Below, piece by piece: positions 1-64,000 of a DNA stretch of 64,000 nt. Source of the DNA: Pseudomonas sp. S06B 330 (GTDB taxonomy: Bacteria; Pseudomonadota; Gammaproteobacteria; Pseudomonadales; Pseudomonadaceae); contig NZ_CP088149.1 of the NCBI RefSeq assembly GCF_002845275.2, forward strand, positions 2,290,501 to 2,354,500, written 5' to 3'. Each line of letters opens with the position of its first letter. Position 1 is the stretch's first letter. The notes below the pieces were generated by a model. That model was not told the DNA's origin. It did not search any database and saw only the letters and a program-made list of their open reading frames with translations. Made by a program: the position numbers and the translations under genes.

Positions 1-781
1 GCCCAATGCCTTGCGCGGTATCCTGGCCCAGGCCGCACGCTATCTGGCGGACGGCAGTTGCCCGGTGGGCGAGCTGACCTGGCGTTCGGCCTACTGGTCA
101 GCACAGAGTGCGGTGGCGGCTGCCAAGGCATTGCTCAATGGCGAACCTGCCGCGTATGCCCTGTGCCGACCACCCGGGCACCACGCCCGCGTCGAAGCCG
201 CGGGCGGCTTCTGTTACCTCAACAACGCCGCGATTGCTGCCCAGGCGCTACGCGAGCGCTTTAGCCGTGTAGCCGTGCTCGACACCGACATGCACCATGG
301 TCAGGGTATCCAGGAAATCTTCTACGAACGTGACGACGTCCTGTACGTGTCGGTGCACGGTGACCCCACCAACTTTTACCCAGGTGTCGCTGGCTTTGCC
401 GACGAATGTGGCAGCGGCGTAGGCGAGGGCTACAACCTCAACCTGCCGATGGCCCATGGTGCCAGTGAAGCAGACTTCCTCGCGCAACTGGAAATAGCCC
501 TGGCGGCGGTGCGCGACTTCGGCGCTGAGGTGCTGGTACTGTCACTTGGTTTCGATATCTATGAACTGGACCCGCAGAGCAAAGTCGCCGTAACGGGTGA
601 AGGTTTTGCCATATTGGGCGAGCGGATCCGCAGCCTGGGTGTACCGTGCCTGATCGTGCAGGAAGGTGGGTATCACTTGGAAAGCCTGGAGGACAACGCC
701 CGGGCATTTTTTGCCGATGCACAAGATTGGCACTTGCCGCGTCCACTTCAATGGGGTCAAGGCGTGGCCATAGATATCTAG
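1..781 (+). CDS. Histone-deacetylase-family protein, acetylpolyamine amidohydrolase-like (5' end outside window)
   Basis: The reading frame is open from base 2, so the true start lies upstream; about 260 codons are visible. The protein has the arginase/deacetylase-fold signatures of class II HDAC-like enzymes: CRPPGHHA with the catalytic His pair, GGFCYLNNAAIAA, the zinc-ligand segment DTDMHHGQG, a second ligand Asp in LGFDIYELDP, and EGGY carrying the transition-state Tyr. All catalytic residues look intact. Bacterial members with this spacing remove acetyl groups from acetylpolyamines or other small amines, in the cytoplasm. The exact substrate cannot be read from sequence; acetoin-utilisation AcuC-like activity is the alternative. 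A separate polyamine gene pair lies at 35.4-37.8 kb but is not linked. The downstream gene begins 59 bases later on the same strand with its own strong ribosome site. Confidence 0.85.
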   Translation, partial: PNALRGILAQAARYLADGSCPVGELTWRSAYWSAQSAVAAAKALLNGEPAAYALCRPPGHHARVEAAGGFCYLNNAAIAAQALRERFSRVAVLDTDMHHGQGIQEIFYERDDVLYVSVHGDPTNFYPGVAGFADECGSGVGEGYNLNLPMAHGASEADFLAQLEIALAAVRDFGAEVLVLSLGFDIYELDPQSKVAVTGEGFAILGERIRSLGVPCLIVQEGGYHLESLEDNARAFFADAQDWHLPRPLQWGQGVAIDI

Positions 782-840
782 CGCATTACCCCGCACCCGC
801 CAACCTAACCTGTGCGTTTCTCAACAGGAGGTTGAAGGGT

Positions 841-3800
841 ATGCCTGCGAGCAACGACGACGGCACAACAAAAACGCCACTGCAAATCAGCTTTGAGGCT
901 TACCAGGACGGCTTCATTGGCCATGCCTTGCCGGCCTGGCTGCGCACGGCCAGGGTTGAGCAACTCACTGCGCTCAAGGAAGCAATGGTCCTGAGCCTGT
1001 ACTTCAATCAGCGCACCCGCAGTGCGCTGGCGGGGCTGCAGAGTATCGACAGTTTCACCCTGCCGTTGCTGCAACAAGCGCTCGGTCCACGCTTGGACGC
1101 GCAGCGTTTGCAGTTCGTGATGGGGCGTAAAGAGCCGGTGATCACTTCGCAACCCATTGGGTCCCCGGTGACGGCCGCGGTGTATGCCAACATCCCCCTG
1201 CTGGAAGCGGCGCTGCGAAACTTTAACGAAGAGGAGACTCGACCGGGTGGCTATCTGGCGGGCAATCGGTTGCTCGATCCGCATGACGCGCAGACCGAAC
1301 TACCCACGCCAGATGTGTTCGCCCGAGCGTGCCGGCAACTGGACCTCGGCAAGCGCTACCAGCAGCACCTTGATTCGGTGCTGTCGCCTGCCGAGGGTGT
1401 AGACGAGCAACCCGGTGAGGGGCGCAGGCGCGTGGCCTCGTTGATCGCCCGTATGCAGCGTTACAGTATGCTGGTAGATGCCCATATCGCCTGGATCAAA
1501 GGGCAATTGCACGCCGATGAACATCAGTTGCTGGTCAAGCTGTGTGGCCTCCAGAGTCCGATCAATCTCAACGATGACCCTGTGATACCCAAGCAGTTGA
1601 GTCTGCTTGGCTGTTGGCTGGAAGGCATTGTTGTTCTCGATGTGCGCGATGAAACCTTCAGCCCGCTCTACACCTCCAGCAATCGGGTGCTGGTCTATAT
1701 CCCCGGCGACCCCTTGACACCGTGGCGTGCCTACCCCTCGTTGCGTCATTTTGCCAATGACCTGGGCCGTCGCCTACGCATCGGCAGCTATCAAAACTTC
1801 TTTCGTCGATTCGTTCGACGCCGCGACAGTCAGCGCTTTTTCAGCCGCGTTGTCAGTGGCTATGCCGATGTCTCGGACCTTGCCAACATCGATTTGCACG
1901 AGCGTATGCTGGCCTTTGACGGGCGCCTGTTTGACAGCCTGGCCCACGCGAGCATTCAGCGCATCAAAGATGATGCGGCGATGATTGCGGTGCCAACGTC
2001 CGCCGTCGATCGTGAGGTTCAGCGTGAGCACGATGAGCGTCTGGCGGCTGAAGGCTGGACCTTGCTCAACCTGGCAGGTCTGTTTGTGCCGGTGCTGGGT
2101 GCGTTACTGCTTGCCATGGCCGCCTGGGACCTGCTGCGTGGGGTCTATCACGGGGTGCAGGCCTGGCGCGAGGGTGACACCCATGAAGCCCTCGATCACG
2201 TCTTGAATGTCGCCATTGATCTGGCCGTCATTGCTGCAACGGCGGCGGGCATTCACGCGGTGCGCGGCGCCTGGCAACGCTCGACGGTGGTCGATAGCCT
2301 GATTCCGGCGCAGCTGAATGACGGCAGCCAGCGGTTGTGGAATCAGGACCTGAGTGCCTACCGCAGTGAAATCCCTCCGGCCGCGGCGGTGCAAGACCCT
2401 GAGGGGCTGTTTCACCTGGGTAGCCAAGCCTGGATCGAAATGGACGGTTACTACTACGCCGTGCGCCAACGCAATGGCACATGGTGCTTGAGTTCGCGTA
2501 ATGGGCATGCGCCCGGGCTTGTGCACAATGGTGCGGGGGCGTGGCGACTGTGGAGCGAGCAGCCTGCCGAGTGGGAGGATCCCTACCGGCTGTTTCGTCG
2601 CCTGGGCCGCTTTTACCAGACGTTCAACGACCAGCAGATAGATGAAATTCTCACCGCCACCAACCTGAAACCTGATCAGCTACGGGCACTGCATGCCTAT
2701 GCGCGGGCGCCGGATGCTTGTTTCGTCGACACCTGCGAGCGATTTGCCCTCGACCAGCGTATCCGTGTTGCGATCCTTCAACTGAGTCAAGAGCACGAGG
2801 TAGAGGATCAACAGGTGCTCGACGCGATCAGGGTGCTGCCAGGTGCTGAGGGGTTGTCTGAGCCGCTGTTGGTCAGTCTGGTCATGCGGCAACGACGATC
2901 ATTGTTCCAGCAGCTCTACGACGCCAACCTTGCTGGTCATTCCGATGAAACGGCCTTGTTGCGTCGGGACTTTCCTGGTTTGCATGCGCGAGCGGCGATC
3001 GCTGTGCTCGAGGCCGCAGGAACCGCTCAGCGAGAGCGCTTGCTCGAGAGCGGTCGTGTGCCGCTACCGATGGCTGAGGCCGCGCGCACGGCGGTAAGGC
3101 AGATCCGCGTGGCGCGGGTGTATGAGGCGCTGTACCTGCACACGCCGCAATCGCTTGATCTGGCCCGTGTGTGCCTGAAGCTGTGCGGCAAATTGCCGGG
3201 AGCCCCCGCCGGGCAGCGTTGGCGCTTGTTCGACGTAACCTTGCAGGGCCCGGCGCTGCTGGCAGTGGGCGAGGGTGAAGGTGACCGGTGCCTGGATATG
3301 CTGCACCACGCGGGCGACTTCCAGCTGTTTGATGATCAAGGCCGCTCGCTGGCCGGGCCGGGTGAGTTCTTTAGCGTTATGGCCGCAGGCTTTGATGATG
3401 CCGAGCGTGATGCCATGGACGTAAGCGAACCCTTTGCGCACAACCTGCGGGTGCTGTTGGCTGCGCAGGCCAAAGTCCAACGCCAGGAGGTCGGGCAGTT
3501 TATTGGACCGGCTGAGCGCATAGGGTGGTTTCGCCCACCGCAACGTCTGGAGGATGGGCGCCTGGGGTATCCCTTGTCGGGTCGCAGCCCTGGTCATTTA
3601 CGCCGACCGGCAGCTTTGCCTCGACGCTTGCGGTTGTTGTATCCCGCGTTTGACGATGCCCAGATCGAGCGTTGGCTGGAGGCGGTAAGACGCTCAGGGC
3701 AAGACCCCGATCGGGAGATCGTGCGCTTGGAACGCGAACTGTCCAGGTTGCAGGTTGAGTTGGGGCGATGGTGTGAAAGTCTTCCCGCGACGTCGTCGCA

Positions 3801-5442
3801 GCGTACGCCGCGACAAAGCTTGAGCCAGGCGCTGATCGGTTGTTGGCAGCATACCCGAGGCACCCACATGTACTCGGCAACCGGCGAGTTTGAGGGCTAT
3901 CGCTTGATGATCTGGGGGCTGCGCCTGGATAACTTGCCAGCCTTACCCGAGAGTGTCAGCTTTGAGCATGTTCGACAGCTCTCGTTGCGGGATATGGGGT
4001 TGCGAGACCTTCCTGCCGACTTTCTCAGGGCTTTCCCTAATGTGACCCATCTGGAATTACCCAACAATCGTGTGACCCAGCTGCCGCCGAACTTGCCGCT
4101 ATTGCGCTTGTTGCGCGAGCTGGACCTCTGCGACAACAGTATCGTTCTTGATCAGACGCAAGCGCAGACGCTCAGCGACTGCGAAAGCCTGGAAGTCATC
4201 AACCTGTCGTCCAACCCCTTGGGCCGCACCTTTTCGCTCGCCCGGATGATCCGCTTGCGCAGACTGCACGTGCAGCGCACCGGCATCTCACAGTTCCCGC
4301 CGGACTTACTCAGTCGTCAGGAGTTGAATGTGGCGGACCTGCGCAATAACGCAATCACTGATGTCCCTGAGCAGTTTTACCGGCTCCCGCAGCGGTTGAG
4401 CAGTGCCATTCTGCTGGAGTGGAATCCTCTGAATCAGGGCACGGTGCAACGCCTGCGCGAGTATATGCTCGCCAATGGTTGGCACATCGCCCCAGGTTGG
4501 TTAGACATACCGGCACCTGCCCCCCATGTGGTGCGTGACCGCTGGTTGAACGCGGTGGGCGCTGATGCGCTTGCGCAGCGATCCTACACCTGGGACCAAA
4601 TGCAGGGCACCGAGGGTTCGCAAGCGTTTTTTCAATTGCTGGAGCGCTTGCTGGGCACCGTCGACTTTCAGCACCGACCGTTTGTGCTGGCTGATCGGGT
4701 GTTCACCTTGCTTGAGGCCATGGGTCAGTACAGCGGGCTGCGTGAAGAACTGTTCGGCGTGATGAATAATCTGGAGTTGACCTGCCAAGACAGTGCGGCC
4801 CTGCACCTGAGCACCCTGGAGTTACGCCTGTTGGTCTGGCGTGCCTGTTATGAGGCCGGGCCGGGCCGTGAACAAAGCGCACTGGTCGAACTGGGGCGCC
4901 AGATGTGGCGCCTGGACCAGGTGGACCAGGCAGCCTTGGCGGATATTCAGGCGCGCCAGGCAGCAGGACATGATCCGGATCAGATCGAAGTAGGCTTGGC
5001 CTATCGCCTGGAGTTACGCCAACTGCTCAACCTGCCAGGCCAACCCGGTGACATGGGCTTTCGCGCAATCGCCGGCCTGGATGCTCAGCAGACCCAGCGT
5101 TTGGGTCAGCAGATTCTGGCCCGGGAGAACAATGAACGCCTGGCCGAATCACTGCTGACGCGGGACTTCTGGCTGGCCCACCTCAAGCGTGCCTATGCCT
5201 CGCGCTTCAGCGCGGTCAGTGAACCCTTCCAGATGCGCTCGACTGAGCTAATGGAGGCGGCGGACACTGCGCCGATGCGCGATGACGAATACAAGGCTGC
5301 GCAGGAGCAGATCAAAGAGGAATGGGACAGGGCGGTAGCGGCCCTGACTCGAACATTGACCTACCAGACATTGCAGTTGCCCATCGAGAGTCGGGCACCT
5401 GGTGAGGAGGGGCCGCGCCCCGGGCCGTCGACGCGTTCATGA
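841..5442 (+). CDS. Large LRR protein with C-terminal NEL-type E3 ubiquitin ligase domain (putative effector/toxin)
   Basis: A 1533-residue protein. The frame is open further upstream, but ATG 841 follows AGGAGG at 826-831 and sits after the previous stop, so I take it as the start. The long N-terminal half (to about residue 1000) resembles the dermonecrotic-toxin/DUF6543-type module of Pseudomonas effectors, with two hydrophobic segments near residues 410-435 and 454-476. Leucine-rich repeats follow at roughly residues 1025-1220 (for example LRDLPADFL, VTQLPPNLPLLRLL). The C-terminal part matches the novel E3 ligase fold of IpaH/SspH effectors: the segment TCQDSAALHL places the presumed thioester-forming cysteine at residue 1315. 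In this family LRRs select host targets and the Cys transfers ubiquitin in eukaryotic cytosol. No cleavable signal peptide is evident. The secretion route is unknown; a T6SS lies 38 kb away but no linkage is shown. Confidence 0.85.
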   Translation: MPASNDDGTTKTPLQISFEAYQDGFIGHALPAWLRTARVEQLTALKEAMVLSLYFNQRTRSALAGLQSIDSFTLPLLQQALGPRLDAQRLQFVMGRKEPVITSQPIGSPVTAAVYANIPLLEAALRNFNEEETRPGGYLAGNRLLDPHDAQTELPTPDVFARACRQLDLGKRYQQHLDSVLSPAEGVDEQPGEGRRRVASLIARMQRYSMLVDAHIAWIKGQLHADEHQLLVKLCGLQSPINLNDDPVIPKQLSLLGCWLEGIVVLDVRDETFSPLYTSSNRVLVYIPGDPLTPWRAYPSLRHFANDLGRRLRIGSYQNFFRRFVRRRDSQRFFSRVVSGYADVSDLANIDLHERMLAFDGRLFDSLAHASIQRIKDDAAMIAVPTSAVDREVQREHDERLAAEGWTLLNLAGLFVPVLGALLLAMAAWDLLRGVYHGVQAWREGDTHEALDHVLNVAIDLAVIAATAAGIHAVRGAWQRSTVVDSLIPAQLNDGSQRLWNQDLSAYRSEIPPAAAVQDPEGLFHLGSQAWIEMDGYYYAVRQRNGTWCLSSRNGHAPGLVHNGAGAWRLWSEQPAEWEDPYRLFRRLGRFYQTFNDQQIDEILTATNLKPDQLRALHAYARAPDACFVDTCERFALDQRIRVAILQLSQEHEVEDQQVLDAIRVLPGAEGLSEPLLVSLVMRQRRSLFQQLYDANLAGHSDETALLRRDFPGLHARAAIAVLEAAGTAQRERLLESGRVPLPMAEAARTAVRQIRVARVYEALYLHTPQSLDLARVCLKLCGKLPGAPAGQRWRLFDVTLQGPALLAVGEGEGDRCLDMLHHAGDFQLFDDQGRSLAGPGEFFSVMAAGFDDAERDAMDVSEPFAHNLRVLLAAQAKVQRQEVGQFIGPAERIGWFRPPQRLEDGRLGYPLSGRSPGHLRRPAALPRRLRLLYPAFDDAQIERWLEAVRRSGQDPDREIVRLERELSRLQVELGRWCESLPATSSQRTPRQSLSQALIGCWQHTRGTHMYSATGEFEGYRLMIWGLRLDNLPALPESVSFEHVRQLSLRDMGLRDLPADFLRAFPNVTHLELPNNRVTQLPPNLPLLRLLRELDLCDNSIVLDQTQAQTLSDCESLEVINLSSNPLGRTFSLARMIRLRRLHVQRTGISQFPPDLLSRQELNVADLRNNAITDVPEQFYRLPQRLSSAILLEWNPLNQGTVQRLREYMLANGWHIAPGWLDIPAPAPHVVRDRWLNAVGADALAQRSYTWDQMQGTEGSQAFFQLLERLLGTVDFQHRPFVLADRVFTLLEAMGQYSGLREELFGVMNNLELTCQDSAALHLSTLELRLLVWRACYEAGPGREQSALVELGRQMWRLDQVDQAALADIQARQAAGHDPDQIEVGLAYRLELRQLLNLPGQPGDMGFRAIAGLDAQQTQRLGQQILARENNERLAESLLTRDFWLAHLKRAYASRFSAVSEPFQMRSTELMEAADTAPMRDDEYKAAQEQIKEEWDRAVAALTRTLTYQTLQLPIESRAPGEEGPRPGPSTRS

Positions 5443-5464
5443 CGCCCTGGCGCCTTGTTTGAAC

Positions 5465-5493
5465 CACATGCCTGCTGCAATGGCAGGCGTGTG
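5465..5493. terminator. Possible stem-loop between convergent genes
   Basis: An 11-bp stem (5465-5475 with 5483-5493, one G-T wobble, 7-base loop) lies between the stops of the NEL gene and the convergent LysR gene. There is no T-run on either side, so intrinsic termination is doubtful; it may only protect 3' ends. Confidence 0.35.
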
Positions 5494-6393
5494 TCAGCCC
5501 TGAGTAACGCCCAGTATTTCCCCTACCAACCAGTTCAGCGCCCGGTCTTGCCCACGTTGAGCCAGGTACACCAGTTCCAGCTCGAAGGCCTCCAGGGCGA
5601 ACGGTAACTCATGCAGTTGCAGCGGTAGCAAGGAGGCGAAGTGCCGTGCCAGTTGCGTCGGCAGCACCACGCACAGGTCCGAAGCCGCCACCAGATGGGC
5701 CGCCTGCAAGTAATTGGGCGTGGTGTAGACGATCTGCCGTGCCAGGCCTTGTTCGCCTAGCCATTGATCGACCATGCCGCGGGTCTGGCCACCGTGTACC
5801 CAGAGGTGACGCAGGCGCAGAAAACTGTCCAGGTCCAGTGCCCCACTGAGTAGCGGATGGTCGTTGCGCAGGGCGACGTGCAAGGTTTCGCGGCGCCACA
5901 AGCGTCGGGTGAAACGCGCAGGAATCTCGTCGAAACGGCCCAAAACCAGATCGAGCTGGCCACGGTCCAGGGCGTCGACCGGCAAGCTTGGCGCCAGTGG
6001 GGCAATGTCCAGGCGCAGGTGGGGTGCGCTGTCCTGCAGGCGGGGCAGCAAGGTGGGCATGCACAGTTGTTCGACGAAGTCGGTCATGGCGATGCGAAAG
6101 GTTTGGCGGCTGTGGTGCGGGTCAAAACTGTCGCCGACGTTGAGGGTCTGCTCGATCTGCTGCAAGGCCGAGCGGATCGGGCCCTCCAGCGCCAGTGCCT
6201 TGGGCGTAGGTTGCATGCGCCGACCGATGCGTACCAGCAACGGGTCGTCGAGCAGCTCACGCAGGCGCGCCAGGGCATTGCTCACCGTCGGTTGACTGAG
6301 GGCCAGGCGTTCGGCAGCACGCGACACGTTTTGTTCGCGCAGCAGCACGTCGAGGACGCGCAGTAGATTGAGGTCAAAATTGCTTATATTCAT
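5494..6393 (-). CDS. LysR-family transcriptional regulator
   Basis: A 299-residue LysR protein. The frame extends upstream, but the family N-terminus MNISNFDLNLLRVL fixes the start at 6393. Residues about 6-65 form the winged HTH (NVSRAAERLALSQPTVSNALARL); the rest is the periplasmic-binding-like effector domain. The FDLNLLRVLDVLL start and the PHLRLDIAPL stretch resemble the NahR/NodD/PcpR subgroup that often senses aromatic or acyl compounds. It is divergent from the 3-hydroxyacyl-CoA dehydrogenase operon beginning at 6490, with a 96-bp shared intergenic region, the usual arrangement for a LysR activator of its neighbour. The ligand is unknown. Confidence 0.9.
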   Translation of the reverse strand: MNISNFDLNLLRVLDVLLREQNVSRAAERLALSQPTVSNALARLRELLDDPLLVRIGRRMQPTPKALALEGPIRSALQQIEQTLNVGDSFDPHHSRQTFRIAMTDFVEQLCMPTLLPRLQDSAPHLRLDIAPLAPSLPVDALDRGQLDLVLGRFDEIPARFTRRLWRRETLHVALRNDHPLLSGALDLDSFLRLRHLWVHGGQTRGMVDQWLGEQGLARQIVYTTPNYLQAAHLVAASDLCVVLPTQLARHFASLLPLQLHELPFALEAFELELVYLAQRGQDRALNWLVGEILGVTQG

Positions 6394-6489
6394 TCTGCAA
6401 ATATCACGCATATGAAAATGAAATTTCTCAAATAGTAGGCAGCTGCTTAGGGTGTCGGCAATCCTTCTTTTCGCTTGGGGAGTGTCGCT
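6394..6489. promoter_or_regulatory. Divergent promoter region between LysR gene and acyl-CoA operon
   Basis: A 96-bp AT-richer spacer separates the two divergent starts. It holds the palindrome GAAATTTC at 6420-6427 within an AT-rich run. LysR sites commonly take the form T-N11-A with dyad symmetry, and this is a plausible place for one, but I cannot pin the site down. Confidence 0.4.
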
Positions 6490-7724
6490 GTGAGCAATGG
6501 ATTCGATGTGCAGCAGGCTGCGGTGGTAGGCGCAGGGACCATGGGCCGTGGGATTGTCATCAGTCTGGCCAGTGCCGGCATTCCGGTGTTGTGGCTTGAT
6601 GCCAGCGCACCGATGGTCACGGCGGGCCTGAAAATGGCCGCCGACACCTGGGCCCACCAGGTGGTCAAGGGGCGTATCAGCGAAGCGCAGGCCGAGCAGA
6701 ACCTGGCGCGGATCCGAGCGGTGGACAGCTACGCGGAACTTGCCGATGTCGACCTGGTGATCGAGGCGGTGTATGAGAACCTTGAGCTCAAGCAGGAGAT
6801 TTTCCGCACCCTGGACAACGCCCTCAAACCCCGCGCGATTCTGGCCAGCAATACCTCGGCGCTGGATGTCGACGCCATTGCCGCCGTTACCCGTCGCCCG
6901 CAGCAGGTGTTAGGCCTGCACTTCTTCAGCCCGGCGCACATCATGAAACTGCTGGAAATCGTGCGGGCCAAACAGACTTCGCCCGCAGTTCTGGAGACTG
7001 CCAGGCAACTGGGCGAGCGCCTGGGCAAGGTGGCTGTGGTGGCCGGTAACTGCCGTGGTTTCATTGGCAACCGTATGCTCAAAACCTACGCCAATGAGGC
7101 ACGCAAGATGCTCCTCGAAGGCGCGCTGGCGCAGCAGGTCGACGTTGCCTTGCAGGCCTTCGGTTTTGCCATGGGCCCGTTTCGCATGTACGACGTGGTC
7201 GGTGTCGACCTCGAATGGCGCGCCCGTCAGTTAGCCGGGCAGGGTATGCACAGCCCGCTGGTGCAGGTCGACAACGCCTTGTGCGAACTGGGCCGTTTTG
7301 GCCAGAAGGCCGGGCGTGGCTATTACCAGTATGCCGAGGGCAGCCGCGAAGCCGTGCATGACCCAGACGTCGATCGGCTCATCGTGCAAATCGCTGAAGG
7401 CCTGGGCTATCAGCGGCGCACCCTCAGCGATGAGGAAATTGTTGAGCGCAGCCTGCTGGCACTGGTCAACGAAGGGGCCAAGATCCTCGAGGAAAACATC
7501 GCCGCCAACAGTCATGACGTCGATCGGGTCTATCTCAACGGCTATGGCTTCCCGGCTGCCGTTGGCGGGCCACTGAGCTGGGCCGATGGCCAGGGCCTGG
7601 CATCGATTCAGGCGCGTCTGCAGCGTTTGCAGGGCACTCACGGTGCCCATTGGCAACCGGCGCCACTGATTGCCCGTCTGGTGGCCGCAGGCAAGGGTTT
7701 CGCCGCTGTGCAGGAGGGCCGGGT

Positions 7725-7728
<4 letters not shown>
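6490..7728 (+). CDS. 3-hydroxyacyl-CoA dehydrogenase (stand-alone, no hydratase domain)
   Basis: A 412-residue NAD-dependent 3-hydroxyacyl-CoA dehydrogenase. GTG 6490 is chosen because GGGGAG lies 7 bases upstream; an in-frame TTG at 6475 has no such site. The dinucleotide motif GAGTMG is at residues 14-19, the catalytic segment LHFFSPAHIM with the conserved His and the partner Glu (LLEIV) is present, and two C-terminal 3HCDH domains follow (GFIGNRM..., then VNEGAKILEENIA). It is equivalent to the dehydrogenase part of FadB without the enoyl-CoA hydratase half. It heads an operon with acyl-CoA dehydrogenase (ATGA overlap), iron alcohol dehydrogenase and thioesterase. Substrate chain length cannot be told. 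Confidence 0.9.
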
Positions 7729-9488
<1,760 letters not shown>

Positions 9489-9528
9489 TCATTTCTGCGG
9501 ACATCACAACAACAATGAGGGACGCCGC

Positions 9529-10692
9529 ATGCAGTCATTCAGTTTTGCGAGCACCGCGCAGATTCTCTGCGAAGCAGGTGCCGCTGTGCACCTTGCCCGC
9601 CTGTGCCGCGAGCGCGGGGCACGCTCGGTATTGATCGTCACCGATCCGGGCCTCGCTCGCCTGGGCTTGCTCGAACCGTCGCTGCCAGGCTTTGCCGAGC
9701 AGGGGCTGGCGGTGCAGGTGTTTGACCAGGTGCTGGCGGATCCGCCACAAGCCTGTGTGCTGGAAGGGGTGCAACTGGCGCGGGCGATGCAGGCCGATGC
9801 CATCGTCGGCTTCGGCGGCGGCAGCTCCATGGATGTTGCCAAGCTGGTGGCCTTGCTGGCGCACCCGCACTGCCAGCAAGCGCTGAGCGATCTTTACGGT
9901 GTCGACCAGGCCAAGGGCCGGCGCCTGCCGCTGATTCAAGTGCCGACCACCGCCGGCACTGGCTCGGAGGTGACGCCAATCGCCATTGTTACTACCGGCG
10001 AGCACACCAAGATGGGCGTGGTCTCAACCCTGTTGTTGCCGGACCTGGCGCTGCTTGATGCCGACCTGACCGTTGGCTTGCCGCCAGCGGTCACCGCTGC
10101 CACCGGTATCGATGCCATGGTCCACGCCATCGAAGCCTACACCAGCAAGCTCAAGCGTAACCCGCTGTCCAACCTGTTGGCCCGCGAAGCCTTGCACATG
10201 CTCGCCAGCAACCTCGATCAGGCGGTGCACATCGGCAGTAACCGCGAGGCACGTCAGGCCATGTTGCTCGGTGCGTGCCTGGCCGGTCAGGCCTTTGCCA
10301 ATGCGCCAGTCGCCGCGGTGCATGCGTTGGCCTATCCGTTGGGCGGGCACTTTCATATTCCCCATGGGCTGTCCAATGCACTGGTGCTGCCCCATGTACT
10401 GCGTTTCAACGCCGAGGTAGCGGCGCCTTTGTATGCCCAGCTCGCACCGCTGTTGCTCGGTGAGCGCTTGCGACCTGGTGATACACGTAGCCTGAGTGAA
10501 CAGTTCGTCAGCGAGCTGGCCGAGCTCAGCCCGCGTTGCGGCTTGCCGACGCGCTTGCGCGATGCCGGGGTGCCAGAGAGCAGCCTTGCACAACTGGCCC
10601 GTGACGCCATGCTCCAGCAGCGCTTGCTGGTGAACAATCCGCGTGAGGTCAGCGAGGCTGATGCACTGATGATCTATCGGCAGGCGTACTGA
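9529..10692 (+). CDS. Iron-containing alcohol dehydrogenase
   Basis: A 387-residue group III metal-dependent alcohol dehydrogenase. The nucleotide-binding GFGGGSSMDVAK motif is near residue 95. The metal-ligand set is visible: Asp and His in GIDAMVHAIEAYTS, and two further His in HALAYPLGGHFHIPHG. It oxidises an alcohol (or reduces an aldehyde) with NAD(P). It sits 40 bases after the acyl-CoA dehydrogenase and 1 base before the thioesterase start, so it belongs to the same operon. This is consistent with an alcohol entering beta-oxidation. No aldehyde dehydrogenase or CoA ligase accompanies it here, so those steps must be encoded elsewhere. Confidence 0.92.
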   Translation: MQSFSFASTAQILCEAGAAVHLARLCRERGARSVLIVTDPGLARLGLLEPSLPGFAEQGLAVQVFDQVLADPPQACVLEGVQLARAMQADAIVGFGGGSSMDVAKLVALLAHPHCQQALSDLYGVDQAKGRRLPLIQVPTTAGTGSEVTPIAIVTTGEHTKMGVVSTLLLPDLALLDADLTVGLPPAVTAATGIDAMVHAIEAYTSKLKRNPLSNLLAREALHMLASNLDQAVHIGSNREARQAMLLGACLAGQAFANAPVAAVHALAYPLGGHFHIPHGLSNALVLPHVLRFNAEVAAPLYAQLAPLLLGERLRPGDTRSLSEQFVSELAELSPRCGLPTRLRDAGVPESSLAQLARDAMLQQRLLVNNPREVSEADALMIYRQAY

Positions 10693-10693
10693 A

Positions 10694-11122
10694 ATGGAAC
10701 AACCGTTACGCGACGCCTTTCGCCATTTCCATTCGATCACCACGCGCTGGCACGACAACGACCTCTATGGCCACGTCAACAACGTCGTCTACTACAGCTT
10801 TTTCGACAGTGCGGTGAACACCTACCTGATCGAGCAGGGCGGGCTGGATATTCACCAGGGTGAGGTGGTCGCTTTTGTGGTCAATTCCAGCTGTGACTAT
10901 TTTGCCTCCATTGCCTTCCCCGAGCGCATTGAGGTCGGCCTGTCGGTGAGCAAACTGGGTAACAGCTCAGTGCATTACACACTGGGTATTTTCAAGGCCG
11001 GCGAGCAGCAGGCGTGTGCGGCGGGACGCTTTGTCCACGTCTTCGTCGAGCGCGCCAGCAACCGCTCGCAGCCTATCCCTGAACCCCTGCGAGCGGCATT
11101 GAGCCGTTTGCTCTGTGACTGA
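10694..11122 (+). CDS. Acyl-CoA thioesterase, 4-hydroxybenzoyl-CoA thioesterase fold
   Basis: A 142-residue hotdog-fold thioesterase. The N-terminal segment [19 protein letters not shown] carries the family signature with the catalytic Asp. It would hydrolyse an acyl- or aroyl-CoA to free acid and CoA in the cytoplasm, for instance as a relief valve for accumulating intermediates. Its ATG lies directly after the alcohol dehydrogenase stop (one base between), so translation is probably coupled. The last codons overlap the thiolase remnant that follows. Specificity is unknown. Confidence 0.88.
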
Positions 11123-11339
11123 CCTGGAGGCCTACTGCGCGCAGCCCCTGGGTATCGGCCCGACACGGCTCATCGTCAACGGCGGTGCTCATGCCATTGG
11201 CCACCCCTATGGCATGAGCGGCGCGCGCAGGGTCGGCCATGCCTTGCTCGAAGGTAAACGCCGTGGGGTGAAGTACGTGGTAGTGAGCATGTGCGTCGGT
11301 GGCGGCATGGGCGCGGCGGGTTTGTTCAAGGTGCTCTGA
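11115..11339 (+). pseudogene. C-terminal remnant of a thiolase (acetyl-CoA acyltransferase)
   Basis: Only about 74 codons remain, from a GTG inside the thioesterase 3' end to a stop at 11339. They match the last sixth of a thiolase: [17 protein letters not shown] with the conserved active-site His, and [12 protein letters not shown] with the second catalytic Cys. The N-terminal domain with the nucleophilic Cys is absent, so the piece cannot work as a thiolase. The likely history is a deletion that fused the end of the thioesterase gene to the end of a thiolase gene in the same operon. The missing thiolase would be the natural last step for the upstream beta-oxidation genes. Confidence 0.8.
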
Positions 11340-11345
11340 GGTTGC

Positions 11346-12365
11346 TCAGCGCGCGCGGTAGGCACCGGGCGCGCAGTCGAACCAGCGCAAGCTGGCGCGA
11401 TGGAAGCTTTGCACGTCGCTGTAGCCGAGCTGGTCGGCGATCTGTACCAGCTCCAGTGCGCTGCCGTGCAGTAAGTCTTCGGCGCGGTAGCGGCGGTACT
11501 CGTCGAGCAATTGCGAGAAACTCCAGCCCAAGGCCCTCAAACGCCGTGCCGCCGTGCGTTCGAGCAGGTGCTGCCCCTGGTAAAACAGCGGCCAGCGTTC
11601 GCTATCGGCCAGGTGCACGGCCAGGTGGTCGCTGGCCAGCTCCAGCAGGGTCGGTTGGCTGTTGCGTTGGGTCTGTTGCAACAGGCTCACGAGCATCTGC
11701 TCCAAGGCCTGATTGCCGGGTGTGAGTGGCTGGGTGAACAACTGCGGGTTAAGGTGGATGCCGTGTTCGGCATGCCCCCAACTGACTGGGGTGCGCCAGG
11801 CCTGGGGGTGCGCAGTGGTATCGGCTGGCGCTGGATGGGCCAGTTCGATGGCCAGGATCGGATCCTGCTCCAGGCCGCTGGCCAGTAGCTTGCGGCGCAG
11901 CAGGCTACTGATGCTGGTGAGCATGTAGTCGGTGATCGGTGCCGTGGCCTTAAGGCTGCCGCAATCCTCCAGGCGCAAGGTGACTTGCCGTTCGTTACGC
12001 TCGATGCGGGCGCGAAAATGGCCGTTGAAAAACGGAAAGTATTCGACGAAAAACGCGCAGGCGCTGTCCAGCGAAGCGGCCACATCAAACAGGTAGGTCA
12101 GGCCGTTAGTGGCGGTGGACACGAAACGCCGGCCGGCGGCCAGGCCAATCAGCGGGTCGCAGGTTTCTGCCAGGGCCAGGGTCCAGAAGCGCCGCGAGAG
12201 CATCAGCGGCACGCGCAAAAAAGGCGTGCGCAACTCGAACAGGCTGCGGCGAAACACCGCTTCGATCAGCGCCAGGTCAACACCCCGTGCCTGCAGTTCT
12301 TCAATGGCGGGCAGCAGGGTCGGGGCATAGAAGGCGTTTGCAGGTGGGCAGGGCAACGTGCTCAT
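11346..12365 (-). CDS. AraC-family regulator with arabinose-binding-like N-terminal domain
   Basis: A 339-residue AraC/XylS-type activator. ATG 12365 overlaps the stop of the upstream LysR gene as TGATG, and GGAG lies just upstream, so a TTG at 12368 is rejected. The N-terminal about 200 residues resemble the ligand-sensing domain of OruR/GbdR-like (Arabinose_bd) regulators. The C-terminal double HTH ends with IADQLGYSDVQSFHRASLRWFDCAPGAYR. It is convergent with the acyl-CoA operon and translationally coupled to a LysR gene. The regulated genes are probably the adjacent acyl-CoA operon or the DUF1302 pair; this is inference. Confidence 0.9.
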   Translation of the reverse strand: MSTLPCPPANAFYAPTLLPAIEELQARGVDLALIEAVFRRSLFELRTPFLRVPLMLSRRFWTLALAETCDPLIGLAAGRRFVSTATNGLTYLFDVAASLDSACAFFVEYFPFFNGHFRARIERNERQVTLRLEDCGSLKATAPITDYMLTSISSLLRRKLLASGLEQDPILAIELAHPAPADTTAHPQAWRTPVSWGHAEHGIHLNPQLFTQPLTPGNQALEQMLVSLLQQTQRNSQPTLLELASDHLAVHLADSERWPLFYQGQHLLERTAARRLRALGWSFSQLLDEYRRYRAEDLLHGSALELVQIADQLGYSDVQSFHRASLRWFDCAPGAYRAR

Positions 12366-13282
12366 CAAGGCTTCTCCAGCAGCTGCTGATCAACACTCAG
12401 GATTGTCTCGATCATCGCCTGCGCCGCCGGAGTCAGGGTAGCCCCAGCGCGACTGACAATGCCATAGCGCAGTTGCAGCTCGGGGTCGCCGGTGTCGATA
12501 TCGACAAAGCTCAGCAGCGCAATTTCGCCGCACGTAACCCATTCGCTCAGGGCTTCCTCAGTGGCCAGACCCACGGCGTCAGAGCGCATGACCACCCGGC
12601 GGATGGCATCAAACTGCGCGCACTCGACGCTGGTGATGAAGTCCTCCTCGCCCTGGATACGGGCAAGGATCTTGCGGATCATCGGCGGGATTCGCGTGCC
12701 GCTGATCGGGTAGTCGAGCAGGTCGGCGAGCTTGAGCGGCCCACGGCCGAGCAGCGGATGGCCGGCACGACAGAAGAAGCGGCCCCGGCGCGGACGCAGT
12801 ACTTGCACGTGAAAGCGCGGATCATCTTTGAAGTAGCGCGAGTCGGCGACGAAAAATTCGATCTGCTGTTCCTTGAGCCAGACGCCCAGTTGCTCCCAGT
12901 CAGCCAGGTGAAAACGCGCCAGGACTAACGGATGGTCATGGATGAAGCGCGCCAAGGCCTCCGGCACCAGTAGCTGTGCTGGATAGGGCCCGCTGCCAAA
13001 GTGCAGCTCGCCACCTTCCAGGCCGTTGTACTGCAGCAGTTCGTTGTGCAGGGTCTGGCTGCTGGCAAGCAACCGCCGGGCGTGTTGCAGCACCAGTTGG
13101 CCTTGGCCGGTGAGGCGAAACTCTCGGCTGCCGCGTTCGACCAGGGCGCAATCGAGGTCGCGCTCCAGGGTCTGGATACTGCGGCTGAAGGCAGGCTGGC
13201 TGAGGTTCACTGCGTCAGCGGCACGAACGAAGCCGCGGCAATCGGCCAGGGCCACGAAGTGGCGAAGTTGTCGAAGGTCCAT
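12365..13282 (-). CDS. LysR-family transcriptional regulator
   Basis: A 305-residue LysR protein with HTH residues about 2-60 (GFVRAADAVNLSQPAFSRSIQTLE) and an effector-binding domain. A GGGAG ribosome site precedes ATG 13282. Its stop overlaps the start of the AraC gene by one base, so the two regulators form a two-gene operon. It is divergent from a second AraC gene at 13380 across 97 bp. The effector is unknown. Confidence 0.9.
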   Translation of the reverse strand: MDLRQLRHFVALADCRGFVRAADAVNLSQPAFSRSIQTLERDLDCALVERGSREFRLTGQGQLVLQHARRLLASSQTLHNELLQYNGLEGGELHFGSGPYPAQLLVPEALARFIHDHPLVLARFHLADWEQLGVWLKEQQIEFFVADSRYFKDDPRFHVQVLRPRRGRFFCRAGHPLLGRGPLKLADLLDYPISGTRIPPMIRKILARIQGEEDFITSVECAQFDAIRRVVMRSDAVGLATEEALSEWVTCGEIALLSFVDIDTGDPELQLRYGIVSRAGATLTPAAQAMIETILSVDQQLLEKP

Positions 13283-13379
13283 TATGCGCTCCCTGCATGT
13301 TAGCGATACTTTTTATGCATTTGATCGATAGTGTAGCGACTGGCATAACACGAGTCCTGTCCTTTTCTTGTGACTCGCC

Positions 13380-14228
13380 ATGCTTGCTGAAGCCTTTGTT
13401 TCCAGTGCCTTCACCCGTACCTTAGTCGCGCATGCGCAGGGCTGTGGCCTGCCAGTCGAGCGCTTGTTGGCGCACGCCGGTATTGATTCTGCGTGGCTCG
13501 ATGGGCATCACAGAGTCCCGGCGTTGCGGGTCGAGCAACTACTGGCCGAATGCGAGGCAGCCGGTGCCGGGCGTGAGTTTGGCTGTGAATTGGTGCCGGG
13601 CATGGCCACCCATTCGCTGCAGGGCCTGAATATTCTTCTCGACTCGGCGGCTACCGTGCGAGCCAGCCTGGAATGCTTTATCCGCTACCTGCCGTTGGTC
13701 ACCAACTGTGTACGGGTCAGCCTGGAAGAAGACGCAGGCCAAACACTGTTGCACGTGCGCCGCTATCAACATCAACCGCATTACTACATGCTCGATGCTG
13801 CGGTGTTAAGCCTGGTGCGTAACATTGCCCGGCGTGCCGGCAAGCCGCCTGCCAGCGTGTTTACCCAGGTGACTCTGTTGGCGCAGCAGGCCGCGTGGCC
13901 CTGGTTGCAGGAGTGGGGCGTGCCGACAGCTGAAGGGCAATGGCTCAGCCTGCAATTGGCCCCAGGGGCATTGGCACTGGCTTTGCCAGGAGCCAATGCC
14001 TTCCTGCACCAGAGCATGCTGCGCCAATGGCAGGGCGCTGTCGGTGATGCAGACCGCCAGGGCAGCCTGCAATTGGCCCGGCACTGGCTGGCCGCCGGTG
14101 ACCAGCCGATCGAGCGCATCGCCACGCGCCTGGGTTATCGGCAACCGAGCAACTTCATCCGCGCCTTTCGCAAACAATTTGGGGTGACACCCAAGCAATT
14201 TCGCTTGAGCGCTTTGCAATCGGCGTAA
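13380..14228 (+). CDS. AraC-family transcriptional regulator
   Basis: A 282-residue AraC protein. The N-terminal domain is shorter than in the neighbour at 11346 but of the same Arabinose_bd-like type (LVPGMATHSLQGLNILLDSAATV). The C-terminus has the HTH pair ending IATRLGYRQPSNFIRAFRKQFGVTPKQFR. It lies 110 bp upstream of, and co-directional with, the DUF1302/DUF1329 genes, making it a candidate local activator of them. It may have arisen from the same ancestor as the AraC gene at 11346. Confidence 0.9.
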   Translation: MLAEAFVSSAFTRTLVAHAQGCGLPVERLLAHAGIDSAWLDGHHRVPALRVEQLLAECEAAGAGREFGCELVPGMATHSLQGLNILLDSAATVRASLECFIRYLPLVTNCVRVSLEEDAGQTLLHVRRYQHQPHYYMLDAAVLSLVRNIARRAGKPPASVFTQVTLLAQQAAWPWLQEWGVPTAEGQWLSLQLAPGALALALPGANAFLHQSMLRQWQGAVGDADRQGSLQLARHWLAAGDQPIERIATRLGYRQPSNFIRAFRKQFGVTPKQFRLSALQSA

Positions 14229-14338
14229 GGCTTATGCCGTTGCTTGCTGATGATCGTTTTTTGTCGTGCGCCGCTTGCGCGTGGCGACAGGTGCTTGGGC
14301 ATCTTTATCGAGCTGCGTAATCCAACTGGAGCTCGATA

Positions 14339-16156
14339 ATGACAACAACAAGCTCAACCCCGGCGTGCCTGCGCCTGCGTTTTGACGGCGGTGCTCGATC
14401 GCCATGGCTGCTGGCGCTACTGGCGTCTGTTGCCGCGCCTGCCCAGGCCACCACCTTCGACATCAATGAGGACTGGAGCTTCACCACGCGCAGTACCTTG
14501 AGCCTGGGCAGCAGTTGGTCGACACAGAGCCCCGACCGGCACCTGATGACCCGCGCCAACGCCTTGCAGGCGCAGGGCGTTACTGCCGATGGCAGCAGCG
14601 TCAGTGCCGATGACAACCGCCTCAATTTCAAGAAGGGCGATCCGATCTCGCAAACCTTCAAGGGCCTGACCGACTTCAGCCTCGATGGCCAGGGTCAGGG
14701 CGCGTTCCTGCGGTTCAAATACTGGTACGACCATGCCTATGAAACTCGTGATGGGCACTTCAAGGATTTCGACGACAGTGGCTGGGATGACCTGGCCAAA
14801 TTCCAAGGCTTCGAGGCGCTAGACGCCTACCTGTGGAAGGACCTGGAACTGGCCGGCCATCCGCTCAACGTCAAGCTTGGCAAGCAGGTGTTGTCCTGGG
14901 GCGAAGCGCTGCTGATTCAGAACGGCATCAACGTCATCAACCCGCTGGACATCACCGCCTTCAATCGCCCCGGGGTCGAGATCAAGGAAGGCCAGTTGCC
15001 GGTGGAGATGGTGTCGTTCAGTTTCGGTATCTCCGACACCCTTAACCTGGAAGGCTTCTACCAGTATAACTGGCGCCCCAGCGTGCTTGATGGCTGCGGC
15101 ACCTTTTTTGCCAGCAGTGATGTGATTCAGCCGGGTTGCGGTCCGTTGTACCTGAGCCAGGTACTGACTGATCAACAGATGCAAGCCAGCGGGCTGTATG
15201 CCCGTTCACGGGGCAACGAATCGCCGTCGGACAGCGGTCAGTTTGGCTTCGCGTTGCGTCAGATGCTGCCGGCGCTCAATGACGCCGAGGCGGCGTTGTA
15301 TTTCATCAACTACCACTCGCGCCTGCCGTACCTGACCCTGGATGCACGTAACACCCGCTTGCCGGGCAGTTTCCCTGGCGGCATACAGGGGCCGTCCTAT
15401 GCTGCGGCATTCCCCGAAGATATTCGCTTGTATGGCATGAGCCTGACCGGGGTGGAGCCATACAGCGGCATTTCTTTGGCCACTGAGTTGAGCTACCGGC
15501 CCAACATGCCGCTGGCCTACAACACACCTGATGCCACCACCGCGGTGGTGTCCGGCGCTGTCGGCAGTTCTTGGGTCGACTTGCCTGAAGGGTTCAATAC
15601 GCGCAATGGCGACCGCTTCGACGCCTGGCAACGTATGGGCGTGTGGCAATGGACGGGCTCGGCGACCCAGGCTATCGACAACGTCCTTGGCGCCACGCGC
15701 CTGAGCCTGTTTGGCGAAGTGGGTGTGGTGCACATCGACAGCCTCGGTGATGAGCGCCTGGGGCGCAACGCAGCCTTTGGCCGCAGTGCGCCGCGCAACG
15801 GCACGGCCTGCAACACCGTGGCCTCCGGGGTGACCAACCGTTACTGCACCGATGAGGGCTTTGCCACTGACTGGTCCTGGGGCTACCGCCTGCGCGCCAG
15901 CCTCGAGTACAGCGACGTGTTGCCGGGGATCAACCTGATCCCGGCCGTCAATTGGCGCCATGACGTCGAGGGCTATTCCTACGACCCGGCCGGGCCATTC
16001 CAGGAAGGTCAGCAGGCGCTTGGCCTGAGCCTGACTGCCAACTACCTCAATGACTACAGCGTGGAGCTGGCCTACAACGCCTTCTTCGGCTCCAACGACT
16101 ACAGCACCCTGGATGACCGCGACTTCGCCTCGGTCAGTTTCAAGGTTGATTTCTAA
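14339..16156 (+). CDS. DUF1302 outer-membrane protein
   Basis: A 605-residue secreted protein. An N-terminal signal peptide ends near APAQA/TTF (about residue 38). The mature part begins FDINEDWSFTTRSTLSLGSSW and ends in the aromatic strand FASVSFKVDF, as expected of an outer-membrane beta-barrel. DUF1302 proteins are almost always paired with DUF1329 proteins, as here, where the partner starts 14 bases after the stop. The pair is often near lipid or hydrophobic-compound genes in Pseudomonas, suggesting transport of hydrophobic molecules, but the molecular role is not established. Context with an alkyl sulfatase and acyl-CoA enzymes fits. Confidence 0.88.
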   Translation: MTTTSSTPACLRLRFDGGARSPWLLALLASVAAPAQATTFDINEDWSFTTRSTLSLGSSWSTQSPDRHLMTRANALQAQGVTADGSSVSADDNRLNFKKGDPISQTFKGLTDFSLDGQGQGAFLRFKYWYDHAYETRDGHFKDFDDSGWDDLAKFQGFEALDAYLWKDLELAGHPLNVKLGKQVLSWGEALLIQNGINVINPLDITAFNRPGVEIKEGQLPVEMVSFSFGISDTLNLEGFYQYNWRPSVLDGCGTFFASSDVIQPGCGPLYLSQVLTDQQMQASGLYARSRGNESPSDSGQFGFALRQMLPALNDAEAALYFINYHSRLPYLTLDARNTRLPGSFPGGIQGPSYAAAFPEDIRLYGMSLTGVEPYSGISLATELSYRPNMPLAYNTPDATTAVVSGAVGSSWVDLPEGFNTRNGDRFDAWQRMGVWQWTGSATQAIDNVLGATRLSLFGEVGVVHIDSLGDERLGRNAAFGRSAPRNGTACNTVASGVTNRYCTDEGFATDWSWGYRLRASLEYSDVLPGINLIPAVNWRHDVEGYSYDPAGPFQEGQQALGLSLTANYLNDYSVELAYNAFFGSNDYSTLDDRDFASVSFKVDF

Positions 16157-16170
16157 GGAGAACAATAAAA

Positions 16171-17508
16171 ATGCGTATTCATCCTCTGTTGCTGGCCCTG
16201 ACCTGTGTCAGCGCAACGGTTATGGCCAAGAGCAATGACCTTGGTCCGTTGGACACGACACTCACCCCCATGGGTTCGGAACGCGCCGGCAATGCCGATG
16301 GCAGCATCCCGGCCTGGACCGGCGGCCTCGACAAGCGCGCCGGTAGCGTCGATGGCAACGGCGGTTACAGCGACCCGTTTGCCAGCGAAAAGCCGCTGTT
16401 CACGATCACTGCGCAGAACTTTGCGCAGTACCAGGGCGCACTGAGCCCGGGTCAGGTGGCGATGTTCAAGCGCTTTCCCGCCACCTACCAGATGCCGGTT
16501 TACCCCAGCCATCGAAGTGCGCGCTTGCCGGCGGCGATCCTGGCTGACAGCCGCAACAACGCCAGCAAGACGACCTTGGTCGATGGCGGCAATGGCCTGC
16601 ATGACTACAGTCGCGGCATCCCGTTTCTGTTGCCGACGCAAGGCATGGAGGTGATGTGGAACCACATGAGCCGTTGGCGCGGCGGTAGCTATGAGCGCTT
16701 GAGCAGCATTGCCCTGGTGCGTGAGAACGGCGCGGTCAGCTACATTCGCGCGCAGTCACTGGTCAGTTTTGCCGAGGCGGTCAGCGGTCTTGAGCCAAAC
16801 GCTAACGTGCTGTTCATGTTCAAGAGCCGGGTGCTGGAACCGGCACGCCTGGCGGGCGAGACCGTACTGGTGCATGAACCGCTCGATCAGGTGGCCGAGC
16901 CGCGTTCGGCCTGGCAGTACCTGCCGGCCCAGCGCCGGGTGCGCCGCGCGCCGATGCTGGCCTATGACAACAGTGCCCGTTACAGCAACGGCTTGATCAC
17001 CGCCGACAACATCGACGGCTTCAATGGTGCGCCAGACCGTTTCGACTGGATGCTGATCGGCAAGCAGGAACTGTACATCCCCTACAACAGTTACCGTCTG
17101 GGCAGCCGGGCGCTGAAGCTTGACGAACTGGTCAAGCCCAACCATATCAACCCGGCCTATACCCGCTATGAAAAGCACCGGGTGTGGGTGGTTGAAGCGA
17201 CGCTAAAGCCGGGGGCGCGGCATCTTTACAGCAAGCGACGTTTCTATGTGGATGAGGACAGTTGGCAGATTGCCCAGGTCGATCAGTACGACAGCCGTGG
17301 CGAGTTGTGGCGCAGCTCAGCGTTGCATGCGATCCAGCACTACGATCATGACTTCACGTATAACGTGCTGGAAACATCGTATGACCTGATTTCGGGTCGC
17401 TATTACGCCGGTGGTTTGAGTAACGAAGAAAAGACGCCGATGCGTGTAGGCTTCAGCGCCAAGACGGATGATTACACACCGTCCGAGTTGCGCCGCTGGG
17501 CCAAGTAA
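16171..17508 (+). CDS. DUF1329 periplasmic protein
   Basis: A 445-residue protein with a clear signal peptide (first 18-19 residues ending TVMA). The mature start carries the family hallmarks LGPLDTTLTPMGSERAGN and GSIPAWTGGL. DUF1329 proteins belong to the LolA/LolB-like lipoprotein-sorting fold clan and probably carry a hydrophobic ligand across the periplasm. Its start follows the DUF1302 stop by 14 bases with AAGGAG at 16156-16161, so the two are one operon. Function is inferred only from family and pairing. Confidence 0.88.
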   Translation: MRIHPLLLALTCVSATVMAKSNDLGPLDTTLTPMGSERAGNADGSIPAWTGGLDKRAGSVDGNGGYSDPFASEKPLFTITAQNFAQYQGALSPGQVAMFKRFPATYQMPVYPSHRSARLPAAILADSRNNASKTTLVDGGNGLHDYSRGIPFLLPTQGMEVMWNHMSRWRGGSYERLSSIALVRENGAVSYIRAQSLVSFAEAVSGLEPNANVLFMFKSRVLEPARLAGETVLVHEPLDQVAEPRSAWQYLPAQRRVRRAPMLAYDNSARYSNGLITADNIDGFNGAPDRFDWMLIGKQELYIPYNSYRLGSRALKLDELVKPNHINPAYTRYEKHRVWVVEATLKPGARHLYSKRRFYVDEDSWQIAQVDQYDSRGELWRSSALHAIQHYDHDFTYNVLETSYDLISGRYYAGGLSNEEKTPMRVGFSAKTDDYTPSELRRWAK

Positions 17509-17523
17509 CACGAACTCGTCAGG

Positions 17524-17577
17524 CTCGATCGCCGGCAAGGCCAGCTCCCACAAAGGACCCTGTGGGAGCCGGTGCAG
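17524..17577. repeat. REP-type inverted pair (family 1)
   Basis: GATCGCCGGCAAGGCCAGCTCCCACA and a shortened inverted partner TGTGGGAGCCGG lie between the convergent DUF1329 and alkyl sulfatase genes. It shares its core with the repeats at 27351, 30260, 35247 and 40282. It probably also caps both transcripts. Confidence 0.8.
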
Positions 17578-17589
17578 GTTAACTGCGGT

Positions 17590-19572
17590 TCACGGGGTAA
17601 CGATATTGAACTGCGGGCTGAAGGTATCGAGTGCGCCGAGCAATTCGGCGAACTTCTTGCCGTTGCCTTCGATCTTGATCAAGCCTTTTTGCATTGCCGT
17701 AGGAAAATCCAGCTGCTTGAGGCTGATCTGCTCCAGGGTCGCCTTGCTCATGGTCAGCCCGGCATCAGCCTTGGGATTCAGGCCTTCTCGGTGGGTGAGT
17801 ACGCCATTGCGCAAGGTCAGGTTGAACGCCTGGTCCGGCTCGCTGAAACGCCAGTTGAGGTTCATGTCATGGCCCAGCGCTTTGTCGACATCCACGCGCA
17901 CAGCCATGAAGTCGAAGAACATCTGTGGCGTCAACGCCCGCACCATGTCGGCAGACACCGAACTGCCCGGGTTGCTCGGTATACCACCGCGCAGTTCCAT
18001 GGCACCGGTCAGGTAGATGTTGCGCCAGTTGGCGTTTTCACTTTGGTAACCCAACTGCTCCAGTGCTTCGGCCTGGGCCGCGCGGGCCTTGGCATTGTCG
18101 GGTTCAGCGAACAGCAGTTGGTTGCCCAGCTGCGCAGCCCAACGGTATTGACCCTTGTCCAACGCGGCTTGCACTTTACCCAGCACCGCCTCGCCGCCGC
18201 CCATGGCCTCGACGGTCATGCGCGCGCTTTCAACCGGCGGCAGCGGGTTGAGGTTGGCCGGGTTGCCATCGTAGAAACCCATGTAGCGCTGGTACACGGC
18301 GCGTGAGTTGTGACTGAGCGAACCGTAGTAGCCCTGGGTGTACCACTTGTTCTGCAGCTCGCCCGGCAGCTTTTCCATGTTCTGGGCGATTTCCATCGGC
18401 GTCAGGCCCTGGTTGAGCAGGTGCAGGGTGCGGTCGTTGAGGAAAGCGTACATGTCGCGCTGGTCGGCCAGCAGCGTACGCACGGGCTCCGGGCCCCAGG
18501 TTGGCCAGTTGTGCTGGCCAAACAATACTTCGGTCTTGTCGCCATAACGATTCAGGCTGGCGTCCAGGTAGTGCGACCAGGCCTTGGCATCGCGCACCTG
18601 GGCACCGCGCGGGGTGAGAATGTTGTGCATGGTTTGCGAGGCGTTTTCGGCGATACCCAGGGCCTTGAACTTGGGCAGGTAAAGGTTCATTTCCGATGGC
18701 GCCTCAGTGCCAGGGGTGAGCTGGAATTCGACATCGATACCGGCAATACGACGGGTTTCATAAGGCTGGCTGATCAGGTCGGTCGGTGGGATCAGGGTGA
18801 TGGTGCCGCTGATGGCCACCGCCTTGCCGATGGCCGCGTCGACTTGCCCTTGCTCACCACGCGGCAGGTACAGGCCGAACTGATACTGGGCACGGCGGCT
18901 CATGGCATTGCCGGCGTAGACGTTCTCGCTCATGACGTGTTCCATGAACCCGGACGGTGCTAGCACCTGGACCTTGCCGGCCTTGACGTCGGCCTCGTCG
19001 ATCACGCCGCGGACACCACCGAAATGGTCGGTATGGGTGTGGCTGTAGATCACCGCTACCACCGGCTTGTGCGGCCGATTCTGGTAGTACAGGTCGAGCG
19101 CCGCACGGGCGGTTTCGGCGGCGGTCAGCGGGTCGATGATGATCAGCCCGTCGTCGCCCTCGATGATGGTCATGTTGGCCAGGTCCATGCCGCGTACCTG
19201 ATACAGGCCAGGCACCACCTCGAACAATCCGGCATGGTTGTTGAGCTGGGCCAGGCGCCACAGGCTCGGGTTGACGGTGGCGGGGCTGTCCTTCTTGTTC
19301 AGAAAGTCATAGCTGGCCAGGTTCCACACCGGCTTGCCGGCGGCGTCGAGCACCTGGCCTTTGAACGGCGCGATCAGCCCACGGGTGACGGCGGCGTAGT
19401 CGGCATCGTTGCTGAATGGACGTTGCTGGAGCACTGCAGCATTGCTGCTGCGGGTCTGGGCACTGGCCGCTGAGGCGGTGCTCGCCGGTTCGGCATACAG
19501 GTTCTGGCTCAGGCAGGCGAGGGCGATCAGGCTTGCCAGACGAGCCCGTGGATGCAGGGTGGGAAGGCGCAT
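17590..19572 (-). CDS. Secreted alkyl sulfatase, SdsA1/BDS1-like metallo-beta-lactamase fold
   Basis: A 660-residue enzyme, close to the 658 residues of P. aeruginosa SdsA1. An N-terminal signal peptide (ending near LYA/EPA, residue 28) indicates periplasmic or extracellular location. The metallo-beta-lactamase zinc motif is SHTHTDHFGG near residue 180. An alkyl-sulfatase dimerisation region and a C-terminal SCP2-like domain follow. It hydrolyses medium/long-chain primary or secondary alkyl sulfates such as SDS to alcohol and sulfate. The resulting alcohol could feed the iron alcohol dehydrogenase and beta-oxidation genes 7-13 kb away; that link is inference. GGAGACACC precedes ATG 19572. Confidence 0.92.
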   Translation of the reverse strand: MRLPTLHPRARLASLIALACLSQNLYAEPASTASAASAQTRSSNAAVLQQRPFSNDADYAAVTRGLIAPFKGQVLDAAGKPVWNLASYDFLNKKDSPATVNPSLWRLAQLNNHAGLFEVVPGLYQVRGMDLANMTIIEGDDGLIIIDPLTAAETARAALDLYYQNRPHKPVVAVIYSHTHTDHFGGVRGVIDEADVKAGKVQVLAPSGFMEHVMSENVYAGNAMSRRAQYQFGLYLPRGEQGQVDAAIGKAVAISGTITLIPPTDLISQPYETRRIAGIDVEFQLTPGTEAPSEMNLYLPKFKALGIAENASQTMHNILTPRGAQVRDAKAWSHYLDASLNRYGDKTEVLFGQHNWPTWGPEPVRTLLADQRDMYAFLNDRTLHLLNQGLTPMEIAQNMEKLPGELQNKWYTQGYYGSLSHNSRAVYQRYMGFYDGNPANLNPLPPVESARMTVEAMGGGEAVLGKVQAALDKGQYRWAAQLGNQLLFAEPDNAKARAAQAEALEQLGYQSENANWRNIYLTGAMELRGGIPSNPGSSVSADMVRALTPQMFFDFMAVRVDVDKALGHDMNLNWRFSEPDQAFNLTLRNGVLTHREGLNPKADAGLTMSKATLEQISLKQLDFPTAMQKGLIKIEGNGKKFAELLGALDTFSPQFNIVTP

Positions 19573-19676
19573 GGTGTCTCCGTTTTATTGTCGTTATGGC
19601 ACACCCGGCCGAGCTTAAGGCTCGGGTTTGCCGCGTCAGCAAGCCGCGGACGACAAAAAACATGCAACCGACCCAT

Positions 19677-21389
19677 TCAGTCGTGATTGACCACTTGGTT
19701 GCGACCACTTTTCTTCGCGGCATACAGGCGCCGGTCGGCGGTCGCCACCAGGTCTTCCAGCTCCTCGCAGCCATCAACACGCAATTCCGCCACACCGATC
19801 GATACCGTCAGGCGGATTTCCAGCGACGGTGCGCCGGCCAGCAGGGTCCCGGCGTCGGGTACGCACACCGACTTCGCAGTGGCCGCGCGCACCTGTTCAG
19901 CCATGTGCAGGGCGTCAGCAAGTGACGTGTCGGGCATCAGCACGCAGAACTCTTCACCGCCATAGCGCACCACCAGGTCCTGGGGCCTGACCAGGGCCCG
20001 GCACAGGGTGGCCAGGTGTTTGATAACCTCGTCGCCAGCGCTGTGCCCCCAGTTGTCGTTGATGCTTTTGAAATGGTCAATGTCGAGCATCCACAGGGCC
20101 AGTGGTTGATCTTCGCGCAGGCGCTGGAGCAAGCCGCCGAAGTCGGACTGCAGGCGCCGCCGGTTAGCCAGTTGGGTGAGGCCGTCGACCAAGCCCATCT
20201 CGCGCAATTGTCGGTTCAGGCGCAGCTGACCTTTGAATAGCCGGTCGACGATGTACAGGGTGAGAAACATCAGCAGCCCCAGCAATGCCCAGACGCCGAG
20301 AAACAGGAAGTCGATCTGCGCATTGACCGCCGCGCGCAGGTCGCTGGCGCTGATGTAATTGGTCAGGATCAGGTCGATCCCTTGTAACTCGCGAAACTGC
20401 AGGTAGCCCTGCTCGAGATTCAGCGTGCCGTGGTCACGCTGGAACAACATCGGCACTGACAAGCGTTTGCGCGCAGTTGGCAGGGTGTTCAGCCAGTTGC
20501 CCTGGAACGGCTTGAAGGACTGGTCACTGGAGGCGACCAGACTGCCGTCTTCGTCTATCAGGGTATGCAGCTCATCGCTTTCGGTAGTCTGGTACAGGTA
20601 ATTCTGCAGTTTGGTCTGTGGCACGTCGTAAATCACCGCACCACGCATGACGGCATTGAGGTACACCGGGGTGCTGAGCAGCAAGTGCGGCATGCTGCCC
20701 AGGTTACTGCCGGGCAGCGGAAAGAAGACGATGTCGAGGTCTTCGATATTGGCACGGTTGAGCTGCATCAACGGCGAACTGGCAAGCTTGCGCAGGATTG
20801 GCTCCAGTTGCGCATCACGCACCGCCGGGTAGGCGATGACGATACCGGAAGTGGTCAGGAACAGGATGCGCGACAGGTTGGTTTCACCCTGAAACTGCGC
20901 CGGCAACACCTGGCTCATGGCCCGAGACAGGTGCAGATCTTCCACCAGTTGCTGCGGCTCGCGACTCAGGCCTGGGATACTCGCAACCAACGCGTCGCCA
21001 AGTGCCCGAACGGGGGCATCGGACTTGGGCACCGGCAGCCCCCAGAGCGGTTGCTGGCTGTTGCGCATGGCGGCGGCGATGGCGTCATTTTGGCGCATCG
21101 AGGGCTGGCTATGGCCTTCGATCAGCACCCGCTCGGCAAGATGGCGCAGAAACTGCAGTTGGCTCTTGCCGCTGAAAATCAGCGTCTCGATCGCCAGCGC
21201 CTGTAACTGCAGGTTGTGCTCGCGGACCTCCAGTTCGTGCTGTTGCAGTTGATAATACTGGCGCCCGGCGAGCACCAGGGTAATGGCGAAGGCAGCGAGA
21301 AAACACAACACCACGGTGCGCCGTGGGCGGGCGCAGGCAAAGGGTAGTAACAGGCGCGATGGCGCCGCGGACGGGGGCTGTTGCGGCAT
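19677..21389 (-). CDS. Membrane-bound diguanylate cyclase (GGDEF) with periplasmic sensor
   Basis: A 570-residue protein if started at ATG 21389; an in-frame ATG at 21446 is possible and neither has a strong ribosome site. A transmembrane helix near residues 24-42 is followed by an extracytoplasmic region of about 270 residues that looks Cache-like, then a second helix (FLFLGVWALLGLLMFLTLY) and a GGDEF domain with an intact RYGGEEF active site. RPQD five residues before GGEEF is the product-inhibition I-site. It makes cyclic di-GMP from two GTP. There is no EAL domain. No partner gene is adjacent, so the input signal is unknown. Confidence 0.9.
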   Translation of the reverse strand: MPQQPPSAAPSRLLLPFACARPRRTVVLCFLAAFAITLVLAGRQYYQLQQHELEVREHNLQLQALAIETLIFSGKSQLQFLRHLAERVLIEGHSQPSMRQNDAIAAAMRNSQQPLWGLPVPKSDAPVRALGDALVASIPGLSREPQQLVEDLHLSRAMSQVLPAQFQGETNLSRILFLTTSGIVIAYPAVRDAQLEPILRKLASSPLMQLNRANIEDLDIVFFPLPGSNLGSMPHLLLSTPVYLNAVMRGAVIYDVPQTKLQNYLYQTTESDELHTLIDEDGSLVASSDQSFKPFQGNWLNTLPTARKRLSVPMLFQRDHGTLNLEQGYLQFRELQGIDLILTNYISASDLRAAVNAQIDFLFLGVWALLGLLMFLTLYIVDRLFKGQLRLNRQLREMGLVDGLTQLANRRRLQSDFGGLLQRLREDQPLALWMLDIDHFKSINDNWGHSAGDEVIKHLATLCRALVRPQDLVVRYGGEEFCVLMPDTSLADALHMAEQVRAATAKSVCVPDAGTLLAGAPSLEIRLTVSIGVAELRVDGCEELEDLVATADRRLYAAKKSGRNQVVNHD

Positions 21390-21523
21390 CGAGCATACCC
21401 ACTGCGAAGAAAGCTGTGAGTATAGATCCAAGTCACTACCCCACATTAATCGGTGCTTGCGATCCGTGACCGCTGCCGCCATTCAGGCGCATCGCGGTGA
21501 CTGATTGGCGACTGCTTCGCAGC

Positions 21524-21550
21524 CGATCGCAGCCTGGCGGCAGCGGCTAC
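21524..21550. repeat. REP-like repeat, family 2, copy 1
   Basis: The sequence CGATCGCAGCCT...GCAGCGGCTAC recurs at 22499-22525 and inverted at 22388-22420. On the minus strand its GTAG end supplies the TAG stop (21547-21549) of the decayed gene next to it. Confidence 0.8.
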
Positions 21551-22198
21551 TTGCCTAGGTAGAAGTGTATAGCCAGACGCTGCACCCAGCGGCCGTAGGG
21601 CGGGTAAAACAACTGGGTGGGGAACCAACGCTGGCGCTTGAGCACCGCCTTGCCATGCGACAAGGTGCGAAAGCCTTCCTGGCCATGGTAGGAGCCCATG
21701 CCCGAGTTTTCGAAGTTGTAGTCGTGCATCAGGCGAATGTCGGCATTCAGGCCGTTGGGGTCCAGGTAGGTCATCGCCAGCACCGCCTGCACGGTGTAGT
21801 AGTACTCGCTGGCGGTGGGCATCGCCGAGGCCGCGCTTGTGGTCGTGAGGCCCGCCTTTGACATTCAGGCGCATGTCGTTGAGGGGCAGCAAGGCATGAA
21901 AGCCCAGGTCGCCACCGAATACTTTCTGCTCGGTGACCCAGACAAAGCGTGGGGCCAGGGTGGTGACGCGCAGGTCGATATCGGCGGCCTTGGCGCCGCT
22001 GTTGTCGCGCAGGCTGTCAGCCAGGTAGTTGCCGGCGAACAACTGGCCGTAGGTGCCCGCCGGCGGCAAGATGCCCATGCCGTAAAGTTCGATGCCCATG
22101 GGCCAGGAGGAGATGCCGCCTTCGGTGGCGTGGGCGTGCAAGGCAGAAGTGGCCAGCAGCAGGCCGGCAGTCAGGTGCTGCGAGGTGCGTTTGAACAT
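21547..22198 (-). pseudogene. Decayed MetA-pathway (SphA-like) outer-membrane protein gene
   Basis: Two frames together make a broken gene. The first (from ATG 22198) has a signal peptide and about 120 residues typical of the phenol-degradation MetA/SphA-like family, up to MRLNVKGGPHDHKRGLGD. The match then moves to another frame (21547-21864) with SEYYYTVQAVLAMTYLDPNGLNADIRLMHDYN and a C-terminus that is short and diverged. A full family member is about 300 residues; here a central stretch and much of the end are missing, so there is at least one frameshift and an internal deletion. Function is presumably lost. Confidence 0.75.
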
Positions 22199-22521
22199 GA
22201 GAGGGTTAACCTTATTGTTATGAGTGATGCGTCGCGACGCTCACTCGGTCCCTCTCAACTACCGTGCCAGGTTTGTTTTTGTGTTTATTTTCTTGTTTAT
22301 CAATAAGTTAGTTTTTATTGCCTGATTGAATTGCCGAAGGCTTCGTTGGAATCTGTTAAGACTTTTCAGCAGGGTGCGTAATTTGCTGTAGCCGCTGCCG
22401 AGGAACGAGGCTGCGATCGACTGCAGCGCAGTCGCAACTCGGCCATCTCAGTGGGCCTGACGAATCGCAGTCGTCAGGTTTTGCGGTCGTTTCACGACCG
22501 ATCGCAGCCTCCCGGCAGCGG
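22199..22521. other. Intergenic region of 323 bp, mostly repeat sequence
   Basis: No credible gene. The left 180 bp is AT-richer and holds the former promoter of the decayed gene; the right part is an inverted pair of family-2 repeats (22388-22420 and 22499-22525) with smaller dyads between them. Confidence 0.7.
22388..22420. repeat. REP-like repeat, family 2, copy 2 (inverted)
   Basis: GTAGCCGCTGCCGAGG...GGCTGCGATCGA is the reverse complement of the copies at 21524 and 22499. With the latter it forms an inverted pair about 138 bp long. Confidence 0.8.
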
Positions 22522-22525
22522 CTAC
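22499..22525. repeat. REP-like repeat, family 2, copy 3
   Basis: CGATCGCAGCCTCCCGGCAG...GGCTAC. It overlaps the 3' end of the AraC activator gene, whose TAG stop (22522-22524) lies inside the repeat. Confidence 0.8.
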
Positions 22526-23433
22526 ACGAAGCCCGTCAAGTTAGCGGCACCTGCAGGGTTCGCCCCGGCCTGACGAAACGCATTGGGCGTCTGCCCGCAC
22601 AGCCGGCGGAAAAACCGCGAGAAATAGGTCGGGTCGCTGAACCCCAGGCCGTCGGACAGCTGGCTAATGCTCATGTTGGTGTAAATCAGGTTGCGCTTGG
22701 CTTCGAGCAGCAAGCGCTGGTGAATGATCTGCAGCGCGGTCTGTTCGGCGAGCTCGCGGCAGAGGATGTTCAGGTGCACGCTGGAGACCCCGAGGCGATG
22801 CGCAAATTGCTCAACCGACAGGTGTTCACGGTAGTGTTGCTCCACCAGTTTGATGTAGCGTCCCAGCAGTTGCTGATTGCGCTCGTCGCGGTTGCCCGGT
22901 GCCGGCTTCTGCTGGCTGTGGCGGCTGATCCACACCATCAGGCTGGTGACCAGAGAATGCAGCAACAAATCACGCGCCGGTGCGCTGCCTTCGTACTCCT
23001 GGTGCAGCACCCGGATCAAGGTGTGAAGTGCGCTGCGATCACGCCCCAGGTGATAGCAGCCCACCGATGCCAGGACCGTCAGCGGCGCGTGTAATTGCGC
23101 TTCCAGTTGCGCCACCAACGGCGCGCCGAGCGTCAGTACGTAGCCATCGATGTCTTCAGAAAACTGAAAGCCGTGCACGGTCATGGGCGGGATGACCTGG
23201 ATCGCCGCATCGCGCACTTCGCTGCGCTTGCCTTCAATCTCGATCAGCGCCCGGCCGCGGCGCACATACAGCAATTGAAACAGGTCAGCATGGCGGTGCG
23301 CCTTGATCTCCCAGTGGTGCAGGCTGCTGCGCTTGGGGATGGACTCGCAGTGCAACAGGTCAGGCGTCGGCCAGGCCTGATTCTCGCCGTACAGCTTGAA
23401 CACCGGAATGCGGGGGAGGTTGGATCTTGTCAT
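22522..23433 (-). CDS. pobR: AraC-family activator of p-hydroxybenzoate hydroxylase
   Basis: A 303-residue AraC/XylS regulator; the family is called PobR or, in P. putida WCS358, PobC. Upstream in-frame codons exist, but ATG 23433 gives the usual MTRSNLPRIPVFKLYGE start. The N-terminal cupin-like ligand domain (HHWEIKAHRHADLFQLLYV) is followed by the double HTH (QLSDGLGFSDPTYFSRFFRRL). It is divergent from pobA with a 183-bp shared promoter region, the arrangement in which this family activates pobA in response to p-hydroxybenzoate. The last codons run into a family-2 repeat. Confidence 0.9.
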   Translation of the reverse strand: MTRSNLPRIPVFKLYGENQAWPTPDLLHCESIPKRSSLHHWEIKAHRHADLFQLLYVRRGRALIEIEGKRSEVRDAAIQVIPPMTVHGFQFSEDIDGYVLTLGAPLVAQLEAQLHAPLTVLASVGCYHLGRDRSALHTLIRVLHQEYEGSAPARDLLLHSLVTSLMVWISRHSQQKPAPGNRDERNQQLLGRYIKLVEQHYREHLSVEQFAHRLGVSSVHLNILCRELAEQTALQIIHQRLLLEAKRNLIYTNMSISQLSDGLGFSDPTYFSRFFRRLCGQTPNAFRQAGANPAGAANLTGFV

Positions 23434-23458
23434 TGTGGACAACCTGCCGGAGGTAATG

Positions 23459-23475
23459 CGTTCGATAATCGAACG
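23459..23475. promoter_or_regulatory. 17-bp palindrome resembling a PcaR (IclR-family) operator
   Basis: CGTTCGAT-A-ATCGAACG has perfect 8-bp arms around one base. It lies 26 bp upstream of the AraC activator start and 142 bp upstream of pobA. From memory, the P. putida PcaR site at pcaIJ reads GTTCGATAATCGCAC, which shares GTTCGATAATCG. This suggests control of the pob activator (or pobA) by the protocatechuate/beta-ketoadipate regulator. The palindrome is seen; the binding protein is inferred. Confidence 0.65.
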
Positions 23476-23601
23476 AAATATGTAAAAGTGCAATTTACTG
23501 GAGGAATATCACCTTTTTTTACAGTTTTTGTCAGCAAAAATGCAGGGGTACACAACAACAATATTTTCCGGGTACTGCCGTTGAACTGCCTGGAACCCTG
23601 A

Positions 23602-24804
<1,203 letters not shown>

Positions 24805-24820
24805 GCGAGGAGGGTGATTC

Positions 24821-25018
24821 ATGGGCGTGTTCGACTGGAAACACTGGGTGGTGCTGCTGGTTGTGGTGGTCCTGGTGTTTGGCAGCAAGCGGCTCAAGAC
24901 CCTGGGCAGCGACCTGGGGGAGTCGATCAAGGGCTTTCGGCGCTCGGTCAACGCCGATGAAGAGGTCAAGCCCGCAGTGGCTGTGGAGCGTCAACCGAGT
25001 ACCCTGGACAAGGCTTGA
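24821..25018 (+). CDS. tatA: TatA/E-family twin-arginine translocase subunit, stand-alone paralogue
   Basis: A 65-residue TatA-type protein. One N-terminal membrane helix ([13 protein letters not shown]) is followed by the amphipathic helix and conserved [20 protein letters not shown], then a short charged tail. TatA forms the pore component of the Tat pathway with TatB and TatC, which are not here. It lies 16 bases behind pobA with GAGGAGGGTG in front, so it should be co-transcribed with a cytoplasmic aromatic hydroxylase that does not need Tat. Why the two are linked is unclear. Confidence 0.9.
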
Positions 25019-25033
25019 GGCCCCCGGGGGCCT
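25018..25033. terminator. Perfect 16-bp palindrome across two convergent stop codons
   Basis: AGGCCCCCGGGGGCCT starts at the last base of the tatA stop and ends inside the TAG stop of the convergent ankyrin gene (25032-25034). It can form a GC hairpin on both transcripts but has no T-run; it may stall or protect both 3' ends. Confidence 0.5.
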
Positions 25034-25703
25034 AGCGGCTGGCCGTCTCCAATATCTTCACCATCGCCGTATAGCCTCGCTCTCGGGCATGGGCTAGCGG
25101 CGTTACCCCGTCCTTGTCGGCAATGTTCACATCCGCGCCGGCGTTCACCAGCAACTCGACAATTTCGACGTGGCGCGGTCCGCCGTCGCTGAGGACAATG
25201 GCTTCCATCAATGCGGTCCAGTGCAGGCGATTGAGGTGGTTTACGTCGACCCCGGCGTCAATCAAGGTGCGCACGGTGTCGACATGCCCGCGCTCGGCTG
25301 CCGGAATCAATGCGGTACCGCCATACCGGTTGGTGCTCTTGAGATCGGCGCCGTGGGCCAGAGTCAGGCGCAGGATCTGGTTGAAACCACGTGCGCCGGC
25401 ATACAGGTAAGGGCTGTCGTCGATGTTGTCCTTGGCATTGACGTCAGCCCCGGCTTCGATCAGCACCCGCGCGGCGTCTAACTGATTACGATGGGTGGCC
25501 AGCAGCAGTGGGGTGCGGCCGAGCTTGTCACGGGCCTCGCGGTTGGCACCTTGGTCGAGCAAGCTCCGTACGCGCTCGGCGTTACCGTTGTCAGCAGCCT
25601 CGCGCAGTTGGCTTTCCAGCACGCCGCCTTCGGCGCTGGCGGTGATTGAGGTCATCATGGCCAATAGGAAGGCGAGAAAGACGTTCAAGTGTTCCAGGCG
25701 CAT
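25032..25703 (-). CDS. Exported ankyrin-repeat protein
   Basis: A 223-residue protein. An N-terminal signal peptide (to about residue 24, ITASA) is followed by about five ankyrin repeats (for example DKLGRTPLLLATHRNQLDAARVLIEAGADVNAKD). The protein is nearly all repeats, so it is a binding scaffold in the periplasm or envelope. Some bacterial ankyrin proteins guard catalases or phospholipases, but no such partner is adjacent. GGAGA precedes ATG 25703. It converges on tatA with only 13 bases between the stops. Confidence 0.88.
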   Translation of the reverse strand: MRLEHLNVFLAFLLAMMTSITASAEGGVLESQLREAADNGNAERVRSLLDQGANREARDKLGRTPLLLATHRNQLDAARVLIEAGADVNAKDNIDDSPYLYAGARGFNQILRLTLAHGADLKSTNRYGGTALIPAAERGHVDTVRTLIDAGVDVNHLNRLHWTALMEAIVLSDGGPRHVEIVELLVNAGADVNIADKDGVTPLAHARERGYTAMVKILETASR

Positions 25704-25781
25704 CCGCTTGTCTCCGTGTGTTGTCCTGTGAGTGGGCGCATGATAGAAATCGTGCTTCCCATTTAGAAGTTAAATATTCAC

Positions 25782-26663
25782 ATGGATATCAGTGTAAAAC
25801 CGAATAGGTCCTTGTTCGATCTGGACCTGCTTCGGGCCATCGTCGTGGTGGCTGACTGTGGCAGCTTTACCACCGCGGCGGCGCGCCTGCATTCCACCCA
25901 GTCAACGGTGAGCCAGAAGGTGCGACGCCTGGAAGACATGGTTGGCCATCGCCTTTTGGTGCGCGGCAATCGTGATGTGCTGCCTACCGATGCCGGTCAG
26001 ACCCTGCTCGGTTACGCCCGGCACATGCTGGCCCTCAATGACCAGATGCTCGAAGCGCTGGCGGGCGCCACCGTTGGTGTGACGGTGCGCCTGGGGGTGC
26101 CGGAAGATTTCGTCGGCGGCCGCACCACCAATGCATTGTCAGCGTTCAATCGCAAATACCAGCAGGTCAAGCTGGAAGTCACCAGCGGCTTGTGCCGCGA
26201 CCTGAGCCAGAGCTATGACAACGGTGAACTGGATCTGGTGCTGCTCAAGCAGCGGCGCAACAGCCGCGAAGGGGTCGCCTGCTGGCCGGAAGAGCTGCAG
26301 TGGATCGACAGCGCCAGCACGCCGTCGATTGATCTGGACCCGATCCCGTTGGTGACCTTTCCTCCGCGGGGCCTTTACCGTGATGACATGATCAACGCCA
26401 TCGAAGGCATGGGGCGGCGCTGGCGCATCAGCTTTACCAGTTCGAGCCTGAGCGGTATTCAAGCGGCGGTGGCCGATGGCATGGGCATCAGCTTGCTGCC
26501 GCCGCGTGCGGCGACCCGCGACCATGCGGTGTTGGGCGAGGACAATGGCCTGCCGGTAATCGACAGCTACGAGATTGTCATTGTTCATCGACCGACGGCC
26601 GACCCGATGGTCAAGGAGTTGGCCGGGGTATTGGCCAGTTTGCTTGAGGCCCATGAGGTCTAG
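25782..26663 (+). CDS. LysR-family transcriptional regulator
   Basis: A 293-residue LysR protein. The HTH is GSFTTAAARLHSTQSTVSQKVRRLED (residues about 22-50), followed by an effector domain with DLVLLKQRR. The FDLDLLRAIVVVADCGSF start is typical of a Pseudomonas LysR subgroup of unknown ligand. It is divergent from the ankyrin gene (79 bp) and its stop abuts the START gene stop, so the ankyrin gene is a possible target. Confidence 0.88.
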   Translation: MDISVKPNRSLFDLDLLRAIVVVADCGSFTTAAARLHSTQSTVSQKVRRLEDMVGHRLLVRGNRDVLPTDAGQTLLGYARHMLALNDQMLEALAGATVGVTVRLGVPEDFVGGRTTNALSAFNRKYQQVKLEVTSGLCRDLSQSYDNGELDLVLLKQRRNSREGVACWPEELQWIDSASTPSIDLDPIPLVTFPPRGLYRDDMINAIEGMGRRWRISFTSSSLSGIQAAVADGMGISLLPPRAATRDHAVLGEDNGLPVIDSYEIVIVHRPTADPMVKELAGVLASLLEAHEV

Positions 26664-27299
26664 TTATTCGTCGGGTGTCTCGGGCGGGGAGTGCAATCCT
26701 TGGCGCTCGGCCACTGCACGCAGGGTGCGCAGTGACACCATCGGGGCATCGATGACGAACTGGTTGGCCAACCACGACGGAATGTCACCGGCAGGTTCGG
26801 CCTCCAGTTGGTAGGTCACTTCGGTCAGGCGTTCACCTTTGGGCACCAGGCTCCACAGACCACTGAGCTCAGTGACGCGAATCAGCCCTGGCGCTGTTTC
26901 CAGTTTACTCGCGTCAGCGCTGAGGTGACGGATCAGGGCACCCTCGTCGGTGCGTTCGGTCTTCACCCTGATGACCATGTCGCGCGGGCTGGCGGGCCAG
27001 GGCAGGTCGGTGGTGAGGTAGACCCAGGTGCTGTCGCCCTCGACACCTACCAGGCGCATTGACGCGCAGCCATACAGCCATTTGCAGGCCACCCGCAGGT
27101 TTTCCAGCAAATCGTTCAAGGTGCTGACACTGGCCTTGATCAGCGCCACGCCGCGAAAGCGCTGGTACGTTGAGTGGGCGGATTCATCCAGGTACACCTG
27201 TATGCCATCTTCGTCCTTGGCTAACTGCCAGGTGTCGGCGTGGGCGCCGTTACCCAGCAGCAGGACCAGCAGCGCAGTGCACAGGGGTCTGGGATTCAT
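26664..27299 (-). CDS. Exported START-domain protein
   Basis: A 211-residue protein with a signal peptide (first about 21 residues, ending AHA). The body matches the START/StAR lipid-transfer fold found in Pseudomonas periplasmic proteins: DEDGIQVYLDES near the mature N-terminus, WLYGCASMRLV, DLPWPASPRDMVI and the C-terminal helix SWLANQFVIDAPMVSLRTLR. The fold holds a hydrophobic ligand in a helix-grip pocket; the ligand is unknown. No genes are obviously coupled to it. Confidence 0.88.
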   Translation of the reverse strand: MNPRPLCTALLVLLLGNGAHADTWQLAKDEDGIQVYLDESAHSTYQRFRGVALIKASVSTLNDLLENLRVACKWLYGCASMRLVGVEGDSTWVYLTTDLPWPASPRDMVIRVKTERTDEGALIRHLSADASKLETAPGLIRVTELSGLWSLVPKGERLTEVTYQLEAEPAGDIPSWLANQFVIDAPMVSLRTLRAVAERQGLHSPPETPDE

Positions 27300-27350
27300 G
27301 TCGGCTCCACCGCGGGGCTGGTCGAGAAAAGCATAGGTCAGGTGTGGGTT

Positions 27351-27437
27351 TGTGGGAGCTGGTCTTGCCAGCGATGCAGACTCTGCGCACTAACTGACAC
27401 CCGGTCGATGCCATCGCCGGCAAGACCGGCTCCCACA
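27351..27437. repeat. REPIN, family 1 (inverted orientation)
   Basis: TGTGGGAGCTGGTCTTGCCA... pairs with ...GCCGGCAAGACCGGCTCCCACA. The spacer, read in reverse, matches the spacers of the copies at 35247 and 40282 (GATGxxATCG...GTCAG...GCGCxG...CTGCATCG), so the whole 87-bp unit is conserved. Confidence 0.85.
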
Positions 27438-27511
27438 GTGGATAAGCTCACGCTCCAAGCACCTCAGCAACAAGGCCAAGACCATCGTCCCCCGTCAATC
27501 TGTGAAGCACC

Positions 27512-27544
27512 AAAAAAAAGCCCGCCAGTAACGGCGGGCTTTTC
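27512..27544. terminator. Bidirectional intrinsic terminator
   Basis: An 8-bp stem AGCCCGCC/GGCGGGCT (27519-27526 with 27533-27540) with a 6-base loop. A run of eight A before it gives a T-run for the minus strand, about 20 bp after the ureidoglycine aminohydrolase stop. A short T-run also serves the plus strand. Confidence 0.9.
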
Positions 27545-27561
27545 GTGCATCGAGCCTGGGC

Positions 27562-28398
27562 TTAACGCTGAGGGTTCAGCACCAGATTCATATGACGGTT
27601 TACATCCTTGTACAGCAGGTAGCGGAACGGACCTGGGCCGCCGGAGTAGCATGCTTGCGGGCAGAACGCGCGCAGCCACATGAAGTCACCGGCTTCAACC
27701 TCGACCCAGTCCTGGTTCAAGCGGTACACCGCTTTACCTTCCAGCACATACAGGCCGTGTTCCATCACATGGGTTTCAGCAAACGGAATCACACCGCCTG
27801 GCTGGAAGGTCACGATATTGACGTGCATGTCGTGGCGCATGTCGGCCATGTCGACGAAGCGGGTGGTGACCCAGGCGCCGTCGGTGCCTGGCATCGGGAT
27901 CGGCTCGATGTCTTTTTCGTTGGTGACGAACGCTTCCGGCAGGGCCAGGCCTTCAACGACCTGATAGTGCTTGCGGATCCAGTGGAAGGTGACGTTCTTG
28001 CCGCTGGTGTTACGCAGGCTCCAGTCAGCTGCCGGCGGAATGAAGGCGTAGCCGCCTTCCTTGAGGGTGTAGGGCTTGCCCTGCAGGGTGATGTCGACTT
28101 CGCCTTCCACCACGAACAACACCGCTTCGGCGTTCTTGTCCAGTTCAGGACGCTCGCTACCACCTTCTGGGGCCAGCTCGACGATGTACTGCGAGAAGGT
28201 TTCCGAGAAACCGGTCAGCGGACGGGCGATGACCCACATGCGCATCTTGTCCCAGAACGGCAGGTGGCTGGTGACGATGTCACGCATCACGCCCTTGGGG
28301 ATCACGGCATAAGCTTCGGTAAACATGGCACGGTCTGTCAGCAGCTCGGTCTGAGCCGGGTGCCCACCGTGAGGGGCGTAGTAAGAAGATTTCGACAT
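27562..28398 (-). CDS. allE: (S)-ureidoglycine aminohydrolase, double cupin
   Basis: A 278-residue bicupin. It releases ammonia from (S)-ureidoglycine to give (S)-ureidoglycolate in allantoin/purine breakdown, using Mn2+. Two cupin domains are visible: the first around residues 60-130 (VLFVVEGEVDITLQGK), the second around 180-270 with the metal-binding stretch PGGVIPFAETHVMEHGLYVLEGK, then LYKDVNRHMNL. ATG 28398 gives the usual MSKSSYYAPHGGHPAQ start. No other ureide genes are here, so it acts with genes elsewhere. A strong terminator follows it. Confidence 0.9.
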   Translation of the reverse strand: MSKSSYYAPHGGHPAQTELLTDRAMFTEAYAVIPKGVMRDIVTSHLPFWDKMRMWVIARPLTGFSETFSQYIVELAPEGGSERPELDKNAEAVLFVVEGEVDITLQGKPYTLKEGGYAFIPPAADWSLRNTSGKNVTFHWIRKHYQVVEGLALPEAFVTNEKDIEPIPMPGTDGAWVTTRFVDMADMRHDMHVNIVTFQPGGVIPFAETHVMEHGLYVLEGKAVYRLNQDWVEVEAGDFMWLRAFCPQACYSGGPGPFRYLLYKDVNRHMNLVLNPQR

Positions 28399-28582
28399 GG
28401 ACAGTCTCGACTTGTTGTTGTGTCCCCGTGCCTGGCAGCGCCGGCCGGCGCTGCGTGGGGAGGCATTGACACGATATAGACAAGGCCGTGCTATCCACAA
28501 ATTAAATGTTGAAATACCCGGTATTCGATTACTGAATGCCGGGCAGGGCTAGCCCGTGGCTCGGCATTCGCGCTCAAACGGG

Positions 28583-29563
28583 TCAGGGCAACACCGACAC
28601 CGGGTACACCGCATCAGCCACTCGTAGCGGCTTGGGAATCAGGCCCAGGCCCTGGAAGGTGTCGGCCAGTTTTTGTTGCTCGGCGGTGATGGTGCTGTCG
28701 ATCGGCACGGCGTTGTAGTTGCGCCGTTCGCTGGCCACTTGCAGCACATCGGCGCCAATGCCCAGTTGCGGGGCGAGCAGGGCGGCGACTTCATCGGGTT
28801 TGTGGTTGGCCCAGTCACTGACCTTGGCCAGCTCGCTGAAGAAGGTCTTGAGCAGCGCCCGGTTGTGGTCAGCAAAGCTGGCCGATGACAGGTAAAAGGT
28901 ACGGTTGTTGGACAGCCCGCTGCCGTCACGCAGGTTTTTCAGGCCCGGCTGTTTTTCTGCCGCTGCCAGGAACGGGTCCCACAGGGTCACGGCCTGCACG
29001 CTGCCCGACTGCAACGCGGCCACCGCGTCGGCGGCGTTGTTGACGTAGGCCGGGGTGATGTCTTTGTAGCTCAGGCCGGCATCCTCCAAGGCGACGGCCA
29101 ACAGGTATTGAGCGTTCCAGCCACGACCGGTGGCCACACGTTGGCCTTTGAGCGCCTGGATGTTGGCGATGTTGTCCTGCTTCCGTACGACCAGACCAAT
29201 ACCCCGAGGGTAGGGTTGTTCGGCCGCGAGATAAACCACGGGTTTGCCGGCCGCCTGGGCAAACACCGACGGCGCATCGGCCGCATGGCCCAGGTCAATG
29301 GCGCCGGTGCTCAAGGCTTCGAGCAGTTGCGGGCCCGCAGCAAATTCGTACCAGCTGACGGTCACCCCTTGGGGGGCCAGGGCTTTTTCCAGCGCGCCGC
29401 TGCCTTTGAGGATGTTGATGCTGTTGAATTTCTGGTAGCCGATACGCAAGGTTTTGGCAGGCTCGGCAGCGGCGCTCTGGCCAGGGAGCAAGAGTGCAGC
29501 GAACACGGCGAGCAAGCTGCCGGTCAACAGGCGACGCAGCGGGGAAAGAGGCTGTTGCGGCAT
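28583..29563 (-). CDS. Aliphatic sulfonate-type ABC transporter substrate-binding protein
   Basis: A 326-residue periplasmic binding protein of the SsuA/TauA type. TGGAG precedes ATG 29563. A signal peptide ends near QSAAA/EPAK (about residue 33), and the mature start TLRIGYQKFNSINILKGSG is characteristic. The GRGWNAQYLLAVALEDAGL region replaces the commoner KGS-type loop. It would bind a sulfonate or sulfate ester outside the membrane. No permease or ATPase gene is adjacent, so it is an orphan receptor and must share a transporter. It lies 184 bp upstream of allE on the same strand. Confidence 0.87.
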   Translation of the reverse strand: MPQQPLSPLRRLLTGSLLAVFAALLLPGQSAAAEPAKTLRIGYQKFNSINILKGSGALEKALAPQGVTVSWYEFAAGPQLLEALSTGAIDLGHAADAPSVFAQAAGKPVVYLAAEQPYPRGIGLVVRKQDNIANIQALKGQRVATGRGWNAQYLLAVALEDAGLSYKDITPAYVNNAADAVAALQSGSVQAVTLWDPFLAAAEKQPGLKNLRDGSGLSNNRTFYLSSASFADHNRALLKTFFSELAKVSDWANHKPDEVAALLAPQLGIGADVLQVASERRNYNAVPIDSTITAEQQKLADTFQGLGLIPKPLRVADAVYPVSVLP

Positions 29564-29770
29564 GGGCGGACTCCAGAGGTGCAAGGGTAGGTGGTGTCCA
29601 AAAATATAAAGAGCCGCCATGAGCGCTTCAATTTGTTTATTCCGTTTTGTTAGATTGTTTTGTTATTTTTATATCCTTTTGTTTGTTCTGTGTTTTGCCT
29701 GCCTGAGGGGTGATCGTCAGGGCAAAACCATGAATACTGCGACCACACTCCCTACCTGCCGAGGTCCCTT

Positions 29771-30247
29771 GTGAAGTATCTAATTGCCCTGCTCCTGAGT
29801 CTGTCCCCGCTGTTGGCCCAGGCCGTTGAAGTCGGTGAGCGTCTAGCGCCGTGGACCCTGCTTGACCAGCATGATCAGGCCTACAGCCTCAACGACCAGA
29901 CCCGCACTTTGCTGGTGGCGCGCAACATGGACGGTGCCAAGCTGGTCAAGGCGGCGCTGGCCGATCGTCCCAAGGGCTACCTCGAAGCGCGCAATGCGGT
30001 GTTCGTTGCCGATATCCAGCGTATGCCGGCGCTGATCAGCAAGCTGTTTGCGGTTCCGGCGATGCGTGATTACAGCTACCGGGTCATGCTCGACCGCGAC
30101 GGCAAGGTCGTGGCGCGCTATCCGGGGGCTGAGGACAAGGTACTGTGGCTGCAACTGGAGCAGGGCCGTGTGGTGGCGCAGAACGAATACGCCAGTGCCG
30201 AGGCGCTGCGTGAGGCGTTGGAAGCGCTAGCGCACACTGGCCAATAG
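29771..30247 (+). CDS. Small secreted thioredoxin-fold protein, YtfJ-like, no CXXC
   Basis: A 158-residue protein with a signal peptide (first about 18 residues ending AQA). After it comes VEVGERLAPWTLLDQHDQAYSL, the AhpC/TSA-thioredoxin entry strand. Homologues in Pseudomonas are often labelled FAD/FMN-containing dehydrogenase without visible flavin motifs. The mature protein has no cysteine, so it cannot be a redox thioredoxin. The GTG start at 29771 follows GAGG. It is probably a periplasmic accessory protein; function is unknown. Confidence 0.8.
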   Translation: MKYLIALLLSLSPLLAQAVEVGERLAPWTLLDQHDQAYSLNDQTRTLLVARNMDGAKLVKAALADRPKGYLEARNAVFVADIQRMPALISKLFAVPAMRDYSYRVMLDRDGKVVARYPGAEDKVLWLQLEQGRVVAQNEYASAEALREALEALAHTGQ

Positions 30248-30259
30248 GGTGCTCGCTTT

Positions 30260-30330
30260 TGTGGGAGCAGGCCTTGGGCAACAGCGGGTTTACGCGCTGA
30301 CCCTATCGCCGGCAAGGCCGGCTCCCACAG
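30260..30330. repeat. REPIN, family 1
   Basis: TGTGGGAGCAGGCCTTGGGCAA with inverted partner CGCCGGCAAGGCCGGCTCCCACA, between two convergent genes. Its spacer is shorter than in the other copies. Confidence 0.8.
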
Positions 30331-30408
30331 TAAGTATGTGCTTGCCATGGGCGCTGGATGTTTATTCAGCCACGACGATGGGCACATGCCAGGTCGCCTT
30401 TAGCTGTC

Positions 30409-31416
30409 TCACTCGCCCAAGCGCTGCTCGCGTGAAGGCGGGTAGCCGAAGTAGGCGCTGTAGCACTTGCTGAAGTGCGAAACCGAGACAAAGCCACAGG
30501 CAATCGCCACGTCCATCAGTGGCAGGTCGGCGTATTGCAGCAGGCGCCGGCTCTTGGTAATGCGTAGCTCCATGTAATAGCGGCTGGGGGAGGTGCCCAG
30601 TTGCGCCTGGAACAAGCGGTCGATCTGGCGTCGCGAACGACCGCTGTAGGTGGCCAGTTGATCCAGGCTCAGCGTTTCTTCCAGGTTGTTTTCCATCAAT
30701 TCGACGATGGTGCGCAACGGTGCGCTCATCGATTTTTTCGAGCTGCTGTCGACCCGGCGAAAACGCGCACCGGAGAACGCCAGGATCTCCTCGACCCCAG
30801 CCGCCAGCGCTTCGCCCTGATGTAACTTCAGCAGTGCCAGCATCATTTCCAGTGCGCCATTGGGGCTGGCCGCCGTCAAACGGTCGCGATCGACAACATA
30901 GCTTGCCGGGGTAATTGTGCTCTGCCCACTGCGCTCGGCCAGGCTTGCCCGTTGCTCGGGGTGAATGGTGCAGCGGTAATCGCTAAGCACCCCGGCACGA
31001 CCGAGAAAGTACGCGCCGTTCCACAAGCCGCCGAGGGCCAGGCCATGGTTGGCAGCCTCGGCCAGCAACCGGTCCAGCTCCGGGTACTTGAGCGGCGTGC
31101 GCAAGCCGCCGCACACTACCAGCATGTCGTACTGGTTCAGGGCGGTTCGCTCCAGACCTGCCGCAAAGATCTCCAACCCCAAGTCGCTCATCACCCGATC
31201 ACTGCCCAATGACAGAGGCGTGATCCTGAACAGGTTGTTCTGCAGCAAGTTGGCGGTAACCAGTACATCCATGGCCACGGTGAAGCTGGCCATGGAGAAG
31301 TTCTCCAGCAGCACAAAACCGACCCTATAGGCAGGGGTGGAAGCCGTTTGCGGATGGTTTAAGTTCAGCATGTTGGTTGTGCTGGATTTACGGCTGAACT
31401 GACGTGGGGTGGGCAA
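30409..31416 (-). CDS. GlxA-type AraC regulator with DJ-1/PfpI-like domain
   Basis: A 335-residue protein if started at TTG 31416, which has GGAG six bases upstream; ATG 31371 (320 residues) is in frame but lacks a ribosome site. The N-terminal DJ-1/PfpI glutamine-amidotransferase-like domain (YRVGFVLLENFSMASF, MLVVCGGLRTP) serves as a ligand sensor. The C-terminal AraC HTH pair ends VAIACGFVSVSHFSKCYSAYFGYPPSREQR. Relatives include regulators of arginine, carnitine, glycine betaine and dimethylglycine use. It is divergent from the hypothetical gene at 31571, its best candidate target. Confidence 0.88.
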   Translation of the reverse strand: MPTPRQFSRKSSTTNMLNLNHPQTASTPAYRVGFVLLENFSMASFTVAMDVLVTANLLQNNLFRITPLSLGSDRVMSDLGLEIFAAGLERTALNQYDMLVVCGGLRTPLKYPELDRLLAEAANHGLALGGLWNGAYFLGRAGVLSDYRCTIHPEQRASLAERSGQSTITPASYVVDRDRLTAASPNGALEMMLALLKLHQGEALAAGVEEILAFSGARFRRVDSSSKKSMSAPLRTIVELMENNLEETLSLDQLATYSGRSRRQIDRLFQAQLGTSPSRYYMELRITKSRRLLQYADLPLMDVAIACGFVSVSHFSKCYSAYFGYPPSREQRLGE

Positions 31417-31570
31417 TGTGTGCTCCGCAGGGCAAGGGGTTTACCTGGCGAGTGTACCCAGAAGTTTATTGCCAGTGGTGAACACCGATTGAGAGCGTCT
31501 GCATAGCAAAAGTACCCGCCTGCCTGTAGGGTGCCTAGTTGGCCACTGACCCATACCGCAGAGTCGTGAC

Positions 31571-32134
31571 ATGCCCTCATCCCATCTTGACCCGCTGCGC
31601 CGGGTGATCGAACAGCTTCCGGTCGCGCCAGCGCCTGAGCCGTGGCAACTGAAGACGCGATTGACCATCGCCGGCCTGCTGGAAGTCGGCTTTGAGCGCG
31701 ACGGCGAACTGATGCTGGTTGCCTCCAGCTCGGGGCGCAGTGTGATCGATTGTCAAACAGGGGCAAAAGTCGCCCGCGACCGCACCGATAACCTGGGCAG
31801 CGACCGCCATCTGGAAACCCGCGGCATTGGCCCATTGCACGATCAGGTGGTTCGCATGGCCGGGATCAATGGCGGCGGCCTGCCGCTGGCTACCGCTGAT
31901 GGCTGGATGATCGAAGACATCATCTTGGCCTGGCCCGAACAGCATCTGTTGCTGGTTGAACCGGGTTCGTGGCTGCACGGCGCGCGCTACAACCGACCGG
32001 CCCTGTTCCACAAGCTCGGAGTAGAGCTGGAGGTGAGGGCGTTCGGCTTCTCCTACACCGGCTTGAGCCTGGTGATTGCGACTGCAGCAGAGGTGGTGGT
32101 GTTCGGACGCTGCGCTAAATCCGTTGCTGCCTGA
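31571..32134 (+). CDS. Conserved hypothetical protein
   Basis: A 187-residue cytoplasmic-looking protein, not recognised. It has no signal peptide or membrane helix. The first half has VGFERDGELMLVASSSGRSVIDC and the middle GIGPLHDQVVRMAGINGGGLPLATADGW, suggesting a beta-rich fold with a glycine-rich turn. It is divergent from a GlxA-type regulator across about 155 bp and lies 140 bp ahead of the IclR gene. Codon use looks like that of its neighbours. Confidence 0.8.
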   Translation: MPSSHLDPLRRVIEQLPVAPAPEPWQLKTRLTIAGLLEVGFERDGELMLVASSSGRSVIDCQTGAKVARDRTDNLGSDRHLETRGIGPLHDQVVRMAGINGGGLPLATADGWMIEDIILAWPEQHLLLVEPGSWLHGARYNRPALFHKLGVELEVRAFGFSYTGLSLVIATAAEVVVFGRCAKSVAA

Positions 32135-32204
32135 CCCTTGAGCCCTGCCTGAGGCACCTTTGATCTGCCCGTTACATGCCCCTCGTCGCTTTTAATAGCG
32201 ATAT

Positions 32205-32221
32205 TTCCCACTTAGTGGGAA
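32205..32221. promoter_or_regulatory. 17-bp palindrome, probable autoregulatory IclR operator
   Basis: TTCCCACT-T-AGTGGGAA has perfect 8-bp arms around one base, 54-70 bp upstream of the IclR start. A weaker partner, TTTCACCCTTTGGGAAAA, follows at 32227-32244. This is the size and symmetry expected of an IclR-family site; which protein binds is inferred from adjacency. Confidence 0.7.
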
Positions 32222-32274
32222 TCCTGTTTCACCCTTTGGGAAAACCCTGTGCACCATGTTCGCAAGGAGCACAC

Positions 32275-33000
32275 ATGAACTACACCACGCCCACTGATCG
32301 CTTGTTGCAGATTCTCGTCGCCTTAGGCCAAGCCGATGAAGCGCTGTCGGCCAAGGAGCTGAGCCTTCAATTGGCACAGCCTTTGAGCAGCACTTACCGG
32401 CATTTGAAAACCCTGCTGCGTTGGGGGTTGGCCGAAGACAATGGTCATGGCCGCTACCTGCCGGGACCGGCTTGCCTGCAGCTGGCAAACAAGTTCGACC
32501 GCGAAGCGCTGCTGGTGTCGCAAGCCTTGCCGGAGCTTAAACGCCTGGCTGAACTGAGCCGTGAAAGCGTCGCGCTGATGGTGCCGAGCAATGGCCAGGC
32601 GATTTGTATCGAGCTGATCGACAGCCCGCAGCCACTGCGTTGCTGCTATCAGAAGGGCTTGGCCCAGCCGCTGTTGGTCGGTGCCTCGGCGCGGGTACTG
32701 CTGGCCCACATGGCGCCTGAACGCAGTGAGGCGATCCTTCACGAGCAAGGCGTGGACGCCGAAGGCATCGTGGTTTATCAGCAAAGCTTCATCCCCATTC
32801 GCGCTCAGGGCTACGCCGTCAGCCTGGGCGAAATTGATGACGGCATCTGGGGCGTCAGCGCCCCGGTGCTCGACAGCCGCAACCGCCTGCACGGCGCTAT
32901 CAGCCTGATGGCCCCGGCCTTTCGCGCACAGCAGAACAGCGAGCGTCTGACCCGCTGGACCCGTGAGGTCGCCCTGCGCGTAGGTGCGCGGCTGGATTGA
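32275..33000 (+). CDS. IclR-family transcriptional regulator
   Basis: A 241-residue IclR regulator. AAGGAG 6 bases upstream fixes ATG 32275. The N-terminal winged HTH ([28 protein letters not shown], residues about 22-50) precedes the GAF-like effector domain (residues about 75-240) with [23 protein letters not shown]. It is followed after 20 bases by the hutG-like gene and then gltS, so it is the likely operon regulator. The inducer may be formimidoylglutamate or a related glutamate derivative; this is inference. Confidence 0.9.
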
Positions 33001-33020
33001 ATCTACCTGGAGTACCCCGC

Positions 33021-33959
33021 ATGACCGCACATCTCACCATGGCCCTGTGGCAAGGCCGTATCGACGCTGGCGAAGGCGCGTCGGCGCTGCGCTGGCACCA
33101 ATGGGTGCAGCCCTTTAGCCGTGAGCAAACACCTGGCACCGCCCTGGTGGGCCTGGCCTGCGACGAAGGCGTCAGCCGTAACCAGGGCCGCACGGGCGCC
33201 CGTCAAGGCCCTTCAGCGCTGCGCAAGGCACTGGCCAACCTGGCCTGGCGCGGCGAGCGTGGGCTCTACGACAGCGGTGACATCGAATGTGTCGGCAGCG
33301 ACCTGGAAGGTGCGCAACAGGCTTACGCCAAACAGGTCAGCCAATTGCTCGACCAGGGCCACTTGCCCTTGGGCCTGGGCGGCGGCCATGAAATTGCCTA
33401 TGCCAGCTTCCTCGGGCTGGCCGAACACCTGCGCCAGCACGAGCCGTGCCCACGTATCGGCATTCTCAATTTCGATGCCCATTTTGACCTGCGCCACGCC
33501 GCACAAAGCAGCTCCGGCACGCCGTTTCGGCAGATCGCCGAATACTGCCAAGCAGCCGGCATGGCCTTTGACTACTGCTGCCTGGGCGTGAGCGAGCTGA
33601 ACAACACCCAGGCCCTGTTCGAGCAGGCCCAGCGCCTGAACGTGCGCTATCGCCTTGACCGGCAGATGCAGCCATGGAATGTCCCGGCCATCGAAGACTA
33701 TGTCGAGGCATTTCTGAGTGGCATCGATCACCTCTACATGACCGTGTGCCTGGATGTGCTGCCCGCCAGCCAGGCCCCCGGTGTGAGTGCGCCATCGGCC
33801 CATGGCGTCGACCTGATGGTGGTCGAGCACCTGGTCCGCCAGGCCAAGGCCAGCGGCAAGTTGCGCATGGCTGACATCGCCGAACTCAACCCCGGACTTG
33901 ATCAGGACCAGCGCACCGCGCGTATTGGCGCCAGGCTACTGGCCAGCCTGGTTGACTGA
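33021..33959 (+). CDS. hutG: Formimidoylglutamase-like ureohydrolase
   Basis: A 312-residue arginase-family protein; CTGGAG precedes ATG 33021. Family metal motifs are GGGHE near residue 125 and NFDAHFDLR near residue 153. The third motif reads [20 protein letters not shown]; by comparison with SFDIDxxDP-type motifs, a Cys stands where the first metal-ligand Asp is normally found. HutG converts N-formimidoyl-L-glutamate to glutamate and formamide in histidine breakdown. The gene is not next to other hut genes but between an IclR regulator and a glutamate/sodium symporter, so a related glutamate or guanidino derivative is also possible. Confidence 0.82.
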
Positions 33960-34005
33960 GCCCTTGACCCCATAAATCCAAGTATAAAAACAAGAGTGTT
34001 AACCC

Positions 34006-35214
34006 ATGCTGACTCTGCAACTCGATGCATTGACCACCGTCGCCCTGGCGCTTGTGCTGCTGGCGATGGGCGCGCAACTGAAAAAGCACAGTTACTGGCT
34101 GCGCCAGCTTTGTGTACCGGCTCCTGTGATCGGCGGCTTTGGCTTTGCCTTGGTGGTATGGCTGCTGCGTAACCAGCAATGGCTGGACATCAAGCTCGAC
34201 ACCGCCATGCAAACCCCGTTGATGGTGGTGTTCTTCACCACGGTTGGCCTGGGCGGCAGCCTTGGCTTGCTGCGTCAGGGTGGCAAGATCCTCTTCGTCT
34301 ACCTGGGCGCCTGTTGGGGCCTGGCCTTGCTGCAGAACCTGGTGGGTGTCGGCATGGCTAAAGCGCTGGGCATTGACCCGTTATTGGGGATCATGGCCGG
34401 AGCGGTGTCACTCGAAGGTGGCTTTGGTGCGGCGGCGGCGTTCGGACCGATTGCCGAAAGCCTGGGTACCAGCGGTGCCACGACGGCGGCGCTGGCGTCG
34501 GCAACCTTCGGCATGGTCGCTGGCGGCTTGCTCGGCAGCCCGGTAGCCCGCTACCTGATCGACCGCAAAAAACTCGCGGTCAAGGCCGACCGGGTTGACA
34601 CCCTGCAAGCGCTGGAAAAGGCCAACGAAGCCCCGAGCGTGCCCTTGGACGCGGCGGTGCTGCTGCGGCTGTTGACCTGCATCCTGGTGATCATGGTGCT
34701 GGGCTTCTGGATGGGTAACGCCCTGAACGAACACCTGGGTATCGTGCTACCGGTGTACGTCGGTGCGATGTTCGTCGCCATCATTCTGCGCAACTTCAAT
34801 GACCGTGCGCGTGTGATCGAACTGCCCGACAATGCTGTCAGCACCGTGGGCGATATCAGCCTGGGGATGTTCCTGACCATGGCCATGATGAGCCTGAAGT
34901 TCTGGGAGCTGGAGCACCTGGGCCTGCCGTTGTTGGTCATCCTGGTGGTGCAGGTGGTGATCATGGTATTGCTGTGCATCTTCGTGCTGTTCCGCCTGTT
35001 CGGCGGCAATTACGATGCCGCCGTGCTCTGCGCCGGCTACATGGGCCACGGCTTGGGCGCTACGCCCAATGCGGTGGCGAACATGGGCGCCATTTGTGAC
35101 CACTACAAAGTGTTTTCCTACAAGGCTTTCATCATCGTGCCGCTGTGTGGTGCGGTGCTGATCGATATCGTCGCCTTGCCGTTGATTACCTGGTTTATCA
35201 ACGCATTTAGCTGA
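34006..35214 (+). CDS. gltS: Sodium/glutamate symporter
   Basis: A 402-residue inner-membrane carrier of the ESS family. It has about ten hydrophobic segments, beginning LDALTTVALALVLLAMGAQLKK, and the two family repeats containing GGxGAAAAFGPIAES-type and GYMGHGLGATPNAVANM glycine-rich re-entrant loops. It imports L- or D-glutamate with Na+. It lies 46 bp after the hutG-like gene on the same strand, giving a coherent unit: uptake of glutamate-type compounds, a hydrolase that releases glutamate, and an IclR regulator. Confidence 0.93.
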   Translation: MLTLQLDALTTVALALVLLAMGAQLKKHSYWLRQLCVPAPVIGGFGFALVVWLLRNQQWLDIKLDTAMQTPLMVVFFTTVGLGGSLGLLRQGGKILFVYLGACWGLALLQNLVGVGMAKALGIDPLLGIMAGAVSLEGGFGAAAAFGPIAESLGTSGATTAALASATFGMVAGGLLGSPVARYLIDRKKLAVKADRVDTLQALEKANEAPSVPLDAAVLLRLLTCILVIMVLGFWMGNALNEHLGIVLPVYVGAMFVAIILRNFNDRARVIELPDNAVSTVGDISLGMFLTMAMMSLKFWELEHLGLPLLVILVVQVVIMVLLCIFVLFRLFGGNYDAAVLCAGYMGHGLGATPNAVANMGAICDHYKVFSYKAFIIVPLCGAVLIDIVALPLITWFINAFS

Positions 35215-35246
35215 CGTTGTAGGGACAGTTATCCTGCTGGTTTTTT

Positions 35247-35334
35247 TGTGAGAGCCGGCCTTGCCGGCGATGAAATCGGCGCAGTGTCAGCGATTGCGCG
35301 GTGTCTGCATCGCTGGCAAGGCCAGCTCTCACAG
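35247..35334. repeat. REPIN, family 1
   Basis: TGTGAGAGCCGGCCTTGCCGGCGATG...CATCGCTGGCAAGGCCAGCTCTCACA, 88 bp, between gltS and nspC. Spacer matches the copy at 40282 closely. A half-unit sharing GCCGGCCTTGCCGG recurs at about 35437-35450, just before the nspC start. Confidence 0.85.
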
Positions 35335-35462
35335 AAATGTGGGGGTTTTGCTGGCAAACTGACCATTGACTGAGGGAAAAGCGCTTTTCGCTCTTTCGAC
35401 TTGGGGCAAGGGAGGGCACAATGCGTGTCCTTTTTTTGGCCGGCCTTGCCGGGGGCCTCGAA

Positions 35463-36560
35463 ATGATCAAAACGCCGTACTACCTCATCGACAAAACCAA
35501 GCTGCTGCGCAACATGGAGAAGATCGCCTACGTGCGTGAAAACTCCGGCGCCAAGGCCCTGCTGGCACTCAAGTGCTTCGCCACCTGGTCGGTGTTCGAC
35601 CTGATGCAGCAGTACATGGACGGCACCACCTCGTCGTCGCTCTACGAGCTCAAGTTGGGTCGCCAGAAGTTCGCCGGCGAGACCCACGCCTACAGCGTGG
35701 CCTGGGCCGACGATGAAATCGAGGAAATGCTCGATAACTGCGACAAGATCATCTTCAACTCCATCGGCCAGCTGCAACGCTTTGCTGACGCCTCCGACGG
35801 CAAGGTCCGTGGCCTGCGCGTCAACCCGCAAGTGAGCAGCTCCGACTACCTGCTGGCCGATCCGGCGCGCCCGTTCAGCCGCCTGGGCGAGTGGGATCCG
35901 GTCAAAGTCGAAGCGGTGATCGAGCAGATCTCCGGCTTCATGTTCCACAACAACTGCGAGAACGGCGACTTCGGCCTGTTCGACCAGATGCTGTGCACCA
36001 TCGAAGACCGCTTCGGTCACCTGCTGCACAAGGTCGAGTGGGTGAGCCTGGGCGGCGGTATCCACTTCACTGGTGAAGGCTATGCACTGGACGCGTTCTG
36101 CGCACGCCTGAAGGCGTTCTCCGAGAAGTACGGCGTGCAGGTCTACCTGGAGCCAGGCGAAGCGGCGATCACCCAGAGCGCCTCGCTGGAAGTCACCGTG
36201 CTCGACACCCTCTACAACGGCAAGCACCTGGCCGTGGTCGACAGCTCCATCGAAGCGCACATGCTCGACCTGCTGATCTACCGCCTCAACGCCAAGCTGG
36301 CGCCGAGCACCGGCGACCACACCTACATGGTCTGCGGCAAATCCTGCCTGGCTGGCGACATTTTCGGCGAATACTCATTTGATCGTCCGCTGGCCATCGG
36401 CGATCGGCTGTCGTTTGTTGACGCAGCGGGTTACACCATGGTCAAGAAAAACTGGTTCAACGGCCTGAAAATGCCGTCCATCGTAGTGAAACAACTCGAC
36501 GGTACTGTCGAGGTGGTTCGCGAGTTTGGTTTCGAAGACTACTTGTCCAGCCTGTCGTAA
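35463..36560 (+). CDS. nspC: Carboxynorspermidine decarboxylase
   Basis: A 365-residue PLP enzyme of the fold-III decarboxylase family. It decarboxylates carboxynorspermidine or carboxyspermidine to norspermidine or spermidine. The PLP lysine is Lys37 in LLALKCFATWSVF; later signatures are GLRVNPQ, GFMFHNNCENGDF, SLGGGIHFTG and MVCGKSCLAGD. The family starts at MIKTPYYLID (35463). An in-frame ATG at 35421 has a much better ribosome site (GGGAGG at 35410-35415) and would add 14 residues encoded by REP-like sequence, so the true start is uncertain. The dehydrogenase partner follows 27 bases later. Confidence 0.92.
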   Translation: MIKTPYYLIDKTKLLRNMEKIAYVRENSGAKALLALKCFATWSVFDLMQQYMDGTTSSSLYELKLGRQKFAGETHAYSVAWADDEIEEMLDNCDKIIFNSIGQLQRFADASDGKVRGLRVNPQVSSSDYLLADPARPFSRLGEWDPVKVEAVIEQISGFMFHNNCENGDFGLFDQMLCTIEDRFGHLLHKVEWVSLGGGIHFTGEGYALDAFCARLKAFSEKYGVQVYLEPGEAAITQSASLEVTVLDTLYNGKHLAVVDSSIEAHMLDLLIYRLNAKLAPSTGDHTYMVCGKSCLAGDIFGEYSFDRPLAIGDRLSFVDAAGYTMVKKNWFNGLKMPSIVVKQLDGTVEVVREFGFEDYLSSLS

Positions 36561-36587
36561 GCTGGCAGTAAAGGAGAGAAAGAGAAA

Positions 36588-37823
36588 TTGAAGAAGAACG
36601 TTCTTATCATTGGTGCAGGAGGTGTCGCCAAGGTGGTGGCCCACAAGTGCGCGCAGCACAACGACGAACTCGGTCGTATTGCTATCGCGTCGCGCAACAT
36701 CTCCAAATGCCAGGCCATCATCGACAGCGTCAAGGCCAAGGGCAGCCTCAAGCAGCCCGCTGAAATCAAGGCTTTTGCGCTGAACGCTCTGGACGTCGAA
36801 GCGACCAAGGCGCTGATCCGCGAAACCGAATCGCAAATCGTCATCAACGTCGGTTCCGCGTTCCTCAACATGTCGGTGCTGCGTGCCTGCATCGATACCG
36901 GCGTGGCCTATCTGGACACCGCCATTCACGAAGAACCGGGCAAAATCTGCGAAACACCGCCCTGGTACGGCAACTACGAGTGGAAACACCTCGAGGAATG
37001 CCAGCAGAAGAACATTACCGCCATTCTAGGCGTAGGCTTCGACCCAGGTGTGGTCAACGCTTATGCGGCGCTGGCGCAACAACAGTATTTCGACCGCATT
37101 GATTCGATCGACATTCTCGATGTCAATGCCGGCTCACATGGCAAATACTTTGCCACCAATTTTGACCCGGAAATCAACTTCCGCGAATTCACCGGACAGG
37201 TGTGGAGCTGGCAGAACAGCCAGTGGACCAGCAACACCATGTTCGAGGTCAAGCGTACCGACGACCTGCCCGTGGTAGGTTCGCAGAACCTGTACCTGAC
37301 CGGCCACGATGAAGTGCACTCGCTGTCGAAGAACCTCGACGTGCCGAACGTGCGTTTCTGGATGAGTTTCGGTGAGCACTACATCAACGTCTTCACCGTG
37401 CTCAAAAACCTTGGCCTGCTCTCCGAGCAGCCGGTCAAGACCGCTGAAGGCCTGGAAGTGGTGCCGCTCAAAGTGGTTAAGGCCGTGCTGCCTGACCCCT
37501 CGTCGCTGGCACCGGGTTACACCGGTAAAACCTGCATTGGTGACCTGGTCAAAGGTACCAAGGATGGCCAGCCACGTGAGGTCTTCATCTATAACGTGGC
37601 GGATCATGAAGAGGCTTACGCCGAAACCGACAGCCAGGGCATTTCCTACACCGCCGGCGTGCCACCTGTGGCTGCGGCCTTGCTGGTTGCCCGTGGTCAG
37701 TGGGATGTGCAGCGCATGGCCAACGTCGAGGAGCTCCCGGCTGAGCCGTTCCTCAAGGCGCTGGACGAGATGGGCCTGCCGACCCGCATCAAAGACGAGA
37801 ACGGCGACCGTCCCTGGAACTGA
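36588..37823 (+). CDS. Carboxynorspermidine dehydrogenase (saccharopine dehydrogenase family)
   Basis: A 411-residue NADPH enzyme that condenses aspartate semialdehyde with a diamine to form carboxynorspermidine or carboxyspermidine. The TTG start at 36588 follows AAGGAG at 36571-36576, and the N-terminal Rossmann stretch KKNVLIIGAGGVAKVVA begins at once, so no earlier start is needed. GVGFDPGVVNAYAAL is the family substrate loop. It directly follows nspC; together they make the alternative, S-adenosylmethionine-independent route to spermidine-type triamines that affects biofilm in Vibrio. A perfect terminator follows. Confidence 0.92.
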   Translation: MKKNVLIIGAGGVAKVVAHKCAQHNDELGRIAIASRNISKCQAIIDSVKAKGSLKQPAEIKAFALNALDVEATKALIRETESQIVINVGSAFLNMSVLRACIDTGVAYLDTAIHEEPGKICETPPWYGNYEWKHLEECQQKNITAILGVGFDPGVVNAYAALAQQQYFDRIDSIDILDVNAGSHGKYFATNFDPEINFREFTGQVWSWQNSQWTSNTMFEVKRTDDLPVVGSQNLYLTGHDEVHSLSKNLDVPNVRFWMSFGEHYINVFTVLKNLGLLSEQPVKTAEGLEVVPLKVVKAVLPDPSSLAPGYTGKTCIGDLVKGTKDGQPREVFIYNVADHEEAYAETDSQGISYTAGVPPVAAALLVARGQWDVQRMANVEELPAEPFLKALDEMGLPTRIKDENGDRPWN

Positions 37824-37851
37824 TTGAACTAAGGTTCTCAGGCTGTCACAG

Positions 37852-37886
37852 AGCGGGATTGACGCATCGGCGTCAATCCCGCTTTT
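37852..37886 (+). terminator. Rho-independent terminator after the polyamine operon
   Basis: A perfect 14-bp stem (37852-37865 with 37870-37883), ATCG tetraloop, then TTTT. It lies 29 bp after the dehydrogenase stop. Confidence 0.93.
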
Positions 37887-37943
37887 GGTTTTACTGGCCC
37901 GTCACACGGTGCACGTGTTGACCCCGGGCAACAGTCAGCCTTC

Positions 37944-38381
37944 TTACAAATGGCGCACGGCACCCATCACCACGATGCCGGCCAAGCCCAAGAGGCAGAT
38001 GATCCCAACGACATAGGCGATCGTGCGCCACGGCTGCCAGCGCGCCAGATAGGCCACCGTATGCACCAGGCGTGCGGCGGTGAACACGACCATCAAGCCG
38101 GCGCTGAGCTGCCCCGGCGGGTAATAAAGCTGGCACAGCGCGCCGAGGAAAAAAAACACCGGAATGTTCTGAAGGTCATTGGTCCAGGCTTGAGCTGCGC
38201 GGCTGACCTGCGGTAACTCCTGTGGGCTTGCTGGGCGACCGACAAACGCGGCGTCTTCGGCATTCTTGAAGGTCTGGCGGCTGATGCGATAGAAGCCCTG
38301 ATAGCAGGAGATGGCCAGCATCTTCAAAAACAGTACGACAACACACAAAGAAAAGATGGCCATTAAGTCTGGCATATTCAT
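37944..38381 (-). CDS. MAPEG-family membrane protein
   Basis: A 145-residue integral membrane protein with four hydrophobic helices (first LMAIFSLCVVVLFLKMLAISCYQG). It has the MAPEG signature around RAAQAWTNDLQNIPVFFFLG and a third helix with FTAARLVHTVAYL. Eukaryotic relatives act on glutathione and lipids; bacterial ones are of uncertain function and may conjugate or reduce with glutathione. ATG 38381 is followed two codons later by another ATG (38375), so the start is uncertain by two residues. It lies 62 bases after the MHS transporter gene stop, on the same strand. Confidence 0.88.
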   Translation of the reverse strand: MNMPDLMAIFSLCVVVLFLKMLAISCYQGFYRISRQTFKNAEDAAFVGRPASPQELPQVSRAAQAWTNDLQNIPVFFFLGALCQLYYPPGQLSAGLMVVFTAARLVHTVAYLARWQPWRTIAYVVGIICLLGLAGIVVMGAVRHL

Positions 38382-38443
38382 TCCATTGAAAGCGGGGGGG
38401 CGTGATCATCGCCCAACCCGCTGTGCTACGTACAGTCTCAGTT

Positions 38444-40120
38444 TCAGGTGTGACTGATGTCGCGATCCTTGGTTTCTGGCAGGAACAGGATGCCCAGGAT
38501 CGCCGTCATCACTGCGATGACGATCGGGTACCACAGCCCGTAGTAGATATCGCCAGTGGCCGCGACCATGGCAAAGGCCACCGTTGGCAGGAAACCGCCG
38601 AACCAGCCGTTGCCGATGTGGTAGGGCAGCGACATCGAGGTGTAGCGAATACGCGCCGGGAACAGCTCCACGAGCCAGGCGGCAATCGGTCCGTAGACCA
38701 TGGTCACGTAGATCACCAGAATGGTCAGCAGGAGCAACACCATCGGGTAGTTGGTCTTGTTCGGATCAGCCTTCTCCGGATAACCCGCGTCCTTGAGGGC
38801 ACCGCCGAGGGTGGCGACGAAGGCATCGTTCTGGGCCTTGAAGTCGGCAGCCGGCATGCCGGTGCCCTCGAAGCTCTGCAGCACTTTGTCACCGATGCGA
38901 ATCTGCGCTACCGCACCTGGCACGGCCTTCTCGTTCTGGTAAGGAATGGCGCGTTTGGCCAACACGCTCTTGGCCAGGTCACAGGAACTGGTGAATTTGG
39001 CCTTGCCTACCGGGTCGAATTGGAACGAGCACTGGCTGGGGTCGGCGACTACCGTGACCGGGTTTTTCTCCTGGGCGATGAATACGTCGGGATTACCGTA
39101 CTGCGTCAAGGCATGGAAGATCGGGAAGTAGGTCAACGCCGCGATGATGCAGCCGGCCATGATGATGCCCTTGCGACCGATACGGTCGGAAAGGCTGCCG
39201 AACAGAATGAAGAACGGCGTACCGATCAGCAAGGAACCGGCAATCAGCAGGTTGGCGGTTTGCGGGTCGATCTTCAGCGTCTGCAACAGGAAGAACAGCG
39301 CGTAGAACTGTCCGGTGTACCACACCACGGCCTGACCGGCCGTGCCGCCCAGCAGGGCCATGATCACCACCTTTAGGTTGTCCCAACGGGCGAAGGATTC
39401 GGTCAGCGGCGCCTTGGACGCCTTGCCTTCGGCCTTCATTTTCTGAAATACCGGCGACTCGCTCAATTGCAGGCGGATGTACACCGAGACGATCAGCAAC
39501 AGAATCGACAGCAGGAACGGAATCCGCCAACCCCAGGCCTCGAAGGCTTCGGTGCCGAGGATCGTGCGGCAGGCGAGGATCACCAGCAGCGACAGAAACA
39601 AGCCCAGGGTCGCGGTGGTCTGAATCCATGAGGTGAAGTACCCGCGTTTGCCTTTCGGGGCATGCTCGGCCACATAGGTTGCCGCACCACCGTATTCGCC
39701 ACCCAAGGCCAGGCCTTGTAGCAGGCGCAGGGTAATCAGGATGATCGGTGCGGCCACGCCGATGGTGGCGTAACCGGGTAGAAAGCCAACCACGGCAGTG
39801 GAGACCCCCATGATCACAATGGTGATCAGGAAGGTGTACTTGCGCCCGATCATATCGCCCAGGCGCCCGAACACAATGGCGCCGAACGGCCGCACGGCAA
39901 AGCCTGCGGCAAAGGCGAGGAGGGCGAAGATGAATGAGGTTGTCTCGTTGACCCCGGCGAAAAAGTGCTTGGCGATGATCGCCGCCAGGGAGCCGTAGAG
40001 GTAGAAATCGTACCACTCGAAAACAGTACCCAAGGACGAGGCGAAGATGACCTTGCGCTCCTCCTTGGTGATTCCGCGTTTGGGTGTGGTGCCGGTGGAG
40101 GTGTTGTCGATTGCTGCCAT
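38444..40120 (-). CDS. MFS transporter, metabolite:H+ symporter family, with large loop insertion
   Basis: A 558-residue carrier of the MHS branch (ProP/ShiA/KgtP-like). GGAGA precedes ATG 40120. Family motifs are GTVFEWYDFYLYGSLA at residues 33-48, FGRLGDMIGRKYTFL, and the repeat-2 equivalent FGSLSDRIGRKG. MHS proteins are normally about 430-450 residues; here about 110 polar residues with two Cys (CSFQFDPVGKAKFTSSCDL) are inserted between helices in the C-terminal half, presumably as a periplasmic domain. The substrate, probably an organic acid, cannot be told. No catabolic genes are attached. Confidence 0.88.
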   Translation of the reverse strand: MAAIDNTSTGTTPKRGITKEERKVIFASSLGTVFEWYDFYLYGSLAAIIAKHFFAGVNETTSFIFALLAFAAGFAVRPFGAIVFGRLGDMIGRKYTFLITIVIMGVSTAVVGFLPGYATIGVAAPIILITLRLLQGLALGGEYGGAATYVAEHAPKGKRGYFTSWIQTTATLGLFLSLLVILACRTILGTEAFEAWGWRIPFLLSILLLIVSVYIRLQLSESPVFQKMKAEGKASKAPLTESFARWDNLKVVIMALLGGTAGQAVVWYTGQFYALFFLLQTLKIDPQTANLLIAGSLLIGTPFFILFGSLSDRIGRKGIIMAGCIIAALTYFPIFHALTQYGNPDVFIAQEKNPVTVVADPSQCSFQFDPVGKAKFTSSCDLAKSVLAKRAIPYQNEKAVPGAVAQIRIGDKVLQSFEGTGMPAADFKAQNDAFVATLGGALKDAGYPEKADPNKTNYPMVLLLLTILVIYVTMVYGPIAAWLVELFPARIRYTSMSLPYHIGNGWFGGFLPTVAFAMVAATGDIYYGLWYPIVIAVMTAILGILFLPETKDRDISHT

Positions 40121-40281
40121 GAGTGTTCTCCGTCTTGTTCTTATAGGCCGGAGTAGCCACTGTCGTTACCGCACCCTGGCCCTGGGGGTGGCGGTTGCGC
40201 ATTGGTGCAAGACTTCTTGAAGCATAATCACCTTTTTCTGGATATCCACTTGGACCCTGTGGCGACGGAGATGTTGCTTTA

Positions 40282-40367
40282 TTGTGGGCCAGCCTTGCTG
40301 GCGATGAGATCGGCACGCTGTCAGTTGTTGCGCGGTGCCTGCATCGCTGGCAAGGCCAGTTCCCACC
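40282..40367. repeat. REPIN, family 1
   Basis: TTGTGGGCCAGCCTTGCTGGCGATGAGATCGG...CTGCATCGCTGGCAAGGCCAGTTCCCAC, 86 bp, just beyond the TonB receptor stop. Its spacer matches that of the 35247 copy over most of its length. Confidence 0.85.
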
Positions 40368-40370
40368 ACC

Positions 40371-42512
40371 TCAGAAGCTGTAGTCCACCGTAGCGAAATA
40401 CGAGCGCGGCTCACCCATCAACCACTGCTCGCCACTGTGGGCGGTTGCGGCGTAGCGTCGGTCTAGCAGGTTGTTCAACTGCAGGCCCAGACGCACATCG
40501 GGCAGCACGTGCCAGCCCAGGTTGGCGTCGACCACGGTAAACCCCGGCACCGTCTGCGTGTTGGCGGTATTGGCGTAACGCTCATCGACATAACGCAGAC
40601 CCATGCCGGCCGCTACGCCGTAACCAAATCCTTTGTTCACCCACAGGTTGGCAGTGCGTCGCGGTACATTGCTGGGGCGGTTGCCGGCACGCGAAACGGA
40701 CTGGCCGCCAACCGTCTGGTCAAAGTCGTCATATTGGGCGCGCACCACCGACGCATTGGCCGAGACATGCCACTGGTTGGCCAGAGCCAGTTCCAGGGTG
40801 GCCTCCAGGCCGTCGGAGGTCTGCTGTCCGGCTTGCTGTTTCTGGTGAGTGATCGGGTCATCGACCAGCAGTTTCTTTTTGACGATGTGATAGGCCGCCA
40901 GGGTCCATTCGCCACGGCCGTCCCAGAACAGTTGCTTGAGGCCGAATTCGGTCTGCTTGGCTTCGGTGAGGTCGAAGTTTTGCTGGCTGGGGCTGAGCGT
41001 GACCAGGTCGCTGACGCCATCTTCGCTGGTGGAGTACTGGCCATACAGCGACAGTTCATCGGTCACGGCAAACACCAGGCCTGCTCGCCAGTTGCCGCCG
41101 TTGAGGCTGCGGTCGGTGCGGCTGTTGTCGATCAGGTTGTCACGGTCGATGTGGTTCTGGTCACGGCGAATACCGGTCACTAACGACCAGCGATCAGACA
41201 GCTGGGTGCGGTTTTCGGCGAACAACGCAAAGGTGCGGGTGGTGCTGTGCGACTGTGGCCGGGTCGGGTCCAGGCTGTGGAAGTCGCCGGGTGCCGGGTG
41301 CCAGGGGTCGATGTAGTCGCCGCCGATGTCGTTGTACGGCGAGTTGCTGTTGATGCCGAAACGAATGCGGTTGTACTCGGCACCGACCACAGTCTTGCTG
41401 GCCAGGCCGAACAGGCTGTGATCGAAGGTAAAGCTCTGGCGGTCGCCGACCTGTTCCTGATCATGCTTGATCTCCAGGTAGCTGCCGCGCTGCAACTGCC
41501 CCAGGCTGCTGTCCCAGGTGTAGTCCTCTGCGTTGCGCCAGTGGCGGCGGCTCTTGATGTAGTAGAGCTGGTTGCTGGCGCTGATCGAATCGCTGATCGC
41601 CCAGTCGGTGTTCAGACGGGTCCACTCGTCGTGGTAACGCTGCACATCATTCTCAACGTTGTAGTTCTTCTTGCGCAGGCTGTCGCGGTAGTGGCCGTCG
41701 ATCAACGGTGTGCCGAAGTAGTTCATCGGCTCGGCATCACCACGTTCATGGGCCAGGGTAAAACTCAGGTCGTCGCTGGCATCGAAGCGCAGGGCGGCGC
41801 TCATGGCCAGGTTTTTCGAGTCGCCACGATCGACCCAGCCGTTGCTTGCCTGTTGGTTGAGGGTAAGCTGGTAGCTCAGGCGCTCGCTCAACGAGCCGCC
41901 GCTGTCCAGGCCCAGCTGTTGACGGTCATACGAGCCATAGCCCAGGCGCAGGTGGTTCTGAATGTCACCGGCGAAGGGCTTTTTCGGAATCACGTTGATC
42001 ACCGCGCCGGTCGCGCCTTCACCATAAAGCACCGAGGCCGGACCACGGATGATATCGATGCGCTCGACCATCCATGGATCGACCGGAAAGGTCTGGGTGC
42101 CGGCGCCGGTGTACATCCGCGAACCGTCGAACAGGGTCATTACTGAACCGTGGCCTTCAAAGCCACGGGCCGAGAGGGCAGTGTTGCCATTGCCTGGGGT
42201 CGCCACAGAGGTGATTCCCGGCGAGCGGGTGACGGCGTCCTGCACGCTGCGGTTGTTGCGCCCGCCAATAACCTCGGCACTGAGGCTGCTGGTGCTGGCC
42301 GGGGTGTCCATGGCACTGAGGTTCAGGCGTGATCCGGCTGGCAGTGGGGTGGCCAGGCTGATTGGCTCATTGTCGCTGCTGCTGGTGATCGCCGTTGAGG
42401 GCAGGGCCAGGGCTTTACTGTCGGTTTCAGTGGCGAAGGCTGGCAAGGAGAATGCCAGGCAAGGGGCCAGGGCATTGGCCGCCAGGGTGTGAAGCTTGGA
42501 GTAACGGGACAT
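40371..42512 (-). CDS. TonB-dependent receptor, siderophore-receptor type, under B12 riboswitch
   Basis: A 713-residue outer-membrane receptor. ATG 42512 gives a signal peptide ending near LPAFA/TET (about residue 28). The plug domain spans residues about 70-190 (RSVQDAVTRSPGITSV, GFEGHGSVMTLFDGSRMY, VERIDIIRGPASVLYGEGATGAVINVI). The 22-strand barrel ends with the aromatic signature YFATVDYSF. The plug resembles FhuA-like ferric siderophore receptors rather than BtuB. However, a cobalamin riboswitch precedes the gene, so expression should fall when B12 is ample, pointing to cobalamin, a corrinoid precursor or cobalt complex as ligand. No TonB/ABC genes adjoin. Confidence 0.9.
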   Translation of the reverse strand: MSRYSKLHTLAANALAPCLAFSLPAFATETDSKALALPSTAITSSSDNEPISLATPLPAGSRLNLSAMDTPASTSSLSAEVIGGRNNRSVQDAVTRSPGITSVATPGNGNTALSARGFEGHGSVMTLFDGSRMYTGAGTQTFPVDPWMVERIDIIRGPASVLYGEGATGAVINVIPKKPFAGDIQNHLRLGYGSYDRQQLGLDSGGSLSERLSYQLTLNQQASNGWVDRGDSKNLAMSAALRFDASDDLSFTLAHERGDAEPMNYFGTPLIDGHYRDSLRKKNYNVENDVQRYHDEWTRLNTDWAISDSISASNQLYYIKSRRHWRNAEDYTWDSSLGQLQRGSYLEIKHDQEQVGDRQSFTFDHSLFGLASKTVVGAEYNRIRFGINSNSPYNDIGGDYIDPWHPAPGDFHSLDPTRPQSHSTTRTFALFAENRTQLSDRWSLVTGIRRDQNHIDRDNLIDNSRTDRSLNGGNWRAGLVFAVTDELSLYGQYSTSEDGVSDLVTLSPSQQNFDLTEAKQTEFGLKQLFWDGRGEWTLAAYHIVKKKLLVDDPITHQKQQAGQQTSDGLEATLELALANQWHVSANASVVRAQYDDFDQTVGGQSVSRAGNRPSNVPRRTANLWVNKGFGYGVAAGMGLRYVDERYANTANTQTVPGFTVVDANLGWHVLPDVRLGLQLNNLLDRRYAATAHSGEQWLMGEPRSYFATVDYSF

Positions 42513-42865
42513 GTCGTTCCACAATCTACTGGAAGAATGAATCCCGGAGGGAACAACGCATGGAGGAAGTGCGCGCGCAGGCGCCCGCAAACCGGCCTGC
42601 GCCCGCCCACCGCGGGGTTGCCAAACGAAGTTTCAGGCCGGTCTCCGGGCTTGCGAGGGTCATGAAGGCCTTCACCTTCCCATGCCGGAGCACAGTGGTG
42701 TTTCGAAGGCTTCGCTCGCTTACCGTTGCGGGGGCAGCGCCGGACTAGTCACCTTGAGTGACGCACCGGCTTCCCGTTTCACCCTGCGCACGGCGGCGCA
42801 GGACACCTGAAACTGGTGCGCATCTGACCATTGAAAGCCTTTGCAGTCAATGCGTTACAGTGAGA
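42513..42865. other. Intergenic region of 353 bp holding the riboswitch leader
   Basis: No gene; it carries the TonB receptor promoter and cobalamin riboswitch (42634-42815), then about 50 bp to the stop of the acetyltransferase gene. Confidence 0.8.
42634..42815 (-). ncRNA. Cobalamin (AdoCbl) riboswitch
   Basis: Read on the minus strand, the leader has the conserved elements in order: AGGTGTCCTGCG, GGGAAGCCGGTGCG, AGTCCGGCGCTGCCCCCGCAACGGTAA (the B12 box, GCAACGGTAA, lies at 42720-42729), CACTGTG, CATGGGAAGG and GCAAGCCCGGAGACCGGCC. It ends about 120 bp before the TonB receptor ATG. Cobalamin binding would hide the ribosome site or terminate the transcript. Confidence 0.93.
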
Positions 42866-43423
42866 TCAACGCCCGCGCTTGCGCGACACCACCGCTTCGA
42901 TGTTCTTGCGCCCGATCAGCATCGGTTGCTGGGGTTGCTCCAGCCACTTGTACATCACCAGGCAATCCACCAGCCCCAGCTGAGCATGTCGATACGCCCG
43001 CGGCAAACGCCCGACGCTTTCGAACCCCAGTTTCTGCCACAACGCCACCGCCGCCTCGTTACTCGACACCACCGAGTTGAACTGCATGGCCAGAAAGCCT
43101 TGATCACGGGCCAGCCGTTGCGAGTGCTCGCACATCAGCCGGGCCACGCCACGCCCTCGTGCAGCCTCGCTGACCATATAGCCGCAGTTGCTGACATGAT
43201 TGCCAGGGCCGGCGGCATTGGCCTTGAGGTAGTAGGAGCCCAGCAGTTGCCCATCCTCCTCTACCACCCAGGTGTACAGGGGAGATTCCAGCCACAGCTG
43301 ACGTGCCTGTTCCTGGCTCATGGCCGGGTCGAAGGCGTAGGTTTCGCGAGCGCCGACAATGGCCTGGAAGGTCGGCCAGAAGAGGTCGAAGTCGGCGGCG
43401 GTCATGGGGCGGATGTGGATCAT
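42866..43423 (-). CDS. GNAT-family N-acetyltransferase
   Basis: A 185-residue acetyl-CoA-dependent acetyltransferase. TAGGAA precedes ATG 43423, giving the start MIHIRPMTAADFDLFWPTF. The acetyl-CoA loop is YMVSEAARGRGVARLMCEHSQ (the R/QxxGxG/A motif as RGRGVA). The C-terminal half has SSNEAAVALWQKLGFESVGRLP, typical of GNATs that modify small amines or proteins. The acceptor is unknown. It is upstream of the TonB receptor leader on the same strand but separated by the riboswitch, so not clearly co-transcribed. Confidence 0.9.
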   Translation of the reverse strand: MIHIRPMTAADFDLFWPTFQAIVGARETYAFDPAMSQEQARQLWLESPLYTWVVEEDGQLLGSYYLKANAAGPGNHVSNCGYMVSEAARGRGVARLMCEHSQRLARDQGFLAMQFNSVVSSNEAAVALWQKLGFESVGRLPRAYRHAQLGLVDCLVMYKWLEQPQQPMLIGRKNIEAVVSRKRGR

Positions 43424-43555
43424 GGCGATTCCTAGCAAGGTGAACCGCGAGTCTGAAAGCGTTGCTGTCGGCATGCAACTGTTTGTGCAGGCCGGCACGC
43501 ACGTGTCTAGCTGTCGACCTTGCCCACGGTACCCCCTCAGGCCAATGTAGTCGGA

Positions 43556-44653
43556 TCAACCACGCGGTTCGCGGGTGCCAAGTACATCGCGAATGGTGTC
43601 GACCACGTTGCTGTCCTTGATCACGTCGCTCAACCACCCTTCGAGCGGCATGTTGCCCCACTTGATGGCGCGTTCGATCAGGTACGGTACCGGGCTCTGC
43701 GGCTCGCTCTGTTTGAAGAACTGGGCAATGCCGGCGAGCATGGTGAAGGCTTCGTCGCGGGTCAGCGGCGTGGTGCGCATCGGCGCTGCGGGCGCGTCCT
43801 GGACAAGGTTGGTCATCGAGGCACCTGGCGCGTGAGAAGGGGAGGACTCGGCGGCCACTTCTGGCGTTGCCGGCGCGGGTGGGTTGAGTTCGATTCCACG
43901 GTCTTTCAACAACTTCTCCGCCAATTGGCTGGCCCGCGACAAGATGTCGACGAGGGTGGCGAAGCTTGGCGCCTCGGCACCGAACAAACGGTCGATGGTC
44001 GCTTGCAACTGGCGACAGGCATTGAGGCTGTCGGCGATCTGCTGGGCCTTTTGGCGCAGGTGATCGGAGTCGCTCAGTACCACGGAACGCTGGAAGATTT
44101 CGGCGTTGATCTTGCCTTCGTCCAACGCCACCTGCATAGCCTTGGGATTCTGCAGGGCGAGGTTTTCCACGTGGCGTGATTCGTCATAGCGAAGCACACC
44201 GAAATGTTGCCCTTGGGTAATGGGCAACCCCCCGACGATGTCGGTGAGTGAGGTCTTGAGCCAGGACAGGCGCGCGCCGCGTTCATCCAGGCCTTCTTCA
44301 AGGGAGGGGTAGAGGGTGTCCCAGTAGGATTGCAGGATCTGCTCGGCCAGGTTCAGGCCGAAGGTGATGCCTTCGAAATGATAGCGCTGCGCCAGCCCTT
44401 CGTTGAGCCAGGCCACCAGCATCAGGTCCTTGCTCTGTTGGGCCAGGCCTTGGGCCGAGAGGCTGATAGTCAGGTCCCAATCGGCGGATTTGAGGTCGGT
44501 TTGCCAGTCGCCCAGGGTCAGGTAGTCCGGGTCTGCCCGGCGGGCCTCCTTGATCTGGTCGAACAAGGTGGAAAAGCTCAAGTCTTCGCCGCTCCCGTCT
44601 GCGATGGGCGCTGTCAGTTCGGCCAGCGAAAAGTCGTTGAGAAATTCAGGCAT
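43556..44653 (-). CDS. tssA: Type VI secretion protein TssA (ImpA N-terminal domain)
   Basis: A 365-residue TssA. The N-terminal ImpA_N domain is visible (DPDYLTLGDWQTDLKSADWDL, then AEQILQSYWDTLYPSLEEG). A variable proline/alanine linker (about residues 255-300) precedes a conserved C-terminal helical module (LTRDEAFTMLAGIAQFFKQSEPQSPVPYLIERAIKWG), as in the short TssA class. TssA organises baseplate and tail-tube/sheath polymerisation at the membrane complex. It is the last gene of the locus, 93 bp behind hcp, with two hairpins in the gap. Confidence 0.92.
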   Translation of the reverse strand: MPEFLNDFSLAELTAPIADGSGEDLSFSTLFDQIKEARRADPDYLTLGDWQTDLKSADWDLTISLSAQGLAQQSKDLMLVAWLNEGLAQRYHFEGITFGLNLAEQILQSYWDTLYPSLEEGLDERGARLSWLKTSLTDIVGGLPITQGQHFGVLRYDESRHVENLALQNPKAMQVALDEGKINAEIFQRSVVLSDSDHLRQKAQQIADSLNACRQLQATIDRLFGAEAPSFATLVDILSRASQLAEKLLKDRGIELNPPAPATPEVAAESSPSHAPGASMTNLVQDAPAAPMRTTPLTRDEAFTMLAGIAQFFKQSEPQSPVPYLIERAIKWGNMPLEGWLSDVIKDSNVVDTIRDVLGTREPRG

Positions 44654-44678
44654 AAAACACTCTGATCAGGGTAAAGGA

Positions 44679-44732
44679 GCACCGCCTCCACGGGGGAGCG
44701 CGGTGCCGAACACGGGCCGCTTGCGCGGCCCG
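44679..44732 (-). other. Two stem-loops between hcp and tssA
   Basis: Stem 1: 8-bp GC-only arms 44713-44720 and 44725-44732 with a 4-base loop. Stem 2: 7-bp arms 44679-44685 and 44700-44706. Neither has a good T-run. They could act as a partial terminator or 3' stabiliser, keeping hcp mRNA more abundant than tssA. Confidence 0.55.
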
Positions 44733-44746
44733 CTAGCGCTACAGCC

Positions 44747-45265
44747 TTAAGCGAACACTTTGTTGGCAGTGCGGTCCCAACCGCCGGTGACGTTGCCGCC
44801 GCCCTGGCCGTCGGCACGGCTCTGCTGAGTGTAAGTGGTCTTGATGCGGGCGAAGTTGAAGCTGATTTCTTCGATCGGCAGGTCGCTGACGGCCTTGTCT
44901 TCACCGCCCTGGTTACCGCCGGCAACGGCTTTGACCGAAGACACCACGACTTCTTCCAGGTTGATGGTCAGGTAGGTGACCTTGTCGCCGCCGGCGCGGT
45001 TGACGTTCAACTGGATCTTGGCGATGTGGGTGCCTTTGCAGCAGGCTTCGAACAGCTTGGCTGAAGCCTTGTCCACGGCCTTGCGGATGCTGAAGTCGCT
45101 CAGGGCAACACGCTCGGAGGAAGCACCGCCCGAAGAGCTGGCAGTGGCCGAGGTGGCTTGGGTAGCGCCGTACTCGTAACCCAGCACTTCGATCCAGTCC
45201 TTGTGCTTGTCGTCCAGTACTTCACCCGGGATGCCGTCGATTTGGATATATGCGTCAAATGCCAT
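44747..45265 (-). CDS. hcp: Hcp, T6SS tail-tube protein
   Basis: A 172-residue Hcp (TssD). The start MAFDAYIQIDGIPGEVLDDKHKDW and the end IKTTYTQQ...GGWDRTANKVF are characteristic. Hcp hexamers stack into the tube inside the sheath and carry small effectors. AAGGAGAG precedes ATG 45265. There is no extra C-terminal toxin domain. It is separated by 159 bp from the upstream gene and by hairpins from tssA, so it may have its own promoter. Nothing resembling vgrG follows. Confidence 0.96.
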   Translation of the reverse strand: MAFDAYIQIDGIPGEVLDDKHKDWIEVLGYEYGATQATSATASSSGGASSERVALSDFSIRKAVDKASAKLFEACCKGTHIAKIQLNVNRAGGDKVTYLTINLEEVVVSSVKAVAGGNQGGEDKAVSDLPIEEISFNFARIKTTYTQQSRADGQGGGNVTGGWDRTANKVFA

Positions 45266-45424
45266 TTTTAAACTCTCCTTTCCTACATTTAAAGGGCCGC
45301 GCTGCACGGGTGCGTCGCTCTCGGCCCTTCGTTTAACCTCGTTGACAGCTCAACAGAGGTAGCTTGCCGCCGCCCATGCCTCCTCCTGTGAGGCCCGGGC
45401 AGCCGGTTCTTTACTGACGCGGCC

Positions 45425-47920
45425 TCAGTTGAGCCCGCGCACTTCGATTTCGACCCGTCGATTGGGCTCCAGGCATTGGATCAGCTGCGCCCTGGACATG
45501 TGCATGTCGCACTTGACCAGCGGCTTGCGGCTGCCTTCGCCGAGGGCGTCCACCAGCTCGCCAGGTACCCCCTTGCCGACCAGGTAGGTGCGGATGGTCT
45601 GCGCCCGTTGCCGCGACACCTGCAGGTTGCTTTGTGGGTCGCCGAGTTGGTCGGCGTGCCCGGAAATGATGATTTTGCCGATGTTGGGGGTGTTCAACAG
45701 CTTGCTGGCGATAGCGCTCAACTGACGCTGGCCTTCGCTCTTGAGGCTCTGGAAATCGGCGCGGGCGAAGGCGAACAAGGTGTCCGACTCCAGGGTAATG
45801 GTCTCGATCGAGCGCAATGACTGCGTCAGCAGGCTGTTGATGTAATTACGCGAGCTGGATGTCAGGAAGGCGTTGTCGAGGATCCGAGGCACATCCGGTT
45901 CACGGATCTGATCGCTGTAGAAGTCGATCTGACGGCTGGCGAACAAGTAGTCCTGGCTGGCACTGGCCTGATTGTCGACAGCAGTCATGGTTTTGCCGGT
46001 TTTACGGGCTATTGCCGGGTACCAGTAGTCGGGAATTTTCGCCTTGAGGAACACCGGATCGGCTTTTTTCCGTTGGCCGGGCGACAGCATGACGTAGGTG
46101 TCCAGCGTCGCCTTGCCAAAGTCGGCGATGGACTGCGCGCGATTATCGTGAGGCAGTGCTTCGGGCTCGACGCTGTCAACACCGGTCACCGGCATCAAGT
46201 CGCGGCTGTTGCGCTGATAGACCTTGAGCGTGGTCAGCAGGTACAGCGTGCGGGTCAGGTTGTCGGCAGTCGGTTTGAGCATCACGCTTTGCAGCCAGCT
46301 GAAGTACCGGCCGCGCAGCAGTGGTTCGACGTCATGCCCTTGGTACAGGCCCAGACGAAGGCGCAGCGGCACGCCCTGATCGTGGTGCTGCTGGTAGTAA
46401 TGAGCGCTCCAGAAACGCAGGCGATCCAGGCTGTGCCAAGCGGTGTATTGGCCGCTGGTGCTGGCGTCTTGCGCTGCCGCCTCGCTGAGCTCGGCGGAGA
46501 TCTGCGCGAGGGTGCTGCTGTTGTTGTAGTACGACCAGCCCCACAGGCTGCACAGCAGTACCGCGGCCAGGCTGGCACCGCCGACCCAGGCGGCCGTGCG
46601 CCGGCGTTGACGATGGTTGCTGGTGTACAGCGCCACCAGGTGCTGGTCAGGAATGATCACCTTGCGGAACAGGCTATTGATGAACAGCGGCCCCGGCCGG
46701 CTCTGGCCACTGGCGGCCTGCGCGCCGTTTTGCAGGGCGAAGCGCTCGGTCACCCACTGGCTATGGCCGCCCAGTTGCGCCTGGTCGGCATCCAGCGCGC
46801 TGGTGAAGTAGAAACCACGCAGCAGTTCGGCGTTTTGGTAAGGGTTGGCGCGCAGCAGGCTGTCGACAAATTGCTGCAGGCGTGGCTTGAGTGCTGCCAG
46901 TTCCAGGGGGAAGCGATAGGCCGCATTGTTCTCACGGGTGACCTGGATGTCCTGCAAGGTCAGTTGCTGGCGGGCAACCTGTTGCCAGTAACCGACCAGC
47001 TCGTCCATCGCCTGGCCAAAGCGTTGCCCCCAGTCAGCCTGCTCATAGCCCTTGTGTGAAAAGGTCTTGCCCATCACTTCACCGCGCGCGCTGTCATCGA
47101 GCTGGCGATAGAACGGCGCAAAACCGGGAATCAGGTCGCACTTGGTGAACACCAGGTAGATCGGCAGGCGTACCTCGAGCAACGCACAGCTTTCCTGGAT
47201 ACGTTCGCGCAGGCGCTTGGCCAGGCGCTCCTGATCCTCTGGCGAGGCCTTGAGGATGTCGTCGATGCTGACGCTGACAATCAGGCCATTGAGCGGCCGC
47301 CGCTGACGGTGCTGACGCAGCAGTTGCAGGAAGGCACGCCACTTGCCGGCTTCTTCCGGGTTGTTCATGTAGCGTCCGGCGGTGTCCAGCAGCACCGCTT
47401 CGGAGCTGAAGAACCAATCACAGTTGCGCGTCCCGCCCAAACCGGCCACCCGTGCGCCTTCGCGCTCGGCATACGGGAAGTTGAGCCCCGACTGGTAGAT
47501 CATCGTGCTCTTGCCGGCGGCCGGTTGCCCAATTACCAGGTACCAGGGCAGGGCGTACAGTGCGTCTTTGGCCGGGGTTGCGCGCGGCTTGTTGCTGTGC
47601 AGGCGCTCCAGGCTTTGCAGCAGGCGTTCGCGTAGCAGGCTGACCTCTTCGCGGTCGGCAGGGTTGGCATTGAGCACCGCCTGGTCGGCGTCGTCACGCA
47701 GCAGCCCTTCAAGGTTGTGGTGCTGCGATACGCCGCGGTACAGCAACAGGACATAGCCTGCCGACAGCAGCAGGAACAGACCGATACCCACCAGCAGGCT
47801 GTGCAGCGAGCCGAAGCCCAGGCCCCGGCCAATGGCCCAGACGACAAAGATCGCCAGGAAAAAGCATACCCCCAGCAGGTAGGGTTGGTAGCGCAAGCAG
47901 TAGTATTTGATCTTGTTCAT
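45425..47920 (-). CDS. TssM N-terminal-like protein fused to OmpA peptidoglycan-binding domain
   Basis: An 831-residue chimera. The N-terminal about 560 residues match the IcmF/TssM cytoplasmic GTPase-like part: membrane helices near residues 14-30 and 41-61, Walker A GQPAAGKS at 131-138, Walker B-like AVLLDTAGRYM, and a third helix near 442-463. The large TssM periplasmic domain is replaced by a shorter region of about 230 residues, then an OmpA domain (about 705-831) with IIISGHADQLGDPQSNLQVSRQRA and EPNRRVEIEV. It could anchor the T6SS membrane complex to peptidoglycan, a job the TssL here cannot do. ATG 47920 overlaps the tagF stop (ATGA). Symbol withheld because tssM proper is at 48825. 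Confidence 0.9.
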   Translation of the reverse strand: MNKIKYYCLRYQPYLLGVCFFLAIFVVWAIGRGLGFGSLHSLLVGIGLFLLLSAGYVLLLYRGVSQHHNLEGLLRDDADQAVLNANPADREEVSLLRERLLQSLERLHSNKPRATPAKDALYALPWYLVIGQPAAGKSTMIYQSGLNFPYAEREGARVAGLGGTRNCDWFFSSEAVLLDTAGRYMNNPEEAGKWRAFLQLLRQHRQRRPLNGLIVSVSIDDILKASPEDQERLAKRLRERIQESCALLEVRLPIYLVFTKCDLIPGFAPFYRQLDDSARGEVMGKTFSHKGYEQADWGQRFGQAMDELVGYWQQVARQQLTLQDIQVTRENNAAYRFPLELAALKPRLQQFVDSLLRANPYQNAELLRGFYFTSALDADQAQLGGHSQWVTERFALQNGAQAASGQSRPGPLFINSLFRKVIIPDQHLVALYTSNHRQRRRTAAWVGGASLAAVLLCSLWGWSYYNNSSTLAQISAELSEAAAQDASTSGQYTAWHSLDRLRFWSAHYYQQHHDQGVPLRLRLGLYQGHDVEPLLRGRYFSWLQSVMLKPTADNLTRTLYLLTTLKVYQRNSRDLMPVTGVDSVEPEALPHDNRAQSIADFGKATLDTYVMLSPGQRKKADPVFLKAKIPDYWYPAIARKTGKTMTAVDNQASASQDYLFASRQIDFYSDQIREPDVPRILDNAFLTSSSRNYINSLLTQSLRSIETITLESDTLFAFARADFQSLKSEGQRQLSAIASKLLNTPNIGKIIISGHADQLGDPQSNLQVSRQRAQTIRTYLVGKGVPGELVDALGEGSRKPLVKCDMHMSRAQLIQCLEPNRRVEIEVRGLN

Positions 47921-48828
47921 ACAAACGTGGCATCCAGCGCGTCGACACAACGGTCGATAACGTGATCAAGGGGGCGGTCTATATCGGCGAGCTGCGCGCT
48001 GGCGTGCCGCTCGCCAGGTGGCAACAGGTCATGGTGCTGCGCGGCCTCACAGGTCCCGGTCAACACGCGGTAGGCGGTGGTGCTGTGGCGTGAAGGAAAG
48101 CAGTACAGCTTTGGGCGCAGAAAGTCGTCGGCAAGCACACTGACGGGCGGCAAATGGCCGCCATTGAGGCGGGTCAGCCAGGTCAGCCAAAGGTCGGCAG
48201 TGGGGTTTTTCAGGCCGCGTTCGGCGGGCAACGGCAAACCGATGCCGGCCTCGCAGTCGGCGTGCAGCAACGGTGCCAGGGCCTGTATTCGGGCCAGTGC
48301 CTGGTGGCTGTCGAAGGTCGGGTAGGCGCCGCTCAGTGCCGTGGCGATGTCACGCAGGCTGAAGTCCTGCAAAAACTTGGCATGCACCCGGCGGAACAGG
48401 TCGACGTCCTGTCCTTGCAGCGGCCGCAGGGCCTTGATGCGTTCGAACAACGCCGCGCTACTGCTGCCTTGCACAGCCAGGTGCAGCAGCGGTTTGATCT
48501 GCGCGCAGAACAGCTCACCGAGGGTAAAGGGGTTGACCAGCGGCTCTCCATCCTGGGGCTTGAGCAGTTGGAAGATGAAGAACGGATAACGCCGCTCGCT
48601 GGCATCTTTCGAACTGATCAAACCGCCCAGCAAGCAATTGCCGTTACGCGCACGGTAGCTGAAGAAACACACCGGCAGGTGCTCGAACAGCGTCGGCCAG
48701 TCGTCGCGATGACGCATGGCCGCCAGCGCGGCCTGCAACCAGGCGTCGAACTCGCAGACCTCATCCGCCGCACCATGCAGGCTGACGAAGTCCGCGCTCG
48801 CCGGGAGCTTGCCGAAGCAACCGATCAC
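47917..48828 (-). CDS. tagF: TagF-type T6SS accessory/repressor protein
   Basis: A 303-residue protein with the TagF (DUF2094) N-terminal domain: GCFGKLPASADFVSLHG near the start, then FDAWLQAALAAM. In P. aeruginosa TagF holds T6SS in check after translation, working with the Fha/PpkA pathway; no kinase, phosphatase or Fha gene is seen here. The GTG start overlaps the tssM stop as GTGA, and its own stop overlaps the TssM-OmpA start. Length beyond the about 160-residue core gives a C-terminal extension of uncertain role. Confidence 0.9.
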   Translation of the reverse strand: MIGCFGKLPASADFVSLHGAADEVCEFDAWLQAALAAMRHRDDWPTLFEHLPVCFFSYRARNGNCLLGGLISSKDASERRYPFFIFQLLKPQDGEPLVNPFTLGELFCAQIKPLLHLAVQGSSSAALFERIKALRPLQGQDVDLFRRVHAKFLQDFSLRDIATALSGAYPTFDSHQALARIQALAPLLHADCEAGIGLPLPAERGLKNPTADLWLTWLTRLNGGHLPPVSVLADDFLRPKLYCFPSRHSTTAYRVLTGTCEAAQHHDLLPPGERHASAQLADIDRPLDHVIDRCVDALDATFV

Positions 48829-51800
48829 TGCGCCGTCCTGCCAGCGTTGAGCGCGCTGAGTGCCTTGACGTCGCCCAGGTCAGTCAGTTTCACCCCGCCG
48901 AAGTTACGTACCACCAGGCTCACCGGGCCGCTGGCGGTATTCCAGCTAAAGCGCTGCTGGATGCCATCGAGGTCGGCGACGCGGGCACTTTCGTTCATGC
49001 GCAACAGGCCCCAGCGACCGGGGAAGTCGAACACGGTGATGCGCGCGCCGGTCAGGGTGACGACGTCCAGGCGTGCGCCTGGTGTGGCGGTGGTCATTGG
49101 CCAGGAGAAGCGGCTCCAGCTGCTGCGGCCGTTACGGTAGTGCTGCTGTTGGCCGTCGAGGGTAAAGACAATGTCGGTGAACTGCGCTGAAGGCTCAAGC
49201 ATGATCTCGAAGCCGTTGTCGCGGTCCGACAGGCTGGCAATCACCTGGCCCACGGAGCTGGCTTTGTCGATGCTGTTGATCATGTTCGGGTTGACCAGCG
49301 CACTGCTTTTGGCGCCGCTGCTCATGCCCAGGCCTTCACCGCCTGACAGGTTGCCGATTTCGTTGCGCTTGAAGGTTGGCAGCAGCCCCGACTCGGGGTC
49401 GACGAAGCGCTGCAGGTCTTTGATCGAGGCTTCATTGCGGCTGGCGGTAGAGATCGGATAGCGGTGGGCCATGACCTGCTCCCAGGGCTTGGCGATCTGC
49501 TGCGCCCAGGCCTTGGCGATCTGCGCGCCTGCCGGGTCACGCAGGGTTTCCCAGGCGAACTGGATCGGCAGGCTGAACAACCCCTGCAGCGAGCGCGACA
49601 AGCCACCCTGGCTGGTGTCGACGCTGGTCTCGACATAGTTGCGCACGTTGGTCACTTCGCTCGGCTGGCCTTCGAGGGTCTCGCTGATCAGCTGCTTGCT
49701 GCTCTTGCCGACGTCCTGCGAGCGCTGGATATTGTTCATCCGTACCTTGAGCTTGCGCAGGGCGGCCAGGTAGCGGTCCATGATGGTGCTGTCGGCGCCT
49801 TCGGCATTGTGCTCGGCGAACACCCGCGCCACCGGCTCAAAGCGCTTGGCCAGGCTACCGTCGTCCACCGCAGGCAGCGCCGCAGTGAGGGTTTCGGGCA
49901 AGGGGGTGTTGTCACCGAACAAGCCGGTGAGCTTGCTCCACGACCCGTCCTTGCTCTCGGTGCCCGCTTGCGTTGTTTGCCGAGGGGCAGGGAGGTCCCA
50001 TTGGGTGTTGTCGTTGACCGCGCTGAGCAGGACCTTCACGGGCGAGTTCTGTACATCGCTGAGCAGTGACAGTTGCTGGGTGGCATTGGCCAGGTCAGCG
50101 AAATGACGCACGCCGACGCTGCCGACCAGGGTGTACCAGGCCTGGGTGTAGTCGCGCTTGTAGCGCGCCATGAAATCACGAATGAAGTTGGCCTTCTGCA
50201 CGATGCTGTCACCGCCTTCGCCATCGAGGACCCAGTCCGATTCGTTACGCAGGTTGCCGGCCACCAGCTTGATCAGCTCAGGTTTGACGAACGACTCCCA
50301 GCCCTGGCGGGTGAAGATCGCCGGTACGGCTTCGGAGGCATACAGCAAGGAGCGGCCAGGCATCGGCACCAGGTCGTTGAGGGTCAAGGCCGGGAACTGG
50401 CGGCTCGACTCCAGTTGCAGGCGCAGGTATTCACGGTCGACCAGCGAGCTGGAAATCATGAACGACTTCAGGCTTTGGCGGGTTTCACTGATCAGTTGCT
50501 CGTTGCGTGGCAGGGACGGCGCCTGGCCTTGCTTGAGCAAGTGCACGTACACCGCTGCGTTCTGTTCGATGACGTCGCTGCTGACGGCTGCGCTGCCGTG
50601 GGTCGATGCGGTCCAGGCCTGAGGCAGCGTCGAGGCGACGAATACCGGTTCCGGATGGGTTTTCGGTTCGGTCAGCATCAGGTACAGCTTCAGGGTGTTG
50701 TAAGCGTCGATGATCGACGCCACTTGCTGTTCATCCAGGCGTCCGAGCATTTCCTCAGACAGTGACAAGCCGCCGGTGGTAGCGGACAGCTCCGCCGCAT
50801 CGCTGGCGGTTGCCTTGTTCAACGGGGCGACGTAGGCGGCAGCCCGCGTCTTGTCCAAGGCCTGCTTGGCCTTGGCGTTCACTTGGGTTTTGAGTTTGCT
50901 GGCGGCGGTACTTTTGCCCGTCGCGGTCGGCGCAAAATCCAACGGTTGGTTCATGCTTTGGGCAAAGCTGTTGAAGGCGCGCATCTGCACCTGCAAGCGC
51001 AGGGTGATCGGCTCCAGCGCCTGGCTGCGCAGGTGCTGCAGGTAGGCATTTTGCGTGACAGCGTAAACCGCCTCACCGCGATACAAGCCGGCACCCAGCT
51101 GCAGCGGTACGCCCTTGAGACGATGGTTGTCGATCGCCGCCATCTGTTGGCGCAGGATTTCCAGGCCTTGGCCGGCGGCCAGCAATTGCTCGCGGTCGGG
51201 TGACTGCTGCAGTTCGGCCAGTTGCTGTTGCAAGCCGGCCAGCCATTGACGGTTGTTGACGAACGAAAGGCTCTGCCAGCCAATAAAGGCGATGCCCGCG
51301 GCGGCGGCCAGGCCAATCAGCACCGGGCTGAACCCTTGCTTGCGGCCCAGACGCGACTGGTACAGGGTCAAGTCGCGGTCAGGGAAGATCACCCGGCGGA
51401 AGGTGTCGGTAATGAAGTAACTGCGGTTGCTGGCGGGCTTGTCGCCCACTTCAGCGTGAACAGGCTCCTCAGCGGCCGCTTGCAGGGCAAAGGCTTCGGC
51501 GATGTCGTCTTCATACACCTGGCTCAACTGCCGCTCGGTCTGCAGCGCACTGGTGAAGTACAGACCGCGCAGCAACAACGGGGTAGCGCCCTGGCGGCCA
51601 TTGGCGAAATGCTCGAGGAACTGCTCAAGTACCCCGGAGAGTTCGGCAAAATACTGGGGGAAGTGCAGCAGTGTGCTGTCGGCATCCGGGCCAAGGGCAA
51701 TCATCTGCGCGTCGACATGCTGGCGGATGTGGTTGTTGAGGTTGTTCAGCCGGGTGGTGAGGACATTGTGCAGGCCGTTATTACGGATTTCCGAGAGGCC

Positions 51801-52640
51801 GAAGGTCATCCCAAGCGGCTGCTGACGTTGGTGCAGGTCCAGGCCGTCGAAGGCTTGTTGAAAACCGGGCAACTGGTCGGTCTTGCTCAGCATCAGGTAG
51901 ACCGGAGGATTGGCGTCCAGACACTCGGCGTACTCTTCGACGCGTGCCACCAGTTGGGCAGCCAGTTTCTCGCGCTCATCGGTGCTCGCGGCGAGCAGCT
52001 CGGGCAGGCTCACCACCAGCACCAGGCCGTTGATTGCGGCTTTTCCGCGTTGCTTTCTGAGGGTGCGCAGGAACGCCGCGAACTCGCTGGCCGACTGGTC
52101 ATCGTGCAGGTAACGGCCGGCGGTATCGATCATCACCGCGTCAGCGCTGAAGTACCAGTCGCAGTGCTGAGTACCGCTGTCACCTTCATTGCCGGTGGCG
52201 ACGCTGGCGGAAAGCCCCGAGTGGGTCAACAGCGAGGTCTTGCCCGCTGCCGACATGCCAACCACCAGGTACCAGGGCAGGTCCGACAGCGCCGCCGAAC
52301 CCCCACCGCCAGCAGAACGGTCGGTGCGCAGCATGGCGATGGCATGCTTGAGACGTTCACGCAGCACCTGCTGGTCGCGAAAACCGCCGGTGGCACTCCA
52401 CGAGCGATCGGCTTCTTTGTGCAGCAGGTTTTCCAGGTTGTGCTCGGCGCGGATACGCTGGTACTGGCGCAATACAATGATCAGCAGGAAGCAGGCGCTG
52501 ACGATGGCCATCGCTTCCAATAGATGCATAGCCAGCCACGGCCACTGAGGCGCAAGCAACCAGCAGGCCAGCAGGCTTGCCAGCCACAGCAGCGGCACGA
52601 GAAACCAGAAACTCTTCAACAAACGCAGTAATGTCTTCAT
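48825..52640 (-). CDS. tssM: T6SS membrane-complex protein TssM (IcmF)
   Basis: A 1271-residue inner-membrane protein of usual TssM length. Two N-terminal helices (residues about 11-30 and 36-57) and a third (LIGLAAAAGIAFIGWQSL, near residue 440) are visible. The cytoplasmic GTPase-like domain between them keeps Walker A GMSAAGKT at 128-135 and VMIDTAGRYL. The long periplasmic part ends in the beta-rich TssM C-terminal domain that contacts TssJ (FDFPGRWGLLRM). With TssL and TssJ it builds the envelope-spanning channel. It starts 30 bases after the tssL stop and is GTGA-coupled to tagF. Confidence 0.95.
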   Translation of the reverse strand: MKTLLRLLKSFWFLVPLLWLASLLACWLLAPQWPWLAMHLLEAMAIVSACFLLIIVLRQYQRIRAEHNLENLLHKEADRSWSATGGFRDQQVLRERLKHAIAMLRTDRSAGGGGSAALSDLPWYLVVGMSAAGKTSLLTHSGLSASVATGNEGDSGTQHCDWYFSADAVMIDTAGRYLHDDQSASEFAAFLRTLRKQRGKAAINGLVLVVSLPELLAASTDEREKLAAQLVARVEEYAECLDANPPVYLMLSKTDQLPGFQQAFDGLDLHQRQQPLGMTFGLSEIRNNGLHNVLTTRLNNLNNHIRQHVDAQMIALGPDADSTLLHFPQYFAELSGVLEQFLEHFANGRQGATPLLLRGLYFTSALQTERQLSQVYEDDIAEAFALQAAAEEPVHAEVGDKPASNRSYFITDTFRRVIFPDRDLTLYQSRLGRKQGFSPVLIGLAAAAGIAFIGWQSLSFVNNRQWLAGLQQQLAELQQSPDREQLLAAGQGLEILRQQMAAIDNHRLKGVPLQLGAGLYRGEAVYAVTQNAYLQHLRSQALEPITLRLQVQMRAFNSFAQSMNQPLDFAPTATGKSTAASKLKTQVNAKAKQALDKTRAAAYVAPLNKATASDAAELSATTGGLSLSEEMLGRLDEQQVASIIDAYNTLKLYLMLTEPKTHPEPVFVASTLPQAWTASTHGSAAVSSDVIEQNAAVYVHLLKQGQAPSLPRNEQLISETRQSLKSFMISSSLVDREYLRLQLESSRQFPALTLNDLVPMPGRSLLYASEAVPAIFTRQGWESFVKPELIKLVAGNLRNESDWVLDGEGGDSIVQKANFIRDFMARYKRDYTQAWYTLVGSVGVRHFADLANATQQLSLLSDVQNSPVKVLLSAVNDNTQWDLPAPRQTTQAGTESKDGSWSKLTGLFGDNTPLPETLTAALPAVDDGSLAKRFEPVARVFAEHNAEGADSTIMDRYLAALRKLKVRMNNIQRSQDVGKSSKQLISETLEGQPSEVTNVRNYVETSVDTSQGGLSRSLQGLFSLPIQFAWETLRDPAGAQIAKAWAQQIAKPWEQVMAHRYPISTASRNEASIKDLQRFVDPESGLLPTFKRNEIGNLSGGEGLGMSSGAKSSALVNPNMINSIDKASSVGQVIASLSDRDNGFEIMLEPSAQFTDIVFTLDGQQQHYRNGRSSWSRFSWPMTTATPGARLDVVTLTGARITVFDFPGRWGLLRMNESARVADLDGIQQRFSWNTASGPVSLVVRNFGGVKLTDLGDVKALSALNAGRTAQ

Positions 52641-52670
52641 GTCTTCCTGACTCGGTTACCTGGTGTGTGC

Positions 52671-53384
52671 TCAGGCACTGAACAGCTGGCTGATGTGTTC
52701 GGACAGTGCGGCGACGTCCTTGTCCAGCAACCAGTCGAGCGTCAGATAGACAGCGACGCAGACCAGCGCGATCAACGCCAGGTACACCCACACCGGCACT
52801 TCGTGGCGGAGCATGTGCGAGACCTGGTCGGGCAATGCCCAGTCGGGCGACAGCGCCTTGGGTGGCTTGCGGTAGCGGGCGATGTCCTGGCCCAGGGTAT
52901 TGGCCAGGTAACGCAGCTGGTCCTTCTGGCCGAGGCTGAATTTGCCTTCGAAGCCCAGGGCCAGGCACAGGTGATAGACCTCCAGCACATCGAGGTTGTG
53001 CTTGACGTCGGCACGCAGCGAATCGATTTTCTCGAAGAAGCCTTCACCGGCCAGGTGCACACCGAAGTAGCGGAACTGCAGCGGCTGCAACTCGAAGTGC
53101 TGGCGCAGTTCGTTATCGCCTGAACGCAGCACGCTTTCATCGAGAAAGGCGCACAGCGCGTACTGCGTATCCTTGACCTGCTCGACGCTGTAGTTGGCCG
53201 CGCGGGCATCGCGCTCCAGGTCGGTGAAGAAGCGCTCGACACTGCTCTCAAAGGCCTTGATCGAGGTCACTTGGCGGCCACGGCGAACAATCAGCGCCAT
53301 GCTGATGAAGTCTTGTACCAGGTCTTTGAGGCCCGGCTTGTCGTTGGCGGCCGTCACGGCGCCCTGCATTACGGCTTCAGTCAT
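52671..53384 (-). CDS. tssL: T6SS membrane-complex protein TssL (DotU/IcmH), short form
   Basis: A 237-residue TssL. The cytoplasmic helical domain has QVKDTQYALCAFLDESVL and AGEGFFEKIDSLR; one C-terminal membrane helix (VPVWVYLALIALVCVAVYLTLDW, about residues 196-218) follows with only a short tail. There is no OmpA/peptidoglycan-binding extension, so anchoring must come from another protein, for which the TssM-OmpA chimera downstream is the obvious candidate. The ATG overlaps the tssK stop (ATGA). Confidence 0.95.
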   Translation of the reverse strand: MTEAVMQGAVTAANDKPGLKDLVQDFISMALIVRRGRQVTSIKAFESSVERFFTDLERDARAANYSVEQVKDTQYALCAFLDESVLRSGDNELRQHFELQPLQFRYFGVHLAGEGFFEKIDSLRADVKHNLDVLEVYHLCLALGFEGKFSLGQKDQLRYLANTLGQDIARYRKPPKALSPDWALPDQVSHMLRHEVPVWVYLALIALVCVAVYLTLDWLLDKDVAALSEHISQLFSA

Positions 53385-54724
53385 TTGAGCACCGCCATCA
53401 GTTCAAGCTTGAGGTTGGTAAAGGCGCTGGGCGCGTAGAAACAGATGGTCTGGGCATTCATCATGCGTTCATACACCAGGCCATGTGGCTCGATGGCGAA
53501 GTACTGATTGTCCAGGCGCACCGGGATCGCATTGGGCAGGCGCGTCGAGTGGTTGAGGGTGACACCGGGCATAGCGCTGTTGACCACCACTTCGATGTCT
53601 TCGGGCGAGCCGACCTTGAAGGCGCGCGGCACCAGCTCCAGCAGGCTGGCGCCGGGCATGTCGGCGTGTACCGAAATGTAGAAATCGGCTTCAGCCAGGC
53701 GCGGGTCCTGCAGCTGGCCCTGCCAGTACGAGGGTTTGGTCTGGTTCAACTTGATGACGATGCACTGGTTGGGCACGACGTTGTCGAGCATTACCCGGAT
53801 CATCTCGTCGAGCTTGACCAGTGAGGCCGCCGGGTCGTGATGGTCGTACTCGGGAAGGTCATGGAGCTGGGTGTCGAGGGTAAAGGTCAGCAGGCCACCG
53901 GCCAGGTCGGCGAGGAACAGGTAGAGGCGCTCGGGGTGCAGGCGCGGGTGGGCCAGCAAGTGGGCCAACTGCGGGTAGGCGCGGTTGACGGTGTTGAGCA
54001 GCCAGAACAGGGTGACATCGCTGGAACCGAATTCGGCAATCTGGTCGGCACGTTCGCGACGACGTCCTGACAGGGCCTTGCTCTTGGCGTGCAGCGCGCC
54101 GAGCAGACGTTTGCCCATGCCCACCAAGGTGTCGTGGCTGCCCAGGTGCAGGGTCGGGTGAACAAAGTGCGGGTCGAGGTTGAAACCACCCATGTTATTG
54201 CGCGACAGCCTGGCGATCGGGCAATAGCTGTAGCCATCGAGGTTATCGCCGTCGACTAGCATCACCACGTTCAGGCGCAGGCTGGTGATTTCGTTTTCCA
54301 GGTCGCCTTCGTTGAGGTCCGGCAAGGTGTCGAACTGCTTGCGAAAGCGCCGGGCACTTTTCTGTTCCTGGCCGTCTTCGACGTAGTTCAGGCCGAACGG
54401 CTCGGGCAGCTTCAGCGCGGCGTAGACCTTCAGGTCATTGCCTTTGAGCAAGTCCTTGAGGTCACGGGCTGCGGGCAGCGGGTCGTGCTGGGGCGCATCG
54501 AACAGGCTGCCGTCCGGGAACACCAGTTTCAGGCGCTTGAGCTGCAAGGTACCGTTGGCCAACGCATCCTCGTCCACCTGCAAGGCCTGCACGCCCCAAT
54601 GAAAGGGCGTGCTGCGCAGCGTCGCCTCAGCCAACTGGTGCTGATGGAACTCGTCCTGGTACTGGAAATGCTGGGGCAGCAGGAACATGCCTTCCGACCA
54701 CATCACCCGGCTCTGCTTGCTCAT
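53381..54724 (-). CDS. tssK: T6SS baseplate protein TssK
   Basis: A 447-residue TssK, of normal length. The conserved start VMWSEGMFLLPQHFQYQDEFHQ is obvious. TssK trimers connect the TssFG baseplate wedge to the TssLM membrane complex and bind with phage-receptor-like domains. Both ends overlap neighbours by ATGA with tssJ and tssL, so translation is coupled through the membrane-complex genes. Confidence 0.96.
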   Translation of the reverse strand: MSKQSRVMWSEGMFLLPQHFQYQDEFHQHQLAEATLRSTPFHWGVQALQVDEDALANGTLQLKRLKLVFPDGSLFDAPQHDPLPAARDLKDLLKGNDLKVYAALKLPEPFGLNYVEDGQEQKSARRFRKQFDTLPDLNEGDLENEITSLRLNVVMLVDGDNLDGYSYCPIARLSRNNMGGFNLDPHFVHPTLHLGSHDTLVGMGKRLLGALHAKSKALSGRRRERADQIAEFGSSDVTLFWLLNTVNRAYPQLAHLLAHPRLHPERLYLFLADLAGGLLTFTLDTQLHDLPEYDHHDPAASLVKLDEMIRVMLDNVVPNQCIVIKLNQTKPSYWQGQLQDPRLAEADFYISVHADMPGASLLELVPRAFKVGSPEDIEVVVNSAMPGVTLNHSTRLPNAIPVRLDNQYFAIEPHGLVYERMMNAQTICFYAPSAFTNLKLELMAVLK

Positions 54725-55440
54725 TTAACGCTTTCCACTAAAGAGTTGAAGGTTGAATCCATGGCGTTTTGCGCGGACTGCCCGGCGGTATCTTCGGCTT
54801 TGTCGAGCAGGGCGCCCTGGACTTTGTCGGTCCAGGTGTTCTGCCCAGATGCGTCCGCCTTTTGCTGGGCGGCGGTTAACTGCTCGACAGTCGGCGGCTT
54901 GCTCAACACATCAACGCCGCGCAGGGCGGTGATGTCGGTCTGGTCGACAAAAATCCGCAAACCGTCGGAGGAGAACCAGATACCGTCCTTGCGCAGCGAG
55001 TCGGCGTCGAAGGCGACTTTCCAGCGGCCGTCGTCATCGACTCGGAAGAACGCTGCCACACCGACATACCGCGCGCTCTTGCTCAGCGGCCACTGGTCGA
55101 TCTGACCAATACCCGGCAATAGGGTGATTTCGCGACTTTCCACCAGGGTGCTGCCGAGGGCCTTCTTCGGGTCGTCCCACAGGGTGTCGGCGTCGATGGT
55201 GGTGAAACGCTCAAGACTGGTCAGCTGGTACACGCGCATCACCACCGACAACGGCGAGCCGTTGGCGTCGGGGTTGAGCTGATTGCCGCCGTCGGAGGTG
55301 AGGATGACTTTCTCGCTGTCGGCGAGCATGTCGGCAGCCCAGCTGTCGTCCATGCGCTTGCCGATGCGGTCAGTGACGCCACAGCCGGCGAGCACCAGCA
55401 GCATTGCCACTGCGCTCAGGCGTTTGATCTGCGTCGGCAT
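54721..55440 (-). CDS. tssJ: T6SS outer-membrane lipoprotein TssJ with C-terminal extension
   Basis: A 239-residue lipoprotein if started at ATG 55440; ATG 55473 is in frame but gives an unusually long signal. The lipobox is LVLAGC (Cys near residue 20). The core (VVMRVYQL, then EITLLPGIGQIDQWPLSKSARYVGVAAFF) is the transthyretin-like TssJ fold that meets the TssM C-terminus. TssJ is usually about 160-180 residues; here 60 or so extra residues rich in Ala, Gln and charged residues follow (PTVEQLTAAQQKADASGQNT), likely helical. Confidence 0.92.
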   Translation of the reverse strand: MPTQIKRLSAVAMLLVLAGCGVTDRIGKRMDDSWAADMLADSEKVILTSDGGNQLNPDANGSPLSVVMRVYQLTSLERFTTIDADTLWDDPKKALGSTLVESREITLLPGIGQIDQWPLSKSARYVGVAAFFRVDDDGRWKVAFDADSLRKDGIWFSSDGLRIFVDQTDITALRGVDVLSKPPTVEQLTAAQQKADASGQNTWTDKVQGALLDKAEDTAGQSAQNAMDSTFNSLVESVK

Positions 55441-55496
55441 GGCCAGCCGCTTCCCTGTTTGTCTGTGTTCCATGGTGTTTACCTGTAGGTACTCGC

Positions 55497-58100
55497 TCAG
55501 GTCAGGCAATAGGCGAAATCGCCATCGCTGCCCAGTTCGATCGTCAGACGCTCGATCGGGCTGTCTTGGGCCATGCGCTCCAGTACTCGCTGGGCGAGTT
55601 CCGGCATCAGGGTTCTGGACAGAATGTTGTCGATGTTGCGTGCACCGCTGTCGACTTCGGTGCAGCGCGCCGCGATGGCTTTGATCAGGGCCTGGTCGTA
55701 GCTCAGTTCGGCCTGGTGATTGCGTTCGAAGCGTTTGCGGATGCGCTCGAGCTTCAACGCGACGATGCGTTCGAGGATGATGTCCTGCACCGGATAGAAC
55801 GGCACAATGCTCAAACGCCCGAGAAACGCCGGCTTGAACACCTGGTTCAGCTCATCGCGCAGGCCCTCGACGATGGCTTCGGGTGTCGGCGCGTGCTCGA
55901 CATTCAGGCACGCCTGCATGATCCGCTCGGTACCGGTGTTGGAGGTGAGGATGATCACCGTGTTGCGGAAGTTGATCTCGCGGCCTTCGCCATCGTCCAG
56001 CACGCCTTTGTCGAAGACCTGGAAGAACAGTTCGAGCACATCCGGGTGGGCTTTTTCCACCTCGTCGAGCAACACCACGCTGTAAGGCTTGCGGCGTACC
56101 GCTTCGGTCAGCACGCCGCCTTCACCGTAACCGACATAGCCGGGTGGCGAGCCCTTGAGGCTCGAAACGGTGTGCGCTTCCTGGTATTCGGACATGTTGA
56201 TGGTGATCAGGTTGCGCTCACCGCCATACAGGGTGTCGGCCAGGGCCAGCGCGGTTTCGGTCTTGCCGACGCCGCTGGGGCCCAGCAACAGGAATACGCC
56301 AATCGGTTTGTTCGGGTCCTCCATGCGTGCGCGGGAAATCTTGATGCGCTTGCCGATCTCGTGCAGGGCGTGGTCCTGGCCCAGTACCCGTTCGCCGAGC
56401 AAGGCCGGCAGGCGCTGTACGGTGTCGATTTCATCACGTAGCATCTTGCCCAGCGGGATGCCGGTCCAGCCGCTGATCACCTGAGCAATGGCGCTGCCAT
56501 CGACCAGCGCATGCACCAGCGGTTGGTCGCCTTGCACACGGCTCAGCTCTTCACGCAGCGCGGCGATTTCGTTGGCATCGGGCGATTCGCCTGGCGAGGC
56601 GTCGAGGGCCTTGAGGCGCTCGACCAGCGCCAGCTCCTGCTGCCATTGCTGCTCCAGGCGCGCACACTGTTGCTGCTCGACCTGCAGGGCTTCCTGCAGC
56701 GCGGCCAAGCGGCGTGCGTGGTCGTGGCCTTTACCGGTTTCCTGCTCCAATACGGCAATTTCTGCCTGCAGGTTGTCGATCTGGCGTTGGCAGTCTTCCA
56801 GCGCGCCGGGCTGCGAGGATTGCGCCAGGGCGATGCGCGCACAGGCGGTATCGAGCACGCTGACCGCCTTGTCCGGCAACTGGCGGCCAGTGATGTAGCG
56901 GTTGGACAGACGCACCGCCTGCACCAGGGCTTCGTCCATCACCGCGACCTTGTGGTGCTCCTGCATTTTGCCGAGCAGACCGCGGAGCATATAGATAGCT
57001 TTATCTTCGTCTGGCTCTTCGACTTTGACGACCTGAAAGCGGCGGGCCAGGGCGGCGTCCTTCTCGAAGTACTTTTTGTACTCGGCCCAGGTGGTCGCCG
57101 CGATGGTGCGCAGCTCACCGCGGGCCAGGGCTGGCTTGAGCAGGTTGGCGGCGTCGTTCTGCCCGGCCTGGCCACCTGAGCCGATCAGGGTGTGGGCTTC
57201 GTCGATAAACAAAATGATCGGGTGCAGGCTGCGTTTGACCTCTTCGATCACCGACTTGAGGCGGTTCTCGAACTCACCTTTGACCCCGGCACCGGCCTGC
57301 AACAGCCCCAGGTCCAGGGTATGCAGGGCAACATGCTTGAGCACCGACGGCACATCACCTTGGGCGATGCGCAGGGCCAGCCCTTCGACGACGGCGGTTT
57401 TGCCGACGCCGGCTTCACCGGTGAGGATCGGGTTGTTCTGGCGGCGGCGGGTCAGGATATCGACCATCTGCCGTACCTCGAACTCGCGGCCCAGAACCGG
57501 GTCGATGCGACCTTCGCGGGCACTCTGGGTCAGGTTGATGGTGTACTGGTCAAGGGCCGGGGTTTTGCCGTTGCTTTTGCTGGCCGTCGCGACTGCTGCC
57601 GCTGGGCTTGTCAGCGGGCTGGCGAGCTTCGACTCGGCGCTGCCTTCGACCAGGGCGGCGAGGTTCAGGCGCAGGTCATCCGCGTTGATTTTCTCCAGCT
57701 CCGGCGCCGAGGCGATGACCACCCGGCGCAGCTCGGCGTCATCGAGCAACGCCTGCAGCAGATGAGCGGTGCGGATCTGCCCCTGGCCGAACTCGATCGA
57801 GGCCAGTACCCAGGCCTGTTCAATCATCCGGGTGATATGCGGTGACAGTGCCGGGGTGCGGGTGTTGCCTTTCTTGAAGGTCCCCAGGGCCGTGACCAGC
57901 TGTGCCTGCAGGCGCTCGGCGACCACATCGTAATGGCGCAGGATCGCCGGCAAGTCGTTGTCGCTGCTGTCGAGCAACTGCAACAACAGGTGTTCGACTT
58001 CGACGTCGTAATGCTGCTCCGACAGACACAGGGCCGCCGCGCTTTCAGTGGCCGTGCGGCTGGTTTCATTCAGCTTGGCGAACAGAGACTTCAGGTTCAC
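55497..58100 (-). CDS. tssH: T6SS sheath-recycling ATPase TssH/ClpV
   Basis: An 867-residue AAA+ unfoldase of the ClpV class. An N-terminal Clp repeat domain is followed by AAA1 (Walker A GEAGVGKT near residue 225, Walker B ILFIDEAHTLIG), a coiled middle domain (about residues 410-530), and AAA2 (Walker A GPSGVGKT near 605, Walker B VVLLDEVEKAHPD). It pulls contracted TssBC sheath apart for reuse. The GTG start overlaps the tssG stop (GTGA). The gap to tssJ is about 55 bases. Confidence 0.96.
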   Translation of the reverse strand: MNLKSLFAKLNETSRTATESAAALCLSEQHYDVEVEHLLLQLLDSSDNDLPAILRHYDVVAERLQAQLVTALGTFKKGNTRTPALSPHITRMIEQAWVLASIEFGQGQIRTAHLLQALLDDAELRRVVIASAPELEKINADDLRLNLAALVEGSAESKLASPLTSPAAAVATASKSNGKTPALDQYTINLTQSAREGRIDPVLGREFEVRQMVDILTRRRQNNPILTGEAGVGKTAVVEGLALRIAQGDVPSVLKHVALHTLDLGLLQAGAGVKGEFENRLKSVIEEVKRSLHPIILFIDEAHTLIGSGGQAGQNDAANLLKPALARGELRTIAATTWAEYKKYFEKDAALARRFQVVKVEEPDEDKAIYMLRGLLGKMQEHHKVAVMDEALVQAVRLSNRYITGRQLPDKAVSVLDTACARIALAQSSQPGALEDCQRQIDNLQAEIAVLEQETGKGHDHARRLAALQEALQVEQQQCARLEQQWQQELALVERLKALDASPGESPDANEIAALREELSRVQGDQPLVHALVDGSAIAQVISGWTGIPLGKMLRDEIDTVQRLPALLGERVLGQDHALHEIGKRIKISRARMEDPNKPIGVFLLLGPSGVGKTETALALADTLYGGERNLITINMSEYQEAHTVSSLKGSPPGYVGYGEGGVLTEAVRRKPYSVVLLDEVEKAHPDVLELFFQVFDKGVLDDGEGREINFRNTVIILTSNTGTERIMQACLNVEHAPTPEAIVEGLRDELNQVFKPAFLGRLSIVPFYPVQDIILERIVALKLERIRKRFERNHQAELSYDQALIKAIAARCTEVDSGARNIDNILSRTLMPELAQRVLERMAQDSPIERLTIELGSDGDFAYCLT

Positions 58101-59167
58101 AGGGCGACCCCATCAAAAGGAATTTGGAAAACGGCGCAACGCGAAGGCTCGACGTCGACACCGGGGCGTTTGAGCCAGCCCTGCCAGCCCAACGAAACAT
58201 TGCCGCCACGGCCCAGACGGGCGGCCGGAACGGCGTCGGCTTTAAGCCGTGGAGCGATCTGGAAATCCAGCTCGGCACCGACATAAAAACGCACCAGCTC
58301 GACCAGCCGGCAGTAGTCCGCGGTGCCTGGCTGGAAACGTTGATAATCCGCCAGCGCCAGCGGCCCCAGCTCGATCCGTACACACGACTGATAGTCCCAG
58401 ACCCGGTTACCGGCCACGGCGCTTTGTCCCAGGCAGGCGTTCTTGCGTCCCAGCTGGGTGCACTGCGAGGCGTCGAGCTTGAGCCAACGCCCGGCAAACG
58501 GCTTGATCTTGAACGGCAGGGAAAAATAGAAGCTGAGCATCACTTCCAGGTTCAGCGCGTTGCGTGGCTTCTGGCTGAACAGGCCGCTGAAGTAACTGAA
58601 CAGCTCGCGGCGCAGCGGCGACTGACGGCGTTCGAACTTCTGCCGCTGCGCCTCAGGCCCCAGGCCCACCAGATTGAGCAGGTAGCGGTCAAAGCCCGAG
58701 GTACCGTTGCGCTCGTGCTCGATGTAGAACTTGTACTTTTGCCAGGCCTCGTAAAACAGCGTGGTCATGCGGTGGGAAAAGATGTCGAGAAACGCATGGG
58801 CGGCGTCGTCGCGGTACTGAATGTGGCGTTCCAGCAACAGCTCGGTGTATGGGCGTGGCAACACCCCCGAAGGCCCGACCAGGCCCATGAAGGTGACCTG
58901 GACCTCCGACAGCGGCAGGCCGGTAGGCGAGACCTTGCCTTCACGCTCGAAATGCAGGTCGCTGACCTCGCTGGCGGGAAAATTCAGCGACAGCTGCGAG
59001 CGGAACCGCAACGGGTCCTCGTGCGGTCGGGTGGCCAGGTCCATGCGCCCGGTTCTGCTGTAGTGCAGGCGGAGCAAACGCACCAACTGAAAAAATTCGA
59101 ATCGGTGCGGCTCGGCCCTTGCCTGGTCAATCAGACCAGGGGCTGATCGCCGGTTCGCGCGGGCCAT
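58097..59167 (-). CDS. tssG: T6SS baseplate protein TssG
   Basis: A 356-residue TssG. Family signatures are FEFFQLVRLLR near residue 23, LNFPASEVSDLHFE, and the central VTFMGLVGPSGVLPRPYTELLLER. With TssF and TssE it forms the wedge of the baseplate. Its start overlaps the tssF 3' end by 37 bases and its stop overlaps tssH by 4, indicating coupled translation. Confidence 0.95.
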   Translation of the reverse strand: MARANRRSAPGLIDQARAEPHRFEFFQLVRLLRLHYSRTGRMDLATRPHEDPLRFRSQLSLNFPASEVSDLHFEREGKVSPTGLPLSEVQVTFMGLVGPSGVLPRPYTELLLERHIQYRDDAAHAFLDIFSHRMTTLFYEAWQKYKFYIEHERNGTSGFDRYLLNLVGLGPEAQRQKFERRQSPLRRELFSYFSGLFSQKPRNALNLEVMLSFYFSLPFKIKPFAGRWLKLDASQCTQLGRKNACLGQSAVAGNRVWDYQSCVRIELGPLALADYQRFQPGTADYCRLVELVRFYVGAELDFQIAPRLKADAVPAARLGRGGNVSLGWQGWLKRPGVDVEPSRCAVFQIPFDGVAL

Positions 59168-60951
59168 TGGACGACTCTCTTTTCACGTTGCAAGGTGCGG
59201 AGGGTGAGTTGGGTAAAGCTGTTCATCGAGCAGTACTGGCCAAAGAAATGGTCCAGGACCATACCGAACAGGAACACGCCGCTGCCGGTGTACTGGCTTT
59301 CATCGAAGGTCAGGGTGATGCCCACGCCGCGTACGAAGTTCGGCCGCGGGTGGCCAATGCGCGCCACCACCGGCTCGCTGCTCACGGCCTTGATGCCATT
59401 GATTTGTTTGCGGATCGCCGAGACGTTGCGGTAGTTGTACAGCGACAGCAGTTCAAGCAGCACTTCGCGGCCCTGGGACACCAGCGACATATGGTTGAGC
59501 GACAGGTGCGAGATCAACCGCCAGATCAGGCCGTTACCCAGCGGCACCCGCACTGAGGCGGTGGGCTTGCGCAGGCAGCGGATGTCCTTGATCACCGAGT
59601 TGGACGGCATGTTGAAATCGCCACGCTCGCCCCCGAACGGCAGCATCAGCGGAACATCGCGATTGCTGCAGGTCAGGCTGATGCTCAAGGTGTCGCTGTT
59701 GCCATCGATCAGTTCCAGGTCACGGTCGACTACCCGAATCAGCATATTCGAGCCGTCGCGTTGGGCGTGGCGGCGGGCGATCCAGAAGCTGTTGTCGTGG
59801 CCTTGGTCTTCCCGTGGTTCGAAGAACGGGTGACAGGTGCCGACCTGGTCGATACCGCCGAGTTTGCGCACCCGGCGCACGCGATCGATCGATACCACCT
59901 CGGCAGCGTTGTGCAAGCGGATGTCCGGGGTTACCGCGTATTCATACTGGGTGTGCGACAACTTGATCGGCTCCGCCTGCTGGCGGAACAGGTTGATGAT
60001 CGGCGTGCAGTTGAGCTTGAAATTGTTGCGTCCAATGTTCTGCGTCAACCGCGCCAAACGCTCGCTCAAGTCATAATCGGAGAAATAGAAGTTGATCTCG
60101 ACGTGCTCGATGTCTTTGCCATTGAGAATACGGGCGAAACCCGACAGGTCGAAGAACATGAACTTGTCGGGGAAGGTGAAGTATTCGTGCAGCAGGCGAT
60201 AACCGAGGAATGAACGCTCGGAATAGTCCACCAGGCCTTCGTCCCGGCTGTAGCCCACGGTTTTCAGCGCGTCGACCGGCAGGGCCACTTCGCGGCTGCG
60301 GCCCTGGTCCTGGAAACTGAGGGTGGCCTTGGCCAGGTTGTTGAACAGTAACTCGTACAGTTGCAGCATCAGCGTGCTTTCGCCGTCGAGGAAAAAGCGC
60401 AGGCGGTCCAGTTCCATCTTGCCGAACAGCACATCGGAAGTGGCTTCCAGGCGGATGCGCAGGCGTGCCACCAAGTCGGCGCTGTGGCCGTTGAAGGCCG
60501 AACGCTCCATCTCGACAAAAGACGCCTGTTGCACCGCGACCGGCCACACCTCGACCGGATAACAGGTACGGAACTTACACACCACGCCCTCGATCGGGTT
60601 GGCATGCAGCTCGGTGTGGCGGGCCACGCGATAGGCTTCGGTGACTTTCTCCTGCTTGCCGAGGCTGAACTCAACGATCGACATCGACGGGGTAGGGCGC
60701 AGGTAATGCGGGTAAAGCACCTCCAGAAACGATTCGACGATTTCGGGAAACTCGTCATCGAGCTTCTTGTGTACCCGCGCCGCCAGAAACGAAAACGCTT
60801 CGATCAAACGCTCGGTGTGCGGGTCTTCACAGTTGTCCCCCTCGATCAGCAAGCGCGAGGCGATTTTCGGATACTGCGCAGCGAACTCCTGGCCGAGAAA
60901 GCGCAGGTGCGACAGTTCCTTTTCGTAATAGGGCAACAGATCGTCGAGCAT
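59131..60951 (-). CDS. tssF: T6SS baseplate protein TssF
   Basis: A 606-residue TssF (VasA/ImpG). The N-terminus LLPYYEKELSHLRFLGQEFAAQYPKIA is the family hallmark, followed by DPHTERLIEAFSFLAARVHKKLDDEFPE. It is the largest baseplate wedge protein and holds TssG and TssK. Its ATG overlaps the tssE stop by one base (TGATG). Length is normal. Confidence 0.96.
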   Translation of the reverse strand: MLDDLLPYYEKELSHLRFLGQEFAAQYPKIASRLLIEGDNCEDPHTERLIEAFSFLAARVHKKLDDEFPEIVESFLEVLYPHYLRPTPSMSIVEFSLGKQEKVTEAYRVARHTELHANPIEGVVCKFRTCYPVEVWPVAVQQASFVEMERSAFNGHSADLVARLRIRLEATSDVLFGKMELDRLRFFLDGESTLMLQLYELLFNNLAKATLSFQDQGRSREVALPVDALKTVGYSRDEGLVDYSERSFLGYRLLHEYFTFPDKFMFFDLSGFARILNGKDIEHVEINFYFSDYDLSERLARLTQNIGRNNFKLNCTPIINLFRQQAEPIKLSHTQYEYAVTPDIRLHNAAEVVSIDRVRRVRKLGGIDQVGTCHPFFEPREDQGHDNSFWIARRHAQRDGSNMLIRVVDRDLELIDGNSDTLSISLTCSNRDVPLMLPFGGERGDFNMPSNSVIKDIRCLRKPTASVRVPLGNGLIWRLISHLSLNHMSLVSQGREVLLELLSLYNYRNVSAIRKQINGIKAVSSEPVVARIGHPRPNFVRGVGITLTFDESQYTGSGVFLFGMVLDHFFGQYCSMNSFTQLTLRTLQREKRVVQWPARTGDQPLV

Positions 60952-61433
60952 CAGTTGAGGTTCTGCACTTTGTATTCCTGGGTGTTGACCTGCAGCACCG
61001 CATCAAACGAGACGTGGCGGCTGATGTCCTGCAGACGCAGTACCGCGTCTACCCGGAAGGTCAACATGCGATGGCCGGTTTGCTGGGCCAGTAGCTGCAC
61101 ACGAACGCTGCGAAAGCGCCGGTCGCCGGTGGTAATGGCCTTTTCCAGCTGGCGTTGGATCAACGCCCGGTCCTGCGGGTCGAGTACGCTCTTGCTGATG
61201 AAGTCGGGCATGCCGTAATCAAGGATGGTGCCGTTGAGCTGGGGGAAACCCTCCAACTCGTTGGCGACCAGGGACTGGCGCGTGTTGACCAGAATCTCCA
61301 GGTCGCGAACGATGCTGGCCTTGTAGTCGGCCAGCGAACACGAGCGCTGCGCAGACGCTTCCACCGATTGAAACGGACGGTCGTCCAGCAATCGGTCCAG
61401 CAGCGAAGGCAACAGCCGGTGTGGGTTACTCAT
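60951..61433 (-). CDS. tssE: T6SS baseplate protein TssE (gp25-like)
   Basis: A 160-residue TssE, related to phage T4 gp25. Visible features are LLDRLLDD near the start, SIVRDLEILVNTRQS, the YGMPDF signature (GTILDYGMPDFISK), and the end RVQLLAQQTGHRMLTFRVDAVL. It starts sheath assembly on the baseplate. It lies 26 bases after the tssC stop. Confidence 0.95.
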   Translation of the reverse strand: MSNPHRLLPSLLDRLLDDRPFQSVEASAQRSCSLADYKASIVRDLEILVNTRQSLVANELEGFPQLNGTILDYGMPDFISKSVLDPQDRALIQRQLEKAITTGDRRFRSVRVQLLAQQTGHRMLTFRVDAVLRLQDISRHVSFDAVLQVNTQEYKVQNLN

Positions 61434-61459
61434 GTTCCATCCTTGAGAACAGTCGCAGG

Positions 61460-62962
61460 TCAGCCGCGCGTCGATTGCGGCAATTCGGCAACCAGCCGCA
61501 ACGAAGCGGTCAGCTCATCCAGTTGGTAGTGCGGCCGCAGGTAGGTCACGGCCTTGTACACACCGGGTTTGCCCGGCACTTCGAAGACTTCGGCACGCGC
61601 CTCGCGCAGCGGGAACTTGGCCTTGGCTTCCTGGCTGGCGGTGTCATCGAGCAACACGTAGCTGGCCAGCCACTTGTTGAGGAACAACTCGACGTCTTTA
61701 CGCGAAGCGAAGCTACCGATCTTGTCGCGCATGATCGCCTTCATGTAGTGAGCGATGCGCGAGGTGGCAAAGATGTACTGCAGCTGCGCCGACAGCCGCG
61801 CGTTGGCGTTGGCAATGTCGGTGTTGTACTGCTTCTGCTTCTGCGTCGACTGGGTGCCGAAGAACGCGGCGTAGTCAGTGCCCTTGCAGTGCACCAGGGG
61901 GATGAAACCGAGGTCCGAGAGTTCTTTTTCGCGGCGGTCGGTAATGGCGATTTCGGTCGGGCACTTGAGGGCGATTTCGCCGTCATCGGTCTTGAACGTG
62001 TGGGTTGGCAAACCTTCGACCAGACCACCCCCTTCAACGCCGCGAATCGCCACACACCAGCCGTAGCGCGAGAACGCGTCGGTCACCCGGGTGCCCAGTG
62101 CGTAGGCAGCGTTCATCCACAGGTACTTGTTGTGGTCGCGGCCATCGACGCTTTCAACGAAGTTGAACTCTTCCACCGGAGTGGTATCCGGGCCGTAAGG
62201 CAGACGACCGAGCACGTGGGGCAGAGTCAGGCCGACATAGCGCGAATCTTCGGAGGCGCGGAACGATTTCCACTTGGCGTATTCAACGGTGTCGAAGATC
62301 TTCGCCAGGTCACGCGGGCCGGCCATGTCGGTGAACGAGTCCCAGCCGAACAGCTCCGGCGACGCCGCCGAAATGAACGGGGCGTGGGCTGCTGCGGCAA
62401 CGTGGGAAATCTCTTCGAGCAGGTACATGTCTTCCGGGTTGCGGTTGAACTCGTAGTCACCCAGCAACATGCCAAACGGTGCACCACCGAAGGTGCCGTA
62501 CTCTTCTTCGTAGATCTTCTTGAACAGCGCGCTCTGGTCGAACTCGGAGGCGGCCTTGAGGTCACGCACCAGGTCCTTTTTCGAGGCGTTGAGCAGGTGA
62601 ATCTTCAGCGTGGTGCTAGTCTCGGTCTGGTCGACCTGGTACTTCAGGCCACGCCACGAGGCTTCCAGCTGCTGGAACTCACGGGCATGCATGATCTCGT
62701 TCATCTGCTCGGAGAGCATCGCGTCGATTTCGGCGATACGTGCATCGAGCACCGCGATCAGATCTTTGCTCGGGGTCATTTCGCCTTCCAGCACCTGGCC
62801 GACCAGCTCGCCGATCAGGTCACGGGTGCGGGTGCGCTCGGTTTCGGAGCGGGCCACGCGGCTTTGCGAAATAATGCTGTCGAGCAGCGAGGATTGCGGG
62901 GCGAAGGCTTCCACTTCCACCAGATCGCTGGCCTGTTGCGCCACGGTTTGCTTGTCGGTCAT
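61460..62962 (-). CDS. tssC: T6SS sheath large subunit TssC
   Basis: A 500-residue TssC (VipB/ImpC). The region from FQQLEASWRGLKYQVDQTETS through FGMLLGDYEFNRNPEDMYLLEEISHVAAAAHAPFI is strongly conserved. The C-terminal end has VYKAVTYLRPHYQLDELTASLRLVAELP. It pairs with TssB to make the contractile sheath and carries the ClpV-accessible surface with TssB. It follows tssB by 14 bases. A 614-codon open frame on the other strand is a GC-driven shadow. Confidence 0.97.
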   Translation of the reverse strand: MTDKQTVAQQASDLVEVEAFAPQSSLLDSIISQSRVARSETERTRTRDLIGELVGQVLEGEMTPSKDLIAVLDARIAEIDAMLSEQMNEIMHAREFQQLEASWRGLKYQVDQTETSTTLKIHLLNASKKDLVRDLKAASEFDQSALFKKIYEEEYGTFGGAPFGMLLGDYEFNRNPEDMYLLEEISHVAAAAHAPFISAASPELFGWDSFTDMAGPRDLAKIFDTVEYAKWKSFRASEDSRYVGLTLPHVLGRLPYGPDTTPVEEFNFVESVDGRDHNKYLWMNAAYALGTRVTDAFSRYGWCVAIRGVEGGGLVEGLPTHTFKTDDGEIALKCPTEIAITDRREKELSDLGFIPLVHCKGTDYAAFFGTQSTQKQKQYNTDIANANARLSAQLQYIFATSRIAHYMKAIMRDKIGSFASRKDVELFLNKWLASYVLLDDTASQEAKAKFPLREARAEVFEVPGKPGVYKAVTYLRPHYQLDELTASLRLVAELPQSTRG

Positions 62963-62976
62963 CGTCAGGCTCCTGC

Positions 62977-63510
62977 TTACGCGTTGCGATCGTTGGCGGG
63001 AGCTTCGGCGTCACGGCCGAATTCCTTGCCCAGGGTTTTAAGCTTCTCGGTGTTCTGCAACACGTCCATCAGCAGCTCTTCAAGCTTGTCGTTACCGCCC
63101 ATCTTGTTGCGCAGGTCGGCCAGCTTGTTGCGCACTTCGAGCAGCTTGCGCAGCGGCTCGACCTGCTTGACCACGTTCTGTGGCTCGAAGTCTTCCAGGC
63201 TGTTGAAGTTCAGCTCGACACCCAGTTGGGTGCCGTTCTTTGCCAGGGTGTTGTCGACGCGATAGGTCAGGCGCGGCTTGATGCCCTTGAGCACGCCGTT
63301 GAAATTGTCGCGGTCGATGAAGACGAATTTGCGGTCCTTGAGCTTGGGCAGAGGCTCCAGTGGGTTGCCGGAGAAATCACCCAGCACACCGACGACAAAC
63401 GGCAGCTCTTTCTTTTCCTGAGCATCGCCGATGTCTACGTCATAGGTGATGTGGACCCGAGGCGCGCGGACGCGGTCGAGTTTGTGCTGGGTACTTTCCT
63501 TCTTCGCCAT
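62977..63510 (-). CDS. tssB: T6SS sheath small subunit TssB
   Basis: A 177-residue TssB (VipA/ImpB). AGGAG precedes ATG 63510; an upstream in-frame start at 63531 is rejected. Signatures are RVHITYDVDIGDAQEKKELPF, VVGVLGDFSGNP and FVFIDRDNFNGVLKGIKPRL, then a C-terminal helical tail. It interlocks with TssC in the sheath. It is 69 bases after the stop of the unidentified gene at the window edge. Confidence 0.97.
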   Translation of the reverse strand: MAKKESTQHKLDRVRAPRVHITYDVDIGDAQEKKELPFVVGVLGDFSGNPLEPLPKLKDRKFVFIDRDNFNGVLKGIKPRLTYRVDNTLAKNGTQLGVELNFNSLEDFEPQNVVKQVEPLRKLLEVRNKLADLRNKMGGNDKLEELLMDVLQNTEKLKTLGKEFGRDAEAPANDRNA

Positions 63511-63579
63511 GGTGATCTCCTGTGCGAGCAATTCGCTGCAAATCGTTTGCGTAGCGGTCTTTACGATTGACCGGACGCG

Positions 63580-64000
63580 TTACAGTCCTTCGATCGTCAG
63601 CAACAGGCGCTGACGGATTTCATCGTTCATTTCCATGATGTTTTCGCGGCTCACCAGCTCTTCGAAACTGGTGTTGCCGGCGATCTGCGTGCTGCTGCGG
63701 ATCACCGCCTCATCGGGCAACTCGGAACGTACTGGCGAGCTGATGATGCAAAACGGCAGATCGCCAAAGCCTTTGAGGCGCTCGAAACTCAGGGCAAAGC
63801 GCAGGCCTTCGAACAGGCGGCTCAACCCTGGCGATTTGCTCAGGCAGTAGAACAACACCAGGTAATGCACCACGAAGCGGTACAACTCGGCGCTGCTGCG
63901 ATTGGGGTCTTTGATCACGCTGCGAAACTGTGCGAGGTCGAATGAGCTAAAGCCTACGACCCAGCGCACAGGGCTGGTGATACGGATGCTCTGGCCGCTT
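63580..64000 (-). CDS. Unidentified T6SS-locus protein, C-terminal part only
   Basis: The frame is open from the window edge to a stop at 63580; at least 139 codons are visible and the start lies outside. I do not recognise the family. Visible stretches are IRITSPVRWVVGFSSFDLAQFR, RFVVHYLVLFYCLSKSPGLSRLFEGLRF, DLPFCIISSPVRSELPDE and a charged end ENIMEMNDEIRQRLLLTIEGL. It is not a TssA-, Fha- or Hcp-like C-terminus as far as I can see. Its place directly before tssB on the same strand makes a T6SS role likely, but that is position only. Confidence 0.75.
   Translation of the reverse strand, partial: SGQSIRITSPVRWVVGFSSFDLAQFRSVIKDPNRSSAELYRFVVHYLVLFYCLSKSPGLSRLFEGLRFALSFERLKGFGDLPFCIISSPVRSELPDEAVIRSSTQIAGNTSFEELVSRENIMEMNDEIRQRLLLTIEGL

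Follow-up and report, generated by a model that had tools for sequence, protein, structure and literature searches.

The analysed window, a 64,000-nucleotide stretch of the Pseudomonas sp. S06B 330 genome, carries a T6SS gene cluster whose genes all lie on one strand, in the order tssB-C-E-F-G-H-J-K-L-M-tagF-tagP-hcp-tssA. The host genome is a single contig of 5.64 Mb, and a VgrG gene is found 3.2 kb past the window end. The features of the cluster, in the order of the genes on that strand, are:

62977..63531, minus strand: tssB
61460..62962, minus strand: tssC
60951..61433, minus strand: tssE
59131..60951, minus strand: tssF
58097..59167, minus strand: tssG
55497..58100, minus strand: tssH (ClpV), by profile matches
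54721..55509, minus strand: tssJ, by profile matches
53381..54724, minus strand: tssK, by profile matches
52671..53384, minus strand: tssL, short form, 237 aa, DotU only, without an OmpA domain
48825..52640, minus strand: tssM, full-length, 1271 aa, with Walker A, IcmF_helical and IcmF_C; PDB 6ixh (TssM) matched at residues 645-1238
47917..48828, minus strand: tagF, 303 aa, TagF_N 77.8 bits, TIGR03373 106.9 bits; 4-nt overlaps with both tagP and tssM
45425..47920, minus strand: tagP, TssM-like N-terminal half and porin-type OmpA domain (about residues 706-831)
44747..45307, minus strand: hcp (tssD), 117 nt after tagP
43556..44653, minus strand: tssA, 93 nt after hcp

The tagP product has 831 aa, and in the ORF analysis of the window its start overlaps the end of tagF by 4 nt; the frame given in the ORF list is longer, 841 aa, and begins at a TTG. 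The protein matches the NCBIfam TssM model TIGR03348 at 428.3 bits (cut-off 388), Pfam IcmF-related_N at residues 189-445 (245.8 bits), Pfam IcmF-related at residues 498-658, where only positions 4-125 of the 308 in the profile are covered, and Pfam OmpA (PF00691) at residues 725-806 (50.4 bits, cut-off 27.2). A Walker A motif, GQPAAGKS, starts at residue 131, with DTAGR at 179 and TKCD, similar to the guanine motif, at 259. The layout is thus three membrane helices, the P-loop domain, the first periplasmic helical part, and then the OmpA domain. The profile search found no match in TagP to IcmF_C or IcmF_helical, both of which occur in the full TssM of the same cluster, and none to DotU. These profile and motif matches bear out the earlier note, which had described a TssM-like protein of this length with an intact P-loop and a C-terminal OmpA domain. 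The full TssM that it also saw in the locus is encoded two genes upstream of tagP, and the TssL, with a hydrophobic stretch at about residues 192-216, has no OmpA domain, so that here, as it had proposed, the OmpA domain is carried by a TssM-derived protein where TssL has none. The same three Pfam domains were found in all 145 proteins among the matches listed (the best 120 of each of two lists), and therefore the fusion is not a chance one. Confidence in the predicted structure is moderate outside the OmpA domain (mean pLDDT 68.4, pTM 0.43), and the fold searches returned for this part no PDB match among the matches listed, the rows in question belonging to the OmpA domain alone.

The gene at 45425-47920 is tagP of a P. 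putida K1-like T6SS, an ordinary and well-kept member of a type that has already been described. TagP, or TagP1, is known from the K1-T6SS (group 4B) of P. putida (PMC5363822); the same description is found in PMC10433429, where the identification was made in silico, and PMC5813230 refers to '(TagL/TagP)' as TssM-like proteins with peptidoglycan-binding domains. The novelty that the earlier note saw in the TssM-OmpA arrangement does not hold, since the arrangement is the TagP of these three papers and of PMC8253398, as far as the available portions of all four go; the last of them, published in 2021, states there that data on TagP are unavailable. Literature searches found no experiments on TagP among the matches listed. 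The name reportedly comes from a 2010 paper. As far as the available part of the source goes, it is also borne by an unrelated PAAR protein of Acinetobacter, and many TagP proteins are labelled simply TssM in the NCBI source.

The protein of the window and TagP1 of P. putida K1 are both TssM derivatives with an OmpA domain in place of the TssM C-terminus, encoded between tagF and hcp. Gene order in the two clusters is the same and the gaps are nearly equal, 119 bp (tagP1-hcp1) and 95 bp (hcp1-tssA1) in the available part of PMC9993120 versus 117 and 93 nt here. We found no feature that distinguishes the two, the comparison being made through the published order and spacing and through P0145, a protein named from P. 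putida to which TagP is 71% identical. The neighbouring classes fit less well. The C-terminal TssJ-binding IcmF_C of a full TssM is absent from TagP and present in the product of 48825-52640; DotU followed by OmpA in one protein, as in an evolved TssL, is found neither in TssL nor in TagP; and TagL, with its own type of OmpA domain, is encoded beside tssL before hcp, unlike tagP, which comes after tagF and has an OmpA domain of the porin type.

In the genus sample, 12 of 119 genomes encode a protein matching the whole or nearly the whole of the 395-residue C-terminal half of TagP. The class sample of 369 genomes gave 10 matches at 1e-18, full-length in two (the own genome and G320) and to the OmpA domain alone in the others; among 54 genomes of the order of G320, no further TagP was found at E 1e-25. 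A scan of named genomes yielded at least 310 stretches confirmed by tblastn, and the best 80 of these (at least 310) are the TagP loci surveyed. They belong to Pseudomonas, Salinicola, Kushneria, Chromohalobacter, Halomonas, Billgrantia, Larsenimonas, Marinobacter, Marinobacterium, Terasakiispira, Arhodomonas and other genera. The genes tssJ, K, L, M, tagF, tagP, hcp and tssA are all present in that order in 78 of the 80 loci, which were found via TagP itself and cannot show how often such clusters lost tagP. Of the eight, only tagP, hcp and tssA occur within 10 kb in L091; genes are broken in L097, where tagP is split and no tssJ lies in 7.4 kb upstream; and L031 has all eight, with tssL, tssM and tagF in pieces.

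The nucleotide-binding motifs are conserved throughout these loci. Among the 79 TagP frames longer than 700 aa, 78 have Walker A (69 of them as GQPAAGKS), with DTAGR in 79/79 and [ST]KxD in 77/79. The TssM of TagP clusters has Walker A in 78/78, compared with 12/15 for the TssM of clusters with an OmpA-bearing TssL and 16/23 for the TssM frames of other loci, and both P-loops, that of TagP and that of TssM, are kept in 76 of the 77 loci where both frames were comparable. Retention of the P-loop in TagP fits putative nucleotide binding and says no more than that; nucleotide hydrolysis by an active anchor, as the earlier note envisaged, would go beyond it. One could also regard tagP as a decaying tssM duplicate with a chance fusion, given that TagP is truncated relative to TssM and that the gene is split in L097. 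Conservation of TagP already contradicts this: 79 of the 80 loci have a frame longer than 700 aa, the motifs are retained, and in the tree described below the TagP stem is shorter than that of the partner TssM (0.56 versus 1.27 changes per site). We consider decay extremely improbable.

The wall-binding part is equally constant. A peptidoglycan-contact motif was found in TagP of 80/80 loci, the sole frame without it being the N-terminal piece of the split L097 gene. Residues D757, N765, S769, R772 and A773, invariant in 40 aligned TagP proteins, have the spacing of D486, N494, S498, R501 and A502 of EAEC TagL. According to the portion of the published work available, N494, L497, S498, R501 and A502 of TagL are needed for wall binding, and D486 is among the diaminopimelate contacts; the L497 position is filled by Val768 in TagP.

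The survey turned the idea of exclusivity between OmpA anchors into a pattern that can be counted. Of the 80 TagP loci, 79 contain a TssL frame, and a profile able to detect OmpA on long TssL finds the domain in 0/79; since TagP clusters form one lineage, these 79 loci are not independent cases. Least certain is L066, whose TssL match lies inside an 817-aa stop-to-stop frame, also without an OmpA match; L078 has an additional 272-aa frame with OmpA. The TssL closest to TagP has an open frame of 237-249 aa in G320 and in the 12 genus-sample genomes that carry TagP. For comparison we used 60 other DotU loci of the genus, a hand-picked, non-random set of stretches of 8.5 to 14.5 kb. OmpA is carried by TssL in 15 of them (frames 422-513 aa), a separate OmpA protein of 527-683 aa stands beside TssL at the TagL place in 10, and in the remaining 35 the stretch shows no OmpA domain. 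Two kinds of OmpA anchor in one stretch were seen in 0/60, and a TagP or TagL frame beside an evolved TssL in 0/15. Evolved TssL proteins, such as TssL1 in the H1-T6SS of P. aeruginosa, resemble TagP in placing OmpA on an inner-membrane subunit and differ in that the carrier is TssL. The 35 loci without OmpA mean that a short TssL does not require TagP and that an OmpA anchor is not present in every cluster. Among the three TagN-type clusters considered below, TssL is visible in one (G289, a 278-aa frame) and has no OmpA domain there.

At the genome level the anchors mix. One of the 12 TagP genomes (G068) has an OmpA-bearing TssL elsewhere (L104, frame >400 aa), and G037, G038 and G065 have TagL clusters elsewhere (L139, L141 and L144) in addition to TagP. 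Free co-occurrence with an OmpA-bearing TssL, which the earlier note named as a refutation of its idea, was thus not seen within clusters; some mixing is seen between clusters of one genome. The counts support exclusivity of TagP and other OmpA anchors within a cluster.

Homology between TagP and TssM spans about residues 16-560 of TagP, including the P-loop, and with the TssM of three TagN-type clusters it reaches about residue 690; TagP lacks the IcmF_helical and IcmF_C regions, the TssJ-binding end of TssM. For phylogenetic analysis of the shared N-terminal part, 88 rows were prepared and 14 dropped for shortness or weak coverage; the first tree used 59 of the remaining 74, and later trees, after further thinning, 64 and 45 rows. 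In the maximum-likelihood tree of 45 rows and 534 columns, with midpoint roots for drawing only, TagP (13 rows, 100/99), the TssM of the same clusters (13 rows, 100/100) and the TssM of TagN-type clusters (3 rows, 100/100) form separate groups, which together split from 16 other TssM at 100/99. The best tree joins TagP with own-cluster TssM at 87/86, below the starred level, and the alternative topology, with TagP sister to TagN-cluster TssM, is not rejected (p-AU 0.199). A profile of the TagP N-terminal part scores 447-478 bits against TagN-cluster TssM, aligned up to model position 690-694, that is, the OmpA junction. Against own-cluster TssM it scores 223-332 bits (median 304, n=25) and against the TssM of other clusters 20-321 bits (median 258, n=38), so that by profile score own-cluster TssM is not set apart from the latter. 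Within the TagP and TssM clades the same groups recur: Pseudomonas with P. orientalis outermost, Halomonas with Billgrantia, and Arhodomonas with a Chromohalobacter-Marinobacter set. This correspondence fits joint inheritance after one putative duplication.

The OmpA domain has a different affinity. Among NCBIfam models it scores 100.8 bits with porin OmpA and 46.1 with the TssL form, both below their cut-offs, and its best PDB matches are OmpA porins at 39-42% identity (2mqe, 2.7e-22), the TagL peptidoglycan-binding domain 7bba reaching only 5.1e-4. A Cys pair precedes PNRRVEIE at the C-terminus in 80/80 loci, as in E. coli OmpA. Capture of the domain from TagN was also considered and dropped, because OmpA porins match best and the Cys pair is absent in three TagN-like proteins.

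We propose, with a probability of about 0.75, that TagP is the wall anchor of the K1-like T6SS, a TssM duplicate in the TssJLM complex whose OmpA domain sits on peptidoglycan. The two N-terminal helices, the cytoplasmic P-loop domain, the third helix and the first periplasmic helical segment would place TagP in the complex, and the C-terminal OmpA domain would hold the complex to peptidoglycan through its diaminopimelate pocket, an anchorage on which secretion may depend. Because TagP lacks the TssJ-binding end, it would supplement TssM and not replace it. The duplication may have occurred in a lineage that also gave the own-cluster TssM and the TssM of TagN-type clusters, and the duplicate would then have lost the TssM C-terminus and gained a domain of the OmpA-porin type.

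Anchoring has a sharper form, not an alternative to it, in which TagP takes the place of some TssM protomers in one mixed ring, an arrangement that the earlier note called conceivable. Contact with TssJ and the outer membrane would then be divided from contact with the wall, and assembly would be coordinated through the nucleotide states of the two P-loops. TssM homology along residues about 16-560, the two P-loops kept together in 76/77 loci and the inheritance of TagP with TssM in corresponding groupings of both clades would agree with such a ring, but the branches between TagP and its own TssM are long (0.56 and 1.27) and a common interface is not assured; we regard it as possible but doubtful.

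The main warning against an anchor role comes from TagN. TagN, known from Acinetobacter and Burkholderia T6SS-1, is a peptidoglycan-binding accessory protein with an OmpA domain and the same position after tssM-tagF as TagP (the published Acinetobacter order being tssM, tagF, tagN), but unlike TagP it is small (frames of 274-283 aa here) and has no TssM part. In the available portion of the Acinetobacter work, Hcp secretion by tagN mutants equals or exceeds the wild type, and TagN is dispensable. TagP might likewise be an accessory stabiliser or tuner with little effect on secretion, and the 35 of 60 hand-picked loci without an OmpA domain would agree with that. On the other hand, the whole gene set stands in order in 78/80 loci, albeit loci found by TagP, with the P-loop and the peptidoglycan motif conserved, and mutations in the peptidoglycan motif of EAEC TagL abolish function according to the part of PMC8253398 available. 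A dispensable TagP therefore appears unlikely to us, and wall anchoring remains the preferred reading.

Another anchor similar to TagP in layout is TagL of EAEC Sci-1 and some Pseudomonas clusters, which likewise has membrane helices, a cytoplasmic part, a third helix and a periplasmic OmpA domain; it differs in length (527-683 aa) and in its place beside tssL before hcp, tagP coming after tagF. The best PDB hits of the TagL OmpA domain are 7rjj, 5m38 and 7bba; in the L139 protein, the only one of 10 tested, the EAEC TagL peptidoglycan-binding domain entries 5m38 and 7bba matched at 3e-46 and 4e-42. The domain scores best with the YiaD type (92.4), followed by the TssL form (73.9) and porin OmpA (44.3). 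Given these different domain types by score, the OmpA domains of TagP and TagL were probably captured separately.

Ahead of the OmpA domain, the profile of TssM from TagP clusters matches TagL residues 416-569 in 9 of 10 frames (domain E 1e-8 to 6e-5), and the TagP profile matches about 442-549 with weaker single-domain values of 4e-5 to 1.5. In profile-profile comparison this stretch gave probabilities of 96-98% with TagP-cluster TssM, mixed TssM and TagP, and 73% with the TssM of other clusters, the latter only 10.9% with a first, shallower TagL alignment; soluble T6SS proteins and TssL as controls gave at most 7.3%. Block shuffles reached 92% in one set, so that HH-suite probability alone is no safe guide here. 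Scores were set against 40 block shuffles (pieces of 15 columns kept) and reversed TagL. TagL scored 109 with TagP-cluster TssM (shuffles: mean 48, sd 6, max 65), 87 with mixed TssM (mean 44, sd 5, max 56), 52 with the TssM of other clusters (mean 33, sd 4, max 44) and 87 with TagP (mean 42, sd 5, max 57). All four exceed all 40 shuffles and the reversed control (25-28). Judged from these comparisons, TagL shares the segment from TM3 into the periplasm with TssM. The part of TagL before TM3 is by itself not significant (probability 0.2 to 9.9%), the TagL model is poor (pLDDT 55.3, pTM 0.35), and in that model the cytoplasmic part resembles the TssM P-loop domain in matching strand and helix order alone; homology is therefore claimed only for a stretch that starts where the cytoplasmic part ends, includes TM3 and extends over the first periplasmic segment. 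In the L139 protein the sequence at the P-loop position is VLVCGDGLSGLFG, which lacks GK[ST], and three other TagL sequences are alike. No IcmF domain over cut-off was found in four TagL by Pfam, or by NCBIfam among the best 25 rows.

A TagL query gave no match in 369 class genomes at E 1e-22. An N-terminal TagL query against 398 phylum genomes at E 1e-4 retrieved 11, nine of which have TagL-like frames of 566-673 aa; in the other two (L168 and L169) the match is TssM at the TM3 region, at about 1e-5. In the available portions of PMC3213119 and PMC3426401, TagL is presented simply as a protein of the inner membrane, and literature searches found no paper on TagL-TssM homology among the matches listed. 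The link is not wholly new, since the sentence in the available part of PMC5813230 groups TagL with TagP as TssM-like.

We tentatively suggest that TagP and TagL are both 'half-TssM' wall anchors, which would have kept the membrane part and the inner part of TssM and swapped its outer-membrane arm for a separately gained wall-binding domain, of porin type in TagP and of another type in TagL. The nucleotide site would survive in TagP and have disappeared from TagL, and both proteins would stand among the TssM protomers of one ring. If this is true, T6SS membrane complexes would be hetero-oligomers, with contact to the outer membrane and contact to the wall shared out between paralogs. The trees and the TagL comparison together offer a testable account of the origin of T6SS wall anchors, by duplication of TssM and capture of OmpA domains, and the interest of tagP lies in this likely common TssM ancestry.

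A TKCD motif distinguishes the TssM-like protein with an OmpA domain, TagP (831 aa), from the full-length TssM encoded in the same cluster, being present in 74 of 79 TagP frames from related loci, whereas none of the 78 partner TssM proteins contains it. This motif is similar to the guanine-specificity motif of GTPases. The two proteins compared are encoded in the window as follows:

45425-47920, minus strand, TagP
48825-52640, minus strand, partner TssM

The TssM proteins of three clusters of the TagN type (L171, L172, and L173) are nearer to TagP than is its companion TssM by profile score, the tree fixing no branching order.

Within the window, two further features lie beside the T6SS operon:

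40371-42590, downstream of the operon, TonB-dependent siderophore receptor
63580-63969, upstream of tssB, 129-aa frame

The latter frame had no NCBIfam matches and by position corresponds to the first accessory gene of the P. putida K1-T6SS operon, named tagX1/tagB1 in the literature. The whole source genome contains eight VgrG genes above the family cut-off. Its second T6SS (L120) encodes TssL and TssM frames of 300 and 1189 aa, respectively, and no OmpA domain was found in the stretch fetched for this locus.

Some TagP loci are partial or fragmented. The locus from Pseudomonas cerasi (L091) is a partial cluster, in which tagP, hcp, and tssA are present and tssJ, tssK, tssL, tssM, and tagF are absent within 10 kb. 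In Salinicola tamaricis (L031) tssL, tssM, and tagF are each fragmented, as are tssL, tssM, and tagP in Pseudomonas sp. TH10 (L097).

Among 60 hand-picked T6SS loci of the Pseudomonas sample, no OmpA domain was found within the fetched stretch in 35 (L112-L136, L145, L147-L154, and L158). One locus (L107), from a genome with 9% contamination, has adjoining TssL frames, a short one of 246 aa and another of 428 aa with an OmpA domain. TagL frames occur in L137-L144, L146, and L155 (e.g. L139:7660-9378). The segment from TM3 into the periplasmic part is common to TagL and TssM/TagP, and the Walker A motif is absent from the TagL sequences inspected. Judging from sequence, TagL is possibly a second wall anchor of TssM descent.
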